NCBI GenBank assembly: GCA_951812975.1
Contig: CATOTC010000001.1
Span: 558,001 to 622,000 of the forward strand
Length of the DNA stretch: 64,000 bases
Source: an uncultured Acidimicrobiales bacterium
GTDB lineage: Bacteria > Actinomycetota > Acidimicrobiia > Acidimicrobiales > Aldehydirespiratoraceae
Reading direction: 5' to 3'
The translations under genes were made by a program, and so were the position numbers. Shown here piece after piece: positions 1-64,000 of the stretch. The notes below the pieces were generated by a model. The model was not told where the DNA came from. It ran no database searches and saw nothing but the letters and a program-made list of their open reading frames with translations. The first letter of the stretch is position 1. Each line of letters opens with the position of its first letter.

Positions 1-657
1 TGAGAGCAATTCGTCAGCAAACCGACGATTGCCGGTGGTAGACGGGGATCTACTGACATGGCCTCCATGGTGCGGGAAGACCAGAATGTCGGCATGGAGG
101 TCCTGGTCACTGGCCAAGAGATAACTTAAACCTAGGTCGTCGATGTCACCGGTGAACAGCACCGACTGATCAACGGTGCTCGCGCGGACGACGGCGCTTA
201 TTGAGTTTGTGGTGATCCGCCGTCCATCCGAGTCTTGGCTACCAGGACCCTTGCTAGCCAGATATGTACTAGGTGCTAGGACTTCTACGACACCATCCGA
301 GAATGGAATCACGGTGCCCTCGACCAACTGCACCTCGCATTGTATTTCGTCTTTTCGGCGCCGATCATCTAGCGAGTGGAGCATCGCATCCCATTGTGCA
401 GAGTCCTTAGCAGCGTCGCTGTTGAGCCGAACGTTGCCGATATCGATGTCGTTCTGATCTAGAAGTGCATCGAGTCCCTTTAGGTGGTCAGTGTCAGCGT
501 GTGAGATTAGGATCTCGTCCACGATCTTTAGGCGGTTCTCAAGTAAGAACTCCAAGAGCGCTGTGGTAGGGCCTGCGTCGATCACAAGGCACCTCTGGTC
601 GTCACACATCACAGCGCAGTTCCCGTGACCGACATCTAGGATGACGATCTTCGTCAT
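1..657 (-). CDS. MBL-fold (ComEC-like) hydrolase, 3' end beyond window
   Basis: Reading the minus strand from the ATG at 657 gives an open frame of 219 codons that runs off the left edge, so the C-terminus is missing. The metallo-beta-lactamase signature HADTDH lies at about residues 53-58, followed by FTGDIDD near residue 165 and a PHHGG motif near residue 190. This order is that of ComEC/Rec2-like MBL hydrolases, which include DNA- and nucleotide-processing enzymes; no membrane segment is seen. The start overlaps the stop of the receiver gene by ATGA, implying translational coupling as the last visible gene of the 4655-to-1 operon. CTA, TTA, ATA and AGT codons are commoner than in the housekeeping genes to the right, which suggests transfer. 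A role as an effector nuclease is inference. Confidence 0.8.
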   Translation of the reverse strand, partial: MTKIVILDVGHGNCAVMCDDQRCLVIDAGPTTALLEFLLENRLKIVDEILISHADTDHLKGLDALLDQNDIDIGNVRLNSDAAKDSAQWDAMLHSLDDRRRKDEIQCEVQLVEGTVIPFSDGVVEVLAPSTYLASKGPGSQDSDGRRITTNSISAVVRASTVDQSVLFTGDIDDLGLSYLLASDQDLHADILVFPHHGGHVSRSPSTTGNRRFADELLS

Positions 658-1322
658 TCAGTCTGCCAGTCAATGTAGAGAAGCTCGCGCTGCGTTGCGC
701 CGATGTTAGCGCGAACAAAACTTCGATAGCCGACCTTCATCTTGTCGCGGAGAATCCCGGGGACATCGTCAATGCGCACTCGAATTGAATCATCGACCTG
801 CCAAGCTGGGAGAGAAACGGAGACGGTCCGGTCATTGGGATCCAGTGCTTCGACCACTACCTGTGTCCTCCAAGAGCGTCGCGTCGGACTGAACAATCCG
901 TTCAACTCGGATGCACACGCTTTGAATGCCTCTACGATGTCTTCGGGTTCTTCCAATTGTTCGGGTGTGCAAAGCACGGGTAGATTCTTCAAGTGTGCTC
1001 TGATGAGCGGCATTTGAGCATCCTTCCCGAAATACTGCGTGCAAAGAATGGATGGCAGAGCATGCTGGTTGTTCCAAGCTGCCAATGCAGCACCGTGGAA
1101 GTGTGCGTAGGGTCCTTTCGCTTGCAGTTGGTGATCACAGATGCAACCCTGCGCTTCCGATTGGATTAGCCGATGGGCGTCCTCAAGCTCGACCAGTGGG
1201 CCCCTGACCAGAAACGGACTCAACGGCGAAGCCTCGACACACATCGCGAGGCTGCTCCGACTCGCTGGATCGTCGTCAACGATTGCCACGGTCTCGATCT
1301 GATGTCCGCTAACTTCAAGCAT
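654..1322 (-). CDS. Response-regulator receiver-like protein with a C-terminal beta-rich domain
   Basis: 222 aa. Residues 10-130 look like a receiver domain: an acidic triplet DDD at 16-18 (VAIVDDD), a candidate phosphoacceptor Asp63 in CICDHQL, and a hydrophobic strand ending in Cys-Thr (ILCT) where the switch Thr/Ser normally lies. The conserved Lys-Pro of the last receiver loop is not clear (LPVLCTP instead). The C-terminal 80 residues are predicted by eye to be beta-rich and show no helix-turn-helix, so it is probably not a classical transcription factor. It starts 4 nt after the stop of the dual-ATPase kinase-like gene and overlaps the MBL gene by 4 nt, so it is the natural phospho-partner of that kinase. 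Function beyond this is inferred. Confidence 0.75.
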   Translation of the reverse strand: MLEVSGHQIETVAIVDDDPASRSSLAMCVEASPLSPFLVRGPLVELEDAHRLIQSEAQGCICDHQLQAKGPYAHFHGAALAAWNNQHALPSILCTQYFGKDAQMPLIRAHLKNLPVLCTPEQLEEPEDIVEAFKACASELNGLFSPTRRSWRTQVVVEALDPNDRTVSVSLPAWQVDDSIRVRIDDVPGILRDKMKVGYRSFVRANIGATQRELLYIDWQTE

Positions 1323-1326
1323 GGCC

Positions 1327-3384
1327 CTACCGCCCGAGTATTGGAAGCGTGATCTCGAAAGTTGCCCCGCCTAGAGGACCATTCGGCATCGCGTCCACGG
1401 ACCCACCGAGATCAATGGTGGTGTCCTTAACGATTGTAAGACCAAGTCCTGATCCCCCCGGCCGAGACGTCACGCCAGGCAGCCAGATGTCGTCTGTCGA
1501 GAAATGAAGGACACCGGGCCCGTTGTCCGAGACGGTCAGCATCAGCGAGTCATCGGAGACTTCGGTCGTCAGTCGAATGATACGAGAGCGTTTCTTCGAT
1601 TCGGAGACAGCGTTGAGTGCGTTAGTTAGGAGGTTCACGATGATCGACTCGATCGCGGCTTCAGAACTTCGCAGATAGGGATTCGCGTCAAAGAGATCCA
1701 GCTGAAGTTCCGCATTTCGCTCCTTGATGAATGGTGCGTACGTATCTGCGACTTGTCTGACAGCCTTATGTAGCTCGATACGGCCTACCCGTCGCTTGTC
1801 ACGGTCAACGAGGCTCAGAGTGCCGTCTGTGAATGCCCCGAGCGTGTCTGTGCTTGACTCGACCAACACGATGGGTTCGGTGATCTTGTCTGGTACGGGG
1901 TCGAGGAAGTCCTTTAGCCGTCGCCGAAGAGCGCCCACCGATCGTCTGATGATCTTGAGTGGTCCGCTTGCATACTCGTGTGAGAACGTCGCGGCAGCGA
2001 TCCCGGCTGTGCTCAAGGTTCTATAGAGCTGAACCTCTTCTCGCATGGTCTGCTGCGCTTGCTCCTGAGCGTCCGCGTAACTGTCAAAAAGTTCCTTGGC
2101 CTTCGCGGCGGTTGGCGCTTCTTCGGCGAGGCGACCGAGTTGCTTCTCGACTTTCCTTCGAAGTTGTTGTTCCTTCGGCACGGCACTAGTTCGCCGCCGC
2201 TGACGAAGTGCTTCCCTCGTCTTGAGGCGTTCACGTGCCATCCATTCGAGCGCATCTGTAGCCATCTGACGCAGATCTGCGAAGGCGGGGTTCTCGATGA
2301 CACCGGATCGATCCGTCTTTTCGGTAAACGCACCATCGTCGTCGTCAACGCAAACACGTCCGATCGCGGTGTTGGTGCTAGGGCGCAACTCGGGGCTCCG
2401 AACGCGTCGGAGGTCTAGGCGGAGCCAGTCATTCCCAGGGTCACCGTACGGCGGGACGCGGATACCGTTGACATAGAGCATTATTCCACCGAACTCTGTA
2501 AGCCATTCTTGGACCTCTCCCACCGTCGTGTTCCTGCTCTCAAAGGTCTGCCTGTTGAGGATGAAGGCCCACAACTCGAAACGAGCTGGCGGACATCGGT
2601 AAGGTTCGTCGAGCTTGCGCAATCTGGAATGCGCGGCTTCGTACAGCGTTTCACCTCGCCAATCCGAGAGTGTCGCGGATGCTAGGCCGTCGGCGCCGAC
2701 TGATGCTTCAAGCCTGAATTCGGCGGCATCGAAGTACTTCTTGCGGACGAGTGCTTCAAGGTCGTCGAATTCCTGGGTTGCAAGCCTCGTTCGAAAGTCG
2801 TACGGATCGTCGCCGAAGGGATCCGACAGCAACAACAGTGCCCGAGCCAAGCGCTTGACCTCTCGACGACCAAGGCGCCCGGTAACGCCGAGAATGCGAA
2901 GGTCGGTCCCGTTCGCTTGGTCCGGCTGGCGGCGGCGTGTCTCGATCCTTATTTCAACGTCCTCGATTGCTTGGACATCCTCGAAATCTGACCACTTGAG
3001 AGCAATCTGATGTTCTAATTCGGGCTCGGAGAGCGGTCTAGTTTGGATCACGGCTTGTCTACCAGCGCGCAGGGCCGCGAGCCGGCCCAGGCCCTTGCTT
3101 CCCGTGAGCACTCGACCGCGACGCGTCTCGCCTCGGTCTACTTTCGACGAGCGGCCAAGCAAAAGGAAGCTGTCGACGAGTTCTTCGGCGGTCATTCCGT
3201 CGCCGTCATCACTAACAAATATGGCGCCGCCGGGAGCCGTTACGTCGCTCAACCGGACTTCACAGTTCCGAGCGTCCGCGTCACGGGCGTTCTTTACCAG
3301 TTCGATGACTCCGTGCTCCAGCGACGGGTTGAGTTCCTCGCCGAGTCGGCGCAGTATGTCGGGCGCGAAACGGAACGTGGCCAT
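1327..3384 (-). CDS. Dual GHKL ATPase: MORC/Hsp90-like N-domain plus histidine-kinase-like C-domain
   Basis: 685 aa from the ATG at 3384, chosen because its A is shared with the TGA of the upstream methylase; the frame also extends upstream to 3453. The N-terminal Bergerat-fold ATPase has motif I ELVKNARDAD (E28, N32, D35), motif II DDGDGM (59-64) and a glycine lid GSKGLGR (95-101), resembling MutL/MORC/Hsp90 ATPases. A charged helical stretch near 400-450 precedes a histidine-kinase core: H-box FSHEYASGPLKII with His469, N-box NLLTNALNA near 585, G1 DNGPG near 620 and G2 GGSGLGL near 645. Two ATP-binding modules of this superfamily in one chain is unusual. No membrane segment is seen, so it should be cytosolic. 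Located between a DNA methylase and a receiver gene, it may couple DNA status to phosphorelay signalling; that is inference. Confidence 0.88.
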   Translation of the reverse strand: MATFRFAPDILRRLGEELNPSLEHGVIELVKNARDADARNCEVRLSDVTAPGGAIFVSDDGDGMTAEELVDSFLLLGRSSKVDRGETRRGRVLTGSKGLGRLAALRAGRQAVIQTRPLSEPELEHQIALKWSDFEDVQAIEDVEIRIETRRRQPDQANGTDLRILGVTGRLGRREVKRLARALLLLSDPFGDDPYDFRTRLATQEFDDLEALVRKKYFDAAEFRLEASVGADGLASATLSDWRGETLYEAAHSRLRKLDEPYRCPPARFELWAFILNRQTFESRNTTVGEVQEWLTEFGGIMLYVNGIRVPPYGDPGNDWLRLDLRRVRSPELRPSTNTAIGRVCVDDDDGAFTEKTDRSGVIENPAFADLRQMATDALEWMARERLKTREALRQRRRTSAVPKEQQLRRKVEKQLGRLAEEAPTAAKAKELFDSYADAQEQAQQTMREEVQLYRTLSTAGIAAATFSHEYASGPLKIIRRSVGALRRRLKDFLDPVPDKITEPIVLVESSTDTLGAFTDGTLSLVDRDKRRVGRIELHKAVRQVADTYAPFIKERNAELQLDLFDANPYLRSSEAAIESIIVNLLTNALNAVSESKKRSRIIRLTTEVSDDSLMLTVSDNGPGVLHFSTDDIWLPGVTSRPGGSGLGLTIVKDTTIDLGGSVDAMPNGPLGGATFEITLPILGR

Positions 3385-4655
3385 CAGCGGACCCTGTCTT
3401 CGTCTGGGCTCCACGGAATGGACCCAACAGCGCTCACGGTGAGATGGCGGCACCTGATCACCTGGTCAAGCCAGTCGTTGACTGGTTGAGACCGAAGGCG
3501 GCGCAACAGTCGCCTGCACTCCGTGAGGCCACCGTGTCTTGGCTTGAGAACCAACAGATGATTCTCAACGGCAATGCCCCGGGGATCGGAAACGACTGCC
3601 GCACGGGCACGATATGGATCATCTGGCCGCGACGTTCTAGGAATCACTACGATCGGACCCTGGTGCAGTCGTCCACTGAACCGACGCGTTCTCTCAACCG
3701 CCGCGATGGTCCCCCAAACAGGAAAGTTCTTGGCCACCAAGTACGGCACATGCGGTCCCTCCTGTGGCGACCGATAGTCGACCAAGGGTCCAACAGATAC
3801 GTCGAACCGGTCACCAACGGTCGAACCCGCCGTGCTCGGCCCCCATTCGTACGGTGAGGGGTCTGTGGTCATGTAGCGGGTTAGGCCACGCAGAATAAAC
3901 ACGTCGACATCTGTCCACCGGTCGAATCGGCCGGTTGGTTCCGGCGTATCGAGGTCGAGGCGCTCGGTAATGAAGCTTCGCCACCGTCGGTAGCGGGAGC
4001 CGCTGCGGAGCACGTCGGGCAGAATCGCATGCACCTCAACCCCTGCTTTGAGACGCACGACAGTGCGAGCCAGAAAGTCAGCTGCGCCATTGACCTTTCC
4101 CCCTGCCCATCGGCAATTCTCGTCGCTCGGAACCGCTGCAAAGGGGGGGTTGAGTAATAGATGCGTCGCATTGTCGAGGTCCCGCGCGGTCAGTCCGTCA
4201 CCGACGTTGAAGCGACCGGCCACATTGAGTTCGAGCGTCCGCGACAGCAACTCGAACCGCATAAGTGCCACCCGCGAGAACTCGTCGACGATCTCCACAC
4301 CCGCTAATTCCGCCGATGCATTGCCCCGACGCACCGGATCCTCCAAGGCCCTCGCAGCAGCAAGCAGCAAATCCCCAGCACCGCAGCACGGGTCAAGGAC
4401 TGTCACTTTGCCTTGGACCCTGCGAAGCGGATCGGCGAGTTTGTCAGCGAGTTCGTGCGGAGTGAAGAACGCACCCAGACGGCGCCGTTCGTCTAGGGGG
4501 ACAAGCCGACGGACCTCGGTGCTGGCCTGCCCGTTCAGAACACGTGAGAGAGTGCCTGCGCTACCGAGACAGCCAGGGTTCGAGTCGCAGACATCGTCGA
4601 AGACCTGCACGAACTCTGCCAGAGCGGCTGTCAACACGTCGTCATCGCCTGTCAT
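3384..4655 (-). CDS. N6-adenine DNA methyltransferase
   Basis: 423 aa. SAM-binding motif I LDPCCGAGDLL lies at 87-97 and catalytic motif IV NPPF at 169-172, the order of gamma-class N6-adenine methylases; GAFFTPHELADKL (61-73) is the usual lead-in seen in HsdM, type IIG and PglX-like enzymes. About 220 residues after motif IV could hold target recognition. There is no fused nuclease or helicase. It is the first gene of the minus-strand operon, its stop sharing one base with the next start (TGATG). A TAGACT hexamer lies 6 nt before the ATG, indicating a leaderless transcript. Methylation to protect host DNA from the divergent nuclease at 4891 is the simplest role, inferred from context. Confidence 0.9.
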   Translation of the reverse strand: MTGDDDVLTAALAEFVQVFDDVCDSNPGCLGSAGTLSRVLNGQASTEVRRLVPLDERRRLGAFFTPHELADKLADPLRRVQGKVTVLDPCCGAGDLLLAAARALEDPVRRGNASAELAGVEIVDEFSRVALMRFELLSRTLELNVAGRFNVGDGLTARDLDNATHLLLNPPFAAVPSDENCRWAGGKVNGAADFLARTVVRLKAGVEVHAILPDVLRSGSRYRRWRSFITERLDLDTPEPTGRFDRWTDVDVFILRGLTRYMTTDPSPYEWGPSTAGSTVGDRFDVSVGPLVDYRSPQEGPHVPYLVAKNFPVWGTIAAVERTRRFSGRLHQGPIVVIPRTSRPDDPYRARAAVVSDPRGIAVENHLLVLKPRHGGLTECRRLLRRLRSQPVNDWLDQVIRCRHLTVSAVGSIPWSPDEDRVR

Positions 4656-4661
4656 CGGGTC

Positions 4662-4667
4662 AGTCTA
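4662..4667 (-). promoter_or_regulatory. -10 element of the methylase operon (leaderless)
   Basis: TAGACT on the minus strand, six nucleotides before the ATG at 4655, so transcription should begin at or next to the start codon. The remaining divergent interval (4656-4890) shows no other clear element except the ribosome-binding site of the rightward gene. No good -35 match is visible. Confidence 0.5.
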
Positions 4668-4890
4668 CACCCCCCCTACGACGGCGCTGCCTTGCCGCCC
4701 TCCAAACAACCGATCGCGCCATTGATAGAACAACGTCTCCGAAATCTCGGACACTGCCCAGTGTCTTGTCGGAGCGCTCATCCTTGCCGTTTGGGCCTAG
4801 CGGCTCTGCTAGAGCGCTGCGCCCGGGCGCGTGGTGCAGCTAACCCCTATGATGCCGCCTGAGAATGAGTGTTAGCGAGGGGTCAGTCTC

Positions 4891-6090
4891 ATGGGTCCAC
4901 AAACCGTCGTCACAATCCATCCGGAGTGCATCAAGCCCGGTGTCCCTCTCCCGGCGAACCCGGTGCGGTTGGATGCACTGAAATTCAACATGAACGACCT
5001 CGCCCACTCGTTGTTCTTCACCGGCAAGGACGTTACCCGGGGGCATCCGCTGGCACCAAGATACCTGAGTTGGCCGTTCGGCGTTCGATGGTCTGTCCGC
5101 CGACTGTACCCGAACGCTGATCCCTCCCTCAGCAAGCAGCTGCAAAGGAACCTGAAGAGTCGTCTCAACAACGTACGGGCACACGTCGAGCCGCGAAAGG
5201 CTCCGGCCGGCACGGGCAATTACCTCATGTTGACAACGCTCGGCCAGAAGCTGACCGGTCCCGCGCAGGGGAGACTGTCAGAGGATCTTGGCCTTGCCAT
5301 GATGGGCTTGTATTGCTACGAGACGCTCGACGTAGTTCAACTGCTAGGAACGTCGCTTGCTGAGAAGTGCTTCATTGTGACACCTCGGATCCTCCAAGGA
5401 AAGACAGACAAACGGCGTCCCGATTTCATCGGTTTCGACGCTTATCACAATGCGATCATTGCGGAAGCGAAGGGCCGAAGAGGCAACCTCCGACTTCCCG
5501 CGTTGGCCGCCGACGTGGATGATCAGTTGAAGTCAGTCAGGGCCGTATGGATACCGGACTCGGTTAGTGGCAGGGTCGTGAATTGCCGCCACTATCACCG
5601 CATCGGATGTATAGCGTCCTTTAAATCGTTCAGCAGCCCGCTGAGGCTTCATGTCGTAGACGACCGGTGCTGGCCGGCCCCGGGGCCCCTAGTCCAGGAT
5701 GACATTGAGCCGCTGGATGCAAACATGCGCTCGGAACTCCTCTACCGCTACTACTCCTATACGTGCGCGGCCGTCGGGTACGATCAAAGGACCCTCCGAA
5801 ACTTGGATGCCGGGTCCTTCCAGACGGTCGAACTCCCCGGCATCACGTTCGGTGTGCTCGACTCCATATTCGAATTGGTCGAGCGCACCGGATCGGTCGA
5901 CCCGAATGACCTTGACGCCCTCCAAGGCTTCGCGGGGGAGATCGACGACATCTTGGGATCGCTGGATCTGGGCGATCTGGATTCACGCGATCAGGACGCC
6001 CGCAATGAGGGGATGTTCCGCGACGGAACAGTCTTCCAGGCTGCCTGGCACGTCGAGACCGAAGACGCACTGCCTGAAGCCTCTTCTTGA
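4891..6090 (+). CDS. PD-(D/E)XK-family nuclease, probable restriction-like effector
   Basis: 399 aa. The core PD-(D/E)XK signature is visible as Pro177-Asp178 (RRPDFIGF) followed by Glu192-Ala-Lys194 (IIAEAKGRRG), separated by a short hydrophobic strand; Glu131 in RLSEDLG could be the helix-one acidic residue. This arrangement is typical of Mrr-, type II- and type IV-like nucleases. The other regions match no family I recognise. GAGGGG about 9 nt before the ATG is a good ribosome-binding site. The gene is divergent from the methylase operon across a 235-bp interval and is followed after about 90 bp by tRNA-Glu. It is the likely DNA-cutting partner of the island; specificity cannot be read from the sequence. 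Confidence 0.78.
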   Translation: MGPQTVVTIHPECIKPGVPLPANPVRLDALKFNMNDLAHSLFFTGKDVTRGHPLAPRYLSWPFGVRWSVRRLYPNADPSLSKQLQRNLKSRLNNVRAHVEPRKAPAGTGNYLMLTTLGQKLTGPAQGRLSEDLGLAMMGLYCYETLDVVQLLGTSLAEKCFIVTPRILQGKTDKRRPDFIGFDAYHNAIIAEAKGRRGNLRLPALAADVDDQLKSVRAVWIPDSVSGRVVNCRHYHRIGCIASFKSFSSPLRLHVVDDRCWPAPGPLVQDDIEPLDANMRSELLYRYYSYTCAAVGYDQRTLRNLDAGSFQTVELPGITFGVLDSIFELVERTGSVDPNDLDALQGFAGEIDDILGSLDLGDLDSRDQDARNEGMFRDGTVFQAAWHVETEDALPEASS

Positions 6091-6181
6091 TGCTGGAGTG
6101 AACGCGGGCTGCAACGTGCCCAACCTGGTGAGGGAGAGACACCTGCAGGCCGGGGTGAACCCGAGATTTTGGACCTGGTCG

Positions 6182-6257
6182 TGGTACCCCGTACGGGATT
6201 TGAACCCGTGCTACCACCTTGAGAGGGTGGCGTCCTAGGCCACTAGACGAACGGGGC
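6182..6257 (-). tRNA. tRNA-Glu (CTC)
   Basis: On the minus strand the sequence begins GCCCCGTTCGTCTAGTGG, has anticodon CTC in the loop of a CCACC/GGTGG stem, a GGTTCAAATCC T-arm and a closing acceptor strand, with CCA encoded at the 3' end (6184-6182). A G-U pair closes the acceptor. Its 3' end faces the accessory island at 1-6090, the usual orientation for tRNA-targeted integration. Confidence 0.95.
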
Positions 6258-6335
6258 AGGTTCATCGCTGAGGCGATCTGCGACCGCATGAGTGTAACCG
6301 TGCGCCGAGGTCCTCAGCGCCACAGAAACCAAAAG

Positions 6336-6407
6336 CTCGGGGAGGAGGACTTGAACCCCCAATGTCTGGACCAGAACCAGATGTGTTGCCAATTACACCA
6401 TCCCCGA
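6336..6407 (-). tRNA. tRNA-Gln (CTG)
   Basis: Minus strand TCGGGGATGGTGTAATTGG start, anticodon CTG in loop TTCTGGT, GGTTCAAGTCC T-arm and a complementary acceptor strand with discriminator G; CCA is not encoded. It lies 78 bp from tRNA-Glu on the same strand, close to gltX. Confidence 0.95.
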
Positions 6408-6490
6408 AGGGCGACCGCATCGTACCGGTTTCCGCCACCGTCTCACACGAATTATCGCACAGGCCCGCGTGCGGTTGGACCCGACCCAAC

Positions 6491-7120
6491 TCAAGCAGCG
6501 TTGCCGAACCAGTTGTCGACACGTCGATAACCGAGGACCCGCCCAAGCGACACCGCGGCAGTCTCACGCGCCAACTGTCTCAGCGATGCTCCGCCGTCTG
6601 TTGGTGAGATGTATGCGGTCAGTCCCACCTCTGAGGAGATCTGAGCCACCCGCAGCGAGTGGTAAGGGTCAGACACCACAACCGCAGACGACAGGCCACG
6701 GTCGTTCAGCACTCTGGCCGTGGCCGCGATCTGCTCCCAGGTGGAGGCACCGTCGGTCACCAGCAGCAGCGCAGCCTCGGGCACGCCCGCCTCCAGGAGA
6801 TACTCGAATCCGGTGAATCCCTCTGTGAACCGATCTCCTTCCTGCTTGGACCCGGTGGTGACGATGAGCGGAGCGGTGCCTTCGTGCCAGAGCTCCAACG
6901 CATGGTCCAGTCGTCTCGCCAACACCGGCGAAGGCCTTCCGTCGTATTGCGCTGCACCGAGCACGACGATGGCGTCGGCTGGACCCCGATCGTCCACGTC
7001 GAGGTTCATTCGCACCTGGATGAAATTGATCCCCACATAACCGATGACCAGGGCCGCGATTACCACGAGCGCCCAGATGATGCGCCGTCCGGACAGCCAA
7101 CCGAACCGACCGCTGCGCAC
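6491..7120 (-). CDS. YdcF-like (DUF218) membrane-anchored protein
   Basis: 209 aa from a GTG at 7120. One N-terminal transmembrane helix (about residues 13-32) precedes a DUF218/YdcF-like domain: ADAIVVLGAAQYDGRPSPVL, a Gly-rich TTGSKQEGD segment and an Asp/His-containing VVSDPYHSLR. YdcF/SanA-like proteins are linked to envelope functions and bind nucleotide-like ligands, but their reactions are poorly defined. It begins 3 nt after the gltX stop, so it is co-transcribed with gltX and followed by the tRNA-Gln and tRNA-Glu genes on the same strand. Confidence 0.85.
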   Translation of the reverse strand: MRSGRFGWLSGRRIIWALVVIAALVIGYVGINFIQVRMNLDVDDRGPADAIVVLGAAQYDGRPSPVLARRLDHALELWHEGTAPLIVTTGSKQEGDRFTEGFTGFEYLLEAGVPEAALLLVTDGASTWEQIAATARVLNDRGLSSAVVVSDPYHSLRVAQISSEVGLTAYISPTDGGASLRQLARETAAVSLGRVLGYRRVDNWFGNAA

Positions 7121-7123
7121 AGT

Positions 7124-8524
7124 TCAGCCCGCCAGGCGGCTCCGGGCCGCGGCGATACGGGACAGCGTCCTCTCCTTGCCGAGGTACGTCATCGCCTCCC
7201 ACAACGGGATGCCGGCGCCACTGCCGGTGAGAGCGACTCGCAAGGGGGCCTGCGACATCACCCGCGCACCGAGTTCCTCACTGAGCCGGTTGCCGACCTC
7301 GAAGGTGGAGGCTTCCAGGCGCCCAGAATCGTTGAACGGATCGGTCTCAAGCACGCCGACAAGTTCAGCGAGTACCCGGTCTGCGGCTCGACCCTTGACC
7401 ATCGCCTTGGTCCAAGCCTTCTCGTCGTATTCGCTGATCTCGTCGACAAAGAGCCAGTCGAGCCAACCCGGTGCCTCAGAAAGAGTAGAGATGCGCTGCT
7501 GAACCTCGCCCGCGAGCGCCTCAACAACCCCAAGGTCGTAGTGCGCGGGAAGCCACGGCGCGACGGCTTCCACGAACTCCGTCGGAGTCAGGGCCTTGAT
7601 GTATGCGTTGTTGATGTGCTTGAGCTTGACCAGGTCGAAATAGGCCGACCCCTTGTTCACAACTTCCAAGGAGAACAGCGAAACGATCTCGGCCATCGGC
7701 CGGATCTCGACCTCGTCGGGCGGACCCCAACCCAGCAGCGCCAATGCGTTGAGCAGCGCCTCGGGGAGATAACCGTCCGCCATGAACTCTGAGAGCGCAA
7801 CGCTGTCACGACGCTTCGAGAGCTTCTTGCGCTGCTCGTTGACGAGTAGTGGAAGATGGGCATAACGCGGCGGGGTGCCGTAGCCGAGCGCCTCCCACAG
7901 CAGCTTGACCTTGGGCGTGGTGTTGAGGAGGTCCTCGCCCCGGATGACATGGGAGATGCCCATGTCGTGATCGTCGACTGCGTTGGCGAGGAAGAACACC
8001 GGCGAGCCGTCGCCCCGTCGGATCACGAAATCGTCGATCGTGTCGTGGGCGACCTCGACCCGGCCGCGTATAAGGTCTTCAATGGCTGTCGAACCCTTAT
8101 CCGGCACTCGGAACCGGACCACTACCCCGTCACCGTCCGCCACGTTGCGATCCCGTGACCAGCCGTGATAGCCCTCCCGCAAACCTGCCTCCGCGGACAG
8201 ACGCTGCGAATCGGCGGCGCTGAGATCGCAGAAGTAAGCCCTGCCGCCATCGATGAGCTGCTGAATTGCGACGTCGTAGAGATGCTTGCGTTGTGACTGG
8301 AAGTACGGGCCCTCATCCCAATCGAGTCCGAGCCAGCGCAGCGGCTCAACAATCGCGTCGACGAACTCCTGAGACTTCTTCGACTCGTCGGTGTCTTCGA
8401 CCCGCAACACGAACTGGCCGCCGTGCCGACGGGCAAAAAGCCAGTTGAACAGGGCGGAACGGGCGCTACCCACATGGAGGTAGCCGGTCGGCGCCGGCGC
8501 GAATCGGACCCGAGGAGCCTGCAT
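7124..8524 (-). CDS. gltX: Glutamate--tRNA ligase
   Basis: 466 aa, normal for a bacterial GluRS. The class I signatures are HVGS (17-20, the HIGH motif) and KLSKR (234-238), with RVEDTD at 41-46 for glutamate/ATP binding. It charges tRNA-Glu and, where GlnRS is absent, also tRNA-Gln before GatCAB amidation; no glnS is in the window. A YdcF-like gene and the tRNA-Gln and tRNA-Glu genes follow on the same strand within 2.4 kb. Confidence 0.97.
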   Translation of the reverse strand: MQAPRVRFAPAPTGYLHVGSARSALFNWLFARRHGGQFVLRVEDTDESKKSQEFVDAIVEPLRWLGLDWDEGPYFQSQRKHLYDVAIQQLIDGGRAYFCDLSAADSQRLSAEAGLREGYHGWSRDRNVADGDGVVVRFRVPDKGSTAIEDLIRGRVEVAHDTIDDFVIRRGDGSPVFFLANAVDDHDMGISHVIRGEDLLNTTPKVKLLWEALGYGTPPRYAHLPLLVNEQRKKLSKRRDSVALSEFMADGYLPEALLNALALLGWGPPDEVEIRPMAEIVSLFSLEVVNKGSAYFDLVKLKHINNAYIKALTPTEFVEAVAPWLPAHYDLGVVEALAGEVQQRISTLSEAPGWLDWLFVDEISEYDEKAWTKAMVKGRAADRVLAELVGVLETDPFNDSGRLEASTFEVGNRLSEELGARVMSQAPLRVALTGSGAGIPLWEAMTYLGKERTLSRIAAARSRLAG

Positions 8525-8580
8525 GGACCTAGAGGCTAATCGTCGCCCGTCTGCGTGCGACGGAAGCGTCCGCTCGGCCT

Positions 8581-9102
8581 CTACAGCCCGAGCGGAACCC
8601 TCCAGTCGTCCGCACAGACCGCGGCCACTGCTGGTGGATCCATACGCAACGTCGCCTCAGGGACCAGATCGGCGATCTGGCGTGCTGTGGAATAGTGGAA
8701 CGTCAGATGATGCAGCTCTTCGAACAGCGGCCTGCGGAAATCCACAAGCTCAGCGGCAGCCTCGCTCAGATAACCGAACACGGTCAGTGCCACACGGAGG
8801 TCATCGGCAACCGGTGCCCTCCCGTACAACGACGCTCGGCGCAACCCGACCGCACACGCACCCTCTAAAACATCGGCTGCGCGCTCCCCCTCAGACAGCA
8901 CAAGCTCATCCTCGAAACGCCTCGCGAGCTTGTGGACATAGCCCTGATCGGGACCCTGATTGCCTACCGCCGGACCTGAAGGCTGGGGCCCGCCGACAAC
9001 CTCGCCCGGCCGATTCGCCAACCAGCTGCCCGCACGACGAGGCGCAGACACATAGGCCTTGGGTCCATCGATCCTGCTCGGAAAGTGCCTCGGCGCAGAC
9101 AT
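8581..9102 (-). CDS. Conserved-looking hypothetical protein
   Basis: 173 aa. Not recognised. The N-terminal 55 residues are Pro/Gly-rich and probably unstructured; residues 60-170 look mainly helical, with paired aromatic/His residues in LFEELHHLTFHYS. No signal peptide or membrane segment. Its ATG at 9102 lies opposite the upstream part of the CoA-transferase frame, so the two genes are divergent and share a short promoter region. A TACGCT hexamer 8 nt before the start may be its -10 element. It ends 56 bp before gltX. Confidence 0.6.
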   Translation of the reverse strand: MSAPRHFPSRIDGPKAYVSAPRRAGSWLANRPGEVVGGPQPSGPAVGNQGPDQGYVHKLARRFEDELVLSEGERAADVLEGACAVGLRRASLYGRAPVADDLRVALTVFGYLSEAAAELVDFRRPLFEELHHLTFHYSTARQIADLVPEATLRMDPPAVAAVCADDWRVPLGL

Positions 9103-9169
9103 GGCCGGTAAGCGTAGCGAGAATCGCCGAGACGTTGTACACCCAAGCTCTCTACGCGAGACTCCAACG

Positions 9170-11398
9170 GTGATCGATCAACCCCTCGCCGAGTTCAAGG
9201 TGCTCGATACCACCGACCGGCGCGGAGCACTGTGCGGGCGGATCCTCGCAGACCTCGGCGCCCACGTGATCCGCCTGGACGACAACGACAACGACGACAA
9301 CTCCGCCATCGACCGCTACCGCAACCACGGGAAGGTCCGAGCCGAGCCCGGTAGGGGACTCTCGGAGTGGTTGCCGCTCGTCGACGTGTTCATCGAGAAC
9401 GGCGGGCCTCGCACCGAGCTGGACCGCCCTGCTCTCGAAGCCCAGTACCCGCAGCTTGTGATCGTCAGCCTCACCGACCTCGGTCTGAACGGTCCACGCT
9501 CTCACTGGCATCTGGAATCCCTACCCGCCCAAGCCGCCAGCGGTGCTCTTCACGCCACAGGTCATCCCTCACTGCTCCCCACAGCCCTCCCCGGCTATCT
9601 GGCCCACGATTGCGCTTCGGTGCACGGTGCCATGGCAGCGGTCGCCGCCTTGATGGACCGGCGCCGCACCGGTCTGGGACAGCGGATCGAAACGAGTTCG
9701 CAGGAAGCAGGACTGGGCGGGGCCTATCCGTGGGGAGTTGCCATCCCAAGCTACCTGTCGGTCAACCCTTCCCTGCCGGTCGAGGGGAAGCGCAACGCTG
9801 AAGGGTTTTATCTGGTTGTGCCATGCCGCGACGGTCATGTACGCATGGTGTTCGGCAGCGAGGCGGACTGGCAGGCGTTCTATGAACTCTGCGGCAGACC
9901 CGAAGAAGTCTCCGGGGACGAGTGGAACAGCCGTAGCCACCGAGCGAGGAACCCGGGCCCAATCCGTGAAGTCGCGGAACGCGCATTCGCTCACCAGGAC
10001 AGAGCCGAACTGTTTGCCGCGTCGTTACGGCTCGGCCTGCCGCTGGGTTCGATCCAGCATCCGCTGGAGTTTGTGAACCATCCTCAGACCGTCGAGCGGG
10101 GCTTCTTCGTCGATGGCGTGGCCAGCCGCCTATGGAGGTTCCAACCTCCACCCGCGACAGCGCACAATCCCAGCACCGCTCGAGCCACCAGACCCCAACG
10201 GTCCGACGACGGCCTGCTGCTCGAAGGGCTGCGCGTCATCGAGTTCGGCATTGCCGCGGTGGTTCCCGAACTGTGCTGGATGCTCTCAGAGCTGGGGGCG
10301 GACGTCATCAAGATCGAGTCCCGCAAGAAGCCTGACGTGCTCCGCGCCGCAGGCATGGACAACCTCGACAGGTCCTTCTGCTTCAACATGGAGTGCAGAG
10401 GCCGCCGCGGCATCGCCTTGGATCTCACGACTGTCGACGGGCGGCGACTGGCCAAAGAACTCTGCGCCACAGCCGATGTCGTCGCCGAGAACAACCGCGG
10501 CGGGGTGATGGCCAAACTCGGGCTCGACTATCCGGACATCGCTGCGGTCAACCCGAACGTGGTCTACGTGGCTTCGCAGGGTTACGGCCGTGGAGGTCCC
10601 ATGGGAGAGATGAAGGCTTTCGGCCCGCTGAACTCAAGTTTCGCCGGCATCCATATGTTGTGGAGCCACCCCGACGGTCCTTATCCGTGCGGCACGTCGC
10701 TCAATCATCCCGACCACATCGCCTCGAAGATGTTGACGGTGGGTGTCTTGTGTGCGCTCGACCACCGCTATCAGACTGGTGAGGGATCCTTCGTGGAGAT
10801 GGCACAGACCGAAGCCGCCGCGTACCTGCTCGGTGAGCTATATCTGGAGGCGATCGAGACTGGCGTGAACCCCAAGAACCTCGCCAACCGCGACCTCCAC
10901 ATGGCCCCCCAAGGCGTCTATCCCGGTTCAGAGGACGACAGCTGGGTCGCCATCACGGTGCAGAGCGACAATGCTTGGCGGGCGCTCGAGTCGGCCGCCG
11001 GCTGGACCGCCGATGAGACCCTGGCAGACGTTGAAGCTCGATTCGCTGCCCACGACGCCATCGACGAGCGGCTGGGCCAGTGGACTTCGCAGCGGCCTGT
11101 CGAGCAGACCGCCGAGCTGCTCCAAGCTGTCGGGGTGTCGGCGATGCCGGTGATGGGTCCGCTGGATCATCTCGCAGATCCGCACCTCTGCGAGCGGGGG
11201 CTGATGGTCGATCTGGTCCACGAGGTGCACGGGCCTGAGCAACAGCCTGCAAATCCCACCCGAATGTCACGCACCGTGCTGCGCACCGCCCAGTCCGCTC
11301 CCCCGCTCGGTCATCACACCCACGAGGTGCTGCGCGAAGTGCTCGGCATCGATAACGACGAACTCGACAGCCTCGAAGCCGCCGGTGTCTTCTACTAG
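9170..11398 (+). CDS. Double-domain CaiB/BaiF (class III) CoA-transferase
   Basis: 742 aa from the GTG at 9170; the frame is open further upstream to 9059, but that part overlaps the divergent gene and lacks family similarity. Two tandem class III CoA-transferase domains are seen, the first beginning at FKVLDTTDRRGALCGRILAD and the second near LRVIEFGIAAVVPELCWMLS, each with the typical GADVIKIE/GAHVIRLD strand. The position of the catalytic Asp is Glu in both halves (TSSQEAGL and AQTEAAAY), a variant known among CaiB relatives. Single-domain family members are about 400 aa and work as dimers, so this is a fused dimer. It should move CoA between organic acids; substrate unknown. Confidence 0.85.
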   Translation: MIDQPLAEFKVLDTTDRRGALCGRILADLGAHVIRLDDNDNDDNSAIDRYRNHGKVRAEPGRGLSEWLPLVDVFIENGGPRTELDRPALEAQYPQLVIVSLTDLGLNGPRSHWHLESLPAQAASGALHATGHPSLLPTALPGYLAHDCASVHGAMAAVAALMDRRRTGLGQRIETSSQEAGLGGAYPWGVAIPSYLSVNPSLPVEGKRNAEGFYLVVPCRDGHVRMVFGSEADWQAFYELCGRPEEVSGDEWNSRSHRARNPGPIREVAERAFAHQDRAELFAASLRLGLPLGSIQHPLEFVNHPQTVERGFFVDGVASRLWRFQPPPATAHNPSTARATRPQRSDDGLLLEGLRVIEFGIAAVVPELCWMLSELGADVIKIESRKKPDVLRAAGMDNLDRSFCFNMECRGRRGIALDLTTVDGRRLAKELCATADVVAENNRGGVMAKLGLDYPDIAAVNPNVVYVASQGYGRGGPMGEMKAFGPLNSSFAGIHMLWSHPDGPYPCGTSLNHPDHIASKMLTVGVLCALDHRYQTGEGSFVEMAQTEAAAYLLGELYLEAIETGVNPKNLANRDLHMAPQGVYPGSEDDSWVAITVQSDNAWRALESAAGWTADETLADVEARFAAHDAIDERLGQWTSQRPVEQTAELLQAVGVSAMPVMGPLDHLADPHLCERGLMVDLVHEVHGPEQQPANPTRMSRTVLRTAQSAPPLGHHTHEVLREVLGIDNDELDSLEAAGVFY

Positions 11399-11452
11399 CC
11401 GGTCGCCGGGCGCAGCCGGAGCCGCGGTAGTGCCGGGCCCGGGACACACACC

Positions 11453-11499
11453 AAATCTGCGCGTTCAACCACACAGGATGTAGCTTTTCGCGCAGATTT
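11453..11499. terminator. Inverted repeat between convergent genes
   Basis: AAATCTGCGCG (11453-11463) is perfectly complementary to CGCGCAGATTT (11489-11499) across a 25-nt loop. It lies between the convergent CoA-transferase and cimA stops and lacks a clear T-tract on either side. A bidirectional terminator or a protein-binding site are both possible. Confidence 0.5.
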
Positions 11500-11512
11500 C
11501 GGGAGAGCGGCG

Positions 11513-13159
11513 CTACTCGTCGGCGATGAGGAGGCCGTAGACGAGGGAGTCGACCAGCGCCTGCCACGACGCCTCGATGATGTTCTCAGAAACGCCGATG
11601 GTCGACCATGAACGCTCGCCGTTGGTGCTGTCGAGCAGCACCCGGGTGACCGCCCCGGTCCCCTGCTCAGTGTTGAGGACCCGGACCTTGAAATCGGTGA
11701 GCGACACCCGGTCGATCCCGGGGTAGCGACCGTTCAGAGCCGAGCGGATGGCCGCGTCGAGCGCATTGACCGGCCCGTTGCCCTCCCCCACGGCGATCCG
11801 GCGCTTGCCGTCAACCCAGATCTTGACGGTGGCCTCAGTCTCGACATCGACCGCCACGTCGTTCCACAAGCGGGCACCGGTGCCGGAACGATGGGCCATG
11901 TCGACAGAGAACGACTCGAGCGTGAAATAGGGCTGCTCCCAACCCGCCGCTCCACGCATCAACAGCTCGAGGGAAGCATCGGCGACCTCGAAGTGATAAC
12001 CCAGATGCTCAAGCCGCTTGAGGGTCTCGACCACGTCACCGAGAACCTGCCCGTCGATCTCGAGGCCCAGGTTCTTGGCCTTCATCGCCAGGGTCGAGCG
12101 TCCAGCCATCTCTGATACGACAATGCGAGTGCCGTTGCCAACCGCCTCGGGCGCAACGTGTTCGTAGGCATCAGGGCGCCTGTTCAAAGCGCTGGTGTGA
12201 AGACCGGCCTTGTGCGCGAACGCCGAGGAACCCACATAGGGCTGCTGCGCGTCGGGAGTGAAATTGACCAGTTCAGCGATGTGGTGCGACACCGAAGTCA
12301 AACGAGAGATCCGACCCTCGGGAAGACACTTGATGCCCATCTTCAGTTCAAGATTGGCCATGATCGGCACCAGGTCGCAGTTGCCGACCCGCTCGCCGTA
12401 GCCATTGATCGTGCCCTGGACCTGGGTGGCGCCTGCGCGCACCGCGGCCAGAGCATTCGCAACGCCGCAGCCAGTGTCGTTGTGAAGGTGGATGCCGACA
12501 CCGCAGTCCACGTGAGCGATCACATCAGAAACGGCTCGTTCGATTTCAGGTGGAAGCGACCCGCCGTTGGTGTCGCACAACACCACGGCTTCAACCCCCG
12601 CAATCGCAGCCTCCTCGAGCACCCGGAGGCTGAACTCGGGATTGCGCTTGTAGCCGTCGAAGAAGTGCTCGGCGTCGAAGAACACACGCTTGCCCGCCGC
12701 TGCCAGGAAGGCGACCGAATCGGCAACCATCGCCACACCCTCGTCGAGGCTCGTGCCGAGCGCTTCGGTCACGTGATAGTCCCAACACTTGCCGACGATG
12801 CACACGACCTCGGTTCCGGCTGCCACCAGCCTGGCCAGCGAGTCGTCTGAATCAACCCTGCCACGGGGGCGCCGGGTCGAGCCGAAGGCCACGAACTTGC
12901 TCGTCTCGAGGTGCAACTCGGTCTTGGCACGCTCGAAGAACTCGTCGTCTTTGGGGTTGGCACCAGGGTACCCACCCTCGATATAGCCGACCCCGAGCAG
13001 GTCGAGCTGCTCAGCTATTCGCAATTTGTCGTCGACGGTGAGCGAGATGCCCTCCAGCTGCGAACCGTCGCGCAGGGTGGTGTCATAGATCTCGACCTGC
13101 TCGGGCCAGGCCGGGTCTCGAACTCCAGTGCGTTCGATCGATACCTCGGGATCGGTCAT
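11513..13159 (-). CDS. cimA: Citramalate synthase
   Basis: 548 aa from the ATG at 13159, which overlaps the ilvE stop as ATGA; an upstream in-frame ATG at 13177 is less likely. The HMGL-like TIM barrel begins with YDTTLRDGSQ at 25-34, and the metal/active-site segment GIHLHNDTGCGVANAL is present. The C-terminal about 140 residues form the LeuA-type allosteric domain. Length and sequence fit the (R)-citramalate synthase branch rather than 2-isopropylmalate synthase (inference from the overall pattern). It condenses pyruvate and acetyl-CoA to start isoleucine synthesis without threonine deaminase. Last gene of leuB-ilvE-cimA, so controlled by the attenuator at 15121-15254. Confidence 0.9.
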   Translation of the reverse strand: MTDPEVSIERTGVRDPAWPEQVEIYDTTLRDGSQLEGISLTVDDKLRIAEQLDLLGVGYIEGGYPGANPKDDEFFERAKTELHLETSKFVAFGSTRRPRGRVDSDDSLARLVAAGTEVVCIVGKCWDYHVTEALGTSLDEGVAMVADSVAFLAAAGKRVFFDAEHFFDGYKRNPEFSLRVLEEAAIAGVEAVVLCDTNGGSLPPEIERAVSDVIAHVDCGVGIHLHNDTGCGVANALAAVRAGATQVQGTINGYGERVGNCDLVPIMANLELKMGIKCLPEGRISRLTSVSHHIAELVNFTPDAQQPYVGSSAFAHKAGLHTSALNRRPDAYEHVAPEAVGNGTRIVVSEMAGRSTLAMKAKNLGLEIDGQVLGDVVETLKRLEHLGYHFEVADASLELLMRGAAGWEQPYFTLESFSVDMAHRSGTGARLWNDVAVDVETEATVKIWVDGKRRIAVGEGNGPVNALDAAIRSALNGRYPGIDRVSLTDFKVRVLNTEQGTGAVTRVLLDSTNGERSWSTIGVSENIIEASWQALVDSLVYGLLIADE

Positions 13160-14073
13160 GACACCAGCTCGTTCCACGACCGGTACTTCGGGTTCTTGCC
13201 CCGCACAACCTCGCCGTATGCCTCCGCGATCGCTTTGGTGGCGGGACCCGGGCAGGGGATGGCGCGCTCATCCACCGAGTTCACTGCACTGACTTCCGCG
13301 GCGGTGCCGACAACGAATATCTCATCAGCGATGTAGAGGTCGCTTCGAGACATCTCCCCGACCGCGATGTCGATTCCCATGTCGCCGGCCAGGGCAGTCA
13401 CTGTGTCCTGGGTGATGCCCTTCAAAGCGCCCGCCGAGGTCGGCGGCGTCAGCACGACGTCGCCGAGGCCCACGAAGATGTTCTCACCGCTGCACTCCGA
13501 TACGAGGCCCGCGCCGTTGAGCATGATCGCCTCGTCGTATCCCGCCGCGAGGGCCTCCATCTTCGCGAGCGTCGAGTTGGCATAGTTGCCGGTGGTCTTG
13601 GACGCCGGCGGCATGATGTTGTGGTCGTGGCGAGTCCACGAAGAGACCTTCATCCGCACGCCCTTGGTCGCAGCGTCGTCACCGAGGTACGCGCCCCAGG
13701 GCCAGGCGGCGATGGCGATGTCGGTCTTGCAGTGTTCGATCGACAGACCCATCTCGCCGTAGCCGAAATAGGCGATCGGGCGCAGGTAACAGCTGTTCAG
13801 TCCGGTGTCGGCGACGACGTCCTTGCATGCCTGCACGATCTCTGGGATCGAGTAGGGCATACCCATGTTGAGGATTCGAGCCGAGTTGAAGAGACGCTCG
13901 ATGTGCTCGGTCAGTCGAAAAATGGCCGGTCCATCGGCGGTCTCATAGGCGCGAATACCCTCAAACACACCGGTTCCATAATGCAGCGTGTGGGAGAGCA
14001 CATGGATCTGTGCGTTCTCCCACGGCACCATCTCGCCGTTCATCCAGATGTGGGGGGTGGGGGTGATGGGCAT
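13156..14073 (-). CDS. ilvE: Branched-chain amino acid aminotransferase
   Basis: 305 aa, fold-type IV PLP aminotransferase of the normal short type. The PLP lysine is Lys159 in ASKTTGNY; HYGTGVFEGIRAY (31-43) and GECSGENIF-like SECSGENIFV are family hallmarks. It catalyses the last step of Ile, Leu and Val synthesis with glutamate as donor. It starts 8 bp after leuB and overlaps cimA by 4 bp. Confidence 0.95.
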   Translation of the reverse strand: MPITPTPHIWMNGEMVPWENAQIHVLSHTLHYGTGVFEGIRAYETADGPAIFRLTEHIERLFNSARILNMGMPYSIPEIVQACKDVVADTGLNSCYLRPIAYFGYGEMGLSIEHCKTDIAIAAWPWGAYLGDDAATKGVRMKVSSWTRHDHNIMPPASKTTGNYANSTLAKMEALAAGYDEAIMLNGAGLVSECSGENIFVGLGDVVLTPPTSAGALKGITQDTVTALAGDMGIDIAVGEMSRSDLYIADEIFVVGTAAEVSAVNSVDERAIPCPGPATKAIAEAYGEVVRGKNPKYRSWNELVS

Positions 14074-14081
14074 TGTGCCTC

Positions 14082-15092
14082 CTACAGGCGAGCGGCGATC
14101 ACATCGCCGATCTCAGTGGTTGAGCCGGTAAGCGATTCTGGGTTGGAGCAGGCCTTGCGGATCCGGTCGGCCGCCTGGTCCTCGCCGAGGTGGTCGAGCA
14201 TCAACGCACCCGACAGGATGGCCGCTGTGGGGTTGGCCCTGCCTGTGCCGACGATGTCCGGAGCCGATCCATGCACCGGTTCGAACATGGAGACGCGGCC
14301 CGGATGCAGGTTCGCAGAGGCGGCGAAGCCGATCCCGCCGCTGACCGCGCCGCCCAGGTCGGTGAGGATGTCGCCGAAGAGGTTGTCGGTGACGATGACG
14401 TCGTAGCGGTAAGGGTCGTCCACGAAGTAGATGCATGCCGCGTCGACATGGTTGTAGGCGGTTTCCACTCCGGGGTACTCCTCGGCCACCTCGTTGAAGG
14501 TGCGCTCCCAGAGGTCGCCCGAGAAGGTCAGCACGTTGGTCTTGTGGACCAGGGTCAGGTGCTTGCGCCGCTTCATCGCCAGATCGAAGGCGTAACGGAC
14601 GCAGCGCTCGACGCCGACACGGGTGTTGACCGATCCCTGAGTGGCGATCTCGTGAGCCGTGCCCTTGCGGAGGAACCCCCCTTCACCGGCGTAGGTGCCC
14701 TCCGTGTTCTCGCGGATGACCACAAAATCGAACTCTGCGTTCTCGCCGCCGGCGACCGGGCTGGTGTTGGGGCTGTCGGGTCCGCAGCTGAAGGGCCTGT
14801 AGTTGATGTACAGGTCGAGGTCGAAGCGCATCTTCAACAGGAGCCCTCGTTCGATGACACCAGGGGGCACGTCGGGGGTCCCGACAGCGCCGACGTAGAT
14901 AGCGTCGAGTCCGCGCCATTCGTCCACGATCTCATCAGACAGCACCAGGCCGTCCCGCAGGTAGCGGCTTCCTCCGAGGTCGTAGTCGACCGCGTCGATC
15001 TCGACACCTGCCGCGGCGATGACCTTCAAGCCCTCTCTGACGACTTCGGGGCCGATTCCGTCTCCGCCCACTATTCCCACTCGATGGGTCAT
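14082..15092 (-). CDS. leuB: 3-isopropylmalate dehydrogenase
   Basis: 336 aa from the ATG at 15092, preceded by GAGAAGAAG as ribosome-binding site; the longer frame to 15170 runs into the attenuator hairpins. It starts with GIVGGDGIGPEV, has IRENTEGTYAGEGG near 130, the catalytic Lys/Tyr region and VTDNLFGDILTDLGG for metal binding, and SMFEPVHGSAPDI for NAD. It oxidises 3-isopropylmalate in leucine synthesis and may also act on methylmalate in the citramalate route. First gene of the operon, just downstream of a terminator and leader peptide. Confidence 0.93.
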   Translation of the reverse strand: MTHRVGIVGGDGIGPEVVREGLKVIAAAGVEIDAVDYDLGGSRYLRDGLVLSDEIVDEWRGLDAIYVGAVGTPDVPPGVIERGLLLKMRFDLDLYINYRPFSCGPDSPNTSPVAGGENAEFDFVVIRENTEGTYAGEGGFLRKGTAHEIATQGSVNTRVGVERCVRYAFDLAMKRRKHLTLVHKTNVLTFSGDLWERTFNEVAEEYPGVETAYNHVDAACIYFVDDPYRYDVIVTDNLFGDILTDLGGAVSGGIGFAASANLHPGRVSMFEPVHGSAPDIVGTGRANPTAAILSGALMLDHLGEDQAADRIRKACSNPESLTGSTTEIGDVIAARL

Positions 15093-15120
15093 GTTCTTCT
15101 TCTCACTCGCTGGCTGTCGG

Positions 15121-15154
15121 GAACAAAAGAAAACCGTCCACCGAAGTGGACGGT
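15121..15154 (-). terminator. Intrinsic terminator (attenuator) before leuB
   Basis: On the minus strand a perfect 9-bp stem ACCGTCCAC/GTGGACGGT closed by a TTCG tetraloop is followed by TTTTCTTTTGTTC. It lies 29 bp upstream of the leuB ATG, after the leader peptide, so it can stop transcription before the biosynthetic genes. Confidence 0.85.
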
Positions 15155-15156
15155 CC

Positions 15157-15182
15157 AGCGCACGCCACAACGGGCGTGCGCT
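15157..15182 (-). promoter_or_regulatory. Leader stem-loop overlapping the leader stop codon
   Basis: A perfect 10-bp stem AGCGCACGCC/GGCGTGCGCT with a 6-nt loop, its 5' arm starting in the TAG stop of the leader peptide. Only two nucleotides separate it from the terminator stem. A ribosome on the last leader codons would cover its 5' arm. The antiterminator pairing is not obvious by eye; only short GTGG/CCAC and TGGA/TCCA pairings compete with the terminator. Confidence 0.75.
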
Positions 15183-15219
15183 ACGAAATGATTACGGTCG
15201 ACGTCTCGCGTGTTCCCAT
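15181..15219 (-). CDS. Leader peptide of the leuB-ilvE-cimA operon
   Basis: Twelve codons, MGTRETSTVIIS, ending with Val-Ile-Ile-Ser and a TAG inside the first stem-loop. Three consecutive branched-chain codons (GTA ATC ATT) just before the stop, then a stem-loop and an intrinsic terminator, is the layout of ribosome-mediated attenuation known for ilv and leu operons. There is no ribosome-binding site at useful distance from the ATG, but a -10 hexamer lies 6 nt upstream, so the mRNA probably begins with this AUG. Confidence 0.78.
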   Translation of the reverse strand: MGTRETSTVIIS

Positions 15220-15225
15220 CCCGCA

Positions 15226-15254
15226 AGTGTACCCCCTGCTTGCGCAATCGTCAT
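15226..15254 (-). promoter_or_regulatory. Promoter of the leader peptide and leuB-ilvE-cimA
   Basis: -10 TACACT at 15226-15231 and -35 ATGACG at 15249-15254 (four of six matches each to sigma70 consensus) with a 17-bp spacer. The start of transcription should fall on or next to the leader ATG at 15219. Confidence 0.7.
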
Positions 15255-15302
15255 CTGAAATCCGCGGGTCGTGGCTTGCAGACTGCCGTCTGATCGCATC
15301 GA

Positions 15303-16130
15303 TCAGGGGGCTAGTCCTGCGAGGTACTTTTTTCGGCCGCGTTCGCCGATGCGGTTGAAGAAGGCGATGAGCCTTGGGATCAGCGCCGGGGTCCACAACG
15401 CGGCTCGTGCGGACAGGCTTTCGTGGTAGGGGACGTATATCTCCAGCTTCGGCTTGTCGAGCGCCCTCTCATAAGCGTCAGCCACATCGTTGACGGTCTT
15501 GACCGCACTCAAGAAGTTGAGTGCGCTGCCGCCGCTGCGAGCTTCGTGTTGCAGCATCGGAGTGTCGACCGCTGTCGGGTAGATCCCGCTCACGGCGATG
15601 TTGGTGTCCGACAACTCAGAGTAGAGAGCAGCGAGGAACGCCCGCAGTCCTGCCTTGGCCGCGGAGTACGCCGCTGACGCCGGCAGCGGGCAGATCGCCC
15701 CCATCGACACGGTGGCCATGATGTGACCGGAGTCGCGGCCTCTGAACACATCCAACGCGGCGCGGATCAACTGCACTGGACTGCGCAACAGGACGTCGAG
15801 ATGAACATCGAGGTCCTCCACGCTGAGATCGGCAACGTCTCCGGGGATGACCACACCTGCGTTGCACACCAACACGTCGAGCTCATCGGACCAGTCACCG
15901 GTAATCCTGTCGCACAGGACTCGGGTGCTCTGCCGATCCGAGAGGTCGCAACCCACCGCTGTGACGGCAGCGCCAAGATCGGCTGCGGTGCGCTCCGCAA
16001 GCTCCTGGGTCCGGTCCACGGCAATGACGTGGTAGCCCCTCTCAACGAAGCGCCGAGCCAGTTCCGCGCCGATGCCCGAAGCGGTTCCGGTGATGAGCGC
16101 TGAACTTCTAGTCGCTGTTCCTCTAGCCAT
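15303..16130 (-). CDS. SDR-family oxidoreductase
   Basis: 275 aa classical short-chain dehydrogenase: cofactor motif TGTASGIG at 14-21, NAG in CNAGVV, Ser in ATVSMGA and the catalytic YSAAK. Asp after the second strand (AVDRTQ) would favour NAD over NADP. It overlaps the flavin monooxygenase stop by 8 bp, so the two form an operon and may act on one substrate (an alcohol/ketone pair is plausible). Substrate unknown. Confidence 0.88.
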   Translation of the reverse strand: MARGTATRSSALITGTASGIGAELARRFVERGYHVIAVDRTQELAERTAADLGAAVTAVGCDLSDRQSTRVLCDRITGDWSDELDVLVCNAGVVIPGDVADLSVEDLDVHLDVLLRSPVQLIRAALDVFRGRDSGHIMATVSMGAICPLPASAAYSAAKAGLRAFLAALYSELSDTNIAVSGIYPTAVDTPMLQHEARSGGSALNFLSAVKTVNDVADAYERALDKPKLEIYVPYHESLSARAALWTPALIPRLIAFFNRIGERGRKKYLAGLAP

Positions 16131-17439
16131 TGTCGCTGCTCTCTGGTAGGCCGACCTTCGCTCTGACCTTGTCGATGAGCTTCAGATACGTCTTCACGTC
16201 GACGTAGTTGGAGTGCCGGTCGGAGTCGACGTAGTGGTGACCACCCTTCAGGTCGGGATGGTGGTTGGCTTTCAGGTGCCCAAACGCCTCCGCGGTCGCC
16301 GAGCCCGGAGCAGCGGTGGCGTCAGCGACGATGAGTTCAGCCATCCTGTCGAAGTTGTCGTAGGCAGCCGAAGCGAACTCGATGAATCCCAACGCGGCAA
16401 GGTTCGTCCGGCTCCGAGAGAAGATCCCCAGGTACAGGTCGGGGCGCCCGCATTTGATCGACAACGCTTCGGGATCAAGAAACGGGATCGCATGCTCATA
16501 ACCGGTTGCCGTTATCACCAGATCGACCTGTTCACGGCTGCCGTCGGTGAAGACCACGAAGTCGCCGTCGAACCGCTCCACATCAGGTTTGGCGATGCAG
16601 TCCCCGTGAGCCAGGTAATGCAGGATCTGGCTGTTCATCAGAGGATGGGTCTCGAAGATCCTGTGGTCGGGTTTGGGCAGCCCATAGCGGCGGAGGTCAC
16701 CGTTGAGAACTCGCAGCATTGCACCGAATACCCGGACCTCCAGCCAGTGGGGCAATGACGGGCCCTGCGACGCGAACACGTCGGAAGGCATCCCGAAGAT
16801 GTGTTTGGGGATGAAGTGATAACCGCGTCGGACGCTCAAGAAAGCCTGATCGGCACTGAACGAGGCGTCGCACGCGATATCCGCGCCGGAATTGCCCGCC
16901 CCGACCACCAGAACACGCTTCCCCTCGAACTCCTTGGGTGAGCAGTAACTGACAGCATGGCGGACCACGCCGTTGAACTCTCCGGGCCAACTGACCAGGT
17001 TGGGCACCCAGGTGACGCCGTTGGCACAGATCAGATAGCGGCAGCGACGCACCTCGCCGCCGGCGAACTGGAGTTCCCACAACCCGTCGCTGGTGGGCAC
17101 CGCGGAGTCGACCGACATGCCGAAACGAATGTTGGAGCGGAGATCGAACTCGTCGGCGAAGGAGCGGATGTAGCTGAGCAACTGCTGATGATCGGGATAG
17201 TCCGGGAAGTCCTCGGGCATCGGATACCCGGCGAAACCCGACAGTGTCCGCGAGGAGATGAAATGGGCCGACTCGTAGATCGGTGAGCCCTCTGCTTCGA
17301 TGTCCCAGATCCCTCCCACATCGTGGTTGCGTTCAAAGATCTCGAAGTGGGCTGACGTTGCTGCCAAGCGACGGGCCAGGATGAGCCCTGCGGGCCCAGC
17401 ACCCACCACCGCGACATCAAGAATCCTCGAATCAGACAT
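16123..17439 (-). CDS. Flavin-containing monooxygenase (class B, FMO/BVMO-like)
   Basis: 438 aa from the ATG at 17439, preceded by GGAG; an upstream frame to 17571 overlaps the divergent greA region and is unlikely. The FAD site VVGAGPAGLILARR is near the N-terminus, the family motif FxGxxxHxxxY is present as FNGVVRHAVSY, and the NADPH Rossmann motif VVGAGNSGADIA follows. Such enzymes oxygenate N, S or ketone carbon. The SDR at 15303 is translationally linked, recalling alcohol dehydrogenase/Baeyer-Villiger pairs. Substrate cannot be read. Confidence 0.88.
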   Translation of the reverse strand: MSDSRILDVAVVGAGPAGLILARRLAATSAHFEIFERNHDVGGIWDIEAEGSPIYESAHFISSRTLSGFAGYPMPEDFPDYPDHQQLLSYIRSFADEFDLRSNIRFGMSVDSAVPTSDGLWELQFAGGEVRRCRYLICANGVTWVPNLVSWPGEFNGVVRHAVSYCSPKEFEGKRVLVVGAGNSGADIACDASFSADQAFLSVRRGYHFIPKHIFGMPSDVFASQGPSLPHWLEVRVFGAMLRVLNGDLRRYGLPKPDHRIFETHPLMNSQILHYLAHGDCIAKPDVERFDGDFVVFTDGSREQVDLVITATGYEHAIPFLDPEALSIKCGRPDLYLGIFSRSRTNLAALGFIEFASAAYDNFDRMAELIVADATAAPGSATAEAFGHLKANHHPDLKGGHHYVDSDRHSNYVDVKTYLKLIDKVRAKVGLPESSDNG

Positions 17440-17608
17440 CGTCACGCTCCAACAGCGGCAGTGAGCCGCAGACGCTGATGTGTAGTCTCGCCGAATGACC
17501 AGTGCTGTGCTCGGCTCGATCCCCGAACCGTTCAAGTGCCTCCAACTCTGCAAACCGTTGAGGTCTTCCAAGTCCGCAGCGGGCAGGTCTCACGCTAGAT
17601 TTCTAGGA

Positions 17609-18079
17609 ATGGCGAACGTACAGCAGCTCTCACAAACGGCATTTGATCGCCTTAAAGCCGAGCATGACCAACTCACCACCCGCGGCCGGATCGAGATCGC
17701 CCAGAAGATCGAGGCAGCTCGGGCACTCGGCGACCTCTCAGAGAATGGCGACTACCACGCCGCCAAGGAGGAGAAGGGGAAGATGGAGGGGCGGATCATG
17801 CACCTCGCCCATGTCATCGAGAACGCGGTGATCGTCGAAACGAGCAGCAACGGCAACTCGGTCGGCACCGGATCGATCGTGTCGATCGTTTTCGAGGGCG
17901 ACAGCGTGGTCGAGAAATACCTCGTCGGGTCCATCGAGGAGAAACCCGAGGATCTGATGGTGGTGTCCCCCGCCTCACCGATGGGTGCGGCGCTGCTCGG
18001 GTCCTCTATCGGGGATGTCGTCGAGTATGAGGCGCCCACCGGCATGTCGCTGAAGGTCTCGGTCGTCGAGATCGAGTGA
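17609..18079 (+). CDS. greA: Transcription elongation factor GreA
   Basis: 156 aa from the ATG at 17609. The N-terminal coiled coil carries the acidic tip motif ALGDLSENGDYHAAKEE, which enters the RNA polymerase secondary channel to stimulate cleavage of backtracked RNA; the C-terminal FKBP-like domain follows. The longer frame from 17495 gives an unrelated extension. TAGATT lies 7 nt before the ATG, so a leaderless mRNA is possible. It converges with the STAND gene, one base between stops. Confidence 0.95.
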   Translation: MANVQQLSQTAFDRLKAEHDQLTTRGRIEIAQKIEAARALGDLSENGDYHAAKEEKGKMEGRIMHLAHVIENAVIVETSSNGNSVGTGSIVSIVFEGDSVVEKYLVGSIEEKPEDLMVVSPASPMGAALLGSSIGDVVEYEAPTGMSLKVSVVEIE

Positions 18080-18080
18080 C

Positions 18081-20963
18081 TCACTTCTCGAACCGGGTGA
18101 CAGCATCCTCAGCCCCACCCGTCGCCTGAAGCGCCGACACGAGATTGTCGCGCGTCGTGAGCGTGTGGGGATGGTCGTCACCCAACACCCGGGTCCAGTC
18201 TGAGAGAACCTGCTCCAGCATGGGGATCGCTTCCTCAACCCGGCCTGCTACCTGAAGCGCCCAAGCCAGGTTGTTGCGCGTCGTCAGCGTGTGTGGATGG
18301 TCGTCGCCCAACACCCGGACAGAATCCGCGAGAACCGCCTCATAGATGGCGACGGCCTCCTCAACACGACCTGCTTCCTGAAGCGCTAACGCAAGATTAT
18401 TGCGCGTCGTCAACGTCTGGAGATGGTCGCTGCCCAACACCGGAAGAGAACCGGCGAGAATCTCCTCATAGATGGCGACGGCCTCCTCAACACGACCCGC
18501 CGCTTGAAGAGCCAACGCAAGATTACTGCGCGTCGTCAACGTCTGGGGATGATCACTGCCCAACACACGAGTCTGGTCCGCGAACACCCGGTCGAACAGA
18601 CCAACCGCCTCCTCAACACGACCCGCCGCTTGAAGAGCCAACGCAAGATTGTTTCGCGTCGTCAACGTGTGAGGATGATCACTGCCCAACACGCGAGTCT
18701 GGTCGGCGAACACCCGGTCGAACAGACCAACCGCCTCCTCAACACGGCCCGCCGCTTGAAGAGCCGAAGCAAGGTTGTTGCAGGTCGTCAGCGTGTGAGG
18801 ATGATCGCCGCCCAACACACGAGTCTGGTCGGCACAGACCCGGTCGAACAGACCAACTGCCTCCTCGACCCGACCCGCCGCGTGAAGAGACCACCCAAGA
18901 TTGTTGCGCGTCGTCAACGTGTCGGGATGGTCACCCCCCAACACACGCGTCCGGTCGGTAAGAACCCCCTCGTAGATACCGATGGCCTCCTCAACACGAC
19001 CCGCCGCTTGAAGCGCCCAACCCAGATTGTTGCGCGTCGTCAACGTGTCGGGATGGTCACCCCCCAACACACGCGTCCGATTGGCGAGAACCCGCTCGTA
19101 GATACCGATGGCCTCCTCAACACGACCCGCTTCCTGAAGCGCCAATGCAAGACTGTTGAGAGTCGCCAACGTGCGGAAATGATCGGCCCCGAAGGTGTCT
19201 TTGGTGTGCGTGATCAAGTCGCGGTACAGCCGCGCGGCAAGGTCGGGTCGGCCTGAACTTCTGATCGAGTTGATGCCGTTCAATCGGGTCTGCAGGTCGG
19301 CTTCGTTGTCGACGCTGTCGGGGGCGCGTTCGTAGAGTTCTACGTACAGGTTGTACAGGTCCTGTCTCTGGGCGATGAGGGTCTCGTCGAGGCCGATGTC
19401 GGCGAGCACGACAGCGATGGCGGCGGTCACCGGCGCAGGGTCGGCGATGAACCCTTCGGCGTGCAGCGCGATGATGCTGCGGGCATGGTGCGTGCGAAGG
19501 ACTTGGTCGCGAACCATGACTCTGGCCGTGGCGTCGAGGATCTTCTTGCGGGCGTTCGAGAGGTGCTCATTGAGCTTGTCGTTGCCGTCATTGGTGGCGA
19601 TGTGGTGCTGGTCGGTCTCGGCCCAGCGGCGCAGGAACTCGTCGACATGCGCGACCCAGCCATAGGCGTCGCGGGCGTCGCCGACGGCTCCCGCTAGGTC
19701 GGCGCTGTTGGGCAGGTCGATGCTGTCGATGACCTCGTCCAAGACAGGATCGCTCCAAGTGCGATGTCCCTGGCCTTGCTGGGGGTTGATGGCCTCGGGG
19801 GTGATCGAGGCGGCCACCGCATATCGCAACCGCAGCCGCTCCGGAAGATGCTCCCAATACTTCTTGTAGAGTTCCTTCGTCCCGGAGGGAAGGGTCACAA
19901 TCTCCTCGGAGTCGATGTGCAGATCGCCCCGTTCGCCGAACTCGCGCCGGTATTTGGGCATGTTGCACACGAGTTCGAGCGCCCACGGGTTGCGATACCG
20001 GCTCACTAGCAGTTCCACCGAGGTCGGGTCTGCCTGCGGGAAGTTCGCGTACACGATCTGCGCGCAGTCGTCGGCGTCGAGTTCCATGAGACCCGCACCC
20101 TCAGGAAACGGCGGTCCCGCAGGCTCAAGATATCCGACCCGCAACGCCCGCTCGCCGAGGTCGCGTTCCAAACCCGCTAGCGAGGAGATGTCTTCGATCT
20201 TCCCAGGCCATGTTGTGGTGATCACCAAGACATGCGAACCACGCCGCAACAGGCCCTCAATCACCTCCAACAGAGTGGTGTCCGCCAGGTGCACGTCCTC
20301 GATGAACAACACGATCGGGAACCTGTTGTTGCCCAATTCGCACAACTCGTCGATCACCTGCTCGACCAACTCCCGGCCGCCGGCGCCGAATTCCGACGCT
20401 TCGGCGATCAGCTCCCGGTCCTGGTTGTGCTCGCGCACCGCGCCCACCGCAAACCGAGCGAACAACACCGCAAGCCCCACACCAGGCACAAAGTTTCCCA
20501 CCACCGTCTTCGCGCCCGTCGAGACAAGCGCAGCTCGCCTCTTCAAGAACCCCTGAATCGTTTTCTCCTTCAGATCCCGACCGTGCTTGCACACAACGTC
20601 CACCAGCGGGGCATGCTCCTTCAGTTGCCCCAGGTCCGAACGCAGCGCTTCGGCTGCCACGCCGTTGCGGTCCGAGCACGACACTCCCCACCACAAGAAC
20701 TCGGGAAGCGACCCCGGCGGGCGCTCGCCGGTGGGGACCACTGCCTTGCGATTGGGGTCAGCAATCACATCGGGCCAATACCGCGGCGAGGACTGACCAG
20801 CAGCCAACCTCGCATAGAACTCCCGGCCCACACGCGTCTTGCCCCAACCCGACGGAGCCTCCAACGACACCCAACGCGACTCTCCCGAATCACGCACGTC
20901 TGTGAACAGGTCCACCAGACCGTCTGCCAGGCCAACCCGGCTCGCGCCCACAAACTGCGACAC
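18081..20963 (-). CDS. STAND-type ATPase with nine C-terminal TPRs
   Basis: 960 aa from a GTG at 20963. Walker A SGWGKT (38-43) and Walker B IVLFIEDVHLAD (217-228) define a P-loop NTPase of the STAND/AAA kind; residues about 340-590 are helical and probably form the winged-helix and arm regions. From about residue 595 to the end lie nine 42-residue TPRs with the core DHPHTLTTRNNLALALQAAG. STAND proteins oligomerise upon ligand sensing and serve in signalling and anti-phage defence; no effector domain is recognised at the N-terminus. It is monocistronic with its own leaderless promoter. Confidence 0.85.
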   Translation of the reverse strand: MSQFVGASRVGLADGLVDLFTDVRDSGESRWVSLEAPSGWGKTRVGREFYARLAAGQSSPRYWPDVIADPNRKAVVPTGERPPGSLPEFLWWGVSCSDRNGVAAEALRSDLGQLKEHAPLVDVVCKHGRDLKEKTIQGFLKRRAALVSTGAKTVVGNFVPGVGLAVLFARFAVGAVREHNQDRELIAEASEFGAGGRELVEQVIDELCELGNNRFPIVLFIEDVHLADTTLLEVIEGLLRRGSHVLVITTTWPGKIEDISSLAGLERDLGERALRVGYLEPAGPPFPEGAGLMELDADDCAQIVYANFPQADPTSVELLVSRYRNPWALELVCNMPKYRREFGERGDLHIDSEEIVTLPSGTKELYKKYWEHLPERLRLRYAVAASITPEAINPQQGQGHRTWSDPVLDEVIDSIDLPNSADLAGAVGDARDAYGWVAHVDEFLRRWAETDQHHIATNDGNDKLNEHLSNARKKILDATARVMVRDQVLRTHHARSIIALHAEGFIADPAPVTAAIAVVLADIGLDETLIAQRQDLYNLYVELYERAPDSVDNEADLQTRLNGINSIRSSGRPDLAARLYRDLITHTKDTFGADHFRTLATLNSLALALQEAGRVEEAIGIYERVLANRTRVLGGDHPDTLTTRNNLGWALQAAGRVEEAIGIYEGVLTDRTRVLGGDHPDTLTTRNNLGWSLHAAGRVEEAVGLFDRVCADQTRVLGGDHPHTLTTCNNLASALQAAGRVEEAVGLFDRVFADQTRVLGSDHPHTLTTRNNLALALQAAGRVEEAVGLFDRVFADQTRVLGSDHPQTLTTRSNLALALQAAGRVEEAVAIYEEILAGSLPVLGSDHLQTLTTRNNLALALQEAGRVEEAVAIYEAVLADSVRVLGDDHPHTLTTRNNLAWALQVAGRVEEAIPMLEQVLSDWTRVLGDDHPHTLTTRDNLVSALQATGGAEDAVTRFEK
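18090..19200. repeat. 126-bp tandem repeats encoding TPRs
   Basis: Nine head-to-tail units of 126 bp (42 codons) inside the STAND gene. Several neighbours differ by few bases, for example the units around 18540-18800, indicating recent duplication or gene conversion. Unit number could vary between strains and could collapse in short-read assembly. Confidence 0.85.
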
Positions 20964-20969
20964 AACGAC

Positions 20970-20998
20970 ATCTTAGCCAACTGATAACTGCACAACAA
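20970..20998 (-). promoter_or_regulatory. Promoter of the STAND gene (leaderless)
   Basis: TAAGAT at 20970-20975 is 6 nt before the GTG start; TTGTTG at 20993-20998 sits 17 bp further upstream as a partial -35. Confidence 0.55.
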
Positions 20999-21112
20999 TC
21001 AACCCGAGTGCCCAGCCGACACGTTGCATCAGACAGGTGGGCGCGGGTCGCAGCGATGAACTCCATTCGAACATCAACATCTTTCGACACAAGAACTTTC
21101 GTTATCAGCGCA

Positions 21113-21118
21113 TACTCT
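21113..21118 (+). promoter_or_regulatory. -10 element of the acyl-CoA synthetase gene
   Basis: TACTCT exactly 6 nt before the ATG at 21125, predicting a leaderless transcript. No convincing -35 hexamer. Confidence 0.5.
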
Positions 21119-21124
21119 GAGACC

Positions 21125-22828
21125 ATGTCGCTTCGAGATACCATGTCGCTTCGAAATGATGTGCTTCAGGGACTGACCGGGCCCGACGGATACTTCCCGA
21201 TACAAGTTGAGAAGGTCCGGGGTTTCGACGTTCCGGTTCTGACCAACCGACGAAAATCGTTGCGGGAATTCGTAGAGGGCTGCCGGTCCCATGGTGACCG
21301 CGAGTTCCTGGTCCTAGAGGATCGGCGCATCACCCACGAACAGTTCGTCGACCTGGTAGCAGCGGAGGCTGCTGCTCTGCACGCCGACCACGGCATCACC
21401 AAAGGCGACCGGGTCGGCATACTGGCTGCCAACTCCCCCGATTGGGTGATCGCCTATTTCGCACTGGTGAGCGCCGGCGCGATCGTGGCGCTCTACAACG
21501 GCTGGTGGACCCCCGATGAGATCGGCCATGCCACTGAGTTGACGACCCCGAAGCTGATCCTCGGCGACGAAAAGCGGCTCGCCCGGGTTCCAGAATCGAC
21601 TTCGGTGCCGCTCATCGACATCGACGCCGAACGCGGGAGACTCCAACGCGATGTCGGCGCGCACCAACTGCCGACCGTTGAGTTGGCCGAAGACGATCCA
21701 GTGTCGATCTTCTTCACCAGCGGTACTACCGGCCGCTCCAAGGGGGCGACCGCCACGCACCGGGGTCTGGTCGGTTTCGTCGAGATCCAGATGCTCAACG
21801 GAGCGGTCCGGATGATGCAGGCCGCAGCCGAAGCACAGGCCGCTGGACAACCCGCTCCTGAGCCGCGAATCGACCCTCCAATTGTGATGATGACCTCGCC
21901 GCTGTTCCACGTCTCGGGACTGTCGGGTTCGACCCTCATCAACATGGTCGCGGGCGGGACGCTGATCTTCCGCACCGGTCGCTTCGACCCGGCTGCGGGC
22001 CTTCGACTCGTCGAGAAGGAACGCATAACCGTGTGGAGTCTGATCGGGTCGATGGGGCCACGAGTGCTCGACGAAGCAGCCAAAGGCCTGACCGACACCT
22101 CCAGTCTGACCAACGTCGGTTTTGGTGGTGCACCCGTCAGCCCCGACCTCGCCCAGCGGGTTCGCGACACACTGCCGACTGCGGCAAAAAATGTGGGTAT
22201 CGGCTACGGATCAAGCGAAACCGTTGGTGTGGTCGCCTCCCACGGGGGTGCCGATATGAGAGACCGGCCCGAAGCTGCCGGCTGGGTCCTGCCAACCATG
22301 CAAGTCGAGATCCGCGACGACGACGGCACCGTGTTGGCTGACGGCGAGAACGGGCACATCATGGTCAAAAGTGCATACACGATGCTCGGCTACTGGAACG
22401 ACGACCAAGCCACCGCCGAAACCATCGACAACGATTTCTGGCTCGACACGGGCGACATCGGACGGCTTGAAGACGAAATTCTGACGATCGACAGCCGAGC
22501 CCGCGACATGATCCTTCACAACGGCGAGAACGTCTACCCGATCGAAGTCGAATATCGCATCGAAGACCATCCCGGAGTCGGCGAGGTCGCCGTGTATGGG
22601 CTGGATGATGACTTGACCGGCCAGATCGTCGCCGCGTCGGTGGTTCCGATGACCGGTGTCGACTTGTCTGCGGAGGAATTGCAGACCTGGGTTGCCAAAT
22701 CGTTGGCTCCTTACAAAGTCCCCACATCTTGGGACATTCGCAGTGAACGACTGCCCCGCAACGCCGCAGGAAAAATCGTCAAAGACGCGCTCAGCGGTCA
22801 ACGCGAGTTCACCGCCCACGAAGACTGA
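21125..22828 (+). CDS. AMP-binding acyl-CoA synthetase
   Basis: 567 aa from ATG 21125; a second ATG at 21143 arises from an 18-bp tandem duplication. The adenylate-forming signature FFTSGTTGRSKG lies near residue 197, with GYGSSE and the hinge GYWNDDQATAET/TGDIG segments, and a C-terminal catalytic Lys in PRNAAGKIVKD. It should activate a fatty or aromatic acid to its CoA thioester; substrate unknown. Its own promoter separates it from the divergent STAND gene, and a lipoprotein gene begins 16 bp after its stop. Confidence 0.9.
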   Translation: MSLRDTMSLRNDVLQGLTGPDGYFPIQVEKVRGFDVPVLTNRRKSLREFVEGCRSHGDREFLVLEDRRITHEQFVDLVAAEAAALHADHGITKGDRVGILAANSPDWVIAYFALVSAGAIVALYNGWWTPDEIGHATELTTPKLILGDEKRLARVPESTSVPLIDIDAERGRLQRDVGAHQLPTVELAEDDPVSIFFTSGTTGRSKGATATHRGLVGFVEIQMLNGAVRMMQAAAEAQAAGQPAPEPRIDPPIVMMTSPLFHVSGLSGSTLINMVAGGTLIFRTGRFDPAAGLRLVEKERITVWSLIGSMGPRVLDEAAKGLTDTSSLTNVGFGGAPVSPDLAQRVRDTLPTAAKNVGIGYGSSETVGVVASHGGADMRDRPEAAGWVLPTMQVEIRDDDGTVLADGENGHIMVKSAYTMLGYWNDDQATAETIDNDFWLDTGDIGRLEDEILTIDSRARDMILHNGENVYPIEVEYRIEDHPGVGEVAVYGLDDDLTGQIVAASVVPMTGVDLSAEELQTWVAKSLAPYKVPTSWDIRSERLPRNAAGKIVKDALSGQREFTAHED

Positions 22829-22844
22829 CCCACACGGCGACTTG

Positions 22845-23540
22845 ATGGACCTCCGACCGGGTCTTGCCGCTGCGTTGATCCTCTTCGCAACAGCGTGTTC
22901 GGCAGACAAGATCAGCGTTCAGCCGGTTGATGAGGCTGCTCCTCCGCAGACGACCGAACAGGGTATCGATGAGCCGGACCCGTTAGATACTGAACCGCAG
23001 GCCTCGACGATTGACCATACGTCCAGCAACTGTATGGCAGACCCTCAACTCTGGTCGTTCGATTCCGCTGGCTCGACCGAATTCAGCAACCAGGCAGCAT
23101 CGGTGGAAGACCTCATTGCGCGAAGTCCGCTGATCGTCGCCGGCCAGTTGATTCGGCAACTTCCATACACGATCGAAGGGACCGTGCTGCACATCAAACT
23201 GCTCGGTGTGGTGGGACTGCAGGAATACGACCGCGCGAAACTGGAACATATCTGGGTGCCCGGAACATTGTCCGAGACAGGAATCATGGGCGACAGCTTC
23301 GTGGCGTTCCTCAGCGGAGACACGTTCCAGTACTCGAATCGTCTCTTGGATCCAGCCTGGGTGGTCCAGCCGGAGGGACTGTGGATCGAATGCGACGGTG
23401 AGGTCACCGGAATCGGCGTCGGACCCGACGGGTCTGCTCAAGCAATAACACTCGATGACCCGATGACAACGGATGAACTTTGGAGCGTCGTCGCCGCCTC
23501 CGGTCTGCCCCGCCTCGACCCGTGGTGGGCACCCGAATAG
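22845..23540 (+). CDS. Putative lipoprotein
   Basis: 231 aa from the ATG at 22845. A short signal peptide ends in the lipobox ATAC (Cys19 as lipidated residue), followed by an acidic Pro/Thr-rich linker to about residue 60. The rest is a globular, mainly beta-looking domain with motifs such as [10 protein letters not shown] that I cannot assign. It should sit on the outer face of the membrane. It follows the acyl-CoA synthetase by 16 bp and precedes leuC by 82 bp; it was probably co-transcribed with the former. Confidence 0.7.
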
Positions 23541-23622
23541 ACCGCTCGACGACTCAGCCGGGCCTTGCGCACCGTATCCTGAGACGAGGAACTCGAGCAG
23601 CCCAGAAAGAAGAGAGTCCGAC

Positions 23623-25032
23623 ATGAGCGAACCCAAGACACTGAGCGAGAAAATCTGGGATCGCCACGTTGTCACCGCGGGTACCGATGGTGAACCCGAC
23701 CTGCTGTACATCGACCTGCACCTTGTCCATGAGGTCACTTCACCGCAGGCCTTCGACGGTCTGCGTATCAGCGGCCGCAAAGTCCGACGTCCCGACCTGA
23801 CCGTCGCCACCGAAGATCACAACGTGCCCACCGCCGACATCGACAAGCCGATCGCGGATGAGATCAGCCGAGTCCAGGTTGAGACTCTGCGCCGCAATAC
23901 CAACGAGTTCGGTGTGGTCAACTATCCGATGGGACATGCAAAGCAGGGAATCGTGCATGTCATCGGGCCCGAACAGGGCTTGACACAACCGGGAATGACC
24001 ATCGTCTGCGGCGACTCGCACACCGCTACCCACGGTGCGTTCGGTGCCATTGCCTTCGGAATCGGGACCAGCGAAGTCGAGCACGTCCTGGCAACCCAGA
24101 CCCTGCCTGCGGCGCGCCCTGGAACCATGGCGATCACGGTCAACGGCGAACTTCGCGACGGTGTAACGGCCAAGGACGTGATTCTGGCGATAATCGGCCG
24201 TATCGGCACCGGTGGCGGGATCGGCAAGATCATCGAGTACCGCGGCGACGTGGTCCAGAGCCTGACGATGGAAGGCCGCATGACGGTGTGCAACATGTCG
24301 ATCGAGGGTGGAGCCAGAGCGGGACTGATCGCACCTGACGACACCACCTTCGCCTACCTCGAGGGGCGCGAGAAATCACCGACGGGTGCCAAGTGGGAGG
24401 CGGCCCTCGAGGATTGGCGACAACTGCCGAGCGATCCCGACGCCACCTTCGACGAATACGTGACCCTCAACGGCGATGAGATCGCTCCGCATGTGTCGTG
24501 GGGCACCAACCCCGCCCAGGTGATGCCGCTGCACGGCGCGATCCCGATACCTGATTCGTTCGACGATGCCGCTAGCCGTGATTCCGCAGCCCGGGCGCTG
24601 CAGTACATGGGGCTGACGGGCGGGACTCCGATGCGTGAAGTGTCAGTGGACACGGTCTTCATCGGTTCATGCACCAACAGCCGTATAGAAGACCTTCGAG
24701 ATGCCGCCAAGGTCGCTGAGGGCCGCAGGGTCGCCTCCGGGGTGCGCACCCTGGTCGTCCCCGGTTCTGGTCAGGTCAAACAACAGGCCGAGTCCGAGGG
24801 GCTTCACGAGATCTTCAGAGCCGCCGGTTTCGACTGGCGAGAACCGGGCTGCTCAATGTGTCTGGCGATGAATCCCGACAAGCTCCAACCAGGCGAGCGG
24901 GCCGCCAGCACCTCGAACCGAAACTTCGAAGGCCGCCAGGGCCGGGGCGGGCGCACCCACCTCGTATCGCCGGCGGTGGCCGCGGCGACCGCCATCGCAG
25001 GAACCTTTGCCACCCCCGCCGACCTCTCGTGA
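23623..25032 (+). CDS. leuC: 3-isopropylmalate dehydratase large subunit
   Basis: 469 aa from the ATG at 23623, preceded by AGAAAGAAGAGAG. Aconitase-family [4Fe-4S] ligands are seen in [12 protein letters not shown] and CSMCLAMN, plus [14 protein letters not shown]. It isomerises 2-isopropylmalate to 3-isopropylmalate with LeuD (and can act on citramalate). It is followed by leuD after 70 bp. Confidence 0.97.
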
Positions 25033-25102
25033 CGGCGCAACTCAACGATTCCCCGCAACTTAACCATTCCCAACGGCCCGAACCTGAAAGAACCGCAGCG
25101 AA

Positions 25103-25693
25103 ATGAAAGCAGTACAAATCGTCTCCGGCACAGCACTTCCGCTCGATCGTGCCGATGTCGACACCGACCAGATAATTCCCAGCGACTGGCTGAAACGAGT
25201 CGAACGCACCGGGTTTGAGAAAGGCCTCTTCTCGGAGTGGCGGGACGACCGTGACTTCGTGCTCAACCAAGAGCAGTACGCCAAGGCCAACATCCTGGTC
25301 GCCGGGATCAACTTCGGAACCGGATCCTCTCGTGAGCATGCAGTCTGGGCCATTCAGCAGTACGGCTTTGAAGCGGTCGTCTCACCGCGCTTCGCCGACA
25401 TTTTCCGCAACAACTGCACCAAGAACGGGCTCGTGCCGGTGACCGTCAGTTCCGAGTTCAACGCGGCACTGATGCAGGCCGTGCAGGACGATCCGACCTT
25501 GGAGATCACGATCGACGTCGAGCGTCTCACGGTGGAGGCGCCTGCTGTCGGCCTCGAATCCTCCTTTCCAATGGAATCGGGCACACAGCAGAGGTTCTTG
25601 GAAGGCCTCGACGACATCGGGCTCACCATGCGACACCTCCCAGAGATCGAGGCGTACGAGACGAAACGCCCAGCCTGGACGCCTACCGGCTGA
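25103..25693 (+). CDS. leuD: 3-isopropylmalate dehydratase small subunit
   Basis: 196 aa swivel domain. DVDTDQIIPSDWLKR near the start and the substrate loop NFGTGSSREHA identify LeuD. It forms the heterodimer with the leuC product. No long leader or attenuator is visible upstream of leuC, unlike leuB. Confidence 0.97.
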   Translation: MKAVQIVSGTALPLDRADVDTDQIIPSDWLKRVERTGFEKGLFSEWRDDRDFVLNQEQYAKANILVAGINFGTGSSREHAVWAIQQYGFEAVVSPRFADIFRNNCTKNGLVPVTVSSEFNAALMQAVQDDPTLEITIDVERLTVEAPAVGLESSFPMESGTQQRFLEGLDDIGLTMRHLPEIEAYETKRPAWTPTG

Positions 25694-25725
25694 AACGCTG
25701 CAACGGATCCGATACTCTCGAAGCC

Positions 25726-26088
25726 ATGTCCACAGCATTGGCTCGCATGGCCCGACTGTTCAAGATCGGCGCCATCGTGGGCGTCGCCGTGGGCATCGTG
25801 CGAGGCATCACACGTCGCCGCCGGCGCGAGGGTGCCGGCTCCGCCACCTGGGCACCTCTCCAAGAGACCGAGGATCCAGCGCCCCGAAGCGGACCTGTGC
25901 AGTTCGCGCCAGGCGGAGTTGAACCGGTCGACGGTGCCTGTCCGCCCGGCTATCCGATCAAAGCGAAGAGCGCTTCGAAGATCTTCCACGTACCGGGCGG
26001 CGGCTCCTATGACCGGACGGTTCCGGACCGCTGCTACGCCACCGAAACCGACGCTGAAGCAGACGGATACCGCAGAGCTCAGCGCTGA
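25726..26088 (+). CDS. Sunset-domain protein with N-terminal membrane helix
   Basis: 120 aa. A hydrophobic helix at about 11-27 is followed by an Arg cluster (RRRRR), giving N-out or signal-anchor topology, a Pro-rich linker, and a C-terminal Cys-bracketed module from CPPGYPIKAK to the end that matches the small sunset domain of Actinobacteria (HVPGG and two Cys). Function of the domain is not established. TACTCT lies 7 nt before the ATG, so it is probably transcribed on its own. Confidence 0.75.
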   Translation: MSTALARMARLFKIGAIVGVAVGIVRGITRRRRREGAGSATWAPLQETEDPAPRSGPVQFAPGGVEPVDGACPPGYPIKAKSASKIFHVPGGGSYDRTVPDRCYATETDAEADGYRRAQR

Positions 26089-26129
26089 AACGCCGCGGCC
26101 GCGCCGATGGCCGACGGCGATGCGGAAAC

Positions 26130-26212
26130 AGCGGGTTATGCGGCGGTCTAGCTGACCGTGCCGATTACCGACGCCGACTGAGGACGCGGCGGGTCATGCG
26201 GAGGTCTGGTTC
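26130..26212. repeat. Imperfect 24-bp direct repeat at the serA 3' end
   Basis: GCGGGTTATGCGGCGGTCTAG near 26133 resembles GCGGGTCATGCGGAGGTCTGG near 26190, which spans the serA stop. It looks like a partial duplication of the gene's end; function unknown. Confidence 0.4.
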
Positions 26213-27144
26213 ACAGCGAAGGGCACCGCCTCGCCGACGAGAGCGAGTTGGACCTGTTCAGCGATGGTGACCCCGGCGGCGAGTTGAGCTTCGGCAGTGC
26301 TGGCACCGAGGTGCGGCGTCACCACGATCCCCTCCACGCCGACCAACGGCGAGTCGAGCGCCGGTTCAACGTCGAACACATCGATCGCGGCGCCTGCGAT
26401 CGTCTTGGAGCGGACCGCGTCGGCGAGGGCTTGTTCGTCGATCACACCGCCGCGTGAGACGTTGACGATCCGTAGAGACGGCTTGGCCCTGGCCAGCAAC
26501 TCGGCACCGATGAGTCCGACCGTCTCAGGTGTCTTCAGCAGGTGCAGCGTCACAAAATCGGAGCGTTCGATCAGCTCATCGAGTTCTATCAACTCGGCGT
26601 TGACCCGGTCGGCGGCTTCCTGGGTGATGTAGGGGTCGTGGGCCACGATCTTCATGCCGAACGCCAGGGCACGCTCCGCCACGAGGGAACCGATCCTGCC
26701 CAGGCCGATAACACCGAGGGTCTTGCCGGCGAGTTCCACGCCCTGCCACTGCGAACGCTCCCAGCGGCCCTGGAGCATTGCCGCATGCGCCTGGGGCACG
26801 TTGCGGGCCTGTGCCAACAACAAAGCCATTGAGTGTTCAGCAGCAGAGGTGACGTTGGACAGCGGCGCATTGACAACTATCACGCCGTGCTTCGTGGCTT
26901 CGGCAACATCGACATTGTCGACGCCGACCCCGGCCCGGCCCACCACAACCAGGTCGGTGCCGGCAGCCAGCACGGCCGCGTCGACCTGCGTGGCCGAGCG
27001 GACAATCAACGCCGATGCTCCCACCACCGCTTCGCACAACCCGTCCGGTGACAGACCGAGCTGCACATCGACGTTGTGGCCCGCCGAGCGGAGCAGGTCC
27101 AAGCCCGTCTCAGCAATCGTTTCGGACACCAGTACACGTTTCAC
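26194..27144 (-). CDS. serA: D-3-phosphoglycerate dehydrogenase, short form
   Basis: 316 aa from the GTG at 27144, supported by AAAGGTGG five bases upstream; an alternative GTG at 27153 overlaps that site. It has the D-2-hydroxyacid dehydrogenase layout: NAD motif GLGRIGSLVA, catalytic Arg in NVSRGGVIDE, Glu in VEPALDSP and His in TPHLGAST. Actinobacterial SerA is usually about 530 aa with ASB and ACT domains; both are missing, so serine feedback through an ACT domain is not expected. Another hydroxyacid dehydrogenase function cannot be excluded. Confidence 0.8.
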   Translation of the reverse strand: MKRVLVSETIAETGLDLLRSAGHNVDVQLGLSPDGLCEAVVGASALIVRSATQVDAAVLAAGTDLVVVGRAGVGVDNVDVAEATKHGVIVVNAPLSNVTSAAEHSMALLLAQARNVPQAHAAMLQGRWERSQWQGVELAGKTLGVIGLGRIGSLVAERALAFGMKIVAHDPYITQEAADRVNAELIELDELIERSDFVTLHLLKTPETVGLIGAELLARAKPSLRIVNVSRGGVIDEQALADAVRSKTIAGAAIDVFDVEPALDSPLVGVEGIVVTPHLGASTAEAQLAAGVTIAEQVQLALVGEAVPFAVNQTSA

Positions 27145-27222
27145 AAGATCCACCTTTGATCTGCCGGGAAACTATTGCGGCCCAGTTTCACCAGCGCTTC
27201 GTCTGGCAACCAACGAGCGATT

Positions 27223-29283
27223 CTATGCATCGTTCTGCGCTGCTGTCGTGAGACCAGCCGGGTCGAAACCGAGAACTTCGCCGAAGAACGCCAGTTCGGC
27301 CTCCAACGCACGGACAATGTTGTCAGCCTGGCGAAAGCCGTGCTGTTCGTCGGGAAACAGCAGGTACGCAACCTTGACCCCTTTGGACTTCAATGCAGAG
27401 ACGATCATCTCCGCCTGTGAGGGCGGCACGATCACGTCCTCGGCACCCTGCAGAACGATCAAGGGCGTGTCGATCGCCTCGACATGATTGATCGGCGAAC
27501 GCTCGACGTACACGTATCGCTGCTCGGGATACGCACCTACAAGAGTGTCGAGGTAACGCGACTCGAACTTGTGGGTGTCGGTGGCCAGGGCTTCGAGGTC
27601 GGCGATGCCGTAGCGGCTGGCCCCGGCCGAGAAAACGTCATGAAATGCCAGGGCTGCGAGGACCGTGAACCCTCCCGCGCTGCCGCCGCGGATCATCAGT
27701 CGTTCGGGGTCAACATCGCCCCGGTCGGCCAGATACTGTGCCGCGGCGACGCAGTCGGCCACGTCAGCGACGCCCCATTGCCCATCAAGCGCTCTGCGAA
27801 AGGCCGTGCCGTAGCCCGTTGAGCCCCGATAGTCGACGTCGACCACCGCTATCCCCCGCGAAGTCCAATAGAGGATGCCCGGTTGAAGCTCGCGGCGGGC
27901 CTGTGCTGTCGGGCCGCCGTGGGCCATGACCATCAGCGGCGGGCGCTCACCTTCGGGGCCGACGTGGGTGGGGTTCGTCGGCGAGTAGAACAACCCGTGC
28001 GCCACCTCGTCGCTCCGCTCACCGTCAGTTCCAGAACCGGTCGGGTCAGAACCGGTTGGGCCAGAACCGGTTGGGCCAGAACCGGTTGGGCCAGAACCGG
28101 TTGGGCCAGAACCGGTTGTGAACGTGATCCACTCGGGTTCGATCAGGTAGCCCTTCTCGAAAGGCAGCGGCCTTGAGGGCCGGATCACTTCACGGTGCAG
28201 CCCGCTGCGGTCGGTGTGCAGGCTGATCACCTCGGTCTCGTGGCCGTAACCCGAACCGACCGCCACCACCGCCCCCGGACCCGCCGAGAGTGACGTGATT
28301 GAGCTGTCGGGAAGCGACACTGTGCTGCCGTCGACGATCAGTTCGTCACCGGTCGGCATTCCGGCGACCGCGAAGACCTGCTCGCCGCCTTCGCCGTCGG
28401 CGCATGCCGTCCAGCGTTGCATGCCGAACACCCACGGAGGTGTGGCGATCTCGAAGGGTCCGCCGACCGCTCGGGAGAGATTCCCGCTCGTCACGTCCAC
28501 GTCGTAGAGGTTCCACCAGCCTTCATGATCGCAACACACCCGAAGACCGTTGACACCGAAGTCGGGTTCGCAGTAACTCGCAGAGTCCTGCGCCCCGACG
28601 GTGAGGATCTCACCTTCGAGGCGTCCCTGCGCAAAGCGGGCGATGTGCAGTCGAGTCGAGTCCCAACCCATGTTGGGGTGGTCCCACGAGATCCAGGCCA
28701 GCAGATCGCCGTCGGCCGACAGGCGGGGCGACATCACGAAGTCGGCATCGCCGTACAGGACGTTGATCTCAGCGGTGCCGTCGGTCGGCACGGCCACGAT
28801 CTCGTTGACCGGCTCGCCACCCGGTTGGTGACGCTCGCTGACGGCCACACACCAACGGCCGTCGGGCGTGACTCTGCCATCGGCGAAACGGTCGGCTCGT
28901 GGCTGCGCAGGCTCATCGCTCAGAAAGCGGACCCGGCCCTGTCGGTTGATAACACGAAGGCGCTGGTCAGTGAAATCGACATAGAACAGTCGGCCGTCGT
29001 GAGGCCACCACGCTCCCCCGCCGTACTCGTGGACCAGCGTGCGCACGTTGGCATCTGGGGGCGTGTGTTCGCTGGTCTCGCCTTGCGGAATCGAGTAGCG
29101 CATCACCGCCGTCCTGCCGCCCTCCTCGGGCCGGGTCTCCGACCACCAGATCAAGTCAGGATCGACAGGGTCCGCCCGAACCTCCGACACTCGAACGGCC
29201 CCTCCCACCAGATCGGCTGCGCTGATCGACGACGACCAGGCTCCGTAGGGGCTGACTCGGTGCTCAGCATTGGGGGAAGCCAC
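27223..29283 (-). CDS. S9-family prolyl oligopeptidase-like peptidase
   Basis: 686 aa from a GTG at 29283, four bases after the aminotransferase stop. An N-terminal beta-propeller region (HEYGGGAWW, LSADGDLLAWISWDHP) precedes an alpha/beta hydrolase with the nucleophile in RGGSAGGFTVLAAL, Asp in QGAEDVIVPP and His in PDEQHGFRQ, the S9C acylaminoacyl-peptidase-like pattern. No signal peptide, so probably cytosolic peptide degradation. A minisatellite inserts a Gly/Ser/Pro/Thr linker between the two domains. Confidence 0.9.
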   Translation of the reverse strand: MASPNAEHRVSPYGAWSSSISAADLVGGAVRVSEVRADPVDPDLIWWSETRPEEGGRTAVMRYSIPQGETSEHTPPDANVRTLVHEYGGGAWWPHDGRLFYVDFTDQRLRVINRQGRVRFLSDEPAQPRADRFADGRVTPDGRWCVAVSERHQPGGEPVNEIVAVPTDGTAEINVLYGDADFVMSPRLSADGDLLAWISWDHPNMGWDSTRLHIARFAQGRLEGEILTVGAQDSASYCEPDFGVNGLRVCCDHEGWWNLYDVDVTSGNLSRAVGGPFEIATPPWVFGMQRWTACADGEGGEQVFAVAGMPTGDELIVDGSTVSLPDSSITSLSAGPGAVVAVGSGYGHETEVISLHTDRSGLHREVIRPSRPLPFEKGYLIEPEWITFTTGSGPTGSGPTGSGPTGSGPTGSDPTGSGTDGERSDEVAHGLFYSPTNPTHVGPEGERPPLMVMAHGGPTAQARRELQPGILYWTSRGIAVVDVDYRGSTGYGTAFRRALDGQWGVADVADCVAAAQYLADRGDVDPERLMIRGGSAGGFTVLAALAFHDVFSAGASRYGIADLEALATDTHKFESRYLDTLVGAYPEQRYVYVERSPINHVEAIDTPLIVLQGAEDVIVPPSQAEMIVSALKSKGVKVAYLLFPDEQHGFRQADNIVRALEAELAFFGEVLGFDPAGLTTAAQNDA
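28031..28120. repeat. 15-bp in-frame minisatellite, six copies
   Basis: Six consecutive 15-bp units of the type CCAGAACCGGTTGGG inside the S9 peptidase gene, the middle ones identical. They encode a pentapeptide repeat of Gly, Ser, Pro and Thr. Copy-number change keeps the frame, so linker length can vary. Confidence 0.9.
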
Positions 29284-29287
29284 CGGA

Positions 29288-30487
29288 TCAGCCGTTGAGA
29301 TAGTCAACGATGCGGCCCACACCCTCGCCGAGGTCATCATCGCCGAGCGCGAATGAGAGCCGGGCTCCGCCGGCGACGCCGAACGCTTCGCCGGGGACGA
29401 TCGCCACCTTGATCTGTTCAAGCATCAGCTCGGCCAACTCAATTGTGGTCGTTGGCGTTACTCCGCCATAGTTGCGCCCGAGCACGCCCGTTAAGTCGGG
29501 ATAGGCATAGAAAGCACCTTGGGGTTCGGGGCACAGGACACCGTCGATACCGCTCAGCAACCGGTACATCGCTTTGCGACGGCGATCAAATGCATCTCGC
29601 ATCCGTTCCACCGCATCGAGCGGACCCGAAACCGCGGCGAGCGCGGCTGCCTGGCAGACATTGGCCACATTGCTGGTGCAGTGCGACTGCAGGTTCTGCG
29701 CCGCTTTGATCACATCGGCCCGTGCGATCATCCAGCCGACCCGCCATCCAGTCATGGCGTAGGTTTTGGCCACGCCGTTGAGCACGATGCAGCGGTCGCG
29801 CAACTCGGGTACGACCACCGGCATCGAATGGTGTTCGTTGTCGCCATATACCAGGTGTTCGTAGATCTCGTCGGTGATGACCCAGAGACCGTGCTCGACC
29901 GCCCAGCGCCCGATCGCCTCAATCTCGTCGCGGGGGTACACCGCGCCCGTCGGATTCGAGGGCGACACGAAAACGAGTGCCTTGGTGTCTTCTGTGCGTG
30001 CGGCCTCGAGCTGCTCCAGGGAGGCCCTGAAACCGTCTACCGCACTGGTCAACACGGGTACGGTCACGCCTCCGGCCAGCGCGATCGGCTCGGGATAGGT
30101 GGTCCAGTACGGCGTCGGCAGCAGCACCTCGTCGCCCGGGTTCAACAGAGCCTCGAACGCGTTGTACACGGCGTGCTTTCCACCGTTGGTCACCAGCACG
30201 TCGGCGGCGGTGCACTGCAGGCCGCTGTCGCGCAGGGTCTTGGCGGCGATCGCCTCCTTCAGTTCGGGGAGTCCACCAACAGCGGAGTACTTGTGCATCT
30301 GTGGGTTGCGGCAGGCTTCAATGGCCGCCTCCACGATGTGTTGGGGGGTGGCGAAGTCGGGTTCTCCGGCCCCGAACCCGATGACTGGCTCACCTGCGGC
30401 TCGTAGCGCCTTGGCCTTGTTGGAGACAGCGAGAGTCGCCGAAGGTGCGATGGCCCCCACCCGAGTTGAGATGCGGTCAGTAGACAT
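29288..30487 (-). CDS. Class I/II aminotransferase (aspartate aminotransferase-like)
   Basis: 399 aa from the ATG at 30487. PLP-binding lysine in [16 protein letters not shown], with FGAGEPDF at the N-terminus and NPTGAVY for substrate binding: the fold-type I, 1-gamma aspartate aminotransferase pattern. It probably converts aspartate and 2-oxoglutarate, though aromatic or prephenate specificity is possible. TAACCT lies 7 nt before the start (leaderless candidate). The S9 peptidase follows by 4 nt, an operon of no obvious logic. Confidence 0.88.
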
Positions 30488-30592
30488 ACCGCGGAGGTTA
30501 GCGAGATGCCTTTGGGTGTGTGCGGAAATACTGTTTGAAGATCCGCACAAATACGCGCCGAAACCGTTCGCTTTGGTGTCAAGATTGGTCCC

Positions 30593-31714
30593 GTGACGAT
30601 TCCAGACATCATCATTCCCGCCGACCTGCTCCCAGTCGACGGCCGGTTCGGAAGCGGACCGACGAAAGTCCGCCCAGTTGCGCTCAAAGCTCTCAGTGCT
30701 CGAGCCACCGACTACATGGGCACCTCGCATCGCCGGATGCCGGTGCGACTGGCGGTGGCCGATCTCCGCAACGGAATCGCCGAGCTGTTGCGTGCACCCG
30801 ACGGCTATGAAGTCGTCCTGGGCAACGGTGGTGCCACCGGTTATTGGGACTGCGCGACGTTCAGCCTGATCGAACAGCGCAGCCACCATCTGAGTTTCGG
30901 TGAGTTCAGCGGAAAATTCGCTCGAGGTGTCGGGGGCGCGCCGCATCTAGATGCCCCCTCAGTGGTGACCTCCGATTATGGAACCCACCCCCCGCTGGCT
31001 GCTGTGGACGGCGTCGACGCCTACTGCTATCCCCACAACGAGACATCTACGGGGGTCATGTTGAACCCGACCCGGGTCGACGACGAAGGCGCACTGATGC
31101 TGGTCGACGCAACCTCCGCGGCTGGCGGCCTGATGTTCGACGGTTCTGCCACCGACGCCTACTATTTCGCCCCTCAAAAGGCGATGGCCGGCGACGGTGG
31201 CCTGTGGATCGCCATGATGTCACCGGCGGCAATCGAACGAGTCGAACGCCTCGCCGCGAGCGACCGTTGGATTCCCCCGACGCTCGACCTCAAACTGGCT
31301 GTCGACAACTCACGCAAGGACCAGACCTACAACACGCCCTCTCTGGCCACCGTGTTCCTGACCGCGCACACCGTGAACTGGTTCAACGAGAACGGTGGTT
31401 TGACCTGGTCCGCGGGCCGTTGTGCGCAGTCGGCCGAGATCATGTATTCGTGGGCCGAGAGCCGCGACTTCGCCAGCCCATTCGTCCAAGACCTGCAGCA
31501 GCGGAGCAAGGTCGTTGCGACCATCGACTTTTCCGAGGAAGTGAGCGCCGACACGATCTATGACGTGTTGTTGGCAAACGGCATTGTCGACACTTTCGGG
31601 TACCGCAGTCTGGGCCGCAACCAACTCCGCATCGGTCTGTTCCCCGCCATCGACCCCAGTGACATCGAGGCCCTCACCGCCTGCCTCGACTACGTAGTGT
31701 CGGCCCTATCCTAA
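30593..31714 (+). CDS. serC: Phosphoserine transaminase, actinobacterial type
   Basis: 373 aa from a GTG at 30593. Fold-type I PLP enzyme with GSGPTKVRP at 20-28 and the PLP lysine in [22 protein letters not shown] binds phosphate. Sequence fits the actinobacterial SerC branch. It makes phosphoserine from 3-phosphohydroxypyruvate, the product of SerA, whose gene is 3.4 kb away. It is divergent from the aminotransferase at 29288. Confidence 0.93.
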
Positions 31715-31719
31715 CCCCG

Positions 31720-32233
31720 CTACCAACTCCTCTGAGTGTGGTGATCCTCCGCGCCTCGAACGACCGGGGCGGACATCATGATCTCTTCGGCGTCATCACC
31801 GGCGATCGGCGACTCGGTGAATCCAACCGAGCGGTACAACGCGATTGCGGCTGAACTCGCTGGAAGCACTTCTAGGGTGAGCGAAGTCAGACCTTGCCGA
31901 CCGCACCAGTCGAAATGCGGCACCGAGCAAGCGTCGAGCTGAACCGCGGCGTCGAGCGACAGGATCCACCCACATACCCCAGATCGTCGCTTGGCCGTGA
32001 ACCTGGGTGCATCCGACACCCAGCATCGCCAGCAGTTCACCGTCGATCACATCGACGAGCACTGTCCCGGGTCTACTTTCGAACGACGTCAGGCGACTCT
32101 GCCAGGTTGTCTCGTCGAACGCAGCCTCGCGTTCACGGGTTGAACAGAACGCCTGGGGATCAACAGAAAGGGCCCGCAACCGCATCGCCTTGAAATCCGA
32201 AACCTCGTCAGCAAGAAGTGCTCTGACAGCCAT
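31720..32233 (-). pseudogene. GNAT acetyltransferase, frameshifted
   Basis: The frame starting at 32233 has a GNAT N-terminus through TIWGMWVDPVARRRG, then loses similarity. The GNAT C-terminus, GLTSLTLEVLPASSAAIALYRSVGF, continues in another frame ending at 31720. Changing frame near 31905-31920 restores one domain of about 170 aa. Either a single-base indel inactivated the gene or the sequence has an error there. Confidence 0.75.
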
Positions 32234-32349
32234 GGCCGCACCTTACCGGCGCAGTTTCGGCATCTTGAGACAATAACGATAGAAGCCGAAGCGGGCGCAG
32301 CTCCAACTTCTTGGTCCTACGCCCGCAACCCCGTCAATACAACAACCAA

Positions 32350-32931
32350 AGTGTTGTCGACACAGGTCAATGCGCGAGACTGTGGATATGGCACGGTCGG
32401 TCCCGATGGATGAACGGATCGACGGCGACGCGTACGTGTACTCGACCCCAGCGGGCATCACGGTTCACGTCGAGCACCGGCGACAGCACGTGGTTGATAC
32501 CGACCGCACGAAGCCTCCCGGCTGGCAACCGAAGTCATCTGTTCGATCAGCTGCGGTGCGAAGGTGGACGCCAGACCAATCGCGGTTGGGAAAGCAGTTG
32601 CAGAAGCCTGGGCTAGACCCGACAGAGCCTCATTGTGCACCATCGCCGGGATCTTCAGCCGGGTGTGGTCACATAGCCACTGTTGGATCGCGTTGATCCG
32701 CAACGCCAGTTCACGCGGTTCGCTCGCCAAACCCCCGCCCATGCAGAGATGGCCCACCCCATGAGGGATCAACTCGGCCAGCTTGTCGACATCGGGGCCG
32801 TCCGGACCCACGAACACCGCCGGGAACACACCGACGATCTGTGCGGCCTTCTCTTCCAGAGTCATTCGCGACAACAGGTCGTCGACCCTCTGACTGATCG
32901 GCACGCCCGGGTCGAGATACGCGGCGGCCAT
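32350..32931 (-). pseudogene. Glycoside hydrolase family 3 N-terminal remnant
   Basis: From an ATG at 32931, about 135 codons match a GH3 beta-glucosidase N-terminus (DDLLSRMTLEEKAAQIVGVF, FPTAIGLASTF). Then the similarity moves to another frame (GINHVLSPVLDVNRDARWGR) and disappears near 32350. GH3 proteins are usually 600-800 aa, so most of the gene, including the nucleophile Asp, is lost. It begins 6 bp after the aldo/keto reductase stop. Confidence 0.8.
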
Positions 32932-32937
32932 AGCGGC

Positions 32938-33918
32938 TCAGATCTCTGATCCGCCGTTGATGTAGCTGATGTCTGCTTCGCTCAGCTGCGGATCCGCAGC
33001 AGCGACATTCTCGCGGACCTCGTCTGGTGTGACGCTGCCCGCAATGGCCATAGGTCGAAAATCAGCGGCAAAGACCCAGGCCAGTGCTGTCTGGCTCAAG
33101 CTCAGACCCATACTGCGACCCACCTCCGCGGCCCGCTCGCGGCGTTGCCAGTTCTCCTCGTTGAAATAACACCGCGCCGTGTCTGCCAAATGCGGCGGGG
33201 GCTCAACCTCCAAGTCTTCCCGGCTGACCCGCTCGCTCAAGAATCCGCCCGCAAGCGCAGACCACGCGACAACCTTGACATCGTTTCCACGGTGCCATTC
33301 GCGGTCATCGCTGTGCGCTTCACCGGTGAGTGTGACCACGTCGTCCCAAGGACTGTCCAGCTGAGTGGCGAGACTGTAGTGGGCGCTGTTGCAAACCGGC
33401 GCCCGAAGACCATGGTCGGCCGCGTATTCGATCGCGGATTCGATCCGCGCCACCGACCAGTTCGACACACCCCAAGCAGCGATGTGGCCCCGATCAACAG
33501 CCGCCGTGGCAGCCTCGACCAGCGATCCGATTTCCACCGTCGGGTCGTCGCGGTGGAACAGCCAGAGATCAAGGTTATCCAGACCCATCCGGTCACGGGT
33601 CAGATCGATGTCTTCAGCCACAGCGGCCGGGTTCACCCGCGGGAGGTGCCAGTCGGGCGGTGCCGGATGAGCGCCTTTGGCAATCACGATGATGTCGTCG
33701 CATCCGCCGCGGTCCCGGATCCACCGGCCGAGCATCGCATCCATGCTGTAGTCACCGAAGGCATACACCGCCGCGGTGTCGAATGCGTTTATGCCCGCGT
33801 CGACAGCCGCTTCGAGCACCGGAAACGCCGCTGAGTCGTCAGCACCCATCAAGCCTGTCGAGCCGTGCACCAGCCGGCTGACAGGTTTGTCCAAACCAAC
33901 AAATTCGATCTGTTCCAT
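32938..33918 (-). CDS. Aldo/keto reductase
   Basis: 326 aa from the ATG at 33918. The AKR tetrad appears as Asp in FDTAAVY, Tyr in AVYAFGDYS, Lys in IVIAKGAH and His in LWLFHRDDP. NADPH-dependent carbonyl reduction is expected; substrate unknown. It was once followed by a GH3 gene, now a remnant, so the pair may have served sugar metabolism (inference). A TAGGGT hexamer lies about 10 nt upstream. Confidence 0.87.
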   Translation of the reverse strand: MEQIEFVGLDKPVSRLVHGSTGLMGADDSAAFPVLEAAVDAGINAFDTAAVYAFGDYSMDAMLGRWIRDRGGCDDIIVIAKGAHPAPPDWHLPRVNPAAVAEDIDLTRDRMGLDNLDLWLFHRDDPTVEIGSLVEAATAAVDRGHIAAWGVSNWSVARIESAIEYAADHGLRAPVCNSAHYSLATQLDSPWDDVVTLTGEAHSDDREWHRGNDVKVVAWSALAGGFLSERVSREDLEVEPPPHLADTARCYFNEENWQRRERAAEVGRSMGLSLSQTALAWVFAADFRPMAIAGSVTPDEVRENVAAADPQLSEADISYINGGSEI

Positions 33919-34125
33919 ACCGGCGCGGACCCTAGCAGCGCCGAACCACGAAACCAGAACCACGCAGTCGGTGCGCGCCGAAGCCACCAGGTCAGTCACG
34001 TTTGATGCATTGGAATCGCCCCGTTTGGTGCATCACCGCGCTCGGTCCCTGAACAGGACCTGGTCAGCTTCTCCGAATGGGCCATCGACACAGCCGCCAA
34101 CGAGACAGTACAAGCCGGAACGAAG

Positions 34126-34962
34126 TCAGATGCCGGGTGTGCGGTAGCCGTCGTGGCGCCAGAGGATCGGGAAGTGGTTCTCGTCCATCTCGTCGTCGCA
34201 GAGCCGGGCGTAGCGGGAATAGACCGGGCCGTTGCCCGACCCGAACCCGCTGCGGTTGAAACGTGCTTCGCTGCTCGCGCAGTGCAGCACCAGCGCCCGT
34301 CGGTGCGCCCCGGAACGGTTAGGGCCCGAGCCGTGCCAAGCCCATCCGTGATGGAAAGCGGCCTCACCGGCGCGCAACTCCAGTGCGACGATGTCGAGTT
34401 CGGCACCTGCGGTTTCGGCAGCAGCCGCAACGGTCGACCTGTAGTCGTCGGGAGCGTGGAACTCCCCGTGCGGATCCGCCTCTGTCGGCCAGTGGTGCGA
34501 CCCGCGGGCCAGTTCCAACGTGCCGCCCGAGGCTGTCGTGTCGTCGAGGGCGATCCAGCACGAACACATCTCTTGAGGCGTGTACCAGGCTAAATAGGCG
34601 TTGTCGCGATGAAAACCCAGCGACTTTGCCCCCGGCGGCTTCCAGATCACGTTGTCCTGGGCCATACGCGCCCCTGGCCAGCCCGCCAGCCGGGCCACTG
34701 CCTTCCCAAACCGAGCGTCGAGCACTGTGGCCGCTATGAGCCGGTCGGTTTTCCAAGCGTTGCAGATCTGCCGGGTGAGCGTCGGATCGCTCTCACCCTC
34801 GAGCCAGTTGACCTCGTCGGGCGCCGTCCCAGTCTCAAAGTCGCCACGGAACAGCCGCCCGAAACGCTCCCGCAGTTTGTCGATCAGATCTGTGTCGAGC
34901 ACCGGACCGACCACCACGAACCCGTCGTTGTCAAACGAGGTCAGATCCTCAGCACTGAGCAT
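34126..34962 (-). CDS. Phytanoyl-CoA dioxygenase (PhyH) family protein
   Basis: 278 aa. The Fe(II)/2-oxoglutarate facial triad is seen as His and Asp in GFHRDNAY and a distal His in HHGWAWHGSGPN; an Arg (AHRRAL) could bind 2-oxoglutarate. The family hydroxylates varied small molecules, not only phytanoyl-CoA. It stands alone with a -10 hexamer TAACGT 6 nt before the ATG. The 200 bp between it and the aldo/keto reductase show nothing recognisable. Confidence 0.85.
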   Translation of the reverse strand: MLSAEDLTSFDNDGFVVVGPVLDTDLIDKLRERFGRLFRGDFETGTAPDEVNWLEGESDPTLTRQICNAWKTDRLIAATVLDARFGKAVARLAGWPGARMAQDNVIWKPPGAKSLGFHRDNAYLAWYTPQEMCSCWIALDDTTASGGTLELARGSHHWPTEADPHGEFHAPDDYRSTVAAAAETAGAELDIVALELRAGEAAFHHGWAWHGSGPNRSGAHRRALVLHCASSEARFNRSGFGSGNGPVYSRYARLCDDEMDENHFPILWRHDGYRTPGI

Positions 34963-34968
34963 TCTGCA

Positions 34969-34974
34969 ACGTTA
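34969..34974 (-). promoter_or_regulatory. -10 element of the PhyH-like gene
   Basis: TAACGT, 6 nt before the ATG at 34962, as in the other leaderless candidates here. Confidence 0.5.
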
Positions 34975-35008
34975 AGCGAAGACACCGCGGCCATCTAGTG
35001 TGTGAGCA

Positions 35009-35434
35009 ATGGACAAAGATCCCTTGGAAGCCGTCGCGGGCGCTGACAACGACCTTCCTAGTCGAGGGACGTCAGTGTGGGATCGACACCCACGCGGCTA
35101 CTTTGAGGGCAGGCGGGCGAAGGTATTCTTCAAGAACATGAAGCTGATCCACCGGGTCGGGGTCGCGCCGGACATCTTGACAACGCTGGCCTACTGGGTA
35201 TTGAGACCGCGCCGATTCGGATTGGATCGTCATGACGAACACACGCCGCGAAGGCAGACCAGACCACGAACCGCCACAGGAGCCCAGAGTCAGGGGGTGA
35301 TCCCGATCCGGGCTTTGGGCTGGGGGGACTCCATGCGACGACGGGCGCTCAGATCGAGACCCGCGAGGATGGCATTGCGCAGATCACGCGGGTCGATCAA
35401 CTCGTCGAAACCGAGACCCGATGCTGAGCGGTAA
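35009..35434 (+). CDS. Small hypothetical protein, antisense overlap with carboxyltransferase
   Basis: 141 codons. The first about 75 residues look like real protein (WDRHPRGYFEGRRAKVFF and MKLIHRVGVAPDILTTLAYW); the rest is Arg-rich and lies opposite the carboxyltransferase gene from 35290 on. TAGTGT stands 7 nt before the ATG, supporting expression. A frameshift near 35220 or a normal stop lost by mutation may have extended it. No family recognised. Confidence 0.45.
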   Translation: MDKDPLEAVAGADNDLPSRGTSVWDRHPRGYFEGRRAKVFFKNMKLIHRVGVAPDILTTLAYWVLRPRRFGLDRHDEHTPRRQTRPRTATGAQSQGVIPIRALGWGDSMRRRALRSRPARMALRRSRGSINSSKPRPDAER

Positions 35435-36789
35435 CTCGACTCCAACTCGGCCTGGCGCAACTGTTCGCGGGTGACCGCGTCGGCACCGACCGCGTCGCCA
35501 GCGCCCTCAGAGCCCATGGCTCCCATCGTGGCACCCGGGAACGCATAGGAGAGCGTTTGGTTGTCGAAGCCGTTCATCGCCATCACACACGAACCGAAAC
35601 CGTACGCCTTGCGCATCGTGACCTGAATTTTGACCGTCGAGGCACGAGTCTGCGCGGTGAACATGCGCGCGCCCGCCCGCAGAATCCCCGCACGCTCCGA
35701 GGCAGTTCCCGCCAACACCCCCGGATTGTCCGTCAAGAACACCAGCGGCAGGTGGAAACTGTCGCAGACCTCGATGAAATGGGCCGCTTTGTCGGCCGCG
35801 TCAACGTCAATCGAACCAGCGATGACCGCAGGCTGGTTGGCCACCACCCCGACCGCGCAGCCACCGATCCGAGCGAGCGCACAAACAATTGAAGGCCCGA
35901 AATCGGGCTGAATCTGGAAGAACCCTCCCCCGTCGACCACCCGGCTGACCGCCAGGCGCATGTCGTAGGCCGCAGAGCCATCCCGGGGAACGATCTCGAG
36001 CATGTCATCGAGACGCCTCGGGCCGAGATCGCCGGTATCGGACCAGGGCGGCTGCTCCCACGCGGATGAGCCGAAGAAGCCCAGGTAGGTACGCACATCG
36101 GCAAGCAACGAGGCATCGTCTGGCGCCACATTGTGAATCACACCACTGGCTATCGCCACCGCCGGGCCTCCCAGGTCGGCCTTGGACACATCCTCACCCA
36201 GCGACGCTTTGACCACAGGCGGACCCGCAGTGAAAATGGCTGCGTCGGTCGTCATCACCGACCAGTCGCACAGCGGCGCCGTGATGGCACCGTGGCCTGC
36301 CGACGAGCCCATCACCGCGCACACCATCGGCACGTAACCCGACAGCCGGCCCTGCGCTTGGAGGTCACCCGGGCCACCGCCGGCGGGGTCGCCGGGTCTT
36401 GGAGGCCGGTGGCCGGCACCCTCAAGCAACATGACCAACGGAATGCGCTCTCGACCGGCGATGTCAGCTATGCGCCAACGTTTGCGCGAAGCCGCCGCGC
36501 CGATCGAGCCGCCCATGGTGGTGAAGTCCTCGGCCCCGACAGCCACGGGACGACCTTCGATGTTTCCGACACCCGCAACCAGGGCATCGGCCGGGGCCCC
36601 GCCGCCGGCCAGAGTTCCGATCTCAGTGAATGAGCCATCGTCGAGCAGCGCCGCCACACGGCTGCGGGCATCGAGGCGTCCAGACGCCGCGCGGGCAGCC
36701 AACTTCTCGGCACCGCCCATTGCGAACGCATCTTCGCGGCGTTGGTGCAGGTCGTCGAGGGTTTCACCCCAATCATGGCCTTCGCCCAT
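35290..36789 (-). CDS. Acyl-CoA carboxylase carboxyltransferase subunit-like protein
   Basis: 499 aa from the ATG at 36789. Tandem crotonase-like carboxyltransferase halves as in AccD/PccB: GGSIGAAASRKRWRIADIA and GAITAPLCDWSVMTTDAAIF in the first, FLTDNPGVLAGTASERAGI and KAYGFGSCVMAM in the second. It should transfer carboxyl from biotin to an acyl-CoA. No biotin carboxylase/BCCP subunit is adjacent, so the partner is encoded elsewhere. TAGGGT lies 8 nt upstream of the start. Confidence 0.87.
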   Translation of the reverse strand: MGEGHDWGETLDDLHQRREDAFAMGGAEKLAARAASGRLDARSRVAALLDDGSFTEIGTLAGGGAPADALVAGVGNIEGRPVAVGAEDFTTMGGSIGAAASRKRWRIADIAGRERIPLVMLLEGAGHRPPRPGDPAGGGPGDLQAQGRLSGYVPMVCAVMGSSAGHGAITAPLCDWSVMTTDAAIFTAGPPVVKASLGEDVSKADLGGPAVAIASGVIHNVAPDDASLLADVRTYLGFFGSSAWEQPPWSDTGDLGPRRLDDMLEIVPRDGSAAYDMRLAVSRVVDGGGFFQIQPDFGPSIVCALARIGGCAVGVVANQPAVIAGSIDVDAADKAAHFIEVCDSFHLPLVFLTDNPGVLAGTASERAGILRAGARMFTAQTRASTVKIQVTMRKAYGFGSCVMAMNGFDNQTLSYAFPGATMGAMGSEGAGDAVGADAVTREQLRQAELESSYRSASGLGFDELIDPRDLRNAILAGLDLSARRRMESPQPKARIGITP

Positions 36790-36911
36790 CGAGACCGACC
36801 CTAGCAACTCCGATATCTCACAAAGAACCCACAGCTGATCCGTGTTCGCCGACGCCGACCGAATTGCCGATGGTCTCGGAGTTCAACTCGAGGTTTAATC
36901 CCCTAGCCCTA

Positions 36912-37004
36912 GGCCCGAGCGGCCAGCCTGGGCCCGGGCGGCCCAATGAGCGAAGCGAACAAGAGCGGGAGGTGGAGCGAAGCGAACAAGAGCGGGAGAC
37001 GAAG
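36912..37004 (+). repeat. Intergenic repeat element, copy 1
   Basis: A GC-rich palindromic part (CCCGAGCGGCC...) followed by two 22-bp units GAGCGAAGCGAACAAGAGCG(GG) at 36948 and 36975, 27 bp apart. Copy 2 at 38382 has the same structure and orientation. Together the two copies flank the CoA-transferase gene. The rest of 36790-37045 shows no gene. Confidence 0.8.
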
Positions 37005-37045
37005 TGCTTGAGCGCAAAGAACGGGAGCGGGAGACAACGCCCTTC

Positions 37046-38305
37046 TCAATGCGGTGTCGGGAACTCGGCTCTGAGCAGCGCATTATGGCTGCCGACAGGC
37101 TTCGCTTGCGCAGGCAGTGGTCTGTGTCGAGGCATCTGAACCGGCAGGCGTTCGTCTTCAAGTTCTATCGACCACTGATCGCCGTCATTGTGCAGACGCG
37201 CTGCTTTCGATTCTGCCGTTACACCGGCATTGGCCCAGGCGGCGGCTCGCGCCAGCGGCACCTCCGCAACGGTTGCCTGCTCCGACGCCAACAACCGCGC
37301 CCCCAACGCGGCTGCGGCCAGACCAGCGATCGGATCAGCCACAGCGTCGGCGACGAAGTTGGGAGGATCGCCGGCGAGCCAGAGACCACCGGCCACCGCC
37401 GTGTCATCCCCGAATCCGATTCGCAACGCCGTATCGCCAGTCCGGCCGTACGCAGTGATCGACAACCAACTAACACCAGCGTCGGCGAGTTCTGCGGGGT
37501 TGATTCCCAACTGGTCCATGACCCGGGGCCGGGACCCTTCCAACACTAGGTCAGCGGCTTCGAGCAATCTGTGCAGAAACGCGCGGTCGTCGGTGTTCGA
37601 GAAGTCGACCTCGACACACTCCTTGGCATGGTTGAGCAGGTTGAAGAACTCCGGGGTTCCTCTGCGCGCCCCGTCGGGACGGCCCGCACCCTCCACTTTG
37701 ACAACCCGGGCGCCCGCGTCAGCGAGCAGTCCGCCAGCCAGGGGACCGGCCCACAACGAGGTGAGGTCCACCACCAGGGGCCGTTCAAGCAACCGGCGCC
37801 GGTCGCCGCGATGCAGTTCCTGACCAGGAGAATGGACCGGCTCAGAACAAATCCCCGGAACGGCCGCCGCAATCCCCAGCAGCGCCGCCATCTCAATGAT
37901 CTCGGTACCGGTGAGCGAAGCGATGCCATCCGCAATCGCCGGCCAGTCATCGGCATCCAACGATCGGCCGACAAGAGCGGGCAGCGACTCAACATCTGAT
38001 GGCCGGGGAAGGTTGAGGACTATCCAACCGTCAGCTGCTCGTACGAAACGAGCCGAGCCGCCCACCGACGTTGCGCCGTTGCGGTTCATTCCGGTGAGCG
38101 CCGCACGTTCGCCCAGCAGAGACGGCCCGTCTACAACGGTGGGCGTGCCCCAACGTGCGCTCTGGCGCGCAAGATCATCGGCCGCGGTGGCCATCGCGGA
38201 GGCCACATGAGCCGGTGCTGCGGACGGGGGGCCGTGACGCCGGCCCGTCAACCACATCGCACCACTCGACGCCCACGCCACGAGATCTTGCTCCCGTCGC
38301 TCCAT
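37046..38305 (-). CDS. CaiB/BaiF-like CoA-transferase, apparently domain-permuted
   Basis: 419 aa from the ATG at 38305; the upstream extension to 38581 only translates the repeat element. Residues 1-165 resemble the C-terminal half of a class III CoA-transferase (FVRAADGWIVLNLPRPSD), and residues from about 175 resemble the N-terminal half (VVDLTSLWAGPLAGGLLADA, GARVVKVEG). The order is therefore swapped, or it is the middle of a double-domain protein like that at 9170. Where the catalytic acid is expected the sequence reads EVPLARAAAW, without Asp/Glu, so activity is doubtful. Confidence 0.7.
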   Translation of the reverse strand: MERREQDLVAWASSGAMWLTGRRHGPPSAAPAHVASAMATAADDLARQSARWGTPTVVDGPSLLGERAALTGMNRNGATSVGGSARFVRAADGWIVLNLPRPSDVESLPALVGRSLDADDWPAIADGIASLTGTEIIEMAALLGIAAAVPGICSEPVHSPGQELHRGDRRRLLERPLVVDLTSLWAGPLAGGLLADAGARVVKVEGAGRPDGARRGTPEFFNLLNHAKECVEVDFSNTDDRAFLHRLLEAADLVLEGSRPRVMDQLGINPAELADAGVSWLSITAYGRTGDTALRIGFGDDTAVAGGLWLAGDPPNFVADAVADPIAGLAAAALGARLLASEQATVAEVPLARAAAWANAGVTAESKAARLHNDGDQWSIELEDERLPVQMPRHRPLPAQAKPVGSHNALLRAEFPTPH

Positions 38306-38381
38306 GACGCCAGACCATAGCCACTCCGACCAGAGGCCGAGCGGATTGACCCTGAACACGACCGTGCCCGAGCGAGGCCGT

Positions 38382-38473
38382 GACCCGAGCGGCCCGCCCG
38401 CGGCCGAGCGGCCCCGTGAGCGCAGCGAACAAGAGCGGGTAGCGGAGCGAAGCGAACAGGAGCGGAAGACAAC
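38382..38473 (+). repeat. Intergenic repeat element, copy 2
   Basis: Same architecture as copy 1: GC-rich CGAGCGGCC palindromes, then GAGCGCAGCGAACAAGAGCG at 38418 and GAGCGAAGCGAACAGGAGCG at 38445, again 27 bp apart. The 303-bp interval 38306-38608 contains only this element and the ribosome-binding site of the next gene. Confidence 0.8.
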
Positions 38474-38608
38474 CGGTGTCAGCGCAACTTCCTGTTCAAC
38501 CCGCGCACGTTCCTGGTCGAACTGTGCCGAAACACGAACGCGGCTTTGGCCTGTTGCGGGCTTCGCGGCACAATGGAGCACCAGCCAACGCCCCAGGAGC
38601 TACAAACG

Positions 38609-38914
38609 ATGGCCGAACTAAAACCCGGTGCCCGCTTCCAGTCCACGGTCTGCACCACGCAAGTGATCGTTGTGAAAGGCGACGGTGACGCCGAGTTGAC
38701 CTGTGGTGGCGCCGCGATGGTTGCCACTGGAACCGCCGAGATCAGCGGGAAGCCTGCCCCAGACGCAGCCGAGGGCACCCTGCTCGGAAAGCGTTACACG
38801 AACGCGGATGCAACCGTCGAACTGCTGGCCACCAAGGGTGGTGAAGGCTCGATTGCTGTATCCGGGACCCCTTTGAGCGTCGCCGAGCCGAAGACCCTGC
38901 CAGCTTCAGACTGA
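38609..38914 (+). CDS. Small conserved-looking protein before acyl-CoA synthetase
   Basis: 101 aa from the ATG at 38609, with AGGAG 11 nt upstream; the longer frame from 38546 lacks such a site. Two Cys (STVCTTQVIVV and ELTCGGAAM) in a beta-rich N-terminal half suggest a metal or disulfide site. Not recognised. It starts a three-gene operon with the acyl-CoA synthetase (17 bp gap) and crotonase (6 bp gap), so it may assist that pathway (inference). Confidence 0.7.
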   Translation: MAELKPGARFQSTVCTTQVIVVKGDGDAELTCGGAAMVATGTAEISGKPAPDAAEGTLLGKRYTNADATVELLATKGGEGSIAVSGTPLSVAEPKTLPASD

Positions 38915-38931
38915 GCAAATCTGGACCCGCC

Positions 38932-40464
38932 ATGAATCTGATGATGCTGCTGGAGATGGCGGCGGAGGGGTTGGGCGACCGAGTCGCAGTCGGTTCGCTG
39001 GAAGGCGGGCTCACCTACAGCGAGCTCTATGACCAGGCTCAGGCAGCGGCGGAACGTTTCCAAGCTGCGGACGGGGAACGGGTGGTGTTGTGCGACGAGT
39101 CGAGTCCGGCGGTGCCGATATCACTGTTCGGCGCGGCCGCCGCAGGCATGCCGTACGTGCCTCTCAACTATCGGCTTCCCGACGAAGACCTGCAGGCTCT
39201 GGCGCAGCGCAGCGCGCCGGGCGTTGCAATCACTGACGATCTCGGCGCGGTTCGACTCGCCGATGCGCAGGGCATTGAGACCATGACCCGCCGAGAGTTT
39301 CTCGAAGATCTCCACCGCGACGGAGTCCCGTCTGCCGTGACCGAGCGGCCTGCGGACCCTGAAGAGATCGCGGTGCTCTTGTACACGAGCGGCACGACCG
39401 GGGCCCCCAAGACAGCCGTCCTGCGCCACAGACACCTGGTCTCCTACATCCTGGGGGCGGTCGAGTTCATGGGGGCGGCCCCCGACGAGGCGACGATCGT
39501 GAGCGTGCCGCCCTACCACGTGGCCGGGGTCGCCGCCATGCTGTCGTCGGTGTACGCCGGACGCAGGATCGTGCAGCTCCCCAGTTTCGACCCCGACCTA
39601 TGGATCGATACCGTCGAGACCGAACAGGTGACCCATGCCATGGTGGTGCCCACCATGTTGGCCCGCATCGTTGAGGCGCTGGACGCCCGTGGCTCAGAAC
39701 CCATGCTCGGGCTTCGGGCCCTGTCCTATGGTGGAGGGAGGATGCCTCTGCCGGTGATCACCCGAGCACTCGAACTGTTTCCGATCACGTCATTCGTGAA
39801 CGCCTACGGCTTGACCGAGACCTCCTCGACCATCGCGGTATTGGGTCCTGACGACCATCGGTTGGCCCAATACAGCGAAGAACCCGCCGAGCAGCGGCGC
39901 CTCGCCTCAACCGGTCGTCCGCTGCCCGGTGTGGAACTGTCGATCCGCGACGAGGCAGGCGAGGAAGTCCCTGTGGGCGAGACCGGCGAGATCTTCGTGC
40001 GTGGTGAACAGGTGTCGGGCGAATACCTTGAAGCCGCTTCACCGCTCGTCGACGGCTGGTTCCCAACCCGCGACGGAGGCTTCATCGACGAGGCCGGCTA
40101 CCTGTTCGTCCAAGGTCGCAACGACGACGTGATCATCCGCGGAGGCGAGAACATGTCGCCGGGAGAGATCGAGGACGTGCTGCTCACCCACCCGGCGGTA
40201 AAGGAGGCTGCCGCAATCGGCGTCGCCGATGAACAATGGGGAGAGAAGGTGGTGGCCGTCATCGTGCTCGCCGACGAAGCGGCTGCTCCCGGTGCAGGAG
40301 TCGACGAAAGCGAGATCCAGGAACTGGTGCGCCGACGGTTGAGGTCGAGTCGGGTTCCCGCCCATGTTGTGGTGGTCGACGAACTTCCATACAACGACAC
40401 CGGCAAGCTCCTGCGCAGAGTGCTGCGCTCCCAGCACAGCCATCTGGGCGACCCGGACGGCTGA
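38932..40464 (+). CDS. AMP-binding acyl-CoA synthetase
   Basis: 510 aa. Signature LLYTSGTTGAPKTAV, YGLTETSS, GYL/TRDGGFIDEAGYLFVQGR hinge, and C-terminal NDTGKLLRR carrying the catalytic Lys. Activates a carboxylic acid to acyl-CoA through an acyl-adenylate. It is in an operon with a crotonase, suggesting a side-chain or ring degradation route. Substrate cannot be told. Confidence 0.92.
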   Translation: MNLMMLLEMAAEGLGDRVAVGSLEGGLTYSELYDQAQAAAERFQAADGERVVLCDESSPAVPISLFGAAAAGMPYVPLNYRLPDEDLQALAQRSAPGVAITDDLGAVRLADAQGIETMTRREFLEDLHRDGVPSAVTERPADPEEIAVLLYTSGTTGAPKTAVLRHRHLVSYILGAVEFMGAAPDEATIVSVPPYHVAGVAAMLSSVYAGRRIVQLPSFDPDLWIDTVETEQVTHAMVVPTMLARIVEALDARGSEPMLGLRALSYGGGRMPLPVITRALELFPITSFVNAYGLTETSSTIAVLGPDDHRLAQYSEEPAEQRRLASTGRPLPGVELSIRDEAGEEVPVGETGEIFVRGEQVSGEYLEAASPLVDGWFPTRDGGFIDEAGYLFVQGRNDDVIIRGGENMSPGEIEDVLLTHPAVKEAAAIGVADEQWGEKVVAVIVLADEAAAPGAGVDESEIQELVRRRLRSSRVPAHVVVVDELPYNDTGKLLRRVLRSQHSHLGDPDG

Positions 40465-40470
40465 GGTCTG

Positions 40471-41454
40471 GTGATGCAAGCCGTCCGGTGGTCATGGCGC
40501 CAAGCGCGGACTGAGGCGGCGTCACCGGACATCGACCGGACGGTCGGCGCCGCGGTCGGTGTGCCGGTGGTTGTGGTCGAACTCGAAGACCACCGAGGCA
40601 CCGAGATCGCCGAACGCCTGGCCCGGCTGCCCGTCGTGTCAATAGGGGTGGGAAGCAGCGCCGACAGGTGCTGGGACGTCCGCACCCAAGACCCAGACCC
40701 GATCATCGCAGGCGCTCTCTCAGCCCCTATGGCTGCGGTGACCGCCGCGCAGGTTCTGCGGGGCACCGCAGACCGGACCGTCGATGAAGCACTGCTGGTT
40801 GAATCGCTCGCCTACGCGACTCTGCAGTCAGGAGCAGAGTTCGCTTCCTGGCTGGCATCCCAGGGGCGTCGTGTACGCAACGACGACGGCCCACGGGTAC
40901 GGATCGAGGAGCACGACGACCACATCGAGGTGATCCTTGACCGGCCGCGGTTGCGCAACATGATCGATGCCCGAATGCGTGACGAGTTGATCGACGCCTT
41001 CTCCGCCCTGTCCCTCGGCGCGCCGCTGCCGATCCGCCTGCTGGGTGCGGGGCCCGCGTTCTGTGCGGGCGGCGACCTTGCCGAGTTCGGCACGGTAGCC
41101 GATCCGTTGACCGCGCACCTTCTGCGTTCCACAACCAACCTCGCGTCGCATCTGCATCGCATCGCGGAGAGGGTCACAACTCATGTGCACGGACCGTGTG
41201 TCGGTGCAGGCGTGGAGATGATGGCTTTCTGTCGTCGCGTCGTGGCACACCCCGACGCCTGGTTCCGGCTACCGGAGACCCGTATGGGGCTGATGCCCGG
41301 AGTGGGCGGGACCGTCAGTATTCCGGCTCGAATCGGGCGGCACCGCACCCTGGAGTGGCTGCTTCAAGACAGCACGATCGACGCAAGCACCGCGCTCAAA
41401 TGGGGTCTGATCGATTCGATCCAGGAGTCCGGGGAGGACTCCGGCGTTGACTAG
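40471..41454 (+). CDS. Enoyl-CoA hydratase/isomerase family protein with N-terminal half-domain
   Basis: 327 aa from GTG 40471 (ATG 40474 is equally possible). Residues about 145-325 form a crotonase: PAFCAGGDLAEFG for the first oxyanion hole and HVHGPCVGAGVEMMAF, ETRMGLMPGVGGT. Residues 1-135 resemble the C-terminal half of a second, incomplete crotonase (LSAPMAAVTAAQVLRG). A Glu is present in LPETRMG as in hydratases. It ends overlapping the convergent membrane-protein stop by 4 bp. Confidence 0.85.
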   Translation: MMQAVRWSWRQARTEAASPDIDRTVGAAVGVPVVVVELEDHRGTEIAERLARLPVVSIGVGSSADRCWDVRTQDPDPIIAGALSAPMAAVTAAQVLRGTADRTVDEALLVESLAYATLQSGAEFASWLASQGRRVRNDDGPRVRIEEHDDHIEVILDRPRLRNMIDARMRDELIDAFSALSLGAPLPIRLLGAGPAFCAGGDLAEFGTVADPLTAHLLRSTTNLASHLHRIAERVTTHVHGPCVGAGVEMMAFCRRVVAHPDAWFRLPETRMGLMPGVGGTVSIPARIGRHRTLEWLLQDSTIDASTALKWGLIDSIQESGEDSGVD

Positions 41455-42281
41455 CGACGGCTGAAACTCTCGCCGAGGCTGGAGCCTTCGAACCCGCTCG
41501 GGGCCATTCCCGATGTTGCGTAGAGGTACAGCGCTGCCTGGAACACTGCGTTCAGTGCCGTCATCACCACAACCACCACCGCGATCCAGACTACGCCGAC
41601 GGCGATACCCACGATGAGCCCAACCCCGCCGAGCGAACCGAACACGGCAATCAACAGAACCGCCGGCAGCATCGCCACAAATCCGAGGAGCCCGAACCCG
41701 ACTCGGGCTGCAAGGTTCTCACCCCACGTCGACTTGAGCAACGAACCTGAGGTCTTCAACCCTTCTATAGCGCCTTTGTCGTCGATCACGATCGCCGGGA
41801 CCACCAGGAAGGTCGCAACCTCCCAGGCCATGCCAACCATGCTGATCACGAACTGACCGAGCCAACCAGCCCGGTCGCGCAGTGCACGCAGGATCATCCC
41901 GACCGTGGCGGTCAGGATCGCCCAGGGAACCAGACCGGGGATCCGACTGAACGCCTTGCGGATCGCCGAACCGACCGTCGGGTCGCCGCCCGCGAGTCGT
42001 TCGTGGGCCCCCGCGACCAGGGCCCCGTTGAAGAAGACGCTGATCACACTCAGACCCAGGGCTGCCACGATCCCCACCAGCACCATCGCCGGGTTCGCGG
42101 AGGCTTCCTCGGCGCCTCCCGATTCGGTGCTGGCCGTCGCGAACACGACGAACAAGAGCGGAATCAACAAAGCTGCGGACACCAGAAACGACAGGACCGG
42201 AATCACCAGCAGTTCCCGGTCCTTCTTCAGCACTCCCCACGAGAGCTTCGCCAACTCGAACGTATTGCGAATCCTGCCCAT
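41451..42281 (-). CDS. DUF6159-like integral membrane protein
   Basis: 276 aa from the ATG at 42281, preceded by AGGAG. Six or so hydrophobic segments (for example LLVIPVLSFLVSAALLIPLL, and two Val/Ala-rich helices near the end) with a cytosolic N-terminus. The overall pattern, FELAKLSWGVLKKDRELL at the start, matches membrane proteins of the DUF6159 kind; no function known. It stands alone. Confidence 0.7.
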   Translation of the reverse strand: MGRIRNTFELAKLSWGVLKKDRELLVIPVLSFLVSAALLIPLLFVVFATASTESGGAEEASANPAMVLVGIVAALGLSVISVFFNGALVAGAHERLAGGDPTVGSAIRKAFSRIPGLVPWAILTATVGMILRALRDRAGWLGQFVISMVGMAWEVATFLVVPAIVIDDKGAIEGLKTSGSLLKSTWGENLAARVGFGLLGFVAMLPAVLLIAVFGSLGGVGLIVGIAVGVVWIAVVVVVMTALNAVFQAALYLYATSGMAPSGFEGSSLGESFSRR

Positions 42282-42375
42282 CGCCACTCCTTGTCTCGGT
42301 CGGTGAGTCAACTCCAAGCATAACGACCCCGAGTGACTCTGAACTCCAACTCTGTTGGTTCAACGAGCAGAGTGG

Positions 42376-43599
42376 TCAGCGGGGCTCGCGCGGCAGCCCG
42401 AGCACACGTTCGCCGATCACGTTGCGCTGAATCTGATTGGAGCCTCCATAAATGGTGTGCGCGCGGCTGTAGAGGAAGGTGCGCTGCTCATGGTCGATCT
42501 CATAGTCGGGAAGCTCATGATCGCCGAAACTCGGATGGCCGTTGTGCGCGTCGGACGACCCGACCATGGCACTCGCCCCACGGACCAGCATCGCCAACTC
42601 GCCCATTCGGCGATGCCACGACGCCCAATAGAGCTTGCCGATCGACATTTCGGGGCCCGGCACCCCGCCGCTCGTCATCGCAGTCAGCATTCGCAACTGG
42701 TTGAACCGCAGAATCTCCAATTCGACGAAGCTGCGGGTCAGTTCCTGACGCACGACCGGATCAGCCAACCGCCCATTGTCCTTGGCCAGAGCAACCAGAT
42801 CATCGAACTCCTGGCGATAACTGACCTGCTGCCCGAGCGTTGAAGCACCCCGCTCGAAGCCCAGAGTCCCCATCGCCACCTTCCAGCCGTTGCCGGCCCC
42901 GCCCACAACCAGAGACTCCTCGGTGTGGGCATCGGAGAAGAACGTCTCGTTGAACTCCGAACCGCCGGTGATCTGCACGATCGGACGAATCTCGATGCCC
43001 GGCTGGTCCATCGGCACCAACAGGTAACTCAACCCCGCATGGCGCTGAGAACCTGCTTCGGTGCGGACGACCATGAAGATCCACTGGGCGTACTGCGCCA
43101 GCGAAGTCCAGATTTTCTGACCGTTGACGACCCAACGCCCGTCAACAAGCTCAGCCCGGGTCTTGACATTGGCGAGATCAGAACCCGCGTCCGGCTCTGA
43201 ATATCCCTGGCACCAATAATCCTGCGCCGAGAGGATGCGGGGCACGAAACGGCGCTGCTGGGCCTCGCTGCCGAAAGCCATCAACGTCGGACCCAGCAGA
43301 GTCAGGCCCATGTTGGGCAGACGTCCGGGCGCGCGCGACTCGACGTAAGTCCGATGAAAGACCACCTGTTCAGCCAGCGAACAGGCCCGTCCGCCGATCC
43401 AGGCAGGGAAGTCGATCCCCAGCCAGCCGCCGGACGCCAACTCCTTCTCCCAGGCCCACTGGACCTCAACGGGTACGTCCTCCTGGCCAGTCCAACCCCG
43501 GCCCCGGTATGCGGCGAACTCCCCGACGCAGTGCTCTTCAATCCAGGTGCGAACCTCGTCAGCGAAGGCGTCGAGCGCGGGATCGTTCCAAGCATCCAT
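42376..43599 (-). CDS. Acyl-CoA dehydrogenase
   Basis: 407 aa flavoprotein of normal ACAD length: WCQGYSEPDAGSDLANVKTRA, GRWVVNGQKIWTS and the C-terminal YGGSNQIQRNVIGERVLGLP. It would introduce the alpha-beta double bond into an acyl-CoA and pass electrons to ETF. TACGCT lies 8 nt before its ATG. Operon partners are absent; the GS-like gene is divergent. Confidence 0.92.
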   Translation of the reverse strand: MDAWNDPALDAFADEVRTWIEEHCVGEFAAYRGRGWTGQEDVPVEVQWAWEKELASGGWLGIDFPAWIGGRACSLAEQVVFHRTYVESRAPGRLPNMGLTLLGPTLMAFGSEAQQRRFVPRILSAQDYWCQGYSEPDAGSDLANVKTRAELVDGRWVVNGQKIWTSLAQYAQWIFMVVRTEAGSQRHAGLSYLLVPMDQPGIEIRPIVQITGGSEFNETFFSDAHTEESLVVGGAGNGWKVAMGTLGFERGASTLGQQVSYRQEFDDLVALAKDNGRLADPVVRQELTRSFVELEILRFNQLRMLTAMTSGGVPGPEMSIGKLYWASWHRRMGELAMLVRGASAMVGSSDAHNGHPSFGDHELPDYEIDHEQRTFLYSRAHTIYGGSNQIQRNVIGERVLGLPREPR

Positions 43600-43698
43600 G
43601 ACCCGCGAGCGTACCCATGCCCTGCGCCTTCCCCGAATTCGGGGCCCGCTCCGAATCCTTGCCTCTTATCCTGTAGTGGTTGAATGTCAGGAGGTCAG

Positions 43699-45012
43699 AT
43701 GGGCGAATATGAGCGGGTCCGTGTGTTGTGGCCAGACCATCTCGGGATCGCCAGGGGCAAGTACCTGCCCGCCGACATTGCGCACCTGGGCACGGGTCAC
43801 TGCGCTTCGGTGTTCGGGCTGGGTTACGACCGCAGCGTGATACCCGCGCCCGGGTCCTTCATGCTCGAGGGGCTCAAAGACGTTCAAGCCCGACTCGATC
43901 CGCAGACCCTCAGACCGAGCTGGGAGGACGACGGCACCAAGGTCGCCGTCGGCCACCTCGACTTCGAGGGCAAGCCATTCAGCTACTCGGCGCGCCACGC
44001 ACTGCAGAAGGCGATCGCCGCCTGGCAACAGCTCGGATACAACCCCCGCATCGGGTTCGAACTCGAGGCCTATGTGCTGGAGCCCGACGGCACCGGAGGA
44101 TTGAGGCTGAAGGCCGCACCACGGTCCTATGTCTATGGAACCGGCGTCACCGCGGACCCGGCAGGTGTCATTGACGAGGTCATGGCGGTCTCGGCCGCCT
44201 GCGGCCTGAAGCTCGAGTCGGTGAACGCCGAATTCGACGAGTCCCAATTCGAGTTGACCCTGCGGCACGACGAGGCCCTCAGAGCCGCCGACGATGCCTT
44301 CCTGTTTCGGGTGATGGCCCGAGAAATCGCAATCAAATCGGGGCACGACCTCACCTTCCTCGGCAAACCGCTCCACGGTCTGAGCGGTTCGGGCCTTCAT
44401 GTGAACATCTCTCTCGACGGCCCCGACGACCAGAACGCCTTCGTCGACGACGGAGCTGCCGACGGTCTGTCGGCGCTGGCGAAGGGCGCGCTGGCCGGGC
44501 TGTGCGCGCACCACAGGGCGATGACCGCACTGTGCGCGCCGACCGTCAACGCCTACCGGCGGCTGCGCCCCGGTGAGTTCGCCGGATACTGGGCCAACTG
44601 GGGGTACGAGCATCGTTTCGCCGCCAACCGGGTTCCCGACGTCCGCGGGCCTGCCACCCGCATCGAGAGCCGACTCGCGGACGGCAGCGCCAACATCCAT
44701 CTCGCCGCGGCGACCGTGCTGCAGGCTGCGCTGCTCGGTGTGACCGCGCAGCTTGAATGCCCCGACCCGTTGACGACCGACGGTTTCGAGGAGATAAACA
44801 CAGACGTGTCGAGTGCCGACAACCTTCACGATGCACTCACCTACCTGGCCGACGACTCAGCGCTGATGAACGCTGTCGGAGCCGACCTGTGCGCCAACTT
44901 CCTGTTCATCAAACACGCCGAATGGGACCGCTACGCGGCTGCCGGTGGCAGCTGCGAACCGTCAGACAACCCGACGGAATGGGAGATCGCCGAGTACCTC
45001 AACTACCACTAG
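43699..45012 (+). CDS. Divergent glutamine synthetase-family enzyme
   Basis: 437 aa from ATG 43699, which has AGGAGG 4 nt upstream; ATG 43684 without such a site is the alternative. The fold is recognisable from GFELEAYVLE, SQFELTL, GLSGSGLHVNISL and GSANIHLAAATVLQAA. Several usual GS residues are changed: the His-x-His after GSG is His-x-Asn, and the phosphate-binding RxxP segment reads EHRFAANRVPD. This fits the GlnT/PuuA-type gamma-glutamyl ligases or other amide ligases more than ammonia assimilation. It faces the NicX-like operon, stops overlapping by 4 bp. Confidence 0.8.
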   Translation: MGEYERVRVLWPDHLGIARGKYLPADIAHLGTGHCASVFGLGYDRSVIPAPGSFMLEGLKDVQARLDPQTLRPSWEDDGTKVAVGHLDFEGKPFSYSARHALQKAIAAWQQLGYNPRIGFELEAYVLEPDGTGGLRLKAAPRSYVYGTGVTADPAGVIDEVMAVSAACGLKLESVNAEFDESQFELTLRHDEALRAADDAFLFRVMAREIAIKSGHDLTFLGKPLHGLSGSGLHVNISLDGPDDQNAFVDDGAADGLSALAKGALAGLCAHHRAMTALCAPTVNAYRRLRPGEFAGYWANWGYEHRFAANRVPDVRGPATRIESRLADGSANIHLAAATVLQAALLGVTAQLECPDPLTTDGFEEINTDVSSADNLHDALTYLADDSALMNAVGADLCANFLFIKHAEWDRYAAAGGSCEPSDNPTEWEIAEYLNYH

Positions 45013-46052
45013 CGGCTGCGGAGACCTGGTGACAGATCACCGTCGACTACCACAGCCTCACCGTCCAATGTGACGGTGCACGACCTCATCGGCAGGTCGA
45101 AATGGCCTCGGCAGAATCTGCCTGCCACCTCGTTGGCGCCCGTCGAGTAGAGGAAGTTGCCGGCGAAGGCCCGCAGTTCCGTACCGTTGAAATCGGCTTT
45201 GTCCCACATCGCCATGGCGTCCCAGCGGGCCGCTTCGTTCATGCCCCAGCCAACATGGCTGACCGCGTAGGCCTCCGGTTCGTCGAACGACGACAGGTAG
45301 GAGCGGAACAGTTCGGCGTCAACCCCCGAACCTTTGATCTCGGTCACGTAGTCCTCGTGGACGATCAATTCGATCGTGTCGCGCAGGTACTGCTTGAAAG
45401 TCAGATTCACGTCGCCCGGGGCCAGAACGATCGTGCCGTCGACACTGCGGGCTGCCGGGAAACACAGAACCAGGCCACCGGGCCAGTGAGCTATCGAACC
45501 TGGTTCGGTGCACCAACCGAACGATCCGGCCACAACAGCCCCGTCGAGCCGCACCGTGAGGTCTGTGCCCGCGCCAGATGTCACCCTCATCACGTCGGCC
45601 GCCTTGAGCAGTTCGACACCGGAGTTCACCCGCTCAGCCAGAGTCGGGTCGTGCGGCCAGCGTTCGACGTTCTCGGGATGCTCGTTGGAGATCATCAGCA
45701 CCCGGGCGCCAGCGGCGAGAACCTCTGCCAACTCCGGAGCATGCAGCAATCCCTCCACGGTGCAGTCGGCGACGAAATCAGCGGTGCTCAACGCAGCGAC
45801 AGCCGACCGGTTGTTCTGCAAGGCCTGCGACGCCCCGGTAGAGCGGATCGGCACGGGACCAGGGTTGGACGGCGTGGTCAGCACCACGTCGACCACGGCT
45901 GCGCCGAGCTTTTCGAGCGCCAAGCGGGCAGTCGAGGCGACCACCGGGTTGCTTGTGGTCTCAGCCAGTACCACCGCCACATCGTCCTGTCCCACTTCAC
46001 AAGCGTTGAACTGTTGGGCGTAACGCTCAACCCAACGCCATTGCGTGTTCAT
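45009..46052 (-). CDS. NicX-like (M29 aminopeptidase-fold) iron dioxygenase
   Basis: 347 aa from ATG 46052, overlapping the flavoprotein stop as ATGA. It resembles 2,5-dihydroxypyridine 5,6-dioxygenase NicX and M29 aminopeptidases; candidate metal ligands are His in AVSHVGWGMNEAARW and the His-x-Asp in RGHFDLPM near the C-terminus, as reported for NicX. If NicX-like, it opens an N-heterocyclic ring. An M29 peptidase would show two metal-bridging Glu residues; I do not see a clear set. Third gene of the operon. Confidence 0.68.
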   Translation of the reverse strand: MNTQWRWVERYAQQFNACEVGQDDVAVVLAETTSNPVVASTARLALEKLGAAVVDVVLTTPSNPGPVPIRSTGASQALQNNRSAVAALSTADFVADCTVEGLLHAPELAEVLAAGARVLMISNEHPENVERWPHDPTLAERVNSGVELLKAADVMRVTSGAGTDLTVRLDGAVVAGSFGWCTEPGSIAHWPGGLVLCFPAARSVDGTIVLAPGDVNLTFKQYLRDTIELIVHEDYVTEIKGSGVDAELFRSYLSSFDEPEAYAVSHVGWGMNEAARWDAMAMWDKADFNGTELRAFAGNFLYSTGANEVAGRFCRGHFDLPMRSCTVTLDGEAVVVDGDLSPGLRSR

Positions 46053-47251
46053 GTTCGGACCTCGGGGTACAGACCGCTGCGACCGAGACGCTCTAGGCAG
46101 ACCTCCACGCTCCACGGCAGCATCGCCGCGCCGCAGCGGGCGTCACGGTAGAACTGTTCGAGCCGCGACGGGCGCAGCATCGAGCGGCCGCCGCAGACGC
46201 GGATCGCGGTCGAGGCCAGATCGGGTGCGCCCTCCATCGTCGACACGACCGAACTCCAAGCCCGACGCACCTCGGCGGGCGACGGATCGACACCGACTTC
46301 ACCGAGCACTCGATAACACAACGACTGGGTCTCGTCGTACTTCAAGTTCATCGCCGCCCAACCCTGCTGCTTCAACGGATGGTCACGCCGCGCGGTCGGG
46401 CCGCCGTCGCCGATCAGGTACTCAGCGGTCGCGTCGAGGATCGCACGCATCAGACCCAGATAGGCGAACGACAGAGTCATGTAGAAATACGGCCAGCGGC
46501 GCGCTGCCTGATCGAACATTCCGGGCGGAATCCACTCATGCTCCAGTGGAACAAAAACGTCGTCGAGCACCAGAGTCCTGGAGTCGGTCGCCCGCATCCC
46601 GAGCGGATCCCAGTCGCCCTCGAGCACCACCCCGTCGGAATTAGCGGGTACACCCAGGAAGCGCACCCGGGGGTCGCCCTCGACCATGCACACGATGTTG
46701 TGGACATCAGCCGCGCCGCTCAACGAAGCGAATATCTTCCGACCCGTGACCCTGTAACCACCGTCGACGGGCACCGCTCGCGTGGCGAACCCTTCAGTAG
46801 CGCCCGCTGCTATCCCCTCCGAGAACGGCTGACTGTGAACCATGCCGTCGACCACGATTCCTCGGCGCAGCATCGCGCGGCGCTCCACGAGCGCGGCGCG
46901 TTCCTCGGTGGTCAGGTCCATGTCATCGGCGATCTGTCCAACCAGCAGAGTCGTGGCGACATGCATATTGAACGTCAGAGCGGTGGCCGCACAATGACGC
47001 CCGAGTTCCTCGGCCGCCAGCGCATAGCCGACGAAGTCGGCGCCCAACCCTCCGTCGGCGGTGGGGATGCAGATGCCGAGCAGGCCGGCTGCCCGCAGAT
47101 CGGCCCAGTTCTCGAAAGGGAACTGCGCCTCGCGGTCGTATTCGACCGATCGTTTGGCGAACACCGGTCCCAGCTCCGCGATCCGCTCGACAAGCTCGAT
47201 ACGCGCCCCGGTTCTAATGCCTGAGTCCTGGACTCGCGTCGGCGTGGTCAT
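46049..47251 (-). CDS. Acyl-CoA dehydrogenase-fold flavoprotein
   Basis: 400 aa. ACAD fold: PTADGGLGADFVGYALAAEELG, GYRVTGRKIFASLSGAAD and a C-terminal RVCGGRSMLRPSRLEQFYRDARCG typical of the branch that includes flavin monooxygenases and nitroalkane or dibenzothiophene-type oxygenases (inference). It is translationally coupled on both sides by ATGA overlaps, upstream with the alpha/beta hydrolase and downstream with the NicX-like gene. Confidence 0.85.
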   Translation of the reverse strand: MTTPTRVQDSGIRTGARIELVERIAELGPVFAKRSVEYDREAQFPFENWADLRAAGLLGICIPTADGGLGADFVGYALAAEELGRHCAATALTFNMHVATTLLVGQIADDMDLTTEERAALVERRAMLRRGIVVDGMVHSQPFSEGIAAGATEGFATRAVPVDGGYRVTGRKIFASLSGAADVHNIVCMVEGDPRVRFLGVPANSDGVVLEGDWDPLGMRATDSRTLVLDDVFVPLEHEWIPPGMFDQAARRWPYFYMTLSFAYLGLMRAILDATAEYLIGDGGPTARRDHPLKQQGWAAMNLKYDETQSLCYRVLGEVGVDPSPAEVRRAWSSVVSTMEGAPDLASTAIRVCGGRSMLRPSRLEQFYRDARCGAAMLPWSVEVCLERLGRSGLYPEVRT

Positions 47252-48063
47252 GGGCGCACGGTACCGGAGTCATCGAGAAAACGCCTGACAGCCGAGTTGA
47301 ACTCCTCGGGGGCCTCGCATGCGCTGAGATGACCGACCCCGCCGATCACCACGAGCTCAGCGTTCCGAATGCGGTCGGCCAACAACCTGCTGTAAGCCAA
47401 CGGGGTCTCCTCATCGAGCTCGCCGACGACCACCAGCGTCGGTGCGGCGATCTCACCGAGGCGAGCGCTCACATCATGGGTCGGAAGGCATTCGCAAGCC
47501 GCTCGCAAACCCGCCGAGGTGATCCGGGAGAAAGACGCCACAGCCGCCGCCAAAGGGTCGCCGCCGAAATCCGGACCCGCCACCGAACACAGAACCTCCT
47601 GCGCGAAGTCTGCCGGGGTCAACCCTGCCTCGAGCGGGGCGAGGCGGGCTTCGAGCCAGGCGTCGGGATCGGTGCCGTCAGCGCCGAACGCCGCGCTGGT
47701 ATCGGCCAGGATCAGGCTCGCGACCCGATCGGGATGCTCAAGGGCCAAGTGCAGAGCCTGCTGGCCGCCGAACGACAACCCGCAGACATGAGCCTGCTGG
47801 ACTTCGAGCACATCGAGCAGACTCGCAGCTGCATCCGCGATCGCGCCGAAGGTCAGCGGTTCGACGGCTGACGACATCCCATAGCCCGGCATGTCCCAGG
47901 CCACACAACGCCATCGGTCCGACAGGTCTGCAAGTTGGGGATCCCAACTGGTGCGGGTGAGTCCCAGACCGTGGAGGAACAGCAGCACCTCACCCTGGCC
48001 CGCTTCGCGCCAGGCCACCGGCGCACGGTCCACATCAATCAGAGGCATCGGAATCAGCGGCAT
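47248..48063 (-). CDS. Alpha/beta hydrolase (enol-lactonase/deformylase-like)
   Basis: 271 aa. Nucleophile elbow GLSFGG, oxyanion HGLGLT, Asp in VVGELDEETP and His in GGVGHLSACEAPE. The family includes PcaD and the N-formylmaleamate deformylase NicD. First gene of the coupled three-gene operon. Beside a NicX-like gene, a NicD-like amide or enol-lactone hydrolysis is attractive but unproven. No pathway hydroxylase or maleamate amidase is seen nearby. Confidence 0.85.
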   Translation of the reverse strand: MPLIPMPLIDVDRAPVAWREAGQGEVLLFLHGLGLTRTSWDPQLADLSDRWRCVAWDMPGYGMSSAVEPLTFGAIADAAASLLDVLEVQQAHVCGLSFGGQQALHLALEHPDRVASLILADTSAAFGADGTDPDAWLEARLAPLEAGLTPADFAQEVLCSVAGPDFGGDPLAAAVASFSRITSAGLRAACECLPTHDVSARLGEIAAPTLVVVGELDEETPLAYSRLLADRIRNAELVVIGGVGHLSACEAPEEFNSAVRRFLDDSGTVRP

Positions 48064-48101
48064 CGGTCTCGCACAGTCCTGTCCCCCAGCTAGCCCCCCA
48101 G

Positions 48102-49136
48102 CTAACCGACCGAGAACTCGATCTTCATCCGGTGATCGTAGATGGCCCCGGGGTCGAGCCGCGTTGACGGGAAGTGGGGTTGGTTGGGCGAGTCCGGGAA
48201 GTCCTGCGTCTCGAAGCAGTAGCCCGCGAACTGGCAGTATTCGGCACTGCCCTTGCCGATGTCGGTTCCGTTGAGATAGCCCCCCGTGTAGAAGTGCATT
48301 CCCGGCGCGGTCGTCGACACCTCGAGCCGTCGACCAGTGGAGTGGTCGAACGCCGCGGCTGCGCGGCGCATCGTGGCGGGTTGGCCCTGCAGCACCCAGT
48401 TGAAGTCGAAACCCCGCTCAGGATCGTCGAGTTCGCTGATCGCGTCGCCGATGCGGTGCGGGACCCGCAGGTCGTAGGGCGTGCGCGCGACACTGCTGAT
48501 CTCGCCGGTGGGGATCAGCTCGGAGTCCGCGGGAGTGTAGGAGTCAGCGTTGATCTGAACATGCTGGTCGACCACATCGCCGCTGTCGTGGCTCGCCAGG
48601 TTCCAGTACGCGTGGTTGACCAGATTGACGACGGTCGGTGCTGTCGTTTCGGCCGTCATGACGATTCCGAGCGAATCCGGGCCGAGCGTGTATTCGACAT
48701 TGGCTGTGACTTCACCGGGATACCCCTGATCGCCGTGGGGAGAGACCGTCGAGAACCGGACGGCGTTGTCGGTTCGTTCAACATCAATCCTCCAAAGGTG
48801 CTTGTTGAATCCGACGGGCCCGCCGTGGAGATGGTTCGGGCCGTCGTTCAAGCCGACCTGGTACTGCTTTCCGTCGAGGGTGAACCGACCGTCCTTGATC
48901 CGGTTCGCGAACCGGCCACAGGTAGCACCGAAATATGCGCTGTCCGCCTCCATCGCGGCGAGGTCGCCGTTGGCGAGCACAACATCGGCGACGTTCCCGT
49001 CCCGGTCCGGCACCCAGAGCTCCAACAGACGCGCCCCGTAGTCGCAGAACACGGCCTTGAGCGCGCCGCACCTCAGCGTCACCCTGTGCGCGGCTTCGCC
49101 GTTGACCTCTCCGATCGGTTCAACTTCGATACTCAT
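48102..49136 (-). CDS. galM: Aldose 1-epimerase (galactose mutarotase)
   Basis: 344 aa. GRFANRIKDGRFTLDGKQY, NLVNHAYWNLASH with the catalytic His and a C-terminal CFETQDFPDSPNQPHF carrying the catalytic Glu: the GalM pattern. It interconverts alpha and beta anomers of hexoses. ACGGAG upstream of the ATG is a good ribosome-binding site. No sugar transport or kinase gene is adjacent. It is divergent from the acyl-CoA synthetase. Confidence 0.92.
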   Translation of the reverse strand: MSIEVEPIGEVNGEAAHRVTLRCGALKAVFCDYGARLLELWVPDRDGNVADVVLANGDLAAMEADSAYFGATCGRFANRIKDGRFTLDGKQYQVGLNDGPNHLHGGPVGFNKHLWRIDVERTDNAVRFSTVSPHGDQGYPGEVTANVEYTLGPDSLGIVMTAETTAPTVVNLVNHAYWNLASHDSGDVVDQHVQINADSYTPADSELIPTGEISSVARTPYDLRVPHRIGDAISELDDPERGFDFNWVLQGQPATMRRAAAAFDHSTGRRLEVSTTAPGMHFYTGGYLNGTDIGKGSAEYCQFAGYCFETQDFPDSPNQPHFPSTRLDPGAIYDHRMKIEFSVG

Positions 49137-49173
49137 GGGTTTGCTCCGTTGCCGGTGCTGTAGCCGACAGGTC

Positions 49174-49179
49174 TACGCT
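49174..49179 (+). promoter_or_regulatory. -10 element of the acyl-CoA synthetase at 49186
   Basis: TACGCT, 6 nt before a GTG start; TTGCCG lies 19 bp further upstream as a possible -35. Confidence 0.5.
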
Positions 49180-49185
49180 TCAGGG

Positions 49186-50700
49186 GTGCTTACCAGGATC
49201 GCGCGTCGGGTGGCTGTGGACTTCGCCGACACTACGGCATACCAGACGCAGCAGGGTTGGGGGATCACCTATGGCGAACTCGACCGGGCCGCCGACGAAG
49301 CCGCTGCGGGACTGGCGGCCGGCGGTATCGGTGAGCGCGACGCGGTGGCTCTGGTGCTCGAATCGACCGTTGACTATGTGGTGCTGTTCCTGGCCCTGGC
49401 CCGCCTGGGTGCTGTCACATCCGGCATCAACCCGAAGCTCACCGCCCGCGAGATCAACGCTTGCCTGGACGTGTTCGAGCCGGGACTGGTCATTGTCGGC
49501 GATCGCCTGTCGGACACGGTCGACGGCGACCGGTTCGTCTGTGAGACGCTCATTCCGGGTTCGAGCTCCGAGACTGTCGCGGCGGAGTTCAGGATCGCCG
49601 GAGCCGGAGCTCCCGGACTGCTGGCCGATGATCCCGACCGCCCGGTATGCGTGTGCTTCACAAGCGGTCCCACCGGTCTTCCGAAAGGCGCTTGGTACAG
49701 CAACCGGCAGCTTGAGCGGATCGTCGAACTCGACACCGGCGGCGCCTGGGGCGGCGGCGGGCACGGCATCAGTTCCACCCAGTTCGCGCATGTCGGTTTC
49801 ATGACCAAGCTGCCCTGGCTGCTGGCCAGCGGCAGGACCACCCACCTGCTCGACCGCTGGTCTGCGGGGCCGGTGCTGCAGCTCATTTCGGAACATCGCA
49901 TGCCCGCGGTGACCGGCGTGGCGCCGCAGATCGCTCTTATGCTCGCACACCCCTCTAGCCGCGAACTCGACTTCTCCGCGGTGCAGGCCATCGTCGTCGG
50001 TGGTGCCGCCTCTCCCCCGGCACTGGTGCGCGAGGCCAGAAAGAGGTTCGGCGCGCCCTACTCGATTCGCTATTCGTCCACCGAGAGCGGTGGGATCGGC
50101 CTCGGTACCGACCTCAATGCCGACGACGAGGAAGCGCTGAACACCATCGGCCGGCCCCGCCCCGGTGTAGAGGCAGCCATACGCACCGAAGCTGGCGAAC
50201 CGGTCGCGGAGGGCGAGATCGGCGAACTTTGGCTGCGTTCAGACTGCATCATGTCGGGCTATTGGAAGGATCCACAGGCGACTGCCGAGACTCTTGTCGA
50301 CGGCTGGCTGCGAACCGGCGACCTGGCCCGGGTCGACGCCGCCGGTTGCTACCGGCTGGCCGGGCGTCGCAAGGAGATGTTCATTCGCGGCGGTTACAAC
50401 GTCTATCCGATGGAGGTCGAGTCGATCCTCGGCAACCACCCGGCGATCGCGGAGATCGCTGTGGTCGGCCGGCCCGACGAGGTGATGGGAGAGATCGGTG
50501 TGGCGGTGATCGTCGTGTCCGGCGGGCATGAAGCGCCCACGCTGGCGAGCCTGCGGGACTTCGGCTCCGTCGACCTTGCTGCGTACAAGCTTCCAGAAGC
50601 GGTCAGGGTCACGACGCAGTTGCCGCGCAACGCCACCGACAAAGTCGACCGGCGGGCACTCACCGATTTCGAACGCCGGACTCACGACCCCAGCAACTAG
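49186..50700 (+). CDS. AMP-binding acyl-CoA synthetase
   Basis: 504 aa from the GTG at 49186, chosen because a -10 hexamer stands 6 nt before it and because the frame up to 49057 runs into galM. The adenylation signature reads CFTSGPTGLPKGAW, Pro replacing the usual Thr. GYWKDPQATAET, TGDLARVDAAG and the C-terminal PRNATDKVDRR with the catalytic Lys are present. Substrate unknown; no neighbours of the same strand. Confidence 0.9.
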   Translation: MLTRIARRVAVDFADTTAYQTQQGWGITYGELDRAADEAAAGLAAGGIGERDAVALVLESTVDYVVLFLALARLGAVTSGINPKLTAREINACLDVFEPGLVIVGDRLSDTVDGDRFVCETLIPGSSSETVAAEFRIAGAGAPGLLADDPDRPVCVCFTSGPTGLPKGAWYSNRQLERIVELDTGGAWGGGGHGISSTQFAHVGFMTKLPWLLASGRTTHLLDRWSAGPVLQLISEHRMPAVTGVAPQIALMLAHPSSRELDFSAVQAIVVGGAASPPALVREARKRFGAPYSIRYSSTESGGIGLGTDLNADDEEALNTIGRPRPGVEAAIRTEAGEPVAEGEIGELWLRSDCIMSGYWKDPQATAETLVDGWLRTGDLARVDAAGCYRLAGRRKEMFIRGGYNVYPMEVESILGNHPAIAEIAVVGRPDEVMGEIGVAVIVVSGGHEAPTLASLRDFGSVDLAAYKLPEAVRVTTQLPRNATDKVDRRALTDFERRTHDPSN

Positions 50701-50724
50701 AACCCTTTGAAACGTCTCGGCAGA

Positions 50725-51762
50725 CTAGCGGCGGGGGCGATAGGAGCGCCGCTTCTCCCGTTCGCGCTGGGCTTCCAGTTCAGCGACCAGTGCGACGTAA
50801 CGGTCAACTCGCTTGGCGTCGAGGGCACCGGCGGCCACCGCGGCAGAAATAGCGCACCCAGGCTCGGATCGGTGGACACAGTCATGGAAGCGACAACCGG
50901 TCGCCAACTGCTCGAGATCGCCGAAAACGAGATCCAGAGCGTGCTCAGCCTCCCACAGCCCGACGGAGCGGATACCGGGCGTGTCGAGCACGAGACCCCC
51001 GTCTGCGGGCAGCAGCACGAGCTGCCGTGCGGTCGTCGTGTGCCGGCCCTTGCTGTCAACGTTGCGGACCGGGCCGACCTCAAGGCGTTCCTCACCGACC
51101 AGGGCATTGACCAGCGCTGATTTGCCCACGCCGCTGGCTCCGATCAGCGCCAACGTGCGCCCCGCCCCGATGTGCCCAACGAGTTCGTCAAACCCCTTCC
51201 CGTCCACGATGCTGGTGGTCACAACTGGGATGTCGAGGCACACGGAACGAACGATCGCCTCGCTCTCGTCACCGGCCACTGCGGCGTCGGCCTTGCTCAA
51301 GATCACCAGAGGTGCAGCCCCGCTGTTGATCGCCACAACCAGCATGCGCTCGAGACGACCCGGCGGAAGTGGCCGGTCGAGCCCGTGCACGACACCAACG
51401 ACCTCAACGTTGGTGGCCAGGACCTGCTCGAGGTCGCGCTGCGCGGGATCCCGTCGGCTGACACTGGTCGTGCGTTCGAGGATCGTGGAGATCACCGGGC
51501 CGAGCCCCTCCTGCTCACCGATCTCCACCCAGTCGCCGGTCACCGGCGCCACCTGGCCCTGGGCACGGAGCGAGTCTGAGAGCGCTCGGACGATTCCCGC
51601 CTCGGTCATGACGTCGCATTCGCCTCGGTCGACACGGACCACGCGTCCCAGGCTGGAAGTGTCGCTTACCACGCCGGCGGGCGCCCGCGTATCGAGCCCC
51701 CAGGGGCCGAGTTCGTTCGTCAAGGTCCTCGTATTCTCGCCGCGCTCCTCATCAACATCCAC
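50725..51762 (-). CDS. rsgA: Ribosome small-subunit-dependent GTPase A
   Basis: 345 aa from GTG 51762; TTG 51723 (332 aa) is a real alternative. The open frame runs on to 52656, but that part is antisense to the molybdoenzyme. The GTPase is circularly permuted as in all RsgA: OB-fold, then G4 ILSKAD, G1 IGASGVGKSALV, G3 DTPGIRS and a C-terminal zinc knuckle CRFHDCVHRSEPGC. It acts late in 30S assembly. Divergent from the gene at 51875. Confidence 0.93.
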   Translation of the reverse strand: MDVDEERGENTRTLTNELGPWGLDTRAPAGVVSDTSSLGRVVRVDRGECDVMTEAGIVRALSDSLRAQGQVAPVTGDWVEIGEQEGLGPVISTILERTTSVSRRDPAQRDLEQVLATNVEVVGVVHGLDRPLPPGRLERMLVVAINSGAAPLVILSKADAAVAGDESEAIVRSVCLDIPVVTTSIVDGKGFDELVGHIGAGRTLALIGASGVGKSALVNALVGEERLEVGPVRNVDSKGRHTTTARQLVLLPADGGLVLDTPGIRSVGLWEAEHALDLVFGDLEQLATGCRFHDCVHRSEPGCAISAAVAAGALDAKRVDRYVALVAELEAQREREKRRSYRPRR

Positions 51763-51874
51763 AGCTACCTGAATCTCTTGAGAAATCGGACGAAACTTCC
51801 AACCGGGTTTCGGACCGATTCGACGACTGGAGACGTTAGAAATAGACACAGGCAATCGCCGACGGAGGACACCC

Positions 51875-53590
51875 GTGAACACCTCGCAGCACGACGACAC
51901 CGACAAGACCACCGATGGGACCAACGGCACCGACGGCACAGGAATCGACGTCTCCGAAACGCGCCTGAGTTCCGGCGCGGACCGACTCTGGTGGCAGGGG
52001 GCGCTCGCCGGCGTCGCCGCGGGGGGAGTCGCCTTGATGTTCGGGCAGCTTGTGGAGGCGCGGAGCGAGAACATCCCCGGACTCGTTCTCGGCATGGGCG
52101 AATGGATCCTCGACATCACGCCGGGGTGGGCAGCCGAGGAGAGCATCGAGAATCTCGGGTCCACAGGAAAGGCATCCCTGCTGCCGGGGATCACCGTCGT
52201 CGCCCTGCTGGTGGCCGCCGCGCTCGGCAACGCCTCGCTTCGCTTCTCCCGCAGGATCGGGATCTGGGGGTTCACGGCGTTCGGCCTGCTCGGTGGCTTC
52301 ACCACGGCACGCAATCCGACCTCGCCCGCGGTGGCTAGCTGGTTCTGGTCGCTGGTGGCAGCCGCTCTGGGAATCGCCACACTCCTGTTCCTGCTGGACC
52401 GTCTCATGGGTCGGGCGGACCAGCCGGCCGCCTCCGGGCCTTTCGCAGATCCCCTCGACCCTCCTGCGAGTCGTCGGGCGTTCCTGGGTTGGACCGCGGG
52501 CGCCGGTGCCGTAGCCGTCGGCGGTTTCGCGCTCTCCAAGGCGATAGCCCCCAAGTCCGCCGCAGAGACCGCCCGTGAGAACATCGTCTTGAGCAACATC
52601 TCCACGACGACGACCACCGCCACCACTACAACGGCCACCGAAGCGACAACGACCACCGCGCCCGTGTCAGAAGCAACAGTGACAACTCAAGCGATCACAG
52701 ACATCGACGGGATCAGTTCCTATATCACGCCGAACGATTCGTTCTACCTGATCGACACCGCTCTGAGGCCGCCCCATGTCGACCCCAACGACTGGTCACT
52801 CGAGATCAAGGGCATGGTCGACAACCCCTACACCCTCACCTGGGACGAGTTGATCGCCATGCCGATGGAGGAGCACGAGATCACCCTCTCATGCGTGTCC
52901 AACCCCGTCGGCGGACCTCTGGTCGGCAACGCCAAATGGCTCGGAGTTCCCATCGTCACGCTGATGGAGCGGGCCGGGATCCAACCCGGCGCCGACCAGT
53001 TCGTCGGCAAGTCGATCGACGACTGGACCGCCGGATTCCCGACCGCTCGCCTCTACGACGGACGCACCGCTCTACTGGCGATCGGCATGAACGGCGAACC
53101 GTTGCCGATTTCGCACGGCTTCCCCGCACGGCTCATCGTCGCCGGGATCTACGGCTACGTCTCTGCGGTCAAGTGGGTGACCGAGATCGAGATGACCCGC
53201 TGGGAGGACTTCGACGGGTACTGGATCGACAAGGGCTGGTCGAAGCTGGGCCCGATGAAGACGATGTCGCGCATCGACGTTCCACGCTCCGGTTCCTCAG
53301 TCCCGGCGGGCGAGGTGGCTCTGGCCGGTGTGGCATGGTCGCCGCCCAGAGGCATCCATGCAGTAGAGGTCTCTGTCGACGACGGCCCCTGGTCGCCCTG
53401 CGATCTGGCGATTCCCGGCAACGACGAGAACTGGGTCCAGTGGCGCACAACTTGGAACGCCGCGTCCGGGCGGCACCGGATCACCGTTCGGGCCCTCGAC
53501 GGCACAGACGAGATTCAACCCAGAGGACCCAAGTCTGTCGCTCCCGATGGTGCAGAGGGTTGGCATCAGGTGTCGGTCAACGTCATATAG
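51875..53590 (+). CDS. Membrane-anchored sulfite-oxidase-fold molybdoenzyme
   Basis: 571 aa from a GTG with GGAGGA 6 nt upstream. Residues about 35-175 carry four hydrophobic helices; a fifth follows a twin-Arg-less RRAFLGWTAGAGAVAVGG. A Thr-rich linker (about 230-270) leads to the molybdopterin domain, with the Mo-ligating Cys in ITLSCVSNPVGG and GFPARLIVAGIYGY, then a dimerisation domain (VSVDDGPWSPC). YedY/sulfite-oxidase relatives act on S- or sulfoxide substrates outside the membrane. No haem partner gene is adjacent; helices might supply the electron route. Confidence 0.85.
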   Translation: MNTSQHDDTDKTTDGTNGTDGTGIDVSETRLSSGADRLWWQGALAGVAAGGVALMFGQLVEARSENIPGLVLGMGEWILDITPGWAAEESIENLGSTGKASLLPGITVVALLVAAALGNASLRFSRRIGIWGFTAFGLLGGFTTARNPTSPAVASWFWSLVAAALGIATLLFLLDRLMGRADQPAASGPFADPLDPPASRRAFLGWTAGAGAVAVGGFALSKAIAPKSAAETARENIVLSNISTTTTTATTTTATEATTTTAPVSEATVTTQAITDIDGISSYITPNDSFYLIDTALRPPHVDPNDWSLEIKGMVDNPYTLTWDELIAMPMEEHEITLSCVSNPVGGPLVGNAKWLGVPIVTLMERAGIQPGADQFVGKSIDDWTAGFPTARLYDGRTALLAIGMNGEPLPISHGFPARLIVAGIYGYVSAVKWVTEIEMTRWEDFDGYWIDKGWSKLGPMKTMSRIDVPRSGSSVPAGEVALAGVAWSPPRGIHAVEVSVDDGPWSPCDLAIPGNDENWVQWRTTWNAASGRHRITVRALDGTDEIQPRGPKSVAPDGAEGWHQVSVNVI

Positions 53591-53635
53591 TGTGCTGGCA
53601 CTCCGCCAACTACTGGGAATATTCTGGGGGCCTCA

Positions 53636-54166
53636 GTGATCGACGAATCGGTAGAACAGGTGAAGCAACAGGTAGAGGTCCTCGACTGGGCTAACTACGG
53701 GCGTGGTGCTCGGGAACTGGCGGTCACCGTCGCCGAGGACGGCTATCGACCCGAGATGATTCTGGCCATAGCCCGTGGCGGCCTCTTCGTCGCCAGTTCC
53801 CTTGGGTACGCCCTCTCGATCAAGAACATCTACGTCATGAACTGCGAGTACTACACCGGTGTCGATCAGCGCTTGCCGGTTCCGGTGGTGCTGCCTCCCT
53901 ACGTGGACCTCGTCGACATGGAGGAGGTCAAGGTCCTGATCGCTGACGATGTGGCCGACACCGGACACACGTTGAAGATGGTCTACGACTTCTGCAAGGA
54001 GCGCGTCGCCGAGGTACGCGCCGCGGTGCTCTACGAGAAGTCCCATTCGTTGGTCAAGTGCGACTACGTGTGGAAGCGAACCGACCAGTGGATCAACTTC
54101 CCATGGTCGACCGAGAAACCGGTTGTGAGCCCCGAGGACGCCCGCCACCGCGTCCTCGACGCCTGA
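53636..54166 (+). CDS. Phosphoribosyltransferase-family protein
   Basis: 176 aa from a GTG at 53636. Type I PRTase: pyrophosphate loop ILAIARGGLF and PRPP motif VLIADDVADTGHTL. Resembles the xanthine/hypoxanthine PRTase group (inference), with a C-terminal hood segment of YVWKRTDQWINFPW type. Purine salvage is likely. It follows the molybdoenzyme after 45 bp. Confidence 0.85.
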   Translation: MIDESVEQVKQQVEVLDWANYGRGARELAVTVAEDGYRPEMILAIARGGLFVASSLGYALSIKNIYVMNCEYYTGVDQRLPVPVVLPPYVDLVDMEEVKVLIADDVADTGHTLKMVYDFCKERVAEVRAAVLYEKSHSLVKCDYVWKRTDQWINFPWSTEKPVVSPEDARHRVLDA

Positions 54167-54190
54167 TCGACTGGTCAGCCAAGTCTCTGG

Positions 54191-55216
54191 TCAGCTAACG
54201 GGCCCAGCAGCCCCGGCCTTGGCGCGGCTCGGAGAGACACGGGGGCCTTCGTTGGGCTGTTTCGGATAGACGGGGGGCCACGGCGCGTCGCTGAGCCCTG
54301 CCTCCCAGTCTCTTGAGTGCCATGCCAGCAACGCGTCCAACGACTGGAGTTGATCGTCGATCGACGCCCAGGGGTCGCCTCGCTGCTCGACGAGGGCCGG
54401 CACCGTGGCAATGGTCAACGATTCAGGATCGACCGTGGTCACCTCGTCCCAGGTGATCGGCGTCGACACCTTCGCCCCGACCCGGGGACGGACCTGGTAG
54501 GCCCCGAACACGGTCTTGTGCGGGGCGTTCTGGTTGAAGTCGAAGAAGACCCGACTCCCTCGCAGTTCCTTCCACCACTCGCAGGTGATCAGGTTCGGGC
54601 ATCGTCTCTGCATCTCTCGGGCGAGGGCGACCGCAGCGTACCGGACCGCGTAGCCGTCCCAGCGGGGCATCAGCCGAATCCAAATGTGGAGGCCCTTGCT
54701 GCCCGACGTCTTGGGGTAGGCGACGACGCCGAGTTCGTCGAGCACTGCCTTGACTTCGAGGGCGGCCGCACGGACATCGTCGAAGTCAGTGCCCGGGGAG
54801 GGGTCGAGGTCGATTCGCATCTCGTCTGCATAGGCCGGTTCGGCTGCACGGTTTGGCCAAACATGAAAACCCAGACAGCCCATGTTGACTCCCCAAACAA
54901 TATGGGCGAGGTCCGCGGCAACCAGAGCGTTGGAGGTTGTGCCGTTGGGCGTGCTCACCACGACCGTCTGCAGCCAGTCGGGTGCTCCCTTGGGGACCCG
55001 CTTCTGGAAGAACGACTTGCCGCCAGCACCGTTCGGGTAACGCTCCATCAGCAGGGGACGCCCGCCGATCGCGCGCATCACAGGTTCCTTGAGGGCCAGA
55101 TAGTACTCAGCGAGATCCAGTTTCGTCTCGCCCCGCTTGGGAAAGAACACCTTGTCGGGGCTCGTGACGCGAACCTCGACTCCGTCTATGTCGAGCGTTC
55201 TCGCGGCGCCGGTCAT
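54191..55216 (-). CDS. LigD-type polymerase/primase domain protein
   Basis: 341 aa, a stand-alone LigD polymerase domain (PolDom). The catalytic Asp pair is in DEMRIDLDPSPG, with KTSGSKGLHIWIRL for nucleotide binding and FFPKRGETKLDLAEYY near the N-terminus. In mycobacteria such domains fill gaps with ribonucleotides during Ku-dependent end joining. No ligase, nuclease domain or ku gene is in the window. Confidence 0.9.
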   Translation of the reverse strand: MTGAARTLDIDGVEVRVTSPDKVFFPKRGETKLDLAEYYLALKEPVMRAIGGRPLLMERYPNGAGGKSFFQKRVPKGAPDWLQTVVVSTPNGTTSNALVAADLAHIVWGVNMGCLGFHVWPNRAAEPAYADEMRIDLDPSPGTDFDDVRAAALEVKAVLDELGVVAYPKTSGSKGLHIWIRLMPRWDGYAVRYAAVALAREMQRRCPNLITCEWWKELRGSRVFFDFNQNAPHKTVFGAYQVRPRVGAKVSTPITWDEVTTVDPESLTIATVPALVEQRGDPWASIDDQLQSLDALLAWHSRDWEAGLSDAPWPPVYPKQPNEGPRVSPSRAKAGAAGPVS

Positions 55217-55229
55217 TGCGCTGCGTTGA

Positions 55230-55682
55230 TCAGGCGCCCGGCTTGAAGATCATGAGATAGAGCGACAGCAGGAACAGCACGGTGATGATCAGACTGCCGA
55301 TCTCGGCTTTCTTGGCGTTCGGCTGATCACCGTCGGCGATCGCCTTCTCCGCGGGAAAGACCACGGCGTGGAGGACACCGTTCATGGCCAGCCAGATGAT
55401 GATCGACACGACCAGCCACCCGTCACTCATCCGGTAGACCTTGTCGGACAGGCCTGCAACACCGAAGCCGAGCAGGCCACCGATGACCAGGGAACTGCCG
55501 TAGATCCGCATTGAACGCTTTGCGATGCCCGCATACAGCGATCTGCGAACCGAGTAGTCCTCATTGGAGTCTCGGGCGATGAAGGGGTAGACGAAGGTGG
55601 GCGCGAGCGCCACGAACATCGCCACTACGTGCAGGAACAGGATGAAGTTGTATCCGTTGTCACCAACCGCTGCAAGAGTCAT
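55230..55682 (-). CDS. Four-helix integral membrane protein
   Basis: 150 aa from ATG 55682. Four hydrophobic segments (residues about 12-32, 57-77, 86-107, 128-147), with NFILFLHVVAMFVALAP at the start as in DUF2269-like membrane proteins; no function known. TACAGT at 6 nt before the ATG predicts a leaderless mRNA. LigD-Pol starts 14 bp after the stop, so the two are probably co-transcribed. Confidence 0.72.
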   Translation of the reverse strand: MTLAAVGDNGYNFILFLHVVAMFVALAPTFVYPFIARDSNEDYSVRRSLYAGIAKRSMRIYGSSLVIGGLLGFGVAGLSDKVYRMSDGWLVVSIIIWLAMNGVLHAVVFPAEKAIADGDQPNAKKAEIGSLIITVLFLLSLYLMIFKPGA

Positions 55683-55688
55683 GCCGCG

Positions 55689-55694
55689 ACTGTA
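55689..55694 (-). promoter_or_regulatory. -10 element of the four-helix membrane protein
   Basis: TACAGT, 6 nt before the ATG at 55682. Confidence 0.55.
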
Positions 55695-55800
55695 TCCAAG
55701 CCTTCCGACAGAATCACAAACCCTTGAACATCCCGAGGACGACACACGACCGGTCGGCAATACGTTCCGACTCTGAGCCGCCTGGCTAACTTTCGCCCTG

Positions 55801-55806
55801 TACACT
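55801..55806 (+). promoter_or_regulatory. -10 element of ilvD
   Basis: TACACT, 6 nt before the ATG, the same hexamer and spacing as at the leuB leader peptide. There is no leader peptide or terminator before ilvD. Confidence 0.6.
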
Positions 55807-55812
55807 CAGCAG

Positions 55813-57666
55813 ATGGCTGACTACCGCTCGCGCACATCCACCCAGGGACGCAACATGGCCGGGGCTCGGGCCCTATGGCGGGCCACCGGCATGAAAGACG
55901 ACGACTTCGACAAGCCCATCATCGCGATATCGAATTCTTTCACCCAGTTCGTGCCGGGCCACGTCCATCTCAAAGACCTTGGGCAGCTCGTCGCACGTGA
56001 GATCGAGGAAGCCGGCGGCGTGGCCAAGGAGTTCAACACGATCGCCGTCGATGACGGCATCGCCATGGGCCACGACGGCATGCTCTACAGCCTTCCCAGC
56101 CGCGACCTGATCGCTGATTCGATCGAGTACATGGTCAATGCGCACTGCGCGGACGCCCTCGTCTGCATCAGCAACTGCGACAAGATCACCCCCGGAATGC
56201 TGAACGCCACGATGAGGCTCAATATTCCCACGATCTTTGTGAGCGGCGGGCCGATGGAGGCAGGCAAGACCAAGCTCGCCGGGGTGAGCGTGAAACTCGA
56301 CCTGATCGACCCGATGATCAAGGCAGGCGACACTTCAGTCTCCGACGAGGACCTGCTCGAAATGGAGCGTTCGGCGTGCCCGACCTGCGGTTCGTGCTCC
56401 GGCATGTTCACCGCCAACTCGATGAACTGCCTGACCGAAGCCTTGGGACTCGCTCTACCAGGCAACGGCACTACGTTGGCCACCCACGCCGACCGCAGAG
56501 AACTCTTCTTGGAGGCGGGCCGCCGAATCGTCGATCTGGCGAAGCGCCGCTACGACAAGGACGACGAGTCGGTGCTGCCCCGTTCGATCTGCAACAAAGC
56601 GGCTTTCGAGAACGCCATGACACTCGACATCGCCATGGGCGGGTCGACCAACACCGTGCTGCACATTCTCGCCGCCGCGCAGGAAGGCGGAATCGACTTC
56701 ACGATGGCCGACATCGACAGGCTCAGCCGCCAGTCGCCCAATATCTGCAAGGTCGCACCGAGCACCGACAAATACCATGTCGAGGACGTGCACCGCGCCG
56801 GCGGGATCATGGGGATCCTCGGCGAACTCGACCGCGGCGGGCTCATCGACACGAGCCTTCCGACCGTCCACTCCGAGACGCTCGCCGCTGCCTTGAACCA
56901 CTGGGACGTGATGCGCGACCCGTCCACCGAGGTCGTCGACTTCTACCGTGCCGGTCCCGCCGGGATACCTACGCAGGTGGCGTTCAGCCAAGCCGAGCGG
57001 TGGCCGAGCCTCGACCTCGACCGCCAGGGTGGCTGCATCCGCACCGTCGCCGAGCCCTACGACCGCGAAGGAGGGCTCGCTGTGCTGTTCGGCAACATCG
57101 CCGAGCGCGGCTGCATCGTGAAGACGGCCGGGGTCGACGAGTCGATATACACGTTCAGCGGCCCCGCTATCGTCTTCGAGAGCCAGGACACCGCGTGTGC
57201 CGGAATTCTCGACGAGTCGGTGGTAAAGGCCGGCGACGTCGTGGTCGTGCGTTACGAAGGCCCCAAGGGCGGGCCGGGTATGCAGGAAATGCTCTATCCA
57301 ACGTCATACATAAAGAGCCGTGGGCTCGGCAAGGAATGTGCGCTGGTCACCGACGGGCGATTCTCGGGCGGCACGTCGGGCCTGTCGATCGGCCATGCAT
57401 CTCCCGAGGGTGCCGAAGGCGGTGCCATCGCCCTCATTGAGACGGGCGACATCATCGACATCGACATCCCCAACCGCTCCGTCAACCTGCGGATCAGCGA
57501 AGAGGAACTCGAGGCGCGGCGCCGGGCCATGGAGTCCAGAGGCACAAGCGCCTGGCGCCCGCAGAACCGCCAGCGCACAGTCTCGGCCGCCCTGCAGGCG
57601 TATGCGGCTATGACCACTTCGGCTGACCGCGGCGCAGTACGCGACGTGAGCCAAGTCACAAGCTGA
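55813..57666 (+). CDS. ilvD: Dihydroxy-acid dehydratase
   Basis: 617 aa. Iron-sulfur ligands in [11 protein letters not shown] and [15 protein letters not shown], and the C-terminal [15 protein letters not shown]. It dehydrates dihydroxy acids to the keto acids of valine and isoleucine. Length is that of the long IlvD form. The TetR gene starts 19 bp after its stop and could be read through. Confidence 0.97.
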
Positions 57667-57685
57667 ACAGGCAGCAGGGCTGACC

Positions 57686-58237
57686 GTGGGGATCACCGAT
57701 CCGATCACTGATGTTCGCGGACCTGAGGCGGTCCGCCGCGCCCTGATCGACGCCGCCAAGGCGCTGTCGGCGGTGCGTTCGCCGCGGCAGGTTTCAGGGC
57801 GGGAACTCGCGCAGCGCGCCGGTGTGAACTACGGCCTGATCCACTACTACTTCGGAACCAAGGACAACGTCTTCGCGCAAGCAGTGACCGAGGCGACCGA
57901 AACCATGGCGCAGCGCTGGGATGAGAGCGGTGTGCTGCCGCTGAACACCAGCGACGAGGCGGCCAGCTACCGCACTTTCGCCAAACTCGAAATCGACGAG
58001 TCTCGTTCGCCCATCACCGATTTGATTGCGCGGATCGTGGCGGGCGAGGCCAAAGCCAGTGGGCGGTCCGAGACCGACATCGAACTGTTGGCCGAAGTCG
58101 CGATCACCACGGCCCTACAATTCGGCTGGGGGACGTTCGAAGACGAGATCGTCGGTGCCCTCGAACCCTTCGGTGGTGAACTTCATGCGCTGCGGGCGCG
58201 TGTCGCTGAGCTGTCTCTGCGGCTCAAAGCGGACTAG
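57686..58237 (+). CDS. TetR-family transcriptional regulator
   Basis: 183 aa from a GTG. N-terminal helix-turn-helix with SGRELAQRAGVNYGLIHYYF and FGTKDNVFAQAV, the TetR signature; C-terminal ligand-binding helices are unrelated to any family I know. It precedes the MFS gene by 3 nt and probably represses it. Ligand unknown. Confidence 0.9.
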   Translation: MGITDPITDVRGPEAVRRALIDAAKALSAVRSPRQVSGRELAQRAGVNYGLIHYYFGTKDNVFAQAVTEATETMAQRWDESGVLPLNTSDEAASYRTFAKLEIDESRSPITDLIARIVAGEAKASGRSETDIELLAEVAITTALQFGWGTFEDEIVGALEPFGGELHALRARVAELSLRLKAD

Positions 58238-58240
58238 TCG

Positions 58241-59503
58241 GTGACCGCCACAGAGTCCGACCCCGTTGCGTCGGGGCCTGTCGAGGGCCAGAGCGTGGAC
58301 CGCAGTGAACGCCACGTAATCGGGTTCCTGGCGTTTCTGAGCATCATCCTCGCTTTCGGCGTCGACTCGGTGCTGCCAGCCTTTGACGAGATCAGCGAGC
58401 AGTTTGAACTGAAGCCCGGATCAGGCGAAGTCTCCCTCGTCATCACCTGGTATCTGCTGGGGATGGCGGCCGGCCAGATGCTGTGGGGCCTGCTGTCGGA
58501 CCGCTTCGGCAGACGTTCGATTCTGGTAGTGGGACTGGGGTTGTACGGACTGGGCGCGCTCGGAGCGGGGCTCGCCCCGAACATGACCGGTTTGTTGACA
58601 ATGAGATTCGTGTGGGGGCTGGGTGCCGCGTCTCCGAGCGCCACAAGGTTGGCGATCTCCCGCGATCTTTACTCGGGGGACCAGATGGCCCGGGTCATCT
58701 CATTCGTGATGGCGGTCTTCTTGTTGGGTCCCGCAATCGCGCCCGCGGTCGGTGAGGGAATCCTGCTGATCGGCGACTGGCGCCTGGTCTGCTTCTCCGC
58801 AGCGCCGCTGGCAGCGCTCGCCGTGTTCTGGACCGTGCGGTTCGGTGAGACGCTGCCGCGGTCGAGTCGCCGTCCCATTGATCTTGGCGCCACCGGCCGC
58901 GGCGTGCGCGCGGTGCTGGGGACACGAGTGACGATCGGTTACACGCTGGCGTCGATGTTCACGTTCGGAGCGTTTTTTGTCTACCTGGGAAGCAGCGCTC
59001 CCATCATCGACGAGATCTACGGCCTCGACGAGTACTTCGCTCTCATCTTCGGGGGTTCCGCCCTGTTTCTCGCCGCCGCAGTATGGACCAGCGAACGGTT
59101 CATCCGACGCTACGGCGCTGACGGCGTCTCGATGACGGCATTGCTTGGTCTTCTGGTCGTCTCTGCGGTGTTCACCGTCTGGGCGGTGGCCGCCGAGGGT
59201 GTCCCGTCGTTCTGGGTCTGGTATGCCGCCACCGGTCTGCTCGGCGCTTTCACCACGATCTTCACTCCGACTGCGAGCGCGATCGCCATGGAACCGATGC
59301 AGCGAATCGCCGGCGCGGCGTCTGGCATGTTCGGCGTTATCACAATCGGTGGGGGTTCGATTCTCGCCAACCTGATCGATCGACAGATCGACAACACGGT
59401 CACACCCATGGCCGTCGGCAACATCGTCTATACGGCTGTAGCGATCGGTTTCGTTCTGTGGGCCCGCGGCGGCTCCCGCGCCGTCGTCGACCCCGAGGCC
59501 TAG
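58241..59503 (+). CDS. MFS drug-efflux-like transporter (Bcr/CflA type)
   Basis: 420 aa from a GTG with 12 predicted helices. The MFS motif A GLLSDRFGRRSIL lies between helices 2 and 3, and the N-terminus resembles Bcr/CflA multidrug exporters (VDSVLPAFDEI). Coupled to the TetR gene. It probably expels a small toxic compound. Confidence 0.9.
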   Translation: MTATESDPVASGPVEGQSVDRSERHVIGFLAFLSIILAFGVDSVLPAFDEISEQFELKPGSGEVSLVITWYLLGMAAGQMLWGLLSDRFGRRSILVVGLGLYGLGALGAGLAPNMTGLLTMRFVWGLGAASPSATRLAISRDLYSGDQMARVISFVMAVFLLGPAIAPAVGEGILLIGDWRLVCFSAAPLAALAVFWTVRFGETLPRSSRRPIDLGATGRGVRAVLGTRVTIGYTLASMFTFGAFFVYLGSSAPIIDEIYGLDEYFALIFGGSALFLAAAVWTSERFIRRYGADGVSMTALLGLLVVSAVFTVWAVAAEGVPSFWVWYAATGLLGAFTTIFTPTASAIAMEPMQRIAGAASGMFGVITIGGGSILANLIDRQIDNTVTPMAVGNIVYTAVAIGFVLWARGGSRAVVDPEA

Positions 59504-59525
59504 CGGACAGGTGGAGGAACACCCC

Positions 59526-60704
59526 CTAGCGGGTTCGTAGAGCTTCGGCGATCAGTTCTACGGGGTGGCGGACGGTGAGGCCCGCGGCTTCGAGGTGCAT
59601 GGAGCATCCGGGGTTGGCGCTCACCACCAGGTCGGCACCGGATCGGTTGACGGCTTCGGACTTGCGGGCGCGAACGTCAAGCGCCAACTGGCGGTGGACC
59701 AGAGAGTACGCTCCGCCGGCACCGCAGCACATTCCCTCGTCGTCAAGCTCCACCAACTCCTCTACGAACGGTTGGAGGACTCGGCGAACAGCCGTGTGCG
59801 ATCCCTGCACGTGACGCAGGTGACAGGGGTCCTGAATTGCTACCCGTCCGGCGATCTGTGACTCTGCGGCGGTCTTCGCCAGCTCATCAATATGGGCAGC
59901 GAGCCACTCGTGGATGTCGAAGACCCGGGCTGAGAAGGACCGAGCCTCGTCGCTGTCGAGCAGGCGGCCGTAGTCCTTCAGCGCCGCTCCGCAACCAGCA
60001 GAGTTGACAAGAATCGCGTTGTTGCCGTCGAGCGCTGAGATCGCTCGGGCAGCGAGTTTGCGGGCGTCATTGCCGAGACCGGCGTGTGTGTGCAGCGCGC
60101 CGCAGCACGGGGCCGCGGAACCGGTTGGACGAACCGTCGTGCCAGTCGCCTCGATCACTTCTTGGGTTGCGAGGTGGATATCGCGCTGCCAGGCGTCCAT
60201 CACGCACCCGGTGAACAGCCACACGTCATCACCGGTCGGGCGCAGCGCCCGGCGGCGGACTGGCAGACGCTCCGGGATTCCCATCCGGCGTGACGGCACG
60301 AGTCGTAGCCGTTGCGCGACCGCGAGGCTGCTCGACACGAAACGCAGGAGCCTCGGCCGGGTCAAGCCTCGCAAGCCCAGCTTCAGCCACCACGGCGCGC
60401 GGCGCTGGGTCGTCTCGACGAACTCCTTGGTGGCCTCGAGCAGATGTCCGAAAGGCACATCGCCGGGACATGCGGTCTCGCAAGCTCGGCATTGAATGCA
60501 CGAATCGAACGACTCGACGATCTCATCGGAGAGTGGGGCGATGCCTTCATCCACAACCCGCATCAAAGCGATGCGCCCCCGCGGCGAGTGGGTGTCGGCG
60601 CCGGTCACGCGATACGTCGGGCAGTGCGGGAGGCACAGTCCGCAGGCCACGCAACTGTCAAGTTCAGCCTGGTCAACCCCCAACAGTCCGAGAGAGTCGG
60701 TCAT
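59526..60704 (-). CDS. glcF: Glycolate oxidase iron-sulfur subunit
   Basis: 392 aa from ATG 60704, overlapping the glcE stop as ATGA. Two [4Fe-4S] clusters: CVACGLCLPHCP and CIQCRACETACPGDVPFG, followed by two CCG (heterodisulfide-reductase-like) domains with CCGALHTH and CCGAGGAY. It receives electrons from GlcD/GlcE and passes them to the quinone pool. Confidence 0.93.
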   Translation of the reverse strand: MTDSLGLLGVDQAELDSCVACGLCLPHCPTYRVTGADTHSPRGRIALMRVVDEGIAPLSDEIVESFDSCIQCRACETACPGDVPFGHLLEATKEFVETTQRRAPWWLKLGLRGLTRPRLLRFVSSSLAVAQRLRLVPSRRMGIPERLPVRRRALRPTGDDVWLFTGCVMDAWQRDIHLATQEVIEATGTTVRPTGSAAPCCGALHTHAGLGNDARKLAARAISALDGNNAILVNSAGCGAALKDYGRLLDSDEARSFSARVFDIHEWLAAHIDELAKTAAESQIAGRVAIQDPCHLRHVQGSHTAVRRVLQPFVEELVELDDEGMCCGAGGAYSLVHRQLALDVRARKSEAVNRSGADLVVSANPGCSMHLEAAGLTVRHPVELIAEALRTR

Positions 60705-61639
60705 GGGTGCTCCACGGAACGACCAGGATTGAAGCGCCGGTCGGGGTCGAAAAGGTCGCGTACCCGACGGTTCAGCGCCGCAACCCCGGCTGGGATCGGT
60801 GGCGGATCGGGATCGGGCCGTTCGCAATGGACCACGCCGACACCGATCTCGGCCACGAAGCGTCCGGTCTCGGCTCCAAGGCGGTACAGATCCTTGGGGC
60901 GACGCGACCAGCGAAATGGTGGCAGTTCCGGCGGCGGGCTCTCAGACACATCCGGTAGTCGAGCGAGATCGTCTTCAACATCGACCTGATGCCCTGAGAG
61001 TCGAGCGCACACCGCCGATCCGTCCCACAGGACGGCCGTCGCCGTCCTTGCTGTGTCGAGAACGATCTGCGGCTCGGTGTCGTCGAGTCTTGCCCATTGC
61101 TCGTACTCGGGTTTCGGGCGGGTGCGCAAGATCGCGTCGCCGATGCACCCCAACGTGCCCAAACAGCCGACCAGAATGCGGCACATGTCGAAACCGCTCA
61201 CGTTCTTGACTGTGGGTCCGCCCGCGGTCACGAGCTGACCGTCGGCGGCCACGTAGTGCAACTGCAGAACAGCGTCGCGGATGTGACCGTCCCCGAGCCT
61301 GGTGACCGGCGACCGCCCCACCGCTATCGCTCCCCCAACTGTCGAAGAACGCGATCCGAACGGCCCGGAGCCGTCGGGCAAAGCTGTGCGCTGGCCATGT
61401 TCGGCGAGCGCGGCGTGGAGTTCGGCGACTGTGGTACCAGCGCGCACGCAGACGGTCATCTCGTCGGGTCGATACTCCACGATGCCAGACGGTGCCCGTA
61501 CTTCACGGACGTCGCCGATCGGGGTACCACCCACATCCCATTGGGTGCCCCCGCCGCGGACCACAACCGGATCTTGGGGACCGATATCAGCGGCAAAAAC
61601 AAGCAGTGCCTCGTCATCAATCACCGGCGGGGCGATCAT
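60701..61639 (-). CDS. glcE: Glycolate oxidase FAD-binding subunit
   Basis: 312 aa from ATG 61639, sharing ATGA with the glcD stop. Short FAD-binding_4 protein: VVVRGGGTQWDVGG, PDGSGPFGSRSSTVGGAIAV, and FDPDRRFNPGR at the end, as in GlcE. Confidence 0.92.
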   Translation of the reverse strand: MIAPPVIDDEALLVFAADIGPQDPVVVRGGGTQWDVGGTPIGDVREVRAPSGIVEYRPDEMTVCVRAGTTVAELHAALAEHGQRTALPDGSGPFGSRSSTVGGAIAVGRSPVTRLGDGHIRDAVLQLHYVAADGQLVTAGGPTVKNVSGFDMCRILVGCLGTLGCIGDAILRTRPKPEYEQWARLDDTEPQIVLDTARTATAVLWDGSAVCARLSGHQVDVEDDLARLPDVSESPPPELPPFRWSRRPKDLYRLGAETGRFVAEIGVGVVHCERPDPDPPPIPAGVAALNRRVRDLFDPDRRFNPGRSVEHP

Positions 61640-63114
61640 CCCCACACCCCGTTGGGCCTCGACGCGGACAACGAGGCGATGTCTGCGCAGCTGTGGGCCG
61701 ACGGCAGGACCTTGCCCGGGTTCAAGCGGCAGTGCGGGTCGAACGAACGACGCAACAGCGCCTGCTGCTCGAGGTCTGCGCTGGTGAACTGGAACTCCAT
61801 GAAATCCCGCTTCTCGACACCGATGCCATGCTCACCGGAAAGGACTCCACCAACTGCCAGAGACACTTCGAGGATTTCTCGCCCGGCGGCGGCTACACGC
61901 TCGTTGGCACCGGGTTGGCGCGAGTCATAGGCCAGCAGCGGATGCAGGTTGCCGTCGCCGGCGTGAAAGACGTTGACCGCGACGAGATCATGGCGATCGA
62001 CGATTTCGTATACGGCCTCGAGCACCTCGACGAGCTTGGAACGAGGCACCACCGTGTCGTGGAGGTAGTAGTCGGGTGCAACCCGCGCTATCGCCCCGAA
62101 GGCACTCTTTCGTCCCTTCCAGAGCAGCGCCCGCTCCTCTTCGTCAGCCGCCACCCGCACGTTCCCGCCATGTGCGAGCCCGATCTCGGTGACCTTCCTG
62201 GTGTCCGCCTCAACTCCTCGTGAAAGGCCGTCGACCTCGATCAACAGCACCGCTGCCGCTTCGCGGGGGTAGCCGGCATGCACAAAGTCCTCGACGGCGG
62301 CCACGCAGCGCTGGTCCATCATCTCAATGGCAGCGGGAACCAGTCCCGATGCAATCACCGCACCTACAGTGGCCGCCGCATCAGCCACCGTGTCGAATGA
62401 CAGCAACAGCGTCTTGATGCTCTCCGGGTCGGGCGTCAGGCGCACCGCAATCTTGGTGGCAATGCCGAACATGCCCTCCGAACCGACGAAGGCGCCTCGC
62501 AGGTCATAACCGGAGGGTTCAGCGTCGAGTCCACCGAGCACGACCGCTTCGCCGCTCGACAGAACCACCTCCACAGCCAGCACATGTGCACTCGTCACTC
62601 CGTAGGCAAGACAGTGGGGTCCACCAGAATTATTGGCCACGTTGCCGCCGATGGTGCACACCTGTTGCGACGACGGGTCGGGGGCGAAGTGCACGCCCAG
62701 CGGCGCCACCTGCCGGGACAGATCAAGGTTGACGACACCTGGTTGCACCCAAGCAACGCGATCCTCCACATCGACTTCGAGCACCCGGTTCATGCGCGTC
62801 GTGGAGACGACGATGGGATCGCCGAGGGGCGCGGCCCCACCGCTCAAACCCGAGCCGGCTCCTCGGGGAAGGACGGCCCGGTCGTGGCTTGCGGCGACTT
62901 GCATGATTGCTTGCACATGCTCGGTTGAATCCGGGAAGCACACCGGCCCCGCGGTGCCGTCGGAGAACATTGAGGCGTCTGCACTGGCGAGATGCCGAGC
63001 TGCCCCGTCGGCGCGGACCCTCTCGGGGCCGAGCGCTCTGACCAGATCCGCCACACACGGATCGGTGTGCGCGTGGCGAGCACCTTCCTGGCAAGTTCTT
63101 CTACCGAGCCTCAT
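61636..63114 (-). CDS. glcD: Glycolate oxidase subunit GlcD
   Basis: 492 aa FAD-linked oxidase: VLPRGAGSGLSGGAAPLGD and TIGGNVANNSGGPHCLAYG bind FAD, and NVFHAGDGNLHP, GEHGIGVEKRDFM complete the active site. D-lactate dehydrogenases share this fold, but the GlcE/GlcF partners argue for glycolate. First gene of glcD-glcE-glcF, with AGGA upstream. No glc regulator is adjacent. Confidence 0.92.
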   Translation of the reverse strand: MRLGRRTCQEGARHAHTDPCVADLVRALGPERVRADGAARHLASADASMFSDGTAGPVCFPDSTEHVQAIMQVAASHDRAVLPRGAGSGLSGGAAPLGDPIVVSTTRMNRVLEVDVEDRVAWVQPGVVNLDLSRQVAPLGVHFAPDPSSQQVCTIGGNVANNSGGPHCLAYGVTSAHVLAVEVVLSSGEAVVLGGLDAEPSGYDLRGAFVGSEGMFGIATKIAVRLTPDPESIKTLLLSFDTVADAAATVGAVIASGLVPAAIEMMDQRCVAAVEDFVHAGYPREAAAVLLIEVDGLSRGVEADTRKVTEIGLAHGGNVRVAADEEERALLWKGRKSAFGAIARVAPDYYLHDTVVPRSKLVEVLEAVYEIVDRHDLVAVNVFHAGDGNLHPLLAYDSRQPGANERVAAAGREILEVSLAVGGVLSGEHGIGVEKRDFMEFQFTSADLEQQALLRRSFDPHCRLNPGKVLPSAHSCADIASLSASRPNGVWG

Positions 63115-63189
63115 TGGAGATTCCTTGCGTGAACGCCCACACTCACAACCTAGCCAAGCGCGTAGCTGGAACTCGTTTCGTCGCCGATC

Positions 63190-64000
63190 TCAGGTCGAAG
63201 CCGCAACCCGCATGGCACGTTCGAGAATCTGCTGGTCTCCGAGGAGGTGGCGCAGGCGGTTCTCCAGGCCGGCTATCGGATACAGGTTCTGCGGGCACGC
63301 GTGTCCTTGTGCGGTTCGCTGGCGAAGCGTTGCAGCGTGGCGGTTACTTCCTCTGCCCTGTTGATCGCTTGTGCTGCGGGCCCGGTACCGACGAGTTCGC
63401 AACGGACGATGCCCGCGTGCGGGTTGCTCCTGGGTCCCCGCAGACGCAGTTACCAGGACCAACGAGTGAAACCCATGACGCTGATCAGGAACACCGGTGT
63501 CCGTTGCCCCTCCTAGAGCTGTTGCGGGATCGCTTGTTGAGGCTCGGGCAGATACTGGACGTGCTGGGTCTTGACGTATCCGACGCCGTTGGTGTTCATG
63601 CGTCCCCGGAGCGGGCCGTCGAAGATGACCATGTCGGCATCGTGGTCGTGTCCGAACTGGGTCTTGAGGCGGGTCATCTGCTCGTGAATGCCGTTGTAGA
63701 CGTCGGTGGGTGCGTCGCTTGCGCACGGGACGAATTCGTAGGTGCCGTGACTTGTGTGGATCGGCTTGCCGCCTCGGACGGCGATGCAAAGACCCCTCTC
63801 TTCACCTCAACGTCAACCACATGAGCTTCGCGCTGGTCACACTTGACGGCACCCGCGGCCACTGAAGCGCACACCCCCGCATGCACCAGTTCCCCGTCAC
63901 TGATCCAGATCCTCGCGTCGATTCGCCGAACGCCGTCAACGAACAGGACGCTGTCGGCCAGTTCGGGCGACTCGGGCTGTTGAGGAATCCAATCATCGGC
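63190..64000 (-). pseudogene. NurA-like nuclease, broken by frameshifts and stops
   Basis: Reading right to left, three frames together give one NurA-type protein: an initial strand LFVDGVRRIDARIWISDGEL, then in another frame MVIFDGPLRGRMNTNG, VGYVKTQHVQYLPE and RTPVFLISV, and in a third QNLYPIAGLENRLRHLLGD. Frame changes lie near 63800 and 63300; a TAG at 63513-63515 and a TAA at 63450-63452 interrupt it. NurA works with the HerA translocase in DNA end processing. The N-terminus is beyond the edge. 63115-63189 shows nothing else. Confidence 0.72.

Follow-up and report, generated by a model that had tools for sequence, protein, structure and literature searches.

The leuB-ilvE-cimA operon of an uncultured member of the Acidimicrobiales is preceded by a leader element that is conserved across the class Acidimicrobiia. 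This element is likely to be a leaderless branched-chain amino acid (BCAA) leader that attenuates transcription of the operon through Ile/Val-dependent positioning of the ribosome. Three lines of evidence argue for such an attenuator: the class-wide presence of control codons, stems and terminator, the covariation of both stems, and the codons of sister leaders, which follow the pathway of the gene downstream. Judging from sequence comparisons and predicted folds, the switch does not seem to operate by strand exchange with the terminator.

A leader element upstream of leuB-ilvE-cimA

The whole element lies on the minus strand of the window (the complete stretch of 64,000 nucleotides that was analyzed), from 15254 to 15121 (Table 1). 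The -35-like hexamer ATGACG and the -10 box TACACT are separated by a 17-nt spacer, and the latter is followed after a gap of 6 nt by the ATG (15219) of a 12-codon open reading frame, ATG GGA ACA CGC GAG ACG TCG ACC GTA ATC ATT TCG TAG. The encoded peptide, MGTRETSTVIIS, ends in Val-Ile-Ile-Ser. A reading of this locus made earlier from the sequence alone (the sequence-only reading) had described this promoter, spacer and ATG; all are present, and the -35/-10 pair is kept in relatives, many of which have TGACG or TTGAG at the same distance. An Escherichia coli-type promoter scan returned no promoter at the leader site; its consensus is of the E. coli type and not the actinobacterial one, which consists of TAnnnT plus a weak nTGACn (PMC8079986). 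The -10 box lies within 5 to 9 nt of the leader start in the window and at 43 of 49 loci of the family, leaving no room for a Shine-Dalgarno sequence.

Stem 1, with the arms GCGCACGCC and GGCGTGCGC, begins at the third base (G) of the TAG stop codon; 9 bp are conserved, and 11 bp form in the window sequence. Downstream of it, a terminator scan picked up an intrinsic terminator with a stem of 10 to 11 bp, a C-UUCG-G loop and TTTTCTTTTG. The U-tract terminator is located 29 nt upstream of leuB, and its UUCG loop is not conserved among relatives. The VIIS peptide, the stem starting in the stop codon (9 to 11 bp) and the UUCG terminator with its T-tract had all been recognized in the sequence-only reading and are borne out. 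The minimum free energy (MFE) of the leader is -52.3 kcal/mol (z -3.2 versus shuffles). As the same parts are kept in the same order across the class, the element is more than a chance assembly. An N-terminal extension of LeuB through the leader, from a TTG at 15170, was discarded because several relatives have the leuB frame closed shortly before the ATG.

The products of all three genes exceed curated NCBIfam cut-offs. Citramalate synthase, LeuB and IlvE together form the citramalate route to isoleucine. The Ile codons of the leader fit an operon that serves this route, and the leader probably lets Acidimicrobiia make the isoleucine enzymes only under Ile shortage. Elsewhere in the window, just behind cimA on the opposite strand (9059-11398), a single open reading frame contains two matched CoA-transferase family III stretches. 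At 18081-20963, a 960-aa protein has near-identical repeated blocks in its C-terminal half, which by eye resemble the TPR type.

Table 1. Features of the leader element and of the downstream operon in the window
Feature	Position	Strand	Basis
-35-like hexamer ATGACG	15249..15254	-	sequence; 4/6 match to TTGACA
-10 box TACACT	15226..15231	-	sequence; TAnnnT in family leaders
Leader ORF MGTRETSTVIIS with stop, predicted leaderless	15181..15219	-	RNA start predicted at or adjacent to 15219
Control codons GTA ATC ATT (Val-Ile-Ile)	15187..15195	-	sequence, family and class leaders
Stem 1	15158..15181	-	5' arm 15181-15173, 3' arm 15166-15158; covariation
Intrinsic terminator hairpin ACCGTCCAC-TTCG-GTGGACGGT	15133..15154	-	terminator scan and covariation
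U-tract TTTTCTTTTGTTC	15121..15133	-	sequence
leuB, 3-isopropylmalate dehydrogenase family	14082..15092	-	NF002898, 481.9 bits (cut-off 393)
ilvE, branched-chain transaminase	13156..14073	-	NF005146, 406.1 bits (cut-off 279)
cimA, citramalate synthase	11513..13177	-	TIGR00977, 661.3 bits (cut-off 450)

Conservation of the leader in the family and the class

LeuB was detected in 49 of 51 genomes of the family, representing 10 genera, and we examined the upstream DNA at these 49 loci. Leaders were extracted by requiring TAnnnT 4 to 9 nt before a start codon, and two N-containing loci were skipped. The leader layout is present at at least 43 of the 49 loci. Within the 4- to 9-nt range imposed by the extraction, TAnnnT occurs 6 to 9 nt before the start in all 43 leaders, and at 6 or 7 nt in 41. 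Start codons are GTG (26) or ATG (17), and the stop codon is TAG in 42 of 43. Ile is found two codons before the stop (codon -2) in every leader, and codon -4 is an Ile codon in 34 leaders and a Val codon in 7. Variation is seen at codons -1 and -3. Ile accounts for 26% of all residues of these peptides.

The leader is absent at three family loci (L029, L049 and L050). At L029 and L050, which belong to the same genus, both leader and terminator are missing and a -10-like box lies about 5 nt before the leuB ATG. This position of the box is the expected remnant of losing leader and terminator behind a leaderless promoter, and leuB itself looks leaderless there, released from attenuation.

A covariance model built on 41 distinct leaders had matches in 186 of the 298 genomes searched for the order and in 160 of the 296 searched for the class Acidimicrobiia. 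In a phylum-wide draw, 33 of 396 genomes had a match, most of them Acidimicrobiia. Absences mean little, because many of the searched genomes are incomplete bins. The pattern occurs in named records that are for the most part Acidimicrobiia or Actinomycetota bins, including Microthrix, Aquihabitans sp. G128 and one labelled Ferrithrix. Each of the 30 best hits in the order lies ahead of leuB, with ilvE or cimA behind that gene, and 8 further matches lie directly upstream of cimA alone. Ile occupies codon -2 in 97 of the 98 readable class leaders (ATT in 65, ATC in 32) and Val codon -5 in 57 of them; the final residue and those preceding codon -5 differ widely among leaders. The single pattern match in Sphingomonas (L224) was set aside, having no covariance-model match. 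An element-like leader ending in LLIT before its stop is found in another class of the phylum, at locus L281 (2235-2312). No family of Rfam release 15 matched at its gathering score; the best subthreshold hit was the unrelated isrB (26.8 bits versus a gathering score of 35).

Covariation was assessed on 100 class sequences. In this alignment, which was fitted to the tested structure and hence leans towards it, 98.8% of stem cells are paired and 15 of 18 pairs show changes on both sides, namely, all 9 pairs of stem 1 and 6 of 9 in the terminator, whose core CCGUCC/GG[G/A]CGG is nearly invariant. For both stems the covariation is far above that of shuffles and slid-partner controls. The terminator core is more conserved than stem 1 (entropy of 0.14 versus 0.68 bits), even in an AT-rich genome (L170). 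The hairpin is followed in relatives by a mean of 7.3 T within 11 nt, and in 95 of 100 leaders a linker of 4 to 7 nt separates stem 1 from the terminator. Midway along the terminator stem, 79 of 100 leuB/cimA leaders have a U-G wobble, which recurs in several ilvB leaders, as if terminator strength were tuned. The sequence-only reading had suggested looking for the codons and stems upstream of leuB in relatives; they are kept at at least 43 of 49 family loci and across the class, with both stems covarying.

Sister leaders of ilvB and leuA

Weaker second matches in other genomes precede ilvB and contain Leu/Val codons (e.g., LVVT and VVVM), and one, in another class, precedes a leuA-like gene and contains LLL codons, all of these genes having been named by eye from their translations. 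The second-copy ilvB leaders have the same TAG-CGCACG stem with differing terminators, and the GCGCRCG/CGYGCGC stem is common to leuB, ilvB and some other-class leaders despite their differing terminators. The window's own genome has an ilvB gene above the TIGR00118 cut-off, whose leader at G000:C5:214109 (214109-213951, locus L302) encodes VNLRPDVDPVVIDS with Val-Val-Ile codons, followed by a stem at the TAG and a terminator. Masking of stem 1 in that leader is predicted to free the loop GCGAAAC for pairing with GUUUCG immediately past the terminator hairpin, giving a longer terminator. The leuA of the same genome, a gene with a LeuA_dimer domain outside the leuB-ilvE-cimA operon, has an apparently leaderless leader at G000:C1:863287 (locus L301) encoding VNRTTTLLLLM, with four Leu codons and again a stem at the TAG and a terminator; the sequence of its stem differs from that of stem 1 of the leuB leader. 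Between terminator and leuA, this locus has a stretch of about 14 C that may be variable or reflect an assembly problem. Thus, the codon content follows the pathway, with Ile before the leuB operon, Val-Ile or Leu-Val before ilvB, and Leu before leuA.

These shifts bear on two accounts that do without hungry codons. The terminator could be constitutive and the small open reading frame spurious, with expression arising from partial read-through and no sensing, as would suit a terminator that is stable in all predicted states. However, the Ile at codon -2 is retained through synonymous changes while codons -1 and -3 vary, and the codons change to Leu/Val before ilvB and to Leu before leuA, which makes this account very unlikely. 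We consider equally improbable a TnaC-like arrest of the nascent peptide at the stop codon by free isoleucine: the family strongly retains the ending I-x-I-[SP]-stop, but in the class both the last residue and those before codon -5 are widely variable, and the ilvB and leuA leaders end differently. Attenuation of leuB-ilvE-cimA, as proposed in the sequence-only reading, is backed by the gene identities, the class-wide codons, stem and terminator, and the sister ilvB and leuA leaders.

Search for a base-paired antiterminator

In classical attenuation, a terminator arm needs an alternative pairing partner. We compared the duplex energy of each terminator arm with upstream stretches to that with shuffled stretches in about 117 leaders, a test that uses single-letter shuffles and is blind to pseudoknots of few bases. 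Positive controls gave z values of -3.8 to -4.0. Over 100 leaders, the 5' arm had a mean z of +0.46 and the 3' arm mean values of -0.02 to +0.41, with no conserved complementarity upstream; in 17 ilvB leaders the values were +1.07 and -0.12 to +0.19, with no enrichment of complementarity. The top covarying columns outside the helices included no series of adjacent nested pairs. Duplex energies versus shuffles, column covariation and pair counts did not support an exchange of strands between stem 1 and the terminator, and this reading was rejected. A base-paired antiterminator was not found, since conserved complementarity to upstream stretches is absent for both arms, and the earlier remark that the antiterminator is not clear still holds after these tests. 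In the MFE fold of the window sequence, the leader 5' end GGGAACA pairs with UGUUCCC after the U-tract; this candidate was dismissed since relatives have other bases there. In about 90% of leaders, none of the three frames meets a stop codon between the leader stop and the end of the terminator, and no frame is favoured, so frameshift read-through of the leader finds no support either way.

We also folded the leader with the ribosome at different positions, assuming that its edge lies 12 nt from the A site. Stem 1 was predicted to form fully or partly with the ribosome on the control codons and to be lost with the ribosome on the stop codon, and the terminator formed at every position tested. 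Stem 1 therefore occupies the position of an antiterminator without sharing bases with the terminator.

A classical ilv-type antiterminator that escaped these tests might pair GGCG of the stem 1 3' arm with CGUC of the terminator 5' arm, or use the loop of stem 1 and the 3' arm of the terminator. The first pairing is possible in most family members and is used in some folds, and the second corresponds to the model proposed for Corynebacterium ilvB-II (PMC10272879). However, GGCG:CGUC is weak (about -4 to -10 kcal/mol) with variation equal to that of shuffles, its formation requires that a ribosome at the stop codon cover stem 1, which is the opposite of the logic needed, and neither leader set showed enrichment over shuffled upstream sequence. 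We regard such an antiterminator as quite unlikely.

Stem 1 might instead act alone, as a ribosome-gated hairpin that alters RNA polymerase, being a pause hairpin or a direct antiterminator like the put RNA of phage HK022, with read-through when it is formed and termination when it is masked at the stop codon. The start of the stem at the stop codon, a 5' arm that approximates the downstream footprint of the ribosome, the narrow range of linker lengths, the negative strand-exchange tests and the stem sequence common to leaders with differing terminators all speak for it. Yet polymerase contact and pausing are conjectural, the common sequence may reflect common descent, and the organism's own leuA leader has a different stem sequence; we rate this account as rather unlikely. 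Similarly tentative is the generalization that the stop-codon-anchored stem is a ribosome-gated module that would switch an adjacent, structurally independent terminator without strand exchange, before cimA/leuB, ilvB and leuA across Acidimicrobiia.

Proposed mechanism

In the attenuation model that we favour, transcription would begin at or adjacent to the ATG, and a 70S ribosome would start on the 5' end of the RNA. With charged tRNA-Ile and tRNA-Val plentiful, the ribosome would reach the UAG, where the 5' arm of stem 1 would just fall within its footprint, and the terminator would stop transcription. If Ile or Val were short, the ribosome would presumably stall on codons 9 to 11, before stem 1 or at its base, and RNA polymerase would continue into the operon. 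Stem 1 could act as a pause hairpin, by polymerase contact or by another route. The ilv logic invoked in the sequence-only reading is hence retained for the control codons and the terminator; its classical strand exchange is not, given the lack of arm complementarity upstream.

Comparison with known attenuators

The sequence-only reading had singled out the leaderless start as the unusual point. This is unsupported, as actinobacterial attenuators are documented as leaderless: the ilvBNC RNA of Corynebacterium glutamicum begins a single nucleotide away from its leader start codon (PMC11857589), the ilvB leader of Corynebacterium diphtheriae is leaderless (PMC5784534), and so are several leaders of Streptomyces lividans (PMC8079986). 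Attenuator parts were described as often missing in Actinobacteria by Seliverstov et al. (2005), and altering the supposed control codons of Streptomyces coelicolor ilvB had no effect, which counts against the model favoured here (both observations in PMC1262725). In the literature searched, no paper joined Acidimicrobiia, attenuation and leader peptide, and the class-wide variant in Acidimicrobiia is apparently undescribed. All the C. glutamicum attenuators studied by Neshat et al. in 2014 were reportedly leaderless.

The closest parallels are C. glutamicum ilvBNC and Corynebacterium ilvB-II, which likewise have BCAA codons, an open reading frame at or next to the RNA 5' end (predicted in our case), a stem before an intrinsic terminator, and a BCAA operon as the target (PMC11857589, PMC10272879). 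There, however, the open reading frame spans most of the first stem and the proposed antiterminators share bases with the terminator, whereas the stem described here starts within the stop codon and no shared bases were found; in addition, the target here is leuB-ilvE-cimA and there is no Rfam match. S. lividans ilvL and others are also leaderless BCAA leaders with hairpins, located before ilvBHC, leuA and leuS, but they belong to another class with partly other targets, and their peptides extend several codons past the control codons (PMC8079986). In the ilvB1NC operon of Mycobacterium tuberculosis, which has an LVVI upstream open reading frame, a ribosome at the stop codon is likewise proposed to mask the RNA behind it, whereupon the terminator acts; that leader precedes ilvB1, and the ribosome is proposed to prevent an antiterminator exclusive with the terminator (PMC13236596).

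The trp and ilv attenuators of E. coli combine control codons, ribosome position and an intrinsic terminator with a Shine-Dalgarno-led leader and a base-paired antiterminator. The element described here shares with them control codons for the operon's amino acid and an intrinsic terminator between leader and first gene and, in the favoured model, the use of ribosome position, and differs in having no room for a Shine-Dalgarno sequence and no detected mutually exclusive base-paired antiterminator. As leaderless BCAA attenuators are already documented, the kind is known; relative to the literature searched, the novelty lies in the operon targeted, the spread through the class, the anchoring of the stem in the stop codon and the apparent lack of strand exchange. 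Our observations point to a class-wide control of BCAA synthesis in Acidimicrobiia, over leuB-ilvE-cimA, ilvB and leuA, that has no Rfam family. If the absence of an antiterminator is confirmed, ribosome position can control an intrinsic terminator by a route other than RNA strand exchange.

Follow-up and report, generated by a model that had tools for sequence, protein, structure and literature searches.

A three-gene operon in an uncultured Acidimicrobiales bacterium, found in the 64,000-nucleotide stretch of DNA analyzed here (the window), may with about an even chance encode an oxygenolytic ring-opening module, in which a monooxygenase and a NicX-like dioxygenase would act on a ring other than 2,5-dihydroxypyridine. 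Together with a convergent ligase gene, four adjacent genes look like a set for opening a nitrogen-containing aromatic ring, built on the iron enzyme familiar from the breakdown of vitamin B3, with a changed pocket and with different partners. Because both the substrate pocket and the partner enzymes differ, the module probably degrades another compound.

Table 1. Genes of the NicX-like operon and the convergent ligase gene (window coordinates)
Product	Protein	Coordinates	Strand	Length	Principal match
Alpha/beta-hydrolase	P0003	47248..48063	-	271 aa	Pfam Abhydrolase_1, 7.5e-26
ACAD-fold flavoprotein (ACADf)	P0002	46049..47251	-	400 aa	Pfam Acyl-CoA_dh_N/M/1
NicX-like non-heme Fe(II) dioxygenase (proposed)	P0001	45009..46052	-	347 aa	7cn3 kinship
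Glutamine-synthetase-like ligase	P0004	43684..45012	+		Pfam Gln-synt_C, 1.6e-74

The coupling of the three genes by ATGA overlaps, reported in the initial annotation, was confirmed by reading both minus-strand junctions, gccc-atga-cc between the hydrolase and ACADf genes (47251-47248) and aac-atga-ac between the ACADf and NicX-like genes (46052-46049). The longest NicX-like open reading frame begins with a GTG at 46115, but translation probably starts from the ATG at 46052, the position from which the closest relatives align. The initial annotation contained neither the fourth gene, encoding P0004, which is convergent with the NicX-like gene and overlaps its end by four bases, nor the wider set of partner genes; P0004 may belong to a separable module. 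The flanks of the module in the window contain CoA ligases and an enoyl-CoA-hydratase-like gene (both named by reading), and a second ACAD.

As judged from sequence (7cn3, E 1.7e-57) and from a structure model with the same fold (TM 0.86), P0001 is a true relative of NicX, the 2,5-dihydroxypyridine 5,6-dioxygenase of Pseudomonas putida KT2440 (PMC7910607), to which it is 37% identical and to which it had already been likened. The iron ligands His/Ser/His/Asp and the supporting Arg of NicX correspond to H266, S303, H317, D319, and R294 of P0001 (window numbering), and His105 is shared as well. In the alignment of 84 sequences nearest to P0001 (the near group), the iron site (H265, S302, H318, D320, and R293 in NicX numbering) and His105 are kept in all rows and His189 in 80, which answers positively the metal-ligand check suggested by the initial annotation. 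P0001 is likely a ring-cleaving dioxygenase, its fold and iron site being assigned by homology and its reaction by prediction.

The substrate pocket is different. In NicX, Glu177 forms bonds with the substrate atoms N1 and O1, and the E177A mutant retains 2.7% of activity (PMC7910607). Position 177 in the near group is filled by Ser (59 rows), Gly (13), Val (8), Thr (3), or Ala (1), and never by Glu or Gln, whereas 14 of the 16 rows on the classic NicX side have Glu (8) or Gln (6); the other two have Ser, as does P0001 itself. In addition, Cys76 of NicX is replaced by Gly, and Glu308 is absent. Since this lactam clamp is lost, a substrate other than 2,5-dihydroxypyridine is likely. The different heterocycle suggested in the initial annotation therefore stands as to the change of substrate; a heterocycle as such is plausible, and a carbocyclic aromatic compound is possible too. 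In a quick phylogenetic tree, 82 near rows are split from the 16 classic rows with an SH-aLRT support of 99, a split to be taken with caution because long branches meet there.

Gene neighborhoods were tallied by HMM matches in 84 near-group stretches (58 of the actinobacterial set, 21 alphaproteobacterial, 3 plasmid, and 2 further actinobacterial) and 14 classic ones, using HMMs built from these same stretches, thresholds of our own, and family labels that we assigned by reading. Excluded from the tallies are 23 family genomes, the short stretches L061-L068 and L076-L113 that came from searches, and three single stretches: L060, with 41 residues matched, L127, which repeats the gene of L056, and L146, which is part of no tree; 31 of the 47 matched places fall in the 30 stretches taken, and the other 16 include one partial match with 50% identity (G526). 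An ACADf-type flavoprotein scoring at least 300 bits was detected in 51 of 58 actinobacterial-set, 13 of 21 alphaproteobacterial, 3 of 3 plasmid, and 1 of 2 further actinobacterial stretches, and in none of the 14 classic stretches. These counts are lower bounds, because three near-group stretches have weaker matches (L012, 234; L025, 133; L123, 265 bits) and several contigs are short. The grouping of the NicX-like and ACADf genes is more than chance. Together with the hydrolase gene, they recur in Actinomycetota, Alphaproteobacteria, and plasmids of Hyphomicrobiales, and some clusters add flavin reductases, glutamine-synthetase-like ligases, or CoA ligases. In three alphaproteobacterial stretches of one clade, ACADf gave no match and a class-A FAD monooxygenase gene is present (L130 tested).

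The usual companions of NicX, by contrast, are nearly absent. Classic loci combine it with NicC, NicD, NicE, and NicF, and the module with ACADf and another hydrolase: NicD, NicE, and NicF partners occur in 0, 1, and 1 of the 84 near-group stretches, compared with 5, 2, and 6 of the 14 classic ones. The HMM tally detected neither a nicE- nor a nicF-like gene in positions 37001-54000 of the window, in agreement with the original observation that neither a maleamate amidase nor a maleate isomerase follows. A Mo-hydroxylase is encoded nearby in two near-group stretches (L023 and L122) and in 9 of the 14 classic ones. The hydrolase had been described as NicD-like, a label that did not hold, since P0003 is only 23-26% identical to three NicD proteins of classic loci (over 250-256 columns); the remaining two of the five NicD-cluster sequences compared gave partial or insignificant matches. 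This identity and the distribution of NicD (0/84 versus 5/14) rule out orthology. The best named kin of P0003, aligned with 50 relatives, are PcaD-type hydrolases (PcaDC, 171.8 bits; PcaD, 150.6 bits; both below the cut-offs). We propose that P0003 hydrolyzes the ring-cleavage product, as a deformylase or an amidase.

A variant nicotinate or picolinate route that degrades a substituted hydroxypyridine, such as a hydroxypicolinate, would agree with the retained iron site, His105, and His189, and with the Mo-hydroxylases of L023 and L122. However, the loss of the lactam clamp and the rarity of Mo-hydroxylase, NicD, NicE, and NicF in the near group compared with classic loci make this rather unlikely. 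It is only slightly less likely that the NicX-like enzyme yields a semialdehyde by cleaving a hydroxylated carbocyclic ring of the aminophenol or hydroquinone type, and that an HpaE-like ALDH and an HpaG-like FAH follow, with the hydrolase acting later. Without Glu177, the contact to the ring N1 is gone, and in nine of the 58 actinobacterial-set stretches an ALDH gene lies upstream of the ACADf-NicX pair in the absence of a P0003-type hydrolase (another hydrolase is present in four of the nine, and an amidase nearby in three). This arrangement suits an aldehyde product better than a formamide. One ALDH matches HpaE with 489.7 bits (cut-off 638) and one FAH matches HpaG with 191.5 bits (cut-off 276), both thus scoring below the cut-off. 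On the other hand, a LigB-type dioxygenase, encoded nearby in 16 of the 58 actinobacterial-set stretches and not found in the window's own genome, could serve both ALDH and FAH, and the NicX paper reports no NicX substrate except 2,5-dihydroxypyridine (PMC7910607).

The flavoprotein had been assigned to the ACAD fold and distinguished from NicC, which its Pfam domains bear out. Its best solved relatives are 5gj7/5z8t (E 1e-34, 28% identity), the latter entitled a flavin-containing monooxygenase, and KijD3 is also among the nearest. Foldseek placed 5gj7/5z8t, KijD3, TdsC, and part of the DszC structures ahead of most dehydrogenases; in VIA-align, true dehydrogenases and monooxygenases were tied. 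The motifs WDpLGMRxT and RDaRCGaxMlPWs are conserved in an alignment of 59 rows. At R+9 of the RDA motif, which we take to be the usual position of the ACAD catalytic glutamate, ACADf has Leu378; five positions further on there is a glutamate, Glu383, that is nearly invariant. A flavin reductase match occurs near the module in 3 of 21 alphaproteobacterial, 3 of 3 plasmid, and 0 of 58 actinobacterial-set stretches; the window's own genome has a flavin reductase elsewhere, and no reductase gene adjoins ACADf in the window. The clusters of Ensifer and Aminobacter carry annotated flavin reductases. In L145, the match counted in the tally sits in a LysR-annotated open reading frame (17677-18855), and the annotated flavin reductase (11224-11859) is a second, different gene.

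The group D two-component flavin monooxygenases (IacA, TdsC/DszC, and KijD3) share with ACADf the fold, the size (400 aa), and the Acyl-CoA_dh N and M domains, and some ACADf clusters contain a flavin reductase; ACADf differs in its C-terminal MlPWs motif and in its low identity to the closest solved relatives, and its likeness to IacA is by description only. ACAD-family flavoproteins of 387-416 amino acids include indigo-forming oxygenases (PMC4577076), namely IacA, a member of group D (PMC7225977), and other 'Type II' enzymes (PMC4577076, PMC7225977). The known indole oxygenase IifC does not have the ACAD fold; it is styrene-monooxygenase-like and belongs to group E (PMC9871250, PMC7225977). 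ACADf is probably a monooxygenase, and we propose that it is reductase-dependent, as in group D. It is unlikely that ACADf is a true acyl-CoA dehydrogenase within a CoA-dependent, beta-oxidation-like route: its Pfam domains, fold-alignment Z-scores of up to 39.5 to true ACADs, the CoA ligases nearby in 11 of the 21 alphaproteobacterial stretches, and those flanking the module in the window with the hydratase-like gene and the second ACAD are set against Leu378 at the presumed catalytic position (although Glu383 lies close by), the flavin reductases of some clusters, and the nearest solved relatives.

Ordinary nicotinate-type breakdown of 2,5-dihydroxypyridine with non-orthologous partners would account for the kinship to NicX, but is very improbable given the separate clade; the classic pathway is disfavored by the near absence of nic partners and the loss of Glu177 in 84 of 84 rows. 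The chance that P0001 is an M29 aminopeptidase, the alternative named in the initial annotation and the name ('peptidase M29' or 'leucyl aminopeptidase') that some database records give to its relatives, is negligible, as no Pfam family, M29 included, matched at E 0.01 and the fold is far nearer to NicX than to PepS and AmpT (TM about 0.56).

Some neighbors of the module give a hint that its product is an aromatic amine, anthranilate for instance. P0004 matches GGputSyn with 201.9 bits (cut-off 650); its cluster is present in 29 of the 58 actinobacterial-set stretches, and a glutamine-synthetase-like ligase in 33 of 82 stretches overall. In part of the actinobacterial set the ligase is accompanied by a class I glutamine amidotransferase, as in aniline-type gamma-glutamylation (AtdA1/TdnQ, NpaA1; PMC11335346). 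As for kinship to the aniline-type gamma-glutamyl amide synthetases (GoaS), P0004 is about 30% identical to glutamine-synthetase-like proteins of Delftia plasmids, one of which is encoded beside a glutamine amidotransferase and a ring-hydroxylating dioxygenase, and 44-47% identical to those encoded beside P450 genes; in the blocks seen, P0004-like genes are accompanied by P450 and not by a Rieske oxygenase. Such a gene also lies beside P450 where no NicX-like gene is annotated. Gamma-glutamylation of an amine is the proposed role of P0004. A 3-hydroxyanthranilate 3,4-dioxygenase is encoded in L024 (277.7 bits, cut-off 220), with a cluster mate in L035. The PHBH-OYE fusion of the 2-aminobenzoyl-CoA monooxygenase type is complete in four stretches; together with a CoA ligase it adjoins the module in L118 (1290.6 bits, cut-off 1078), as in the 2-aminobenzoyl-CoA (anthranilate) pathway (PMC3534580), it occurs alone in L042, L053, and L055, and L122 has only a CoA ligase and a 381-residue OYE-like open reading frame. 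Unlike that pathway, the L118 ligase matches only general acyl-CoA ligase models, and the window's own genome shows only OYE-like partial matches and no fusion. An ADC gene gave no match in this genome, in a search run without a positive control. Amine-linked families were detected in only 41 of 82 stretches (40 without L122), and an aromatic amine is tentatively suggested as the product, with somewhat less than an even chance.

The ring-opening pathway that we propose would start with hydroxylation of an aromatic or N-heteroaromatic compound by ACADf, to which a distinct reductase would supply reduced flavin. Next, the NicX-like Fe(II) enzyme would cut the ring beside the hydroxyl, most likely at an N-CH=C(OH) unit as in NicX; since a small residue replaces the lactam-clamping Glu, its substrate would be larger than, or different from, 2,5-dihydroxypyridine. 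The hydrolase would take off a formyl or acyl part, and in the weakest step the freed aromatic amine would pass to the glutamine-synthetase-like ligase here and to other amine- or anthranilate-type enzymes in relatives. A specific and quite unlikely version is that the near group are indoxyl-type (3-hydroxyindole) 2,3-dioxygenases: ACADf would form a 3-hydroxylated indole, cleavage of N1-C2H=C3(OH) would give N-formylanthranilate, and the hydrolase would release anthranilate along with formate. Room for the fused benzene ring would come from the small residue at position 177. The N1-C2H=C3(OH) of indoxyl is the enaminol unit also cut by NicX in 2,5-dihydroxypyridine.

A module of NicX and an ACAD flavoprotein is not named in the passages found in open-licence PMC papers. 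According to a review on indole, degradation of this compound is not confined to the iif cluster, and no functional gene was then known for the gentisate branch (PMC6221969). If anthranilate is the product, both points become testable, and if the indoxyl reading is true, the module would provide the genes of an oxygenolytic indole route distinct from iif. The analysis also suggests that relatives recorded as aminopeptidases are misnamed. NicX is described as an iron dioxygenase that defines a subtype and for which a single substrate is reported (PMC7910607). The near clade, whose members from Actinomycetota and Alphaproteobacteria keep this iron site and combine a remodeled substrate pocket with a conserved flavoprotein partner, would extend NicX chemistry to other rings.

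The NicX-like protein matched no Pfam or NCBIfam model at E 0.01. Among solved structures it matched NicX of Pseudomonas putida KT2440 (7cn3, E 1.7e-57), the remaining four hits (up to E 1) being at chance level (0.056 or weaker). Its structure was modelled from 20 locus sequences (pLDDT 82.9), and the model gave a TM score of 0.86 against 7cn3 versus 0.55-0.58 against the M29 peptidases PepS and AmpT, which agrees with the NicX-like assignment of the initial annotation and led us to reject an M29 peptidase.

NicX is described as binding iron through His265, Ser302, His318 and Asp320, with Arg293 required for iron retention, and as contacting 2,5-dihydroxypyridine through Glu177 (N1/O1) and His189 (O1), the E177A variant having 2.7% activity left (PMC7910607). 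A check of the metal ligands, called for by the initial annotation, revealed all four and Arg293 in 84 of 84 rows of the near group (relatives of the window protein). His105 is likewise present in 84/84, and His189 in 80, with Tyr in the other four. Position 177 is filled by Ser (59), Gly (13), Val (8), Thr (3) or Ala (1) in the near group, and by Glu (8), Gln (6) or Ser (2) in the 16 rows of the NicX-proper (classic) side, 7cn3 included; no gap interrupts the alignment between 177 and His189 in the rows displayed. Cys76 is changed to Gly in all 84 near-group rows, and none of them has Glu at position 308. Judged from these residues, the near group has kept the predicted iron site and lost the substrate clamp Glu177. 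In a quick maximum-likelihood tree, 82 near and 16 classic rows (98 in all) fell on opposite sides of a split with SH-aLRT 99. The tree contains long branches, and the tool flagged this split as one where they meet (near group versus L135 and L071, the two classic-side rows with Ser177). On a Rhodococcus pyridinivorans plasmid from a quinoline-bioreactor strain (L146 8983-9996), a NicX-like gene with Gln177, annotated as hypothetical, neighbours Rieske dioxygenase, isochorismatase-family, 'protocatechuate 3,4-dioxygenase', C-N hydrolase and racemase-family genes.

Genes of the module in the window
Gene	Coordinates	Strand
alpha/beta hydrolase	48063-47248	minus
ACADf (ACAD-fold flavoprotein)	47251-46049	minus
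NicX-like	46052-45009	minus
glutamine-synthetase-like (GS-like)	43684-45012	convergent on the minus-strand trio

Both junctions of the trio overlap by ATGA, as initially annotated, and the GS-like gene shares four bases with the NicX-like end. The genome itself (3.02 Mb, six contigs, 93% complete) has one NicX-like match, one PF01613 flavin reductase, distant from the operon, and 16 P450 matches (best 41% identity); it has no LigB, only OYE-like partial matches to the PHBH-OYE fusion and, in a search without positive control, no match to the ADC gene. Around the module (37046-43599 and 49057-50700) lie CoA-transferase-like, two AMP-dependent CoA-ligase-like, enoyl-CoA-hydratase-like and second ACAD genes, which may or may not belong to the pathway. 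Several flanking genes are syntenic in L002 and L003, the Acidimicrobiaceae MAGs that hold the closest NicX-like relatives in the genome scan (91% and 89% identity).

At E 1e-20, NicX-like matches were obtained in 23 of 51 family genomes and 3 of 6 genus genomes, own genome counted; the phylum sample gave 8 of 396, distant relatives counted in. Gene context was compared between an actinobacterial set (the window and 57 of the 59 genome-scan loci, L056 and L060 left out; titled mostly Acidimicrobiia, Acidimicrobiales or Acidimicrobiaceae, a few 'bacterium', Actinomycetota or Actinomycetes alone), an alpha group (L056, an Acetobacteraceae MAG, and 20 stretches from genomes of the same class), further near-group members (actinobacterial L069 and L070; Hyphomicrobiales plasmids L144, L145 and L148) and the classic side. 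Genes were called by codon usage and clusters labelled by inspection and some family searches.

Stretches with each gene family, by HMMs made from gene clusters and scored on those same stretches at ad hoc thresholds (PHBH-OYE type: L122 has the OYE part only)
Family	Actinobacterial set (of 58)	Alpha (of 21)	Further actinobacterial (of 2)	Plasmids (of 3)	Classic (of 14)
ACADf	51	13	1	3	0
hydrolase	40	16	1	3	1
GS-like	29	1	0	3	1
flavin reductase	0	3	0	3	1
alpha-type CoA ligase	0	11	0	0	0
PHBH-OYE type	3	2	0	0	0
LigB	16	0	0	0	0
NicD	0	0	0	0	5
NicF	1	0	0	0	6
NicE	1	0	0	0	2
Mo-hydroxylase	1	1	0	0	9

The order hydrolase-ACADf-NicX-GS is found in many actinobacterial-set stretches, NicX-hydrolase-ACADf-CoA ligase in several alpha stretches, and fusion-ACADf-NicX in L053 and L055, the hydrolase standing between fusion and ACADf in L042. 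As annotated in their database records, the Ensifer and Aminobacter plasmids carry, in this order, NicX ('peptidase M29'), ACADf, hydrolase, TetR and GS-like genes, followed in Ensifer by flavin reductase and APC permease, and in Aminobacter by a LysR-annotated gene with a flavin-reductase-like stretch and then APC permease; an annotated flavin reductase also lies immediately upstream of Aminobacter NicX. M81 (MlrC-like) metallopeptidase genes, possible alternative amidases, occur near NicX-like genes in the alpha stretches L056, L121, L123 and L133; the L121 match, which was checked, scored 205.5 bits, below the model's cut-off.

The ACAD fold first proposed for the flavoprotein is borne out by its Pfam acyl-CoA dehydrogenase domains; among solved proteins it comes closest to 5gj7/5z8t (1e-34) and KijD3 (3e-17). 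Foldseek with the ACADf model (pLDDT 84.1) placed 5gj7, 5z8t ('flavin-containing monooxygenase'), KijD3 and TdsC at the top, some chains with indole, and dehydrogenase entries from rank 12; in a second look with VIA all candidates tied. The ACAD catalytic-Glu motif presumably places the usual Glu at Leu378 of ACADf, and Glu383 is nearly invariant among its relatives. 'Type II' indigo-forming oxygenases are described as ACAD-family proteins of 387-416 aa (PMC4577076), IacA as a group D enzyme with ACAD fold and IacG as its presumed flavin reductase (PMC7225977), and group D enzymes as hydroxylating aromatics or amines (PMC6165268). A hydroxylation step fits the finding that L130, L133 and L134 (alpha stretches, all from one clade) lack an ACADf hit and instead carry a gene for a class-A FAD monooxygenase. 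L130 and L134 also have, near the NicX-like gene, a small protein that we take to be YciI-like. An ACADf relative (42.5% identity) on a Dolichospermum plasmid (L147 7971-9218) adjoins XisH/XisI genes, and no NicX-like gene is annotated in that stretch.

The hydrolase, initially regarded as NicD-like, is instead PcaD-like (150.6 and 171.8 bits, below cut-offs), its likeness to NicD in sequence comparison being distant. It is absent from 18 actinobacterial-set stretches, nine of which carry an ALDH gene upstream of ACADf-NicX, four of these with another alpha/beta hydrolase and three with an amidase. The GS-like protein shares 44-47% identity with proteins adjoining P450 genes in Novosphingobium and Ruegeria stretches, where no NicX-like gene is annotated, and ~30% with a Delftia plasmid protein adjoining glutamine amidotransferase and ring-hydroxylating dioxygenase genes; because of this company of its kin, the GS-like gene may be part of a second, separable amine module. 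The Novosphingobium plasmid block (L153 7668-15784: P450, GS-like, ALDH, acetoacetate-decarboxylase-family and FAH genes) and the Ruegeria megaplasmid block (L154 6755-10281: P450, GS-like and glutamine amidotransferase genes) resemble a P450-based variant of the aniline-type gamma-glutamylation pathway. In L010, L013, L026, L032 and L058 (around 1-6700), a conserved block of PuuD-like hydrolase, GS-like, glutamine amidotransferase, LigB (HpaD-like), P450 and ADC genes adjoins ACADf-NicX, with a Liv-type ABC transporter also beside it where the contig extends.

The neighbouring genes lean towards an aromatic amine as the module product. Of 82 stretches (a count that leaves aside L069 and L070), 41 have at least one amine-linked family (GS-like, PHBH-OYE type, LigB or 3-hydroxyanthranilate dioxygenase), or 40 without L122; GS-like is present in 33 of the 41. 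However, half of the stretches have no such family, and LigB and GS-like lack anthranilate specificity. A 3-hydroxyanthranilate 3,4-dioxygenase gene adjoins the module in L024 (277.7 bits, cut-off 220), with a cluster mate in L035. The PHBH-OYE fusion, whose architecture we take to be that of 2-aminobenzoyl-CoA monooxygenase/reductase, adjoins it in four stretches; the L118 fusion scored 1290.6 (cut-off 1078) with the 'salicylyl-CoA 5-hydroxylase/oxidoreductase' model. PMC3534580 describes 2-aminobenzoyl-CoA monooxygenase/reductase together with an anthranilate CoA ligase. Tryptophan-2,3-dioxygenase-like (L126; 172.7 bits, below 390.7) and gentisate-dioxygenase-like (L145; 304.7, below 442.1) genes also adjoin the module. 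On the Aminobacter plasmid (L145 8239-10289) the latter and FAH genes are located upstream of those for C-N hydrolase, flavin reductase, NicX and ACADf; this cluster is a candidate for an indole-anthranilate-gentisate route.

NicX is described as cutting the C5-C6 bond of 2,5-dihydroxypyridine (PMC7910607). This bond would lie in an N-CH=C(OH) unit, giving N-formyl and carboxylate products, and indoxyl would share the unit, with a fused benzene in place of the lactam carbonyl. A small residue at position 177 would give space for this benzene, and cleavage would yield N-formylanthranilate. For the ALDH-bearing loci a semialdehyde product fits better than N-formylanthranilate, and the gene-context survey found no indole-specific gene conserved across stretches. 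For indole breakdown, a review cites old reports of N-formylanthranilate and of a gentisate branch; according to the same source, the gene behind that branch was not known and iif should not be the sole indole cluster (PMC6221969). By analogy with NicX, we hypothesize that the near group may represent indoxyl-cleaving enzymes that form N-formylanthranilate.
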